A program made the position numbers and the translations under genes. This document shows, piece after piece, positions 1 through 22,451 of a DNA stretch of 22,451 nucleotides. Location: the IMG/VR virus record IMGVR_UViG_3300026183_000042, positions 1 to 22,451 of that record; one strand, given 5' to 3'. The first letter of the stretch is position 1, and the number at the start of each line of letters is the position of its first letter. The notes under the pieces are model-generated. The model worked only from the letters and a program-made list of their open reading frames with translations. It was not told the DNA's origin and made no database searches. The DNA is from a virus.

Positions 1-1986
1 AATACCTTGTACATCAGCAGAACTTGAACCAACGTCAATTGATCCAGTCAAAACAAAGTTATCTCCATTTGTAGCATCTAATGCTGTATCAGCAGTAAAT
101 GTTGGACTACCAGCCATTGCAACTTGTTTAACTGATGGTAAATCAAATGCAGTAACGCCTTTTAAACCTACAGCATCTGATTGAATAACAGCTGTGTTAC
201 TTGAAGTACCACCTGTAATAGTTTCTTCAGTAACAAATACACCTTGTACATTTGAAATTACAACAACTCCATGTGCAGCTGTTCCACCTGAACTATAACC
301 AGTGAATGCTGATGAATCTATAGATGTTGTTCCGTCTGTGTCATATAATTCAAATGTTGTACCTGATGGGTTTCTAACTGTATAAACATTACCATTAACT
401 TCAGTCATACCAGATACACTTGAAATTGTAACTTGCTGACCTTCTTTAAAATTATTATTTGCTGTAACTACAGCAGGATTAGCTTGACTAATACCTGTAA
501 TTGTAGCACTTTCAGTTGTAGAATGTGTTTGTACAACACCAGTTGCACCTGAAGTTCCACCAGTTACAACTTCTCCAGTTGTAAATGATTGAGCTGTTCT
601 AATATTTAAATGAGTAAACAAAACAATATCAAAAAGATAATGTTTGTAAATAGCACTTGTTAAACTTGAACTTGAAAAAATATTTGCTGACGCAGTACCA
701 GACGAATATTCAAAACCTCTACTTTTTGCTCTTCCTATTTGTGTTATGGAAGATTCTGTTCCTGTATTTACAGTACCACGTGAACTTGTAGCCACATTAT
801 GTAAAGTTAAACCTTTAAACGCTTCAACACCTGAAGTAGAAGCAATATCTGGAGAACCATAAACATTGGTTACATTTACAAAGTTACCTATATCGAATCT
901 TGTATTAAAATTATTTTGGGTTGCAAAATCTCTAGCCTTGTCAACATCAACATATGTTGTTGCTATAGTATCAATTTCATATCCTTTAACATATGCTTTT
1001 CCTGGAGAAAAACCTACTGCAAGTTTAGTAGCATCACCACCATTACCTGAAGTGTAAATACCTCTATTATTTCCTGAAATTAAATGTTCTCTTATATCTA
1101 TATCAAATGGTTTTACAACGTAATCACCAGACTCGTCATATGTTCTACGAGCAAGTGTGTCTTCTAATACGGCATATTCAGTTGATCTTACTTGATTTTG
1201 TAGTGTACCACTAGATAATCTTAATAATTCATAAAAGTTGTTATCTTCAGTACTTGCTAATGCCTTTTTAGTTAGTGTAAGAAGAATTTTAAATCTGTGG
1301 GCACCTGGTGCATTTGTATTAGAAACACCTTGTGCATTATCATTTAAAGATGAATCATCACCTGAAGTTACAAAAGACTCTGTAACTGTTAAACCAACTC
1401 TATATGATGGTGTACTTGAATATTTTTCTAATATTAAAGTTTGTCCTGAAACTTGTACATGGTATCCATTTATATAATAAACACCTTCTTGTATTTGTGC
1501 AGCTGAACCTGTTGCCGTAGTATTAACAACTACAGTTGGATTACCTGAACCATCAGATGTTAAGGTTTCACCATCTGAAAAGGTAATTGTTGTATTGTCA
1601 GTACTATTTGTATTAAAATATTTTACAAATAATGTATCTGGATCAGTACCGTCTGTAGCAACAGCGTTTACAACTTTAGCAGTAACGCCTGAAGCACCTG
1701 TTAAAGTTGTTCCAACATAATCTGTTAAATTTGAAGCAGATTTAGATGTTAACTTAACAGCATAATATTTTAAGTCATATCCAATTTCACCTGGAATAAT
1801 CATTGCACCTTTGTCGAAAAGGTGATCTGATAATCTTTCTATTTGATTTTGTAATTGAGTTTGTGATTGAGTTAATTCTCTAGCCTGAACAGCAAAAGCA
1901 GGTCTAAAAAGTATTCTGTGAAACTTTTTTGACTCTGTAAAATCGTCATAGTAAGGACTGACATTAAAATCAGTTGGACTTGGCAT
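1..1986 (-). CDS. DUF4815-type virion structural protein (3' end outside window)
   Basis: The frame stays open from an ATG at 1984-1986 to the window edge, giving at least 662 codons. The N-terminus (MPSPTDFNVSPYYDDF, then KFHRILFRPAFAVQARELT and a Q-rich helix) matches what I know of the DUF4815 structural proteins of T4-like cyanophages and pelagiphages, usually encoded beside gp8. The remainder is rich in G, T, S, V and A, as in beta-rich baseplate or fibre proteins. It contains short repeats such as GEVVTGGTSGATGVV, a motif also found in the gp7-like protein. A Shine-Dalgarno-like AGGGGA lies just before the ATG and only 16 bases separate it from the gp8 stop, so it is probably co-transcribed with gp8. 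Its role is inferred to be peripheral baseplate or fibre attachment; the exact T4 counterpart is unknown. Confidence 0.8.
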   Translation of the reverse strand, partial: MPSPTDFNVSPYYDDFTESKKFHRILFRPAFAVQARELTQSQTQLQNQIERLSDHLFDKGAMIIPGEIGYDLKYYAVKLTSKSASNLTDYVGTTLTGASGVTAKVVNAVATDGTDPDTLFVKYFNTNSTDNTTITFSDGETLTSDGSGNPTVVVNTTATGSAAQIQEGVYYINGYHVQVSGQTLILEKYSSTPSYRVGLTVTESFVTSGDDSSLNDNAQGVSNTNAPGAHRFKILLTLTKKALASTEDNNFYELLRLSSGTLQNQVRSTEYAVLEDTLARRTYDESGDYVVKPFDIDIREHLISGNNRGIYTSGNGGDATKLAVGFSPGKAYVKGYEIDTIATTYVDVDKARDFATQNNFNTRFDIGNFVNVTNVYGSPDIASTSGVEAFKGLTLHNVATSSRGTVNTGTESSITQIGRAKSRGFEYSSGTASANIFSSSSLTSAIYKHYLFDIVLFTHLNIRTAQSFTTGEVVTGGTSGATGVVQTHSTTESATITGISQANPAVVTANNNFKEGQQVTISSVSGMTEVNGNVYTVRNPSGTTFELYDTDGTTSIDSSAFTGYSSGGTAAHGVVVISNVQGVFVTEETITGGTSSNTAVIQSDAVGLKGVTAFDLPSVKQVAMAGSPTFTADTALDATNGDNFVLTGSIDVGSSSADVQGI

Positions 1987-2002
1987 TATCTATTTTCCCC
2001 TA

Positions 2003-3499
2003 TTAAAACTCAATAATGAGTTTGATGTTTTCAGTTTGATCAGTTGCTCTAGTAATTTTGGTTCTGTTCTCTACATATAAAATTTCACCTGAGTCGTGTT
2101 GTAATTCTGGAGCAGCATAACCCGAAGTAAATGAAACTTGATTAACTGTTTGAGTTGAAGCGTCTGGTGTACCAGTTGCACTTGAACCTTGACCAGTAAT
2201 TACATTTGCACCTGAAAAGGCAGTTATATTTCCATCACTATCAGCCCCAGCGTCATTATGCCTTGTCTGAACGTAATATAAAATACCGTTTACAGAATCC
2301 CATTCAACAACTTTACCAACAGCACCTGTTGTTGCTTGATTAATTTCTTCATCAGCAGTAAATGTTCCTGGTGTTGGAGAACTTGCAATTTTAATTGCAT
2401 ATGTTCCTCTTAATGTTGCAGCTGAAGCAGCTGTTCCACTTGCGTTGTTTGGATCTTTAATTAAAGTAATTTTTCTAAAATCGTTTGCAGCTGTAAAGTC
2501 TCCTGAATTTGTACTTTCAGTTCCTTCTAGTGTTGTATTTAACATTACAAAGAAACCACCTAATTCTTCTACAGCATTATATCCGTGGCCACCTTTTGGT
2601 GGAATAATAACATCTAACTCAGCACCTGAACCAGCACCACCAGCATTTGTTGCTGTAATTATATCAGCGTTTCTAATATAACCTGATGTGTAACCTGTAC
2701 CTCTTGTTGTAACTGTAACAGCTGTAATTGCACCTGAAGTTAAAGTAATTGAACAAACTCCACCAGTACCATCACCTTTTATTGGTACAGCAGTTATTGT
2801 TCCTGATGTTGCACCACCTGAAACTGTATAACTTGATCCTGCAGTTTTAATTTTAATTACATCTAAGGCACCATCAACAGCAGCTGAACTTACAGTTGAG
2901 TTTGTTGAAACTCCCATAAAATCTGTAGATAAGAAGTTTGCTTGTTGAGCAGCAGATAAAGTGTACATATACTTCCATTTGTAATCATCTGAAGTTGTAA
3001 TTACTGAAGTTGAGTTACCTGTTGGTTCGTCTGTAGAAGTAGCACCACCATTGTTATCTAAGCATTTGTAAACGTTTCTATCTGAAGTTAAAACATAAAA
3101 AGTTGAATCAAATAAAGTAGTTGCACCACTATTTGAAGTTACTCTTGTTGACGTACTGCCTGTTATAAATTCTTCATAGTCGTGTCTGTAAATATCATAA
3201 ACTGTGCCAGATGTCCAGTTTCTTCTTGGTATTACAAAAGACACGTCTGAAGCTGTAATTTTCTTAGCAGCTAATAAATCGTCAAAGTTTTTAAATTCGT
3301 TTAATACACTATCACCTGGTGTAATAGGTGCAGTTTCAGTTCCTTCGTAGTCTGTTCTTCCGTCTGGTCTTGTTAAAGTACCAAATTCTTGCGCTCTACC
3401 TATTCCTAAATAGTAAACTGTTGGAGAAGCTTCAGAAAATGATTCTGAAAACTGTTCCGCATTGTTTATTCTAAATTTGTTTGTTATAATTGCTGGCAT
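2003..3499 (-). CDS. 8: Baseplate wedge protein gp8
   Basis: This 498-residue protein matches T4 gp8, a component of the baseplate wedge, at several recognisable points. It has an N-terminal IITNKFR segment, VIPRRNW at about 89-95 (T4 has VIPRRDW), a YKWKYMYTL segment (T4 GYVWEYLF), FRKITLIKDP, and a C-terminal SGEILYVENR at about 470-479 followed by an ATDQTENI stretch (T4 SGEMIYMENRPP and MDQTEEI). T4 gp8 is 334 residues, so this version carries extra Gly/Thr/Ser-rich beta segments in the middle. A good ribosome site (GAGGAATAAG) and a late promoter precede the ATG. It lies between the gp10-like gene and the DUF4815 gene in the virion operon. Confidence 0.85.
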   Translation of the reverse strand: MPAIITNKFRINNAEQFSESFSEASPTVYYLGIGRAQEFGTLTRPDGRTDYEGTETAPITPGDSVLNEFKNFDDLLAAKKITASDVSFVIPRRNWTSGTVYDIYRHDYEEFITGSTSTRVTSNSGATTLFDSTFYVLTSDRNVYKCLDNNGGATSTDEPTGNSTSVITTSDDYKWKYMYTLSAAQQANFLSTDFMGVSTNSTVSSAAVDGALDVIKIKTAGSSYTVSGGATSGTITAVPIKGDGTGGVCSITLTSGAITAVTVTTRGTGYTSGYIRNADIITATNAGGAGSGAELDVIIPPKGGHGYNAVEELGGFFVMLNTTLEGTESTNSGDFTAANDFRKITLIKDPNNASGTAASAATLRGTYAIKIASSPTPGTFTADEEINQATTGAVGKVVEWDSVNGILYYVQTRHNDAGADSDGNITAFSGANVITGQGSSATGTPDASTQTVNQVSFTSGYAAPELQHDSGEILYVENRTKITRATDQTENIKLIIEF

Positions 3500-3516
3500 T
3501 TCTTATTCCTCATTTA

Positions 3517-3524
3517 TATTTATA
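3517..3524 (-). promoter_or_regulatory. T4-type late promoter for gp8
   Basis: An exact TATAAATA on the minus strand ends 17 bases before the gp8 ATG. T4 late-promoter spacing would start transcription near 3511, leaving a 12-base leader that contains the GAGGAA ribosome site. Confidence 0.7.
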
Positions 3525-3533
3525 ATCATTTTA

Positions 3534-4688
3534 TTACGATCCTGAACCATATAGTGATTTAACTACTGATCCAGAACTGTCTAATATTTGTAGTTGAACA
3601 GCACTTGTTAACTGTGTAGAACTAATAGAACCTGCTGTTACTGAAAATTCTGTTCCTGATAGTGTTAAAGATTGACCTGCTGAATATACTGCTGTTTCAG
3701 CAATAACTGAAAACGTAATATTTGTGGTACCAAATGTAATTGTGCCACTTGTAGTCATTACATATAACTCACCAGCGCCTGTAGCACCTTCTCTTACGAA
3801 AAATGCATCACCTTCTCCTAAAGAATTTGGATCAGAAGCACCATAACTGTCTGTATCTGTTGTTCTTGTTAATACCCAAGCAGTTGCACCATCACCAACA
3901 GTTGATACATAATATACACCATTGTGAGCTGCATTTGTTTGATTGTAAATTAAAACTCTATCATTTAAAGATAAAGCAACACCATCAATTGAAATGGCTG
4001 CTAAAGTACCTGTGTTAGTTAAAGTTGCACCTACACCTGAAGTACCGTTATCATATGAAGCATTTAAGTTTGTAGGTGATTCTACTCTTACAGGATCATG
4101 GTAATGAATGCCTGCAGCTGCAATTGTATCTACATAAGTTTTAATTGCTTTTGCTGATGCAAGTGTAGTATCTGTACCAGCAACTGAATTTAAATCTGTA
4201 TCTAAAACACCAGACGCTAAGTCAGCAACTTCAATATTTGAAATTGAGTTGCCAGTACCATTTGCGTCAAACGTTTTATTAGTAAGTGCTGTTGTTGAAC
4301 CTGCAGTTATGTAACTTTGTAAATCACTTATTTGACTTTCTGTAATGGAAACACCTGAATTTATTGCTGATTGATGTTGTGTTACACTTGACTCTGTAAT
4401 ATTAGCATCTGGAACATCAGCCCAAGTAACTGCTGATGATAAATCATTAGCTTCAGAAAATGAAGTAATATAGCCAGAGTCATTTGTCCATTGTGATATA
4501 TTTCCTGACTTGTTTGTTAAAGTATGTGTAGATGATGCTGTTAGTACACCTGAATTTAATGTAGTACCATCACCTATCGCTGTATAAATTTCATTAAAGT
4601 TATCATTAAGTAAATCACCAGCGGCTCGAAGTGTTGAACCTGTGCCGTCATTTGCGATTGATCCGATGTTTATTGTCTGTTTTGCCAT
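3534..4688 (-). CDS. gp10-like N-terminus fused to tail-fibre-like repeats
   Basis: This is a 384-residue structural protein. Residues 1-35 (MAKQTINIGSIANDGTGSTL, then DLLNDNFNEIY) resemble the start of T4 gp10 (INIGNVVDDGTG, then INENFDELY), the segment that joins the baseplate wedge. The middle has tail-fibre phrases such as TLTNKSGNISQ, ALTNKTFDANGTGNSISN and LASAKAIKTYVD. The C-terminal part (NDRVLIYNQTNAAHNGVYYV, GDAFFVREGATGAG) is a domain common in phage fibres. T4 gp10 is about 600 residues, so only the anchor appears to be shared. It sits between the gp7-position gene and gp8. I infer a short fibre or spike anchored to the wedge; a minor tail fibre is the alternative. Confidence 0.7.
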   Translation of the reverse strand: MAKQTINIGSIANDGTGSTLRAAGDLLNDNFNEIYTAIGDGTTLNSGVLTASSTHTLTNKSGNISQWTNDSGYITSFSEANDLSSAVTWADVPDANITESSVTQHQSAINSGVSITESQISDLQSYITAGSTTALTNKTFDANGTGNSISNIEVADLASGVLDTDLNSVAGTDTTLASAKAIKTYVDTIAAAGIHYHDPVRVESPTNLNASYDNGTSGVGATLTNTGTLAAISIDGVALSLNDRVLIYNQTNAAHNGVYYVSTVGDGATAWVLTRTTDTDSYGASDPNSLGEGDAFFVREGATGAGELYVMTTSGTITFGTTNITFSVIAETAVYSAGQSLTLSGTEFSVTAGSISSTQLTSAVQLQILDSSGSVVKSLYGSGS

Positions 4689-4701
4689 ATCTCTCTCTTA
4701 C

Positions 4702-4709
4702 TATTTATA
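4702..4709 (-). promoter_or_regulatory. T4-type late promoter for gp10-like gene
   Basis: An exact TATAAATA on the minus strand lies 13 bases before the ATG at 4686-4688. The predicted start near 4696 gives an unusually short 8-base leader (AGAGAGAT). Confidence 0.6.
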
Positions 4710-4711
4710 TG

Positions 4712-7324
4712 TTATCCTGCATCCATTGTAATATTAGTATTATCAAATGTTGTTGTTGATTCATCCATAGTATTTTGCGATACATCACCGATTTGTGCAG
4801 GAATTGTAAAATTTGTTTTAAGTTTTCTTCCTTCAGCACTTGAAGTTATTAAAAAAATCGCATTTGAACCATCTAAAGAGGTTCTTGTTCCTTGTACTTT
4901 AATATCATTAAGTATTTGAAAAGTAATACCACTACTACTAAATGAATTGTTTGCAGTAACTCCAAAAGCAGTATTAATAAATTTGCTTAAAACACCAAAT
5001 CTTGGCCCAGCATATGCAAACCCTTGTCTTACATTTACTAAATCACCTGATGAATTAGATAAATTTCTTCTAACTCTACTTACATAATCAATATTAATAG
5101 GTTGTGTTTTTAAAGTAACATCTCTTGTTGTTTTGTCAAACTGTGTAATTGTGCCTGTATCTAAATCAGCTGATACACCTAATTTTGCATTTGCCCTTAA
5201 TGTAGTACCATCGGTTTCAGTACCTAATCTTCTTCCTACTATAAATGAATATAATCTTGTTATTACTGATCTTAAAATTTCTGTTACACCAGAATTTATT
5301 CCTGTTACCCTCTTAATCTGAGCGTCTAGTTGAGTCTCAATTGTAATTTCACCTTGAAAATAAAAACCAGCAGAATGAAGTGTTTTAATATAACTATCTC
5401 TCCATTCATTGATTGATCTTCCAACTCTAATAATGTATGAGTAATCCTGATACAATAAACTGTCTTGTATTTTCATTGTATCTTCAGATATCCAACCATC
5501 TTCATTTAAAAAAGCACCATCGGTTGTAATTACACCAGCTACATCTGTAGTACCTGTCGCTTGTTCTAATTTACTAACAGTCGCTGTTGCACCACCAGAA
5601 CTTGTAACAGTAATATTTGTGCCATACACTCCTGTTGTATCTGATAATTTTAATATGTTTGTGTCTGTACTAAATGAAACTACTGTAGAAGTTATAACAG
5701 ATGAACCATCTGAACCTAATCCAGAAACGGTTTCACCTGATGTAAACGCTCCTGAAACATTGGTTACTAAAAGATATGTTGGTAAAATTATTGTTGGAGC
5801 AGGAGAAGCTTGATAATTGTATCCAGCTTCAACAACATTTATTGTTAATGCTCTTCCTATTTCAGAACCGTATGCTAAAACTTTTGCACCTGTTCCTAAA
5901 CTAGATGTAACTGTAAGTGTAGGTAGAGATATAAATCCATTACCATTAGATATTAAACGAATGTCTGTTATATCTCCTACATTACCACCAACTTCTTGTA
6001 CAACTTTATTTCCAAAGTATGAGTCATCAGCCATTGTTTCATCTTCTAAAATAAGTTGACCTGAACCTGTACCATCTTCTAATGTAACACCTCCATTAAC
6101 AACAGAAACTTTAGCTGATGCATTACCAAAACTAAAATTAACAATATCACCAACTTCATAATTTGCACCACCATCATCTATAACAATTTCTTGTATTGAG
6201 CCAGAACCGACTGGTCCAAGTTTTAAAGATGCTCCTGTTCCACCAGCAGTTAATGATACACTATCACCTTCACTATATAATGCACCATCATTTGTTATAA
6301 CTTTATTATTAATAATACCTGTAACTATAACAGATATGGTTACGTCTAAATCGGTATTGCTTGTTCCAGTTATTGTTTGTCCTGAAACAAACGTACCATT
6401 TACTGAAGTATCTCCTAAAACTAATTCTACAACTTCTTGTCCACCTATAATAAATTTAAATACATCTTCAACAATAGCTGTTGCCTCATTAATAGATGAA
6501 TCTGTTAAATTGTTTGCTTGTGTTATAGTTTGTCCAATAAGATTACTAGCATCAAAACTGCCAACCTCAATACAACGCAATATTTTTTTTGTATCCCATT
6601 TACCATCTGATACTCTTAAAATATTATCTTTTGGATATCTTATCTCAGCATCTTCATTAAATAATAGTTTAAAAAATATTTCACTTGCACGTTTTGTACC
6701 TTTTGCTTGATAAAGTGATTTAATATTTTTAATTAGATTTCTTTTGTTAACATCACCATCTAATGTATCAGGTATAGAAGTTAAAAATGAATTTCTAAAT
6801 TTAGTTAAAAATCCTGATATAGTTTTATCCACATCAGCGTAATCTAAAAGTTGTTGTATGTTTTGAACTGGATTGGCTCTATACTTACCAATGTTTGCCT
6901 GAGCACCTGAAGATGTGCCTGTAATTAATTCACCTTCTATAAATTTATTTTGATGTGTAACAAATAAACGAGAACCTGCGTCAACATCTTCTACTAAAAC
7001 AGTAGCAGTTGCACCTGAAGTAGCACCTGTAATTGTTTCACCATTTATAAAATCACCATATGATGTATCTTCTAAAAGTATTCTATCTGTAGAATCATCT
7101 TTGTTTACATTTGTACCATCTAATAATAAAAAGTTATTTACATTAACTGAACTATCTAATTGAAGATGATCTGGATCACCAATGTTTGTTAATTTAATCT
7201 CAGCTGATTCCATCAACTGATAATACGCTTTTATAAAGTCTAAAAATAACGGATGATCTTCAAGTACAAAATCAGGTACTTGTGAATTTAAAAGGTTTGA
7301 TATTTTATCTTTAAAGTCGGCCAT
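4712..7324 (-). CDS. Large baseplate wedge protein in the gp7 position
   Basis: This 870-residue virion protein follows gp6 with 5 bases between them, the place gp7 takes in T4 (gp7 is 1032 residues). Residues 1-40 (VPDFVLEDHPLFLDFIKAYY) and an alpha-helical stretch at about 155-240 (TKFRNSFLTSIPD, LYQAKGTKRASEIFFKLLF) resemble the large baseplate proteins of cyanomyoviruses, often labelled wedge initiator. The centre is beta-rich, with several copies of a short motif of the form GExITGxTSGAxAxV. A second helical block (INEWRDSYIKTLHSAGFYF) precedes the C-terminal domain. No enzyme motif is visible. Assignment to gp7 rests on position, size and family resemblance, not on clear sequence identity to T4 gp7. 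Confidence 0.65.
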   Translation of the reverse strand: MADFKDKISNLLNSQVPDFVLEDHPLFLDFIKAYYQLMESAEIKLTNIGDPDHLQLDSSVNVNNFLLLDGTNVNKDDSTDRILLEDTSYGDFINGETITGATSGATATVLVEDVDAGSRLFVTHQNKFIEGELITGTSSGAQANIGKYRANPVQNIQQLLDYADVDKTISGFLTKFRNSFLTSIPDTLDGDVNKRNLIKNIKSLYQAKGTKRASEIFFKLLFNEDAEIRYPKDNILRVSDGKWDTKKILRCIEVGSFDASNLIGQTITQANNLTDSSINEATAIVEDVFKFIIGGQEVVELVLGDTSVNGTFVSGQTITGTSNTDLDVTISVIVTGIINNKVITNDGALYSEGDSVSLTAGGTGASLKLGPVGSGSIQEIVIDDGGANYEVGDIVNFSFGNASAKVSVVNGGVTLEDGTGSGQLILEDETMADDSYFGNKVVQEVGGNVGDITDIRLISNGNGFISLPTLTVTSSLGTGAKVLAYGSEIGRALTINVVEAGYNYQASPAPTIILPTYLLVTNVSGAFTSGETVSGLGSDGSSVITSTVVSFSTDTNILKLSDTTGVYGTNITVTSSGGATATVSKLEQATGTTDVAGVITTDGAFLNEDGWISEDTMKIQDSLLYQDYSYIIRVGRSINEWRDSYIKTLHSAGFYFQGEITIETQLDAQIKRVTGINSGVTEILRSVITRLYSFIVGRRLGTETDGTTLRANAKLGVSADLDTGTITQFDKTTRDVTLKTQPINIDYVSRVRRNLSNSSGDLVNVRQGFAYAGPRFGVLSKFINTAFGVTANNSFSSSGITFQILNDIKVQGTRTSLDGSNAIFLITSSAEGRKLKTNFTIPAQIGDVSQNTMDESTTTFDNTNITMDAG

Positions 7325-7329
7325 TTCAT

Positions 7330-9186
7330 CTAATAACTACTAGTCGTGGTATATCCAATACCAGCGTTTGCTGAGCCTCCTACTAGTGTATCAGCCTCTA
7401 CTGTGACTGAACTATTTGCAACATCTATTTCTAATATTTGATTTCTAATTGGAACTAAATCATTTGAATTTGGTTTTACTGTTACTTCGATAACTGTTGA
7501 AGCTGCACCTCTAATGTTTTCTATGTTTGAAACATTTAAAGAGTTTACTTCAACTTTACCTGTTGAATAATCTATTGTACCTTGTGTACTATTACCATAC
7601 GCTCTTACTGAGCCATCCATTCTATATCTTCTAACATTACCTTGTCCATCATCATCTAATAACCAAACATTTGTTGTATCACCATCTATTTTAAATCCTG
7701 TTGAAGATAAAATACCACCCTCAACAGAAGCGTGACCAGAATGTGGATTGTATAATGCGTTTGCAAAATTAATTGTATATTTTGTTGAACTGCCAATTGT
7801 AGGTATAAAAGACTTTCTTAATCTTACAGTAGTTATATTTGATAATATACTTTCATCTGTATCATCAATTAATCCTGTAAGTTTTGAGTGTCTAAAAATT
7901 GTATCAAAAGATTGTAGGGTATTTGTGTTGTAATTTGTAATTGTAGTTATAATGTTTGATTTCAAAGTATCAGCTGTTTTTGTTGTTATTTTTTCATCAA
8001 ATTTAATTGTTGATGCTAAAAGTACATTTGTAGTTTCTGGATCAACAATTACAGGTGTTACTGAAGCAACTGAATATTTTTTTAAGTCTGCTACTATTCT
8101 TGCCTTTGTAGAATCTGTAAGATTAGAACCACTGGTTGGTAAAATAGAAATATAAACTCTACCATAAAAAGGTGTTTCAGCATCTTCACCACCCCAAGCA
8201 GAAATTGCTTGTGTGTTAGCGTAAAGTTGTTTTACTTTTGATTTATAATCTTCTATTGTTACAGCTCTATCTTGTGATGAATAAAAATCAGGAGTATTTC
8301 TTTTTATACTTTGTAATGACTCTGGTTCAGCACCACCTTGTGCTGACGAATTTACTGTAACGGTAATGTCTGTAAAACCTGAAATAGAACCTGAAAGAGT
8401 AAATGATGTAGCACCATTTGCTTCTGTTTTATTAGTTACAACATAACTTACATTTATAATGTTTCCGTCATCTAATTTTTTACCAATTACACCATCACCA
8501 AAATAAATTTCGTATTGACCATCCTCTGCTTCTTGTAAAAAGAAAACTTTTGATGTGCCATCCAATTCTGTGATTGAGGTTGCTTTTGTATAAACATTTG
8601 TAGTAACATCAGCAGCACTATTTTGAATTACAACCTTAATTGTAGTTGTATCAACTCTATCACTTGAAATTAAAAACCTTTGATCAATATCTTGTTCATC
8701 ATAAGTGTAGTTGTAACTTACATAAGTTCCTTCATAAACATTTAAACTTTGTACAGTATAAACTCCGTCAACAGGTTGAACTGTTTTGTCAGCAACCGTA
8801 ACGAATGAATATGTAAGATCATCTATTGATGATGTAAATTTTGTACCTGCTGGAATTGTAATTACTGATCCTGTACCATCGTTGATTACTAATTTTAAAT
8901 CAGCGATTGGTGCTCTAGCTGAATTAGGAGTATAACCAACTAATTTGGCCAATGAAGCAACACTACTTCTTAATTGTGCTGTATCTAAAAACATTTCGTT
9001 GGCAACAAAGTTAGCATTGTAAGCCAAATAGTGTGTATTATAAGCAAGTAAGTCTAATAAAATTGCTAATGAACTTCCTTCAAAGTCGTAATCTTTAAAT
9101 TCGTTTTGATTTGATAAAAATCTTTTAAGTGAACCTTTTATATTTTCAAAATCTAATTCTGATATGTCTAGTCTGTGTGAACTCAT
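7330..9186 (-). CDS. 6: Baseplate wedge protein gp6
   Basis: This 618-residue protein resembles gp6 of T4-like phages (about 660 residues in T4), the protein that forms the ring joining baseplate wedges. The N-terminal block is typical: LDLLAYNTHYLAYNANFVAN at about 46-65, then EMFLDTAQLRSS and LAKLVGYTPNSARAP. The middle has QSIKRNTPDFYSSQDRAVTI followed by EDYKSKVKQ, the signature seen in the wider gp6/GpJ/Mu gp47 family. One base separates its ATG from the gp25 stop codon, so the two are translated from one message. The gp25-gp6 pairing is conserved in T4-like phages, which supports the call. Confidence 0.92.
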   Translation of the reverse strand: MSSHRLDISELDFENIKGSLKRFLSNQNEFKDYDFEGSSLAILLDLLAYNTHYLAYNANFVANEMFLDTAQLRSSVASLAKLVGYTPNSARAPIADLKLVINDGTGSVITIPAGTKFTSSIDDLTYSFVTVADKTVQPVDGVYTVQSLNVYEGTYVSYNYTYDEQDIDQRFLISSDRVDTTTIKVVIQNSAADVTTNVYTKATSITELDGTSKVFFLQEAEDGQYEIYFGDGVIGKKLDDGNIINVSYVVTNKTEANGATSFTLSGSISGFTDITVTVNSSAQGGAEPESLQSIKRNTPDFYSSQDRAVTIEDYKSKVKQLYANTQAISAWGGEDAETPFYGRVYISILPTSGSNLTDSTKARIVADLKKYSVASVTPVIVDPETTNVLLASTIKFDEKITTKTADTLKSNIITTITNYNTNTLQSFDTIFRHSKLTGLIDDTDESILSNITTVRLRKSFIPTIGSSTKYTINFANALYNPHSGHASVEGGILSSTGFKIDGDTTNVWLLDDDGQGNVRRYRMDGSVRAYGNSTQGTIDYSTGKVEVNSLNVSNIENIRGAASTVIEVTVKPNSNDLVPIRNQILEIDVANSSVTVEADTLVGGSANAGIGYTTTSSY

Positions 9187-9187
9187 A

Positions 9188-9619
9188 TTATCTTACTCTT
9201 TGTAAAAATGTTGATACTGAAACTGGTGCTTCTGTGCCGTTAATTAAGAATGAAACCATAATATTTAATCCATTATTTTCTTCATCATTTTGAACCACAA
9301 TATCTTCTACTGAAACTCTTGGTTCATATTTTTCAATTGCCATAGCAACTCTATCTTTAATGATAACTAATAATGGTTCAGTTATATTTTCAAATAAGAA
9401 TCCTCTTAGGTTACATCCAAAGTCAGAATTAAAAGGTCTTTCATACTTATTTGTTAAAATAATATTTTTAACAGCTCTTTTAATTGCCTGTGCATCAAAT
9501 AATTTTGCAACATCCTTTGTAGCAGGATTTTTAGTAAAACTCAAATTTAAATCACTATAGATTCGATTTGATCTTTTACTTTTATTTGTTGTTGTTGCGT
9601 CATAGTTTGAAAAGGCCAT
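9188..9619 (-). CDS. 25: Baseplate wedge protein gp25 (GPW/gp25 family)
   Basis: This 143-residue protein is close in length to T4 gp25 (132), the sheath-initiating wedge protein of contractile tails. It has the family core: ALKNIILT-like AVKNIILTNKYERPFNSDFG at about 50-69, LRGFLFENI, and IEKYEPRVSVEDI near residue 100. Its ATG has no Shine-Dalgarno sequence; a late promoter TATAAATA ends exactly five bases upstream, so the transcript may be leaderless. It can also be translated from longer transcripts that read through the PAAR gene. gp6 follows directly. Confidence 0.92.
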   Translation of the reverse strand: MAFSNYDATTTNKSKRSNRIYSDLNLSFTKNPATKDVAKLFDAQAIKRAVKNIILTNKYERPFNSDFGCNLRGFLFENITEPLLVIIKDRVAMAIEKYEPRVSVEDIVVQNDEENNGLNIMVSFLINGTEAPVSVSTFLQRVR

Positions 9620-9624
9620 ATCAA

Positions 9625-9632
9625 TATTTATA
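9625..9632 (-). promoter_or_regulatory. T4-type late promoter for gp25, leaderless geometry
   Basis: The minus strand reads TATAAATATTGATATGGCC, i.e. TATAAATA, five bases, then the gp25 ATG. T4 spacing places the first transcribed base at 9619, the A of the start codon. No ribosome-binding sequence is present between them. Confidence 0.7.
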
Positions 9633-9636
9633 TGAA

Positions 9637-9936
9637 TTATCTACCGTTTACTAAAACGTTTAAGGATCCCGAAATCATTGCACCTGCGTCAGCACTATCA
9701 GTTACACGACCCCAAGGTATACCACCTATCTTTACATTTGTTGATCCTTGATTTAATGCAGCTACGTGAGCAGGACAGATAGGAGTAGGTGGAGCTGGGT
9801 GTCCTACTGTAGGAGTGCCTAAAACAGCACCTACAATACCGTTTGCTCTTACTGTTCTAACTAAAGATATTGCTAAATCTGTAATTCCAGTACAAGCATG
9901 ACCAGTTGTAAGTTTATCTCCTTCTCTTACGGCCAT
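9637..9936 (-). CDS. PAAR-type baseplate spike tip protein
   Basis: This 99-residue protein has the features of the PAAR family that caps the central spike of contractile tails (gp5.4 in T4). It starts with VREGDKLTTGHACTG, has a Pro-rich central block GHPAPPTPICPAHV, and ends with a repeat-like VKIGGIPWGRVTDSADAGA and LNVLVNG. The conserved His and Cys (GHAC, GHPAPP, CPAHV) could bind the metal ion typical of PAAR tips. A ribosome site (AAGGAAAAAG) lies in the end of the preceding gene, whose stop directly abuts this ATG. The position next to gp25/gp6 fits a baseplate role. Confidence 0.85.
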   Translation of the reverse strand: MAVREGDKLTTGHACTGITDLAISLVRTVRANGIVGAVLGTPTVGHPAPPTPICPAHVAALNQGSTNVKIGGIPWGRVTDSADAGAMISGSLNVLVNGR

Positions 9937-10086
9937 TTATCTTTTTCCTTGCCCGTTATACGCTTTCCAACTACGTTTTTTAGATTTATTCATTGATGAA
10001 AACTTAACACTTCGTTTTTTCTTACCTAGTGATGATTTTTTATAGTTTTTTTCCCTTGCTACAAATGTTTTACTTAATTTTGCCAT
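9937..10086 (-). CDS. Small very basic protein (49 aa)
   Basis: A 49-residue frame runs from the ATG at 10084-10086 to a TAA at 9937-9939. It begins MAKLSKTFVAREKNYKKSSL and about one third of its residues are Lys or Arg, with no hydrophobic segment. Its ATG overlaps the stop of the upstream gene (TAATG) and its own stop touches the PAAR ATG. This suggests translational coupling and a real gene. The function is unknown; a nucleic-acid-binding or small virion component is possible from charge alone. Confidence 0.7.
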   Translation of the reverse strand: MAKLSKTFVAREKNYKKSSLGKKKRSVKFSSMNKSKKRSWKAYNGQGKR

Positions 10087-10292
10087 TATCTACCTATTTT
10101 TTTCTTTCTACCAAGTGGTAATTGTATTGAAGATACGATTTTTTTGCCTTTTTTACTAATATATTCAAATCCAATCAGTTGATTCTTAAAATTCTCTTGG
10201 ACTGACTTAACAGCCTTCTTAAAACTTGTATTTTCTTTCTTTTCCTCTTGTCCTGATTCGTTCCAGAACAGAAATTCACGCATTTTTGCCAT
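10086..10292 (-). CDS. Small basic protein (68 aa), first gene of the virion operon
   Basis: This 68-residue protein starts MAKMREFLFWNESGQEEKK and ends with a strongly basic tail (LPLGRKKKIGR). The middle contains FKNQLIGFEYISKKGKKI. I do not recognise the family. A good ribosome site (GAGGAAATT) precedes the ATG, and a late promoter lies 30 bases upstream, making this the first gene of the leftward late operon. It overlaps the next gene by one base (TAATG), so the small basic pair and the PAAR gene are probably translated together. Confidence 0.7.
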   Translation of the reverse strand: MAKMREFLFWNESGQEEKKENTSFKKAVKSVQENFKNQLIGFEYISKKGKKIVSSIQLPLGRKKKIGR

Positions 10293-10322
10293 AATTTCCT
10301 CATTTTTTAATGGTTTTTCTAC

Positions 10323-10330
10323 TATTTATA
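10323..10330 (-). promoter_or_regulatory. T4-type late promoter of the leftward virion operon
   Basis: An exact TATAAATA on the minus strand in the divergent intergenic region. The predicted start near 10317 leaves a leader of about 25 bases with a GAGGAA ribosome site. Confidence 0.8.
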
Positions 10331-10413
10331 ACGGTTTTTGTTCTTCTTTTGTTCTTTATGTGCCAAAATACCGACTAGCTACGGAAGAATCGGACAATTA
10401 ATCCATTTTTTTG

Positions 10414-10442
10414 TTGATTTTTACATAAAAATACGGTATATT
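10414..10442 (+). promoter_or_regulatory. Sigma70-type promoter of the rightward early operon
   Basis: TTGATT (10414-10419) and TATATT (10437-10442) are separated by 17 bases. The expected start near 10449 is only two bases before the ATG at 10451, and no Shine-Dalgarno sequence is present. The rest of the 158-base divergent region shows no further gene. Confidence 0.6.
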
Positions 10443-10450
10443 AGTAGTAT

Positions 10451-10654
10451 ATGAAAACAAATAATATGAATATGGCAATTGTTAGAAACGTTGCATATAG
10501 ACAAATCGGTAAAATAAACAAAAATATAAAAGAAATTATTGAAGTTGATAATACTCTTTTAGAAATGATTGATATTAATATGAAAAATGCAATTAATAAA
10601 ATCATTAACAACTACAAAGTATACCAACAAACTGGTGTATTAAAAATTAAATAA
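10451..10654 (+). CDS. Small unknown protein (67 aa)
   Basis: A 67-residue protein starting MKTNNMNMAIVRNVAYRQIG, rich in Asn, Ile and Lys, and predicted to be helical. I recognise no domain. It is the first gene after the rightward sigma70-type promoter, with a leader of about two bases and no ribosome site. The next gene follows after 12 bases carrying a strong AAGGAG. Early phage operons often start with such small host-acting proteins, but nothing in the sequence says what this one does. Confidence 0.6.
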   Translation: MKTNNMNMAIVRNVAYRQIGKINKNIKEIIEVDNTLLEMIDINMKNAINKIINNYKVYQQTGVLKIK

Positions 10655-10666
10655 GGAGAAAACACT

Positions 10667-10903
10667 ATGACACTACAAAAACAAGCACTTAATCAAATTG
10701 AAGCTTACAATCAGTTGAGATATAAGGAAGAAATTATGAAAAAAATAAAAGAAAACATATCATTAGTTACTGCTATTGTATTTTTATTCAGTATGGTAGG
10801 ATCTGTTGGTGCTATCGAAGCAAATAACTTTATGATAGGTGCTATGATGGCCTTAACAGGTATAGTATCTGGTTTAATAACAATCGCATTACAAAACAAA
10901 TAA
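10667..10903 (+). CDS. Small membrane protein (78 aa)
   Basis: This 78-residue protein has a charged N-terminal part (residues 1-30, with Lys/Glu-rich KEEIMKKIKENI) and two hydrophobic stretches, about 32-48 (SLVTAIVFLFSMVGSVGAI) and 55-75 (FMIGAMMALTGIVSGLITIA). It is therefore a probable two-pass inner-membrane protein. A strong AAGGAG lies 8 bases before the ATG. An internal ATG at residue 24 would make a 55-residue form with the same two helices. The family is not recognised. Confidence 0.65.
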   Translation: MTLQKQALNQIEAYNQLRYKEEIMKKIKENISLVTAIVFLFSMVGSVGAIEANNFMIGAMMALTGIVSGLITIALQNK

Positions 10904-11032
10904 ATGAATAATAAAGAATTAAAAACTGCAATTAAGAAACTTGAAAAAAGACTTGCTTACGGAAACAAATTACTTAAAACAAAATCTTTATTTGAAGTAA
11001 TACAAATAATGAAAACTAAAAGGGAGATATAA
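10904..11032 (+). CDS. Small basic protein (42 aa)
   Basis: A 42-residue frame begins at the ATG directly after the TAA of the membrane-protein gene and ends at 11030-11032. It starts MNNKELKTAIKKLEKRLAYG, is Lys-rich, and looks like an amphipathic helix. It has no ribosome site of its own, so it would depend on reinitiation after the upstream stop. Its last codons contain the AGGGAG ribosome site of the next gene. The tight packing supports it; the function is unknown. Confidence 0.5.
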   Translation: MNNKELKTAIKKLEKRLAYGNKLLKTKSLFEVIQIMKTKREI

Positions 11033-11036
11033 CACT

Positions 11037-11399
11037 ATGACTATGGTAACACAAACTGCAAAAACACTTGATGAAGGAATTACAAATCTAATGGCTGGTG
11101 CCAAATCTGATTATGTAAAATGGTCAACAATGGGTGGTAAAGAATTAACTGGCTACCCTAAAGAACAAGTTGAAAAATGGGATAGTAGAACATCTATAAG
11201 ACCTGGTAAAAAGTATATTAAGATTGTACAAGAAAACGGCGTGTTTTGTTTTATTGTAAAAGAAGATTTTAAACATTTTAAAAAGGGTGATATATTGAAA
11301 GCCGCTGGTTTTAATGCACCTGCTTTAAACTCTGCTAGAGGAAATGTATTAACAGGTAACTATCCAATTAGATGGACAGGACCTTTGTATTTAAAATAA
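11037..11399 (+). CDS. Unknown protein (120 aa)
   Basis: A 120-residue soluble protein starting MTMVTQTAKTLDEGITNLMA. It contains YIKIVQENGVFCFIVKED, DILKAAGFNAPALNSARGN and a C-terminal RWTGPLYLK. The middle looks like a small beta-rich fold. I recall no characterised homologue. The ATG follows AGGGAGATATAACACT; a second ATG two codons later is possible. It belongs to the same rightward operon. Confidence 0.65.
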   Translation: MTMVTQTAKTLDEGITNLMAGAKSDYVKWSTMGGKELTGYPKEQVEKWDSRTSIRPGKKYIKIVQENGVFCFIVKEDFKHFKKGDILKAAGFNAPALNSARGNVLTGNYPIRWTGPLYLK

Positions 11400-11417
11400 A
11401 CTAAAAAAGGAGAAACT

Positions 11418-11693
11418 ATGAAAGATACACAATTGAAAAAAGATATAATGAAACTTGCGTTAGCTGAAAGCGCTACTGAATGTACCATTGTTTGTGGTAC
11501 ATTGTTTGCTAAGTTTGATGTTTCAATACACGAACAAATGGCAACCAACTTGAAGAAAACTTTACAGACTTTCTTTGATAAAAGAAAAGTAAATGATTGT
11601 AATGTTCAAATGTCAGGCACATTACCTGATAATGAATATGCTTACGACTTTGTGCCTGTAGTTGATTTTAGATTAAACGGAATGGGAATATAA
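11418..11693 (+). CDS. Unknown protein (91 aa)
   Basis: A 91-residue protein with an N-terminal helix (MKDTQLKKDIMKLALAESAT), a segment rich in Cys and Thr (ECTIVCGTLFAKFDV), a Lys-rich helix and a C-terminal DFVPVVDFRLNGMGI. No known domain is recognised. The ribosome site AAGGAGAAACT before the ATG is identical to that of the next gene. It lies in the rightward operon. Confidence 0.65.
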   Translation: MKDTQLKKDIMKLALAESATECTIVCGTLFAKFDVSIHEQMATNLKKTLQTFFDKRKVNDCNVQMSGTLPDNEYAYDFVPVVDFRLNGMGI

Positions 11694-11702
11694 GGAGAAA
11701 CT

Positions 11703-12215
11703 ATGCCAAACTGGTGCGATAATTATGTTGAGATAAAAGGTCCTAAAAAAGTATTAGATGAAATAGAGGACATTGTTAAAGAAGAAAATAACGATAAAGA
11801 AAGAAAACACGGTCTATTAAATCATTTAAGACCTATGCCAAAAGAAGAAAAGGATAATTGGTATCAATGGTCGATAGACAATTGGGGAACTAAATGGGAT
11901 ATAACTGAATTTTATGGTACAAAAAGAGATGGTGACAAACTATGCTTTTCTTTTCAATCAGCTTGGGGACCACCTGAAGAAGCCTTTGATTACTTTTATG
12001 ATAATAATGATGACGTAAGTATCAACTTAAAATATTATGAACCTGGTATGGATTTTGCTGGTATCTATAATGATGGAGATAGTGATAGTTATACTTTGTC
12101 AGAAGCTGCACCAAAAGGACCTAAAGATGAGTTTTGGCAAACTGAAGATGGTAAGGCCTTAGATGATACTTTTGAAATTGTCCAACAGATGATAGACTTT
12201 GGAGATAATGAATGA
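11703..12215 (+). CDS. Api92-like protein (DUF1281-type ferredoxin-like fold)
   Basis: This 170-residue protein has the hallmark start MPNWCDNYVEIKGPKKVLDE and the central WSIDNWGTKWDI and FSFQSAWGPPEEAF motifs of the Api92/DUF1281 family. That family is widespread in phages and plasmids and has a ferredoxin-like fold. Its biochemical role is unknown to me. The acidic C-terminus (about 130-170) matches the variable end of this family. The gene has a strong AAGGAG and its last codons overlap the next ATG (ATGA), so it is coupled to the serine hydrolase gene. Confidence 0.85.
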   Translation: MPNWCDNYVEIKGPKKVLDEIEDIVKEENNDKERKHGLLNHLRPMPKEEKDNWYQWSIDNWGTKWDITEFYGTKRDGDKLCFSFQSAWGPPEEAFDYFYDNNDDVSINLKYYEPGMDFAGIYNDGDSDSYTLSEAAPKGPKDEFWQTEDGKALDDTFEIVQQMIDFGDNE

Positions 12216-13423
12216 AAAAATTTTTTATATACTATCTCTTATTTACATTTTTATTATGTGTTGGTGTTGTTTTTGCTGATCACGGTAATGAACCCTATTG
12301 TTTTGATTGTATGCACAAGTACAAAATCGGTGATAAAAAAAATAACACATATGAGTTTGAGTTTGATTTGCAAACTAACGAATTATCAAAAACAGTTAAT
12401 GAACAAATATCAGACAAAAAAACAGGACTTGTAAGTTATCTATTATGGGAAAATAATAAGATTATAGTTGATCAGAATAGAAAAAGTAAATACACAGGAC
12501 CATATCCTTCACACTCAATTGGTAAAAGTTTAGTATCTGTTGTTACAGGTTATGCTCTATGTGGTGGTTATATTAATCATACAGTTTTTGATAGAATAGA
12601 TTATCCAACTGTAGCTAATACTTTATATGAAAATCAAAGATTGATTGATTTACTCAATATGCAGGCAGGTGATGATGAAATATTAGGTGAAAGAATTTAC
12701 GGATGGGACAACCCTATCAAAGGTAAAGGTCCTAATATTAATACAATACCGATTAAAACTGTTATGAAAAGATACTTTAAAAATAAAGATGGTTTAGAAC
12801 CTGGTACTTATTATAATTATAGTGCTATGACAACCAATGTTATTATGAACTATGTAATTTACAAAACAGGTGATGATTGGGAAAAATTACTTCACAAGGT
12901 ATTTGTTGAAGACGCAAAAGTTGAAAAAAGAGTTTATTTTGGCAAGACTTTAAATAAGAATAAAGTTGGTAATAGAAAGTCTGGTGAATACGGTAGATAC
13001 TCTCTTTGGGCTCAAAGATATGATTATTTAAGAATTGCAAAATTAATATTAGATCATTGGAATAATGATACTTGCGTTGGTAAATATTTAAAGACAATGT
13101 ATGAAAATAGAATTGATAAACAGTTTATTCAGTATAGTAAGTTTAGAAATAACCATAGTGCCACTCAAAGTTATGGTGGTCAATTTCACTTTGATCCGAT
13201 TGGTATTAATGACAGACCAATTTTAATGATGGATGGTGCTTGGGGTCAACAAGTAGTTATTGATTTTGATAATAACAGAATTATAACTGCTCATTCTACA
13301 GATAGACATTACGACTATTACAGTTTGATTTATTTACAGCTAAATCAGAATGATAAACAAAGTAAGAGAAAGAAGTGTAGAAAATACATTAGTGCTGAAC
13401 ATTTTGTATTAGAACCGTGTTAA
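12212..13423 (+). CDS. Secreted serine hydrolase, beta-lactamase superfamily
   Basis: This 403-residue protein has a signal peptide (MKKFFIYYLLFTFLLCVGVV then FA|DH), so it is exported. The mature part fits the serine beta-lactamase/DD-peptidase/NylB-like superfamily. The S102-I-G-K105 motif supplies the SxxK nucleophile and base; PGTYYNYSAMTTNV near 197-210 is the Tyr motif region, with Ala where many relatives have Asn; and a late GAWGQQVVIDFD block matches the usual GxGGQ strand. Possible substrates include peptidoglycan peptides, amides or esters, and cannot be decided here. It is closer in motif pattern to the NylB/EstB-type esterase-amidase group than to clinical beta-lactamases. It is the last gene of the rightward operon, overlapping the preceding gene by four bases and followed by a terminator. 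Confidence 0.8.
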   Translation: MKKFFIYYLLFTFLLCVGVVFADHGNEPYCFDCMHKYKIGDKKNNTYEFEFDLQTNELSKTVNEQISDKKTGLVSYLLWENNKIIVDQNRKSKYTGPYPSHSIGKSLVSVVTGYALCGGYINHTVFDRIDYPTVANTLYENQRLIDLLNMQAGDDEILGERIYGWDNPIKGKGPNINTIPIKTVMKRYFKNKDGLEPGTYYNYSAMTTNVIMNYVIYKTGDDWEKLLHKVFVEDAKVEKRVYFGKTLNKNKVGNRKSGEYGRYSLWAQRYDYLRIAKLILDHWNNDTCVGKYLKTMYENRIDKQFIQYSKFRNNHSATQSYGGQFHFDPIGINDRPILMMDGAWGQQVVIDFDNNRIITAHSTDRHYDYYSLIYLQLNQNDKQSKRKKCRKYISAEHFVLEPC

Positions 13424-13436
13424 ATAATTTACAGTT

Positions 13437-13456
13437 ACCCTTTAAGGGTTATTTTT
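13437..13456 (+). terminator. Short hairpin plus U tract
   Basis: ACCCT and AGGGT can pair around a three-base loop, followed by TATTTTT. It is a weak terminator-like element just before the stronger one. Confidence 0.4.
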
Positions 13457-13512
13457 CCTCACCGAGAGTTTTCTTTTTGTTTTTGTTAATTATATCTCGG
13501 TGAGGTTTTTTC
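13457..13512 (+). terminator. Strong intrinsic terminator of the rightward operon
   Basis: CCTCACCGAGA (13457-13467) pairs perfectly with TCTCGGTGAGG (13495-13505), an 11-base GC-rich stem with a 27-base U-rich loop, followed directly by TTTTTTCT. It ends transcription after the serine hydrolase gene. Confidence 0.85.
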
Positions 13513-13589
13513 TAATAAGGATAAGGTGTAACAAGTAAAGAAAACAAAATAAACAATATTATAAGAGCACCTGTAAAATAATAATTCAT
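13512..13589 (-). CDS. 25-residue single-pass membrane peptide
   Basis: A minus-strand frame runs from the ATG at 13587-13589 to a TAG at 13512-13514. The peptide starts MNYYFTGALIILFILFSLLV and ends TPYPY, i.e. one hydrophobic helix of about 15-18 residues. A perfect AGGAGG lies six bases before the ATG, which is hard to explain without a gene. It sits 10 bases after the stop of the coiled-coil gene, in the same transcript. The ribosome site can fold with the bases just before the ATG. The function is unknown; phage micropeptides of this kind often act on membrane proteins of the host. Confidence 0.6.
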   Translation of the reverse strand: MNYYFTGALIILFILFSLLVTPYPY

Positions 13590-13605
13590 AGGAGACCTCC
13601 TATCT
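13590..13605 (-). promoter_or_regulatory. Hairpin that could hide the micropeptide ribosome site
   Basis: On the minus strand, ATAGGAGGTCTCCTAT can fold with ATAGGA pairing to TCCTAT around a four-base loop. The stem covers most of the AGGAGG and reaches the AT of the start codon, so translation might be controlled. Confidence 0.4.
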
Positions 13606-13857
13606 ATTTTTTAATAACAGTTTTAGTTTTTCGTACCAATAGATACCACCTTCTCGTAGATTTTCATTGGCCGTTCTTAATTTTTCTAATCGTTTTGTTA
13701 AGTCTTTTAAAGATTTTTTATCTAACGCCTTTTTCTTTTCAACAAGTTTTTCTAACTTTTCAATAACATTATCTATACTGACACAAGTATGATTAGGTAT
13801 TTTAGGCGCCTTTTTCTTTAAAGACGTAAGTGTAAGTTTCTTAGGCGTTTTAGGCAT
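13600..13857 (-). CDS. Small Lys-rich coiled-coil protein (85 aa)
   Basis: This 85-residue protein starts MPKTPKKLTLTSLKKKAPKI. From about residue 29 to 72 it has a heptad-like run of Leu, Lys and Glu (VIEKLEKLVEKKKALDKKSL), typical of a coiled coil. The C-terminus is YWYEKLKLLLKNR. I know no family for it. An AGAGGA ribosome site precedes the ATG, and a late promoter lies about 70 bases upstream inside the end of the SGNH gene. The micropeptide gene follows. Confidence 0.65.
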   Translation of the reverse strand: MPKTPKKLTLTSLKKKAPKIPNHTCVSIDNVIEKLEKLVEKKKALDKKSLKDLTKRLEKLRTANENLREGGIYWYEKLKLLLKNR

Positions 13858-13913
13858 AAGTATAAGTCCTCTTGTGGGTTAAAACGACAATGATCGGAAA
13901 GTAAAATATAAAA

Positions 13914-14777
13914 TTATATGTTAGTATTTATATGGTTTAAGATAATATTTGCTATTTTATTATGACCGTTTTGATTAGGATGATTATCTTTTATATATTC
14001 TGTGAAGGTAGTTAAGTCAGATATAAAATCTTTTTTCTTATCTAATTTATCATATAAAGAATAACCATCAAGTGACATTAAGCCTGGCCAACCTATAAAA
14101 TTATTTTTATCCATTGATAGATATGGTGCAAAATTTATTATCTCACCAGACAATTGTTTAGTAAAACTTTCCTGAATTATGTCTAGGTTGTTTATTTGCT
14201 TTGGTCTTTGTGGTGAACCAAATGTATAATCTAAATTAAACTCTGCACCTAAATTTGATAATTTTTGTAAAGGTATAGACTGTACCATCTTATATGGTAT
14301 ATTATTAAATTTTAAAAAAGTTTGTAATAGATACATATATCTGATTGAGTGTTTTACTTTATAATACATATCACCTCTTAAAGGGTCTGTATATAATATA
14401 CTGTCCCAAGCATAATTATTATCATATCTTTTTAAGTTTCGTTTTTCAAAAATATTTTTTACATAATAATCATTTTCATTTTTCTTATATTCAAAATCTG
14501 TACGTTTTGCCTCACTCCAAGCAACAATAACTAAGCCGATATTATCTCTTTTATTTTTATTCATTGATGTAATATTGTCAATTAGAGAGGAACAAATATA
14601 TTCGTTTCCTGAAGCTCTTTTTCCATAATTTATTAAAGTCATATTTAATTTATCAGCTAATATATTTGGCCATCTATTATAGTTACGTACAATATCATTT
14701 GAAACATTTATGTCCTCAGATAATTGCTCTGGATCAGTCCAACTACAGCCACTTACTATTAAAAACTTTTTATGCAT
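13914..14777 (-). CDS. SGNH/GDSL-type hydrolase
   Basis: This 287-residue protein has three SGNH-type blocks. Block I is LIVSGCSWTDPEQ, with Ser12 as probable nucleophile; YGKRASGNEYI holds the conserved Gly57-Asn58; and the C-terminal DNHPNQNGHNKIA supplies Asp264 and His266. Related proteins occur in marine myoviruses and are inferred to be esterases or lipases, possibly acting on glycans or lipids. I start it at the ATG at 14775-14777; the longer reading would need a TTG start. AATAAATA lies exactly five bases before this ATG and there is no ribosome site, matching the leaderless pattern of the divergent neighbour. A late role is therefore likely. The substrate is unknown. Confidence 0.7.
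   Translation of the reverse strand: MHKKFLIVSGCSWTDPEQLSEDINVSNDIVRNYNRWPNILADKLNMTLINYGKRASGNEYICSSLIDNITSMNKNKRDNIGLVIVAWSEAKRTDFEYKKNENDYYVKNIFEKRNLKRYDNNYAWDSILYTDPLRGDMYYKVKHSIRYMYLLQTFLKFNNIPYKMVQSIPLQKLSNLGAEFNLDYTFGSPQRPKQINNLDIIQESFTKQLSGEIINFAPYLSMDKNNFIGWPGLMSLDGYSLYDKLDKKKDFISDLTTFTEYIKDNHPNQNGHNKIANIILNHINTNI
13925..13932 (-). promoter_or_regulatory. T4-type late promoter inside the end of the SGNH gene
   Basis: An exact TATAAATA on the minus strand, within the last codons of the upstream gene. The predicted start near 13919 gives a leader of about 61 bases before the coiled-coil gene. The early part of the leader (ATATAATTTTATAT) could form a small hairpin. Confidence 0.55.
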
Positions 14778-14782
14778 ATTTG

Positions 14783-14790
14783 TATTTATT
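14783..14790 (-). promoter_or_regulatory. Variant late promoter for SGNH gene, leaderless geometry
   Basis: AATAAATA (one change from TATAAATA) on the minus strand, five bases before the SGNH ATG. T4 spacing puts the first transcribed base at 14777, the A of ATG. It abuts, and shares its outermost base (14790) with, the divergent promoter. Confidence 0.5.
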
Positions 14791-14797
14791 ATAAATA
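14790..14797 (+). promoter_or_regulatory. T4-type late promoter for nitroreductase 1, leaderless geometry
   Basis: An exact TATAAATA, then TCAAT, then ATG at 14803. The predicted first transcribed base is the A of the start codon, and there is no ribosome site. Confidence 0.65.
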
Positions 14798-14802
14798 TCA
14801 AT

Positions 14803-15429
14803 ATGATTATTGATGATATATTAAAATACAGACGGCATGTAAATGAATTTGTAGATGAAATACCTGATAAAGAATTAATAAATTCACTTCTGCAAAGAAC
14901 TTGGAAAGTTACGCCATCAAAGAATAACTTTATGACCTATACGGTACATATTGTTACAGATAATTCTACAAAGAAATTAATTTTTAATATGTGTACTGCA
15001 AACGAAAAGCAGGTAAATGAAAATAGTACAACTGAAGGTGAATACAAATGCATCTTATCTGCACCTTATGTTTTATTGTTTACACAAAGACTTGAAGATA
15101 AACCTAACAAACGACAACAAGAATTAATTAACAAAGGTATTCATTATGAAGCTGTTAATCCTAATGAACTTAAAAATATATATCCTACAAGCTCTATTGA
15201 AGTTGGTATGTTTGCAAATACATTAACAGGATTATGTTTAGAAAATAATTTAGATGTTTCATTCACAAAATGTTTTTCACAAAATTATAAAGACTGGATA
15301 GAAACTTTACCTTTTGTTAATAGAGATCCTATAATGATAATGTCTATTGGTAAAGGAAAGATATATAGAGAAATAAATAAAAACGACTTACGTCCAGATT
15401 TTGAGAGAATTATTAATTGGGTAAAATGA
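14803..15429 (+). CDS. Nitroreductase-family flavoprotein 1
   Basis: This 208-residue protein has the nitroreductase (FMN-dependent oxidoreductase) layout: KYRRHVNEF at 8-16, VTPSKNNFMTYTVHIV at 36-51 (the usual APSxxNxQPWxF region), SAPYVLLF near 86-93, SSIEVGMFANTLTGLCLENN at about 130-149 and IMIMSIGKG near the end. Residues FMTY replace the typical QPW, so FMN or substrate contacts may differ. The family uses NAD(P)H to reduce nitro, quinone or other groups, or to dehydrogenate rings and peptides; the substrate here is unknown. I choose the ATG at 14803, as an upstream in-frame extension would need a non-ATG start and run through the promoter. Its stop overlaps the next ATG (ATGA). It is a distant paralogue of the gene at 17571. 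Confidence 0.75.
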   Translation: MIIDDILKYRRHVNEFVDEIPDKELINSLLQRTWKVTPSKNNFMTYTVHIVTDNSTKKLIFNMCTANEKQVNENSTTEGEYKCILSAPYVLLFTQRLEDKPNKRQQELINKGIHYEAVNPNELKNIYPTSSIEVGMFANTLTGLCLENNLDVSFTKCFSQNYKDWIETLPFVNRDPIMIMSIGKGKIYREINKNDLRPDFERIINWVK

Positions 15430-15992
15430 AAAAGGTTATATTATTAATTGACTTTAAGGGTCATCAAATACTTGCTGATGATTATGTAAATAAATTAAGA
15501 TACAGCACACTTCAACAAATAACTGAAAACCCGTCCATAGATAGAAATAGCTCTGTTATATTATCTATTGGTAGTAGTAATGAAGATGAGAAATTGCAAG
15601 AAATACGGAATATTGCTGTAAAAGAAAGATGGAAATGGCTAGAAATTCATAATGATAATTCTAATGTAGAAGATATAGAAAAATTAGTATCGGAAAAACT
15701 CAACTATAGCATGAATAATACCAATACTCAAATTATCATAGGAGGTTGCAATACCTCAGGATGTGTGTTAAAATCTAAATTGTGTAGTGCAAAACATTTT
15801 TCAGATAAAAAATATAAAACAAATATAGTACTACCTATGTGTGCTGAATACGAAGCTTCAGGAATAAATGATATAGAGAAAAATATGAAAGCATTTGTTA
15901 GAGTTTATAATTATGTAAAAAAGAATAAGTTAAACTATATTGATGTAGTGGAAGCAATTAATGATATTGATTTTAAAAAAATAGATACCTAA
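15426..15992 (+). CDS. Isochorismatase-like cysteine hydrolase
   Basis: This 188-residue protein fits the isochorismatase-like hydrolase fold. VILLIDFKG carries a candidate catalytic Asp9; VILSIGSSN looks like the second strand; IIIGGCNTSGCVLKSKLCSA at about 103-121 matches the family motif GxxTxxCV, with Cys113 as nucleophile; and YKTNIVLPMCAE matches the next strand. The catalytic Lys is not obvious. The family cleaves amides, vinyl ethers or similar bonds (nicotinamidase, isochorismatase, N-carbamoylsarcosine amidase), so the substrate cannot be read from the sequence. The ATG at 15426 overlaps the nitroreductase stop; an earlier TTG is possible but less likely. It may act on the same small molecule as its neighbours. 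Confidence 0.55.
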   Translation: MKKVILLIDFKGHQILADDYVNKLRYSTLQQITENPSIDRNSSVILSIGSSNEDEKLQEIRNIAVKERWKWLEIHNDNSNVEDIEKLVSEKLNYSMNNTNTQIIIGGCNTSGCVLKSKLCSAKHFSDKKYKTNIVLPMCAEYEASGINDIEKNMKAFVRVYNYVKKNKLNYIDVVEAINDIDFKKIDT

Positions 15993-15998
15993 TAAAGA

Positions 15999-16006
15999 TA
16001 TAAATA
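15999..16006 (+). promoter_or_regulatory. T4-type late promoter for radical SAM gene, leaderless geometry
   Basis: An exact TATAAATA, then AAATT, then ATG at 16012. T4 spacing starts transcription at the A of ATG. There is no ribosome site. Confidence 0.65.
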
Positions 16007-16011
16007 AAATT

Positions 16012-17571
16012 ATGAGTGACTTAAATAATAAGCCTGTGAAAGATATTGATGATATGCACGATAAACAGGTTGAGAAAATGCTTACAAAGGGTGGTCCAGG
16101 TGATCGCTCAACACCTGGTAATGTAAATACTGAAGAATGGTGGAAATGGGAAAATCTATCAGATAAAACAAAATTCAAAGCTACTAAAACTATACCTGGA
16201 CAACCACCAGAAGACAAGTCAATTTTACAACAAGCAAAAGATAAAGATATATGGTTTTGCACAATACCTTTTACACAGGTCTATAATGAAATAAGTGGTA
16301 AATACAGAGCTTGTTGTTTTGGTAAAGATGCTGAACACGAAACTATTAAAAATACCACATTAAAAGAATGGATGGTTGATAGTGAATATATGAATAGTAT
16401 TCGTAAAGAAATGCTTGATCCTAAAACAGACTTTAAAGCAGTTAATGATATATGCCGAAGATGTAGAAGTGATGAGGACAAATACGGTAGAAGTAGAAGA
16501 ACAAACTGTTTAAAAATCCATACTAACGATAAAGAGTTTTGGGATAATATTCAAAAAAATGTTGAACTATACAAGGCGAGTGGTAAGTGGGCCTTTGATG
16601 AAAGAATTTTAGAAATACAATTAAAAGTATTTGGTTCAGAATGTAACCTTGATTGTTTTATGTGTGTACACGCTAACTCAACAACTAGACAACGTGTTGC
16701 TGAAAAGGGTGTTTGGAATGATGCTGTATTTGGTGAACGAGGTAAAGTTAGAGAAGACTATATGAAACTTGTAATGGCAGATAAAACTGAAGGTGTTACT
16801 GAACAAGTACTTGAATTATTACCTTACGTTAGAAGTATTAAAGTGATTGGTGGTGAACCATTAATTATGAAAAAACATTATGAGTTATTAGAAAAGGTTA
16901 TTGAAAGTGGCCATGCAAAACATATCTATTTAAAATATCAAACTAACTTAACTAAAACTAAAAAAGGTAGACACAATATATTTAATTACATTCCTCATTT
17001 TAAAAATGTATCTATGGTTGCTTCGGTAGATGGCATTGGTAAGACTATTGAATACATGAGAAGAAGAACTGAATGGGAAGAAGTTGTTGAAAATATAGAA
17101 ACGTGTCGTCAACATCCTAACGTTGTTGTTGACTTCAATGGTTTAGTTTCTAATCTTTCAGTTATGAGATTTTACGAAGTTATTGATTGGTGTAAAGATA
17201 ATCCTGTTATAGACCAATTGAATTGGGCAATGATTGACAAACCTAAACATTTAAGACCTAACAACTTACCAGAAAAAATTAAGAAATCATTAATACCAAA
17301 ATATAAAGATTGGCCTGATATAGTAGCTGCATTAGAAAGACCTGCTGATCCAGATGTAGATTTACAAAACGTATTTGATTATATGTTAAAGGCAGATAAA
17401 TTCTATGAAGGCACAAAATGGGAATCACATTTGTTTGATGTGTTTCCTGAACTAGAAGAATTTTATGATCCTACTAAACATAGAGATCATAACGAACAAG
17501 CAAAAATATTTCAAACATGGGATAAATCAGTAAAAGAAGCTGAAGAAACATCTGATACAAATATTATATAA
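16012..17571 (+). CDS. Radical SAM enzyme with N-terminal SPASM/twitch domain
   Basis: This 519-residue protein has a polar N-terminal tail (1-75), then an auxiliary Fe-S region with Cys83, Cys101-Cys102, Cys148 and Cys151 (RACCFGKD and ICRRCRSDE). The radical SAM core follows: ECNLDCFMC gives Cys211, Cys215 and Cys218 in the CxxxCxxC pattern that binds the catalytic 4Fe-4S cluster, and VIGGEPLI at 278-285 is the GGEP SAM-binding motif. The order SPASM-then-core is the reverse of most peptide-modifying SPASM enzymes, but is known in twitch-type radical SAM proteins annotated in marine phages. It should generate a 5'-deoxyadenosyl radical; the substrate is unknown. Its stop overlaps the next ATG (TAATG), tying it to the second nitroreductase. 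Confidence 0.88.
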   Translation: MSDLNNKPVKDIDDMHDKQVEKMLTKGGPGDRSTPGNVNTEEWWKWENLSDKTKFKATKTIPGQPPEDKSILQQAKDKDIWFCTIPFTQVYNEISGKYRACCFGKDAEHETIKNTTLKEWMVDSEYMNSIRKEMLDPKTDFKAVNDICRRCRSDEDKYGRSRRTNCLKIHTNDKEFWDNIQKNVELYKASGKWAFDERILEIQLKVFGSECNLDCFMCVHANSTTRQRVAEKGVWNDAVFGERGKVREDYMKLVMADKTEGVTEQVLELLPYVRSIKVIGGEPLIMKKHYELLEKVIESGHAKHIYLKYQTNLTKTKKGRHNIFNYIPHFKNVSMVASVDGIGKTIEYMRRRTEWEEVVENIETCRQHPNVVVDFNGLVSNLSVMRFYEVIDWCKDNPVIDQLNWAMIDKPKHLRPNNLPEKIKKSLIPKYKDWPDIVAALERPADPDVDLQNVFDYMLKADKFYEGTKWESHLFDVFPELEEFYDPTKHRDHNEQAKIFQTWDKSVKEAEETSDTNII

Positions 17572-18323
17572 TGTACGAAGAACTAATAAAAAAACGTAGG
17601 CAAGTAAGAGCAGCTTGGGATAGTAAAAGAATACCAAGTAAAGAAGAAGTTGAATCTTTACTAAAAATATGTTTAGATATAACACCTTCTAAAAATAATC
17701 TACAACCATTTAAGATACACGTTATAGGACCTGATAATAAAAAAGAACTTGATATATTAACAGGTATATGTGCCTTACATAAAACAGGTAGTGTTGCTAG
17801 ATATGAAAGAGAAATGGATAATGAAAAGGACTTTGAAAACAAAAGACCACCATATACTTTACTATTTACTGCAAGATTGGCTGAAGATAATCAGTTTACT
17901 GCTGAACACGAAAAAAGACACAAACAAACTGATATAGATGTTGGTAGAACTGATAAAAGATTTTCACAATCAGATCCAGTTGCATTTAGAAGAACTGCAA
18001 ATAGAAATCTTGCCTCATTAGAAGTAGGAATGTTTATTATGTCACTAACAGCACTTGCATTAGAAAAGGGTTTATCTGTTTCATTTATACAATCATGGCC
18101 TATATGGGATTGGGATGAAAATGAAAACAAATACATAGTAGAAACAAACAAATATGGTAAACAATGGTCAGAATTGCCATGGGTAAAAGAAGCACCCTTA
18201 CACGTATTACAATTAGGTTATAAAGCAAATTTTGACGACCCTTTAAAAACCAACTCTACAGACCCTAAAGGAGAAAATTGGGAAAACAAATGTGACCCTA
18301 ATAAAATCATACAATATCATTAA
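17571..18323 (+). CDS. Nitroreductase-family flavoprotein 2
   Basis: This 250-residue protein is a nitroreductase-type FMN enzyme: KKRRQVRAAW at 7-16 (phosphate-binding Arg residues), ITPSKNNLQPFKIHVI at 37-52, PPYTLLFTARL, SLEVGMFIMSLTALALEKG at about 149-167 and a final VLQLGYK strand. It shares TPSKNN, the LLFT-R-L block and EVGMF with the gene at 14803 but keeps the usual QPF and is about 40 residues longer. The two could form a heterodimer, as nitroreductases are dimers whose active sites lie between subunits. It starts inside the radical SAM stop codon, indicating coupled expression. The substrate is unknown. Confidence 0.82.
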   Translation: MYEELIKKRRQVRAAWDSKRIPSKEEVESLLKICLDITPSKNNLQPFKIHVIGPDNKKELDILTGICALHKTGSVARYEREMDNEKDFENKRPPYTLLFTARLAEDNQFTAEHEKRHKQTDIDVGRTDKRFSQSDPVAFRRTANRNLASLEVGMFIMSLTALALEKGLSVSFIQSWPIWDWDENENKYIVETNKYGKQWSELPWVKEAPLHVLQLGYKANFDDPLKTNSTDPKGENWENKCDPNKIIQYH

Positions 18324-18326
18324 AGC

Positions 18327-18354
18327 TTGACACTAGATTATAATATGATATAAT
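18327..18354 (+). promoter_or_regulatory. Consensus sigma70 promoter for the SPASM/rSAM/PP-loop genes
   Basis: TTGACA (18327-18332) and TATAAT (18349-18354) match consensus exactly with a 16-base spacer. A second TATAAT occurs at 18339-18344 but is too close to this TTGACA. The expected start falls at or next to the ATG at 18361, with no ribosome site, so the message may be leaderless. Confidence 0.75.
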
Positions 18355-18360
18355 AGAATT

Positions 18361-18693
18361 ATGAAAGAAATGGATCCAAAAGATATAAAAATTAAACCAA
18401 GGTGTCTAACATATGAACCTACGAGTTATCATAAACCAGCTGCATATACTTCAGATGGTTATATGTTACCTTGTTGTTGGTTAGATGATCCAAAAAATGA
18501 TCACGGTGTAGAGGAGGTCTTTCATTTAAAAGATGAACATCTTGCATTAAAGAATAATGATAAGTTAGAAGATATATTTGGTTCTAAAGAATGGGAACAC
18601 TTTTTTGACACCCTACTAAATAATCCTAGTTGTGCTTTGAAACAATGTCAATATAAATGTGGCAATAGAGAAAAAGATAATTATAAAATATGA
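18361..18693 (+). CDS. Stand-alone SPASM-type Fe-S protein
   Basis: This 110-residue protein has six well-placed cysteines: Cys15 (PRCLTYEP), Cys38-Cys39 (GYMLPCCWLDD), Cys91, Cys96 and Cys100 (CALKQCQYKCGN). The pattern C...G-x-x-x-PCC...LEDIF...C...C...C resembles the SPASM/twitch auxiliary-cluster domain of radical SAM enzymes, including the N-terminal part of the protein at 16012, but there is no radical SAM core. The core is supplied by the next gene, which overlaps by four bases (ATGA). I infer that the two proteins form one enzyme in which this subunit holds an auxiliary Fe-S cluster and perhaps the substrate. Promoter and start are set by the sigma70 site directly upstream. Confidence 0.75.
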   Translation: MKEMDPKDIKIKPRCLTYEPTSYHKPAAYTSDGYMLPCCWLDDPKNDHGVEEVFHLKDEHLALKNNDKLEDIFGSKEWEHFFDTLLNNPSCALKQCQYKCGNREKDNYKI

Positions 18694-19451
18694 ACGAAAA
18701 AATAACAGATTTCTATATTCGTAATCAACGCTTTTCATCACCAAATATGGATTTATCACATAGATGTATATTACGTTGTCCACAATGTTTAAGACAAAAG
18801 GTAGAAGGCCTTCCTAGAATAGCAAGATCATTTGATATAGGTCAAAACGAATTTAGAAAAGTGTTAACCTATTATGAAAATCAAATAACATTTTGTGGTC
18901 AAATATCTGATCCAATTTATCATCCTGAATTTTTAACATTTTTAGAAATGATGGATGGTTTAGGTAAAGGATTGAGAATTGCAACCAATGGCACTAATAC
19001 AAAAGGTATGGATGAAAAGTGGTGGGAAAAAGCATATAGTTATGGTTTAGGAGAAAACTGTTGGTATTTCGGTGTAGATGGTTTAGATAAAAAGTCAGAA
19101 ATATATCGTATTGGTTCTAACTTTGAACAGGTGTGGGAAACAATGAAAATGGGTGTTGCTATGGGTCACCCAATAGTCTGGCAATATATAATATTTGGAT
19201 ATAACGAACACGAGATTGAAAGAGCAAAAGAAATGGCTGAAGAAAATGGTATGACTTTATTGTTAATTAAGACTAATAGAGGCTTTGATCCAAAAAGTAG
19301 GCAGTTAAGAAAGAATGTAACAAAGGCATATGAAAACTTTCCTAAACCAAGTGATAAGAATGTAGTTAAAAAAATAAAAAATGAAGAATATTTTAATGTA
19401 ACACCTGCATTAACACACTGGAGAAAAGTAAGACACGGAGAAATTAAATAA
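18690..19451 (+). CDS. Radical SAM enzyme core
   Basis: This 253-residue protein is a radical SAM core: LSHRCILRCPQC holds Cys26, Cys30 and Cys33 in CxxxCxxC. The GGEP position is replaced by FCGQISDPIYHPEF (68-81), and IATNGTN and YFGVDGLDKKSEIYR match later strands of the barrel. It lacks a C-terminal SPASM domain; the preceding SPASM-only gene probably provides it. Its start lies inside that gene's stop (ATGA), and its own stop overlaps the QueC-like gene (TAATG). QueE is a radical SAM enzyme that works just before QueC in 7-deazaguanine synthesis, but this protein is larger than most QueE and does not show clear QueE features. The substrate is unknown. Confidence 0.85.
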   Translation: MNEKITDFYIRNQRFSSPNMDLSHRCILRCPQCLRQKVEGLPRIARSFDIGQNEFRKVLTYYENQITFCGQISDPIYHPEFLTFLEMMDGLGKGLRIATNGTNTKGMDEKWWEKAYSYGLGENCWYFGVDGLDKKSEIYRIGSNFEQVWETMKMGVAMGHPIVWQYIIFGYNEHEIERAKEMAEENGMTLLLIKTNRGFDPKSRQLRKNVTKAYENFPKPSDKNVVKKIKNEEYFNVTPALTHWRKVRHGEIK

Positions 19452-20296
19452 TGAATATAACATACAACAACATAACGATTCCTTTTTATTCAAACATAGC
19501 AGATTTAATGGAAACATCACCTTATAAAGATAGAGCCAAGGCTGATGTAGCATTAGATGAAAATGGTATACCTAAAACAGTAGTTGCTTCACTTTCAGGT
19601 GGATGTGACTCTGCAGCTGCATTATATTTAACTGCAAAACATTTCCCCAACATTGATGTTTATCCTTTAACATTTAGAGATGTACATGGACCAAAAGATG
19701 CTGACGCAGCTGCTGAAATAGTTGAGTTTATAAAGAATAGATTTCCTAAAGCAAAGATACACGAACATACAATTGAAAACTATGATGATAAGGATCCTGT
19801 ACACTATGTAAAAGCACAAAAATTTATAGATGAAAGACCTGAATACAAAACATTAAACTTACAACAAATGTCAAAGGCAAATCAAATAGATGATGGCTCA
19901 GATGCCTTTATGGCACGTTTAGATAGACCTTTACGTTTAGATGGTATGTCAGCAAACCCACCTATGGAAGTAAGAATAAAGTTTAGTGAATATGCAATAA
20001 AGAAATTTCCTAATATCAATTTTGATAAAAATAACATTGCTAGAATAAGAGGTGAAGCAAGACGTGATGTTGAAAACGAACCTGAATTAAAATACAATGT
20101 ATATAAACCATGGGTTAATTTAAACAAAAGATTTATTGCAAGTATCTATAAAGAAGAAGGTTTAATGAAAGACCTATATCCTATTACACGTAGCTGTGTT
20201 GGAGGTCCTAATCAAACTAATAACTTTACTGAATGGTGTTGGCAATGCTTTTGGTGTTATGAAAAAGCTTGGGCATTTGATTTATTGCCTAATTAG
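19451..20296 (+). CDS. QueC-like PP-loop ATPase
   Basis: This 281-residue protein has the PP-loop SGGCDS at 49-54 (VVASLSGGCDSAAALYL), which binds ATP and activates a substrate by adenylation. The C-terminus has Cys249, Cys263, Cys266 and Cys269 (WCWQCFWCYEKAWAF), the zinc-binding pattern of QueC (C, then CxxCxxC). QueC turns 7-carboxy-7-deazaguanine into preQ0 with ammonia and ATP. The match is limited to these motifs, and the other deazaguanine genes (folE, queD, clear queE) are absent here, so another amidation, nitrile- or sulfur-forming reaction is equally possible. Its start overlaps the radical SAM stop (TAATG). The 3' end overlaps the convergent gene by eight bases. Confidence 0.75.
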   Translation: MNITYNNITIPFYSNIADLMETSPYKDRAKADVALDENGIPKTVVASLSGGCDSAAALYLTAKHFPNIDVYPLTFRDVHGPKDADAAAEIVEFIKNRFPKAKIHEHTIENYDDKDPVHYVKAQKFIDERPEYKTLNLQQMSKANQIDDGSDAFMARLDRPLRLDGMSANPPMEVRIKFSEYAIKKFPNINFDKNNIARIRGEARRDVENEPELKYNVYKPWVNLNKRFIASIYKEEGLMKDLYPITRSCVGGPNQTNNFTEWCWQCFWCYEKAWAFDLLPN

Positions 20297-21146
20297 TATA
20301 TCCGTAATACTTAAACTCTTTTTCATACTGTTCATTATACTTGTCTTGTATTTCAGCCAAATGTTCACCAAAATAAGTTTCATATTTAATAGTAAAAGGT
20401 TTATAGGGTTGAGTCCATTCACCGTGTAACGTGCTATTTGGTATATAATATTCCTGAAAGAATATACTCTTTAAACTTTCATCATCACAATCCTCTAACC
20501 ATAGATTACGTAAATTAAGTCTTGTACTTGCTTGATCATAATGTGGTATTATAATTTCGTTTAGATAACGAACACTTGTACAATATTGACCAAAGAAATA
20601 AGCATCCCATTTAAATACAGGTTTATACTTTAACACAGTTGATTTTAAGGTATCTTCAACGTTAACACCTATATTGTTTTTATTATGCCAATTATGTAAT
20701 TTCTCTCGTTCAGTTAGACCTATATCTCCAGCTCTATCTAAACTATCTCTTACTGCTTTATGAAACAACCAACTTAAAAAAGCCTTCCATAAATACTTTC
20801 TACGTAGTATTACAATTTGATAACCACTATAGAACTCCTGAAACCAATCAAATACACAATGTACATTTGGACGAGAAGGTATATGAATTGGTGTCATTAA
20901 TTGATGAGCATGAACATTCATAAACATATTTAAATTCCATGTATTACGACAATCTTCTAAAAACTCTATTCGTTTAGAAATAGGTTGCATAGGTTTAGTA
21001 GGATTAACATCTAAAAATTCGTTTGTAAAAGATACAGGAGGTAACAAACCATTATGTTTGTATATCTCTCTTATAAAGTGAGCCACATAATGAGAGCCAT
21101 TACGAGGCATAGAAATTAATATAGGTGTTTTTGTTCTTTCAAGCAT
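20289..21146 (-). CDS. Sulfotransferase-like P-loop protein
   Basis: This 285-residue protein has the two nucleotide-binding regions typical of sulfotransferases: a P-loop-like ISMPRNGSHYVAHFI near 11-25 (family PRSGTT, 5'-phosphosulfate loop) and VILRRKYLWKAFLSWLFHKA near 131-150 (family RxPxxxxxS, 3'-phosphate site). Such proteins transfer sulfate from PAPS to sugars, lipids or small molecules, and occur in marine phages. I start at the ATG at 21144-21146; the longer frame needs a TTG start. No good ribosome site is seen. It is convergent with the PP-loop gene, overlapping it by eight bases, and follows the IscA-like gene. The acceptor is unknown, and not every family member has proven sulfotransferase activity. 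Confidence 0.65.
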   Translation of the reverse strand: MLERTKTPILISMPRNGSHYVAHFIREIYKHNGLLPPVSFTNEFLDVNPTKPMQPISKRIEFLEDCRNTWNLNMFMNVHAHQLMTPIHIPSRPNVHCVFDWFQEFYSGYQIVILRRKYLWKAFLSWLFHKAVRDSLDRAGDIGLTEREKLHNWHNKNNIGVNVEDTLKSTVLKYKPVFKWDAYFFGQYCTSVRYLNEIIIPHYDQASTRLNLRNLWLEDCDDESLKSIFFQEYYIPNSTLHGEWTQPYKPFTIKYETYFGEHLAEIQDKYNEQYEKEFKYYGYTN

Positions 21147-21202
21147 ATAGTCAATTCCGCACAAGTTAAATCAAAGTATATATCACAGAAAGCGAAAAAT
21201 TT

Positions 21203-21511
21203 TTAGACACTAAAACTTTCCCCACAGCCACAACTAGATTTACTATTAGGATTCGTTATCTTAAACTCACTATTAAACTCACCCTCTACCCAATCTAAGG
21301 TCGTACCAAGTAAATACAATTCTAACTCTAAACTGACCACTAATACATTACCTAATAAACAATCCGTATCTTCTCTTTCGTTAGTAGTAGACCACTTATA
21401 TTCAAAGCCTGCACATCCACCACCCTTAATGTCTAAACGAACATAAGTCGTGCCTGCCTTATTTGCTATGTAAGTTAATCGTTGTATTGCGTTTTCTGTT
21501 AGCTCTAGCAT
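21203..21511 (-). CDS. A-type Fe-S cluster carrier (IscA/HesB family)
   Basis: This 102-residue protein has the family length and ligands: GGGCAGFEY with Cys33, and CGCGESF with Cys94 and Cys96, the three cysteines that hold a 2Fe-2S or 4Fe-4S cluster during delivery to target enzymes. Other conserved parts are LTENAIQRL at the start and FKITNPNSKSSCGCG near the end. HesB-like genes are known in T4-like cyanophages and pelagiphages. In this window it lies near two radical SAM enzymes and a SPASM protein that all need Fe-S clusters, so it may serve them as well as host proteins. The ATG has no clear Shine-Dalgarno sequence. Confidence 0.92.
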   Translation of the reverse strand: MLELTENAIQRLTYIANKAGTTYVRLDIKGGGCAGFEYKWSTTNEREDTDCLLGNVLVVSLELELYLLGTTLDWVEGEFNSEFKITNPNSKSSCGCGESFSV

Positions 21512-21547
21512 GGTTCTTTTGGTTTCAACATAACTATGTATAAAAGT

Positions 21548-21643
21548 TTATATCCCTATGTATAATGTAAATTCTTTCATAACCATTATAAAACATATAA
21601 ACAATGTAAAGTAGTATAATAAGCCAAGTGTAAATTTAAACAT
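21548..21643 (-). CDS. 31-residue single-pass membrane peptide
   Basis: A minus-strand frame begins at the ATG at 21641-21643, directly after the lipoprotein TAG, and ends with TAA at 21548-21550. It starts MFKFTLGLLYYFTLFICFIM, then VMKEFTLYIGI, giving one strongly hydrophobic helix. The ribosome site AAGGGAGAG lies in the last codons of the lipoprotein gene at good spacing, so the two are probably made from one message. The function is unknown. Confidence 0.55.
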   Translation of the reverse strand: MFKFTLGLLYYFTLFICFIMVMKEFTLYIGI

Positions 21644-21793
21644 CTAAAACTCTCCCTTAATCCCCATAGTAGGGTTCTCTTTACAGTCTTCGACCGCGGA
21701 TGCGATTTCATCTATATTATCTACTTTACACGCTATTGACACTTTAACACATCCACTTAATAGAACAAAAAATAGCACGAGAAAAATTTTCAT
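21644..21793 (-). CDS. Small lipoprotein (49 aa)
   Basis: From the ATG at 21791-21793 the protein starts MKIFLVLFFVLLSGC, a lipoprotein signal with lipobox LSGC at 12-15. Cys15 should be lipidated and the 35-residue mature peptide anchored in a membrane. An upstream in-frame ATG at 21839-21841 would add 16 polar residues and spoil the signal position, so I prefer the inner start. The mature part has two more Cys (CKVDNI, EDCKEN) that could form a disulfide. It lies between gp5 and the Fe-S carrier. An outer spanin-like role is possible because such lipoproteins are short, but no inner spanin partner is seen. Confidence 0.65.
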   Translation of the reverse strand: MKIFLVLFFVLLSGCVKVSIACKVDNIDEIASAVEDCKENPTMGIKGEF

Positions 21794-21890
21794 ATATGAG
21801 GCTAAGGTTTTGCCTTGAGTTTGCCGCTTCGATATATTCATATGTTACTTACTACTTTTATAGATTAGAAAGCCCAGCCAGTTTTAATAG

Positions 21891-22451
21891 TTAGTTATGG
21901 TCAATAGGAGAACCGTATGTGTGATACTCTCCTTGAGCACTTCTAGTGGTTGTCGTCTGTGATGATTCTATGATTTTATTGGCACTAATGGTTAACTGGC
22001 CTGTAGCGGCCATTGTAATGTCTTTACCTGCAAATAGATTAATATCACCACCAACTGTTTCAGGACCATTCTGTGATGTAAAGGCAGATACATTGACATT
22101 ACCACCTTCTACTTGTATATTGACGTTGGCGTTAGGCCCTATCTGTATATCATAGTTATTACCTGTTTGGCCGTCTGCGTTAATGATTACTTTATGACGG
22201 CCACCTAAGGTAATGTCTGAGTCGCCCTTAATGTAGACCTTGTTGTTCTTTTCGGTTATCGTATAGGTTGAGTCTTTGTTTATTTCATTTTTTGTACCTG
22301 CGGCCGTGATTTCTGTTTCTGTACCACTATGATGATATTGTAGAATACGCTCTTGGTTGGGTGTATCGTCAAATTCTAATAGATGGCCTGATTCGGTTTC
22401 ATATACATGATTATAAGGATATTGAGCAGCGTAAGTGTTTTCAGGTAAGGA
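21891..22451 (-). CDS. 5: Baseplate hub protein gp5, C-terminal part (5' end outside window)
   Basis: The open frame from the window edge to a TAA at 21891-21893 gives 187 residues. YPYNHVYETESGHLLEFDDT near the start, followed by ERILQYHHSGTETEI, is the sequence found after the lysozyme/OB part of gp5 hub proteins in T4-like marine phages and in related VgrG spikes. The rest (KVYIKGDSDITLGGRHKVII, NVNIQVEGGNVNVS, DINLFAGKDITMAATGQLTI) is a run of short beta strands forming the triple-stranded spike helix. The PAAR protein encoded at 9637 should cap this spike. The codon use looks more GC-rich than in the other virion genes. Only the C-terminal half is visible, so whether it keeps a lysozyme domain is unknown. 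Confidence 0.85.
   Translation of the reverse strand, partial: SLPENTYAAQYPYNHVYETESGHLLEFDDTPNQERILQYHHSGTETEITAAGTKNEINKDSTYTITEKNNKVYIKGDSDITLGGRHKVIINADGQTGNNYDIQIGPNANVNIQVEGGNVNVSAFTSQNGPETVGGDINLFAGKDITMAATGQLTISANKIIESSQTTTTRSAQGEYHTYGSPIDHN

Follow-up and report, generated by a model that had tools for sequence, protein, structure and literature searches.

A conserved seven-gene enzyme module in a pelagimyophage-like virus may be half of a pathway for a decorated sugar conjugate

What do seven enzyme genes, lying head to tail among the baseplate genes of a phage, make? We analyzed the window, that is, the whole 22,451-nt stretch of the virus record IMGVR_UViG_3300026183_000042. In its ORF list, the seven ORFs (NTR1, ISO, rSAM1, NTR2, TWI, rSAM2 and PPL, in this order) are all on the + strand and span 14803-20296, in a slot flanked by the baseplate genes gp25/PAAR on one side and gp5 on the other. 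By its gp6, the source phage is pelagimyophage-like and T4-type. Hosts of pelagimyophage-type viruses include some of the sea's most abundant bacteria. A preliminary description of this DNA had seen no match to a described pathway, and we found none either. Our answer, at about even confidence, is a pathway split over two loci, of which the cluster is the accessory half: the pathway would make an unusual sugar or sugar-like conjugate, aminated, carbamoylated and amidated, and attach it.

Recomputing the junctions, we confirmed the head-to-tail arrangement. NTR1 and ISO overlap by 4 nt (ATGA) if ISO starts at the ATG at 15426 and not at the TTG at 15417, rSAM1 lies 19 nt after ISO, and rSAM1 and NTR2 overlap by 1 nt (TAATG). 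NTR2 and TWI are 37 nt apart, the largest gap in the cluster; TWI and rSAM2 overlap by 4 nt (ATGA), and rSAM2 and PPL by 1 nt (TAATG). The close spacing described earlier therefore stands, but the recomputed coordinates give four overlaps (1-4 nt) instead of three, and all six junctions, not five, fall within 37 nt.

We surveyed 34 loci selected by PPL and the best 80 of 202 selected by rSAM1; the locus listing holds at least 120 stretches, with loci up to L172, and one reading took in L057-L133. Gene families were assigned by profile searches, as single-linkage clustering falsely joins rSAM1 to a carbamoyltransferase via fusion proteins. Against the nearest relative, L023, the seven genes gave dN/dS values of 0.03-0.39 and are under purifying selection; two higher pairs (NTR1 versus L024, NTR2 versus L027) compare paralogues of about 32% identity, not orthologues. 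Because the gene order recurs in relatives and dN/dS is this low, the cluster is beyond chance and is a real, conserved module. The gene-neighborhood check suggested earlier thus came out in favor of one module, as the genes do co-occur in related phages. The set is not a fixed one of seven, however. In the baseplate-slot phages TWI-rSAM2-PPL is the stable part, while the nitroreductase type and the presence of ISO vary, and many contigs carry rSAM1 with a nitroreductase and ISO but without PPL.

The enzyme identities proposed at first mostly hold. NTR2 (17571-18323, +, 250 aa) scores 29.0 bits against the nitroreductase family PF00881 (cut-off 23.5). NTR1 (14803-15429, +, 208 aa) reaches 14.3 bits as a single sequence, under that cut-off of 23.5, and its family profile A4 matches solved nitroreductases (3gfa, E 4.3e-9), so both are nitroreductase-family flavoproteins. 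ISO (15426-15992, +, 188 aa from the ATG, 191 from the TTG) had been called an isochorismatase-like hydrolase, and by its predicted structure it has the isochorismatase fold. Over 139-161 residues, its AlphaFold2 model (pLDDT 94.7) aligns with cysteine hydrolases, nicotinamidases and isochorismatases (Z 14.0-10.9, among the matches listed). The sequence searches gave no Pfam isochorismatase match, no tblastn match at E 1e-2 in phage records and no useful match in the PDB. Isochorismatase-like hydrolases have an Asp-Lys-Cys triad; in our alignment Cys116 is present in 42/42 and Asp12 in 34/42 sequences, with no Lys column at ≥60%.

The first radical SAM system is well borne out. rSAM1 (16012-17571, +, 519 aa) scores 309.9 bits against the N-twitch radical SAM model NF033640 (cut-off 170), which makes it a member, and its CxxxCxxC (211/215/218) and four further Cys (83/101/148/151) are invariant in 8/8 sequences. 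A PDB sequence search with rSAM1 gave no useful match. Two scans of genome contigs with the rSAM1 and PPL alignments found no cellular relative, a weak negative because each scan used two short peptide patterns. The second system holds in part. rSAM2 (18690-19451, +, 253 aa) is a radical SAM core lacking a twitch domain of its own; it scores 28.9 bits against PF04055 (cut-off 29.5), matches phrog_21308 and keeps CxxxCxxC in 10/10 aligned members. The fifth ORF, TWI (18361-18693, +, 110 aa, with a second ATG at 18370 as a possible true start), resembles a stand-alone twitch/SPASM-like domain (PF13186, 15.6 bits, cut-off 21.5), with four Cys positions kept in 15-16 of 16 sequences. TWI homologues cover positions 4-81 of NF033640 and rSAM2 covers 183-335, and the two genes adjoin in 29/34 PPL loci. 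They look like one N-twitch radical SAM enzyme in two pieces, although hhalign of either against rSAM1 was not significant and did not confirm homology. To our knowledge, a twitch domain acting in trans would be unusual among radical SAM enzymes.

PPL (19451-20296, +, 281 aa) is a divergent QueC-family PP-loop ATPase, as first called. It matches the QueC-like phrog_1550 (E 6.7e-7) and falls slightly under the cut-off of QueC PF06508 (20.5 bits, cut-off 22). In its SGGxDS phosphate loop, SGG, D53 and S54 are invariant in 16/16 sequences, as are four Cys, spaced C-x13-CxxCxxC in the window protein versus the canonical C(x)8CxxCxxC. A tblastn search of 50,697 phage records gave nothing for PPL at E 1e-3, the PDB yielded only PP-loop fragments, and no PADLOC model matched. 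PPL shares the PP-loop fold, SGGxDS and a four-Cys C-terminal motif with QueC, Cap9 of type IV CBASS and QatC, as these are described in the available text of PMC13329287 and PMC13279940. It differs from them in its 13-residue Cys spacing, in lacking the canonical substrate motifs, and in its setting, a phage genome with linked radical SAM and sugar-type genes. Nor does it carry the motifs of the N-sugar amidotransferases (WbpG group), SGGxDSxY and CxxC(x)6CxC as given in section 8 of PMC13329287; it has SGGxDSA and CxxCxxC, and no N-sugar amidotransferase NCBIfam model matched up to E 0.1. PPL thus adds a divergent, phage-borne branch to a superfamily with members only recently connected to protein modification in defense against phages.

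The preliminary description had considered a joint pathway for these genes; the cluster is probably not the whole of it, because relatives carry a second locus. This locus holds GTc35, rSAM2, TWI, a DegT aminotransferase, rSAM3, a NodU-type carbamoyltransferase, and methyltransferase-like and GT8-like genes, and is colinear in five records; elsewhere, cluster and second-locus genes share one operon. The DegT, carbamoyltransferase and GTc35 genes were each present at the second locus in 10/10 long PPL records searched, the PPL-bearing records being related and not independent. GTc35 lay 32-36 kb from PPL in 7/7 sufficiently long baseplate-slot records and was found in 3/6 further PPL records, the three misses being fragments that end short of this distance. 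In control phages, GTc35 occurred in 2/8 (one weak) and the carbamoyltransferase in 2/8, whereas DegT is common (14/14 control genomes). Mosig has GTc35 and the carbamoyltransferase without PPL, and HTVC008M has carbamoyltransferases without GTc35. The window itself contains neither the second locus nor any glycosyltransferase or sugar-enzyme gene. Fusion proteins were also seen: PPL~rSAM1 on 8 contigs, PPL~rSAM2 on 2, rSAM1~carbamoyltransferase on 20, GTc35~rSAM1 on 4, GTc35~TWI on 1 and rSAM2~TWI on 2.

Since the module travels with sugar-type genes, it probably helps the virus to build a decorated sugar or similar conjugate. The DegT protein is nearest to the sugar aminotransferases PseC, LegC and ArnB. 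In L202, the stretch from GTc35 to TWI includes HldE-like and HldD-like genes (one lineage, scores under curated cut-offs). GTc35 is glycosyltransferase-like by eye, with no functional support in Pfam, NCBIfam, PHROGs or PDB, and the GT8-like gene matches under the Pfam cut-off. Three neighbors on the - strand border the cluster. A divergent DUF6071 gene (13914-14777; PF19547, 35.6 bits, cut-off 27) is present in 12/34 PPL loci and lies within the operon in other phages. A gene converging on PPL (20289-21146) is sulfotransferase-like by eye, with no family above cut-off, and has homologues in 24/34 PPL loci. An IscA-type Fe-S carrier (21203-21511; PF01521, 39.9 bits, cut-off 26.3) is found in 22/34.

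We propose the following scheme. IscA would load Fe-S clusters, and TWI may supply rSAM2 in trans with an auxiliary cluster. Radical steps on an activated sugar would fall to rSAM1 and rSAM2, the flavoproteins NTR1 and NTR2 would oxidize or reduce this sugar, and ISO may remove an amide or similar group. PPL would adenylate a carboxylate and join it to an amine, and a glycan at the surface or a protein of the virion would receive the conjugate. Should both loci belong to one pathway, they make up a modular radical SAM, PP-loop, flavin and carbamoyl-transfer set in which genes have been reshuffled and fused in numerous combinations; such a set would offer new sugar or conjugate chemistry and a way, open to testing, by which infection could alter surfaces.

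Protein conjugation is a different reading, possible though unlikely: PPL would join a radical-SAM-made small carboxylate to a protein, with the flexible tail of rSAM1 as the acceptor or docking site. This tail carries TKGGPGD (residues 25-31; 16084-16104, +), invariant in 8/8 sequences. Checking 82 distinct rSAM1 proteins with a complete N-terminus (kept from 124 matches after removal of identical and truncated ones), we found [TS][KR]GGPGD in 68; it also sits in the linker of the five PPL~rSAM1 fusions examined, and one unfused PPL ends with it. The PPL domain, modeled from the fused homologue L202 and not from the window's own PPL, has as its top structural match Cap9 with its modified partner (9nto; Z 13.0, 173 residues, rmsd 3.7), and QatB and CD-NTase have essential N-terminal glycine motifs according to the available text of PMC13279940. 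However, among the matches listed QueC (Z 12.9), NcsA (12.6) and MesJ (12.3) tie with Cap9, rows within 1 counting as tied. The phage motif is internal, whereas the Cap9/QatC partner tail (MGGS or MGTS) is N-terminal; it is missing from the linkers of the four GTc35~rSAM1 fusions and, judged by the search pattern, from 14/82 rSAM1, and the stretch has a pLDDT of about 66 in the model. It is decidedly doubtful that the tail acts as a carrier, PPL loading the carboxylate on it and the tail taking the intermediate between PPL, rSAM, carbamoyltransferase and transferase and then to a glycan or protein. If true, rSAM1-tail conjugation would give viruses their own version of the protein modification known from bacterial CBASS and proposed for Qat defense.

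We consider it unlikely that the product is a diffusible small molecule that arises in the course of infection (a nucleoside-like inhibitor, a cofactor or a signal). In the fused model, the radical SAM domain weakly resembles BlsE of blasticidin S biosynthesis (Foldseek E 4.5e-3) and a viperin-like enzyme (E 7.2e-3), and rSAM1 weakly matches a prokaryotic viperin profile (E 3.1e-4), but the structural resemblances are of a kind that the radical SAM fold gives in general. Attachment-type genes are present at the second locus, and we noticed no resistance or export gene in the cluster. A role in ribosomal-peptide tailoring, in which the tail of rSAM1 would itself be the substrate, is very unlikely. 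The tail is conserved and glycine-rich, and the peptide epimerase EpeE is among the weak structural matches (E 5.9e-3), yet the motif also lies mid-protein in fusions of 740-760 aa. Because the largest gap is 37 nt, a separate precursor gene does not fit within the cluster, as already remarked. A modified base had been among the first guesses. A base in phage DNA or tRNA altered as in 7-deazaguanine pathways is consistent with PPL belonging to the QueC superfamily; the second-locus context points rather toward a sugar or glycan. The motifs YxQxHxxE, VPxRN and YPDC, given as canonical for QueC in the available text of PMC13329287, are absent by eye from PPL alignments A1 and A5. The reported lack of queD held (0/12 records), whereas FolE was found in 1/12, most records being fragments and the host a possible source of both. 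With the canonical motifs and QueD not found, the deazaguanine pathway is highly improbable. That unrelated auxiliary genes gathered here by chance is the least credible reading: other accessory genes do occupy this plastic slot in HTVC008M, Mosig and Melnitz, but conserved order, overlaps, fusions and co-presence speak against it.

Related systems share parts of this architecture, which we did not find in a literature search with subscription papers and most preprints outside its scope; radical SAM cassettes in such phages are already published. Pelagimyophages, the same phage group by gp6, have a host-recognition island with glycosyltransferase-type genes and radical SAM cassettes (PMC7029224). 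The present cluster occupies a second slot, gp25/PAAR to gp5, with PPL, rSAM1 and ISO, and in the available text of that paper neither QueC-like nor split-twitch genes are named. Among environmental viruses, T4-like genomes related to HTVC008M have an Fe-S A-type carrier beside up to 12 radical SAM genes (PMC5332604, whose available text does not describe a cluster, partners or a product). Mosig shares GTc35, DegT, rSAM3, the carbamoyltransferase, a nitroreductase, TWI and rSAM2. In Campylobacter phage CP220, a radical SAM cluster of several genes lies close to gp5 and PAAR, with nucleotide-diphospho-sugar transferase-type genes and, directly ahead of the cluster, a weak GTc35-like match; CP220 differs in having an amidinotransferase and no PPL match.

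We also checked the cluster for promoters. The window does not exceed shuffles in its number of promoter-like sites or of TATAAATA, so the case rests on position. The T4-type late promoter motif TATAAATA lies 13 nt upstream of the rSAM1 ATG (15999-16006, +) and also 13 nt upstream of the NTR1 ATG. Surveying distinct upstream regions only, we found the late motif at the matching position in 10/11 for gp25 and 6/14 for rSAM1, compared with 0.6% in shuffles; the NTR1 motif was missed there because NTR1 was taken at its longer ORF start. NTR1-ISO and rSAM1-NTR2 are thus probably expressed from T4-type late promoters, and TWI-rSAM2-PPL from a sigma70-type promoter, in a staged manner. The latter (TTGACA-16-TATAAT, with TG ahead of the -10 box; 18327-18354, +) precedes TWI and is the sole 12-of-12 site among the 54 listed, and a sigma70-type site stands ahead of TWI in 10/19 distinct upstream regions, compared with 0.03% in shuffles.

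The cluster is real, conserved and modular. It covers 14803-20296 on the + strand and consists of seven ORFs: NTR1 (nitroreductase family), ISO (isochorismatase fold), rSAM1 (radical SAM), NTR2 (nitroreductase family), TWI (twitch/SPASM-like, 110 aa), rSAM2 (radical SAM) and PPL (PP-loop ATPase), joined by four overlaps of 1-4 nt and two gaps of 19 and 37 nt. All seven genes are under purifying selection. Pfam, family profiles and the predicted ISO fold show that the enzyme annotation in the preliminary description was essentially right. NTR2 scores above the Pfam nitroreductase cut-off, NTR1 is recovered by a nitroreductase family profile, and rSAM1 is a clear match to the N_Twi_rSAM model. 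Sequence searches with ISO gave no match; its confident predicted structure aligns to cysteine hydrolases and isochorismatases. The ISO cysteine is invariant across 42 aligned sequences, whose alignment showed no conserved catalytic lysine.

One flank of the cluster carries T4-type baseplate genes (Gp8, wedge, gp6, gp25 and PAAR), and the other a gp5-like gene assigned via its homologues. The nearest relatives of gp6 are in the Pelagibacter phages Mosig (59%) and HTVC008M (54%) and the Methylophilales phage Melnitz (52%), where different accessory genes occupy the same baseplate slot. These flanks, the gp6 kinship and the differing slot contents lead us to regard the virus as pelagimyophage-like and the slot that holds the cluster as a hot spot. 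Collecting relatives with PPL (34 PP-loop loci) and with rSAM1, we find a stable order in the slot, TWI-rSAM2-PPL followed by a sulfotransferase-like gene and IscA, while rSAM1, ISO and the type of nitroreductase vary. A nitroreductase of either of two profile families is present in 30 of the 34 PP-loop loci, and the remaining four end near PPL. A second arrangement, rSAM1-NTR-ISO-rSAM1, is common among the rSAM1-selected contigs, mostly without PPL; rSAM1 follows ISO in 38 of 80 such loci (the best 80 of 202). Beside the cluster, the window encodes a protein that, by eye, is serine-hydrolase-like and starts with a signal-like segment (12212-13423, +; 21/34 PP-loop loci) and a conserved 85-aa protein (13600-13857, -; 23/34). 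A phosphate-binding-protein-like gene, again by eye, is inserted beside the cluster in some phages (L024 5036-5974 and L042 5260-6192, - strand).

A second locus accompanies the cluster in its relatives, 32-36 kb away in seven baseplate-slot records. We estimate about an even chance that the cluster is half of a putative pathway producing an unusual sugar or a sugar-like conjugate. DegT (aminotransferase), a NodU-type carbamoyltransferase and GTc35 (glycosyltransferase-like by eye) were each present in all ten records searched from among the longer PPL-bearing ones. In a further search, GTc35 was found in 3/6 PPL records, the three misses being fragments too short to extend that far, and in 0/4 rSAM1-only records. 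The map from five records reads GTc35, rSAM2, TWI, DUF6071 (in most), DegT, rSAM3 (a further radical SAM) and carbamoyltransferase, followed by a methyltransferase-like gene, a GT8-like gene (match below cut-off) and others; one lineage also has heptose genes, HldE-like and HldD-like, interspersed in this series. The presence of DegT by itself is uninformative, since it has matches in 14/14 control genomes. Among eight control phages, GTc35 was found in two (Mosig strong, CP220 weak), the carbamoyltransferase in two (Mosig and HTVC008M) and PPL marginally in one (HTVC008M, E 8.3e-4). That marginal match lies in a 257-aa frame directly after a carbamoyltransferase (KC465899.1, 129922-130663). 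Mosig, which is in culture, possesses the second locus but not PPL. In the Campylobacter phage CP220 (L055), a stretch close to gp5 and PAAR (6267-13298) holds five radical SAM genes together with sugar-transferase-type genes and an amidinotransferase; the phage's weak GTc35-like match lies just ahead of them.

Single open frames join PPL to rSAM1 (8 contigs), PPL to rSAM2 (2), rSAM1 to the carbamoyltransferase (20), GTc35 to rSAM1 (4) and GTc35 to TWI (1). The fusions thus link members of both loci physically. Of 82 distinct rSAM1 sequences with complete N-termini, chosen independently of the motif, 68 have [TS][KR]GGPGD ahead of the folded region, despite identities down to 38% among aligned rSAM1. 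PPL~rSAM1 fusions carry the motif in their linkers, and the GTc35~rSAM1 linkers lack it. In L090 (3257-4096) an unfused PPL has TKGGPGD at its end, just ahead of the stop codon; this may represent a fusion that has broken up or an ancestral one. The glycine tail is a possible docking site, lid or acceptor.

By sequence, PPL belongs to the QueC family of PP-loop proteins as a divergent member. Against the motifs in the accessible part of a 2026 analysis (PMC13329287), it keeps SGGxDS and the four cysteines but lacks the canonical QueC substrate motifs. QueD was found in 0/12 and FolE in 1/12 records, most of them fragments. Because the substrate motifs are missing and QueD and FolE largely absent, PPL is not a canonical QueC. 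In structural comparison, the best matches of the PPL domain, taken from a fused homologue, are Cap9 with its modified partner (Z 13.0), QueC (12.9), NcsA (12.6), MesJ (12.3), LarE (12.0) and QatC (11.9), all tied or nearly so within about 1 Z. Its chemistry may still be QueC-like, turning a carboxylate and an amine into an amide. One record among L195 and the other PPL records (G007, 15477-16013) has a gene for GTP cyclohydrolase I (E 1e-41) without QueD.

TWI and rSAM2 are likely one radical SAM enzyme in two pieces. TWI has a four-cysteine pattern with weak SPASM similarity. Its homologues align to the N-terminal part of the N_Twi_rSAM model (4-81) and rSAM2 to the core of that model (183-335). 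The two genes adjoin in 29/34 PP-loop loci and are fused on two contigs. Profile-profile comparison of TWI or rSAM2 with rSAM1 gave no significant match. Two records have tandem TWI genes ahead of rSAM2 (L037, around 8604-9232; L049, around 6530-7152).

Our literature searches did not find the two-locus architecture, fusions, split twitch enzyme or glycine tail in print; the accessible portions of earlier papers already describe radical SAM cassettes (PMC7029224) and Fe-S carriers (PMC5332604) in such phages.

The totals of sigma70-type and late-motif sites in the window are no higher than in shuffles, so the promoter case rests on position and conservation. A sigma70-type motif lies ahead of TWI in the window; such motifs occupy this position in 10 of 19 distinct upstream regions, versus 0.03% of shuffles. 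NATAAATA, the late motif known from cyanophages and T4 according to the accessible part of PMC2984593, precedes NTR1 in the window. Among distinct upstream regions it stands about 13 nt 5′ of gp25 in 10/11, rSAM1 in 6/14 and DUF6071 in 4/8. We infer that the cluster may be expressed in early and late stages.
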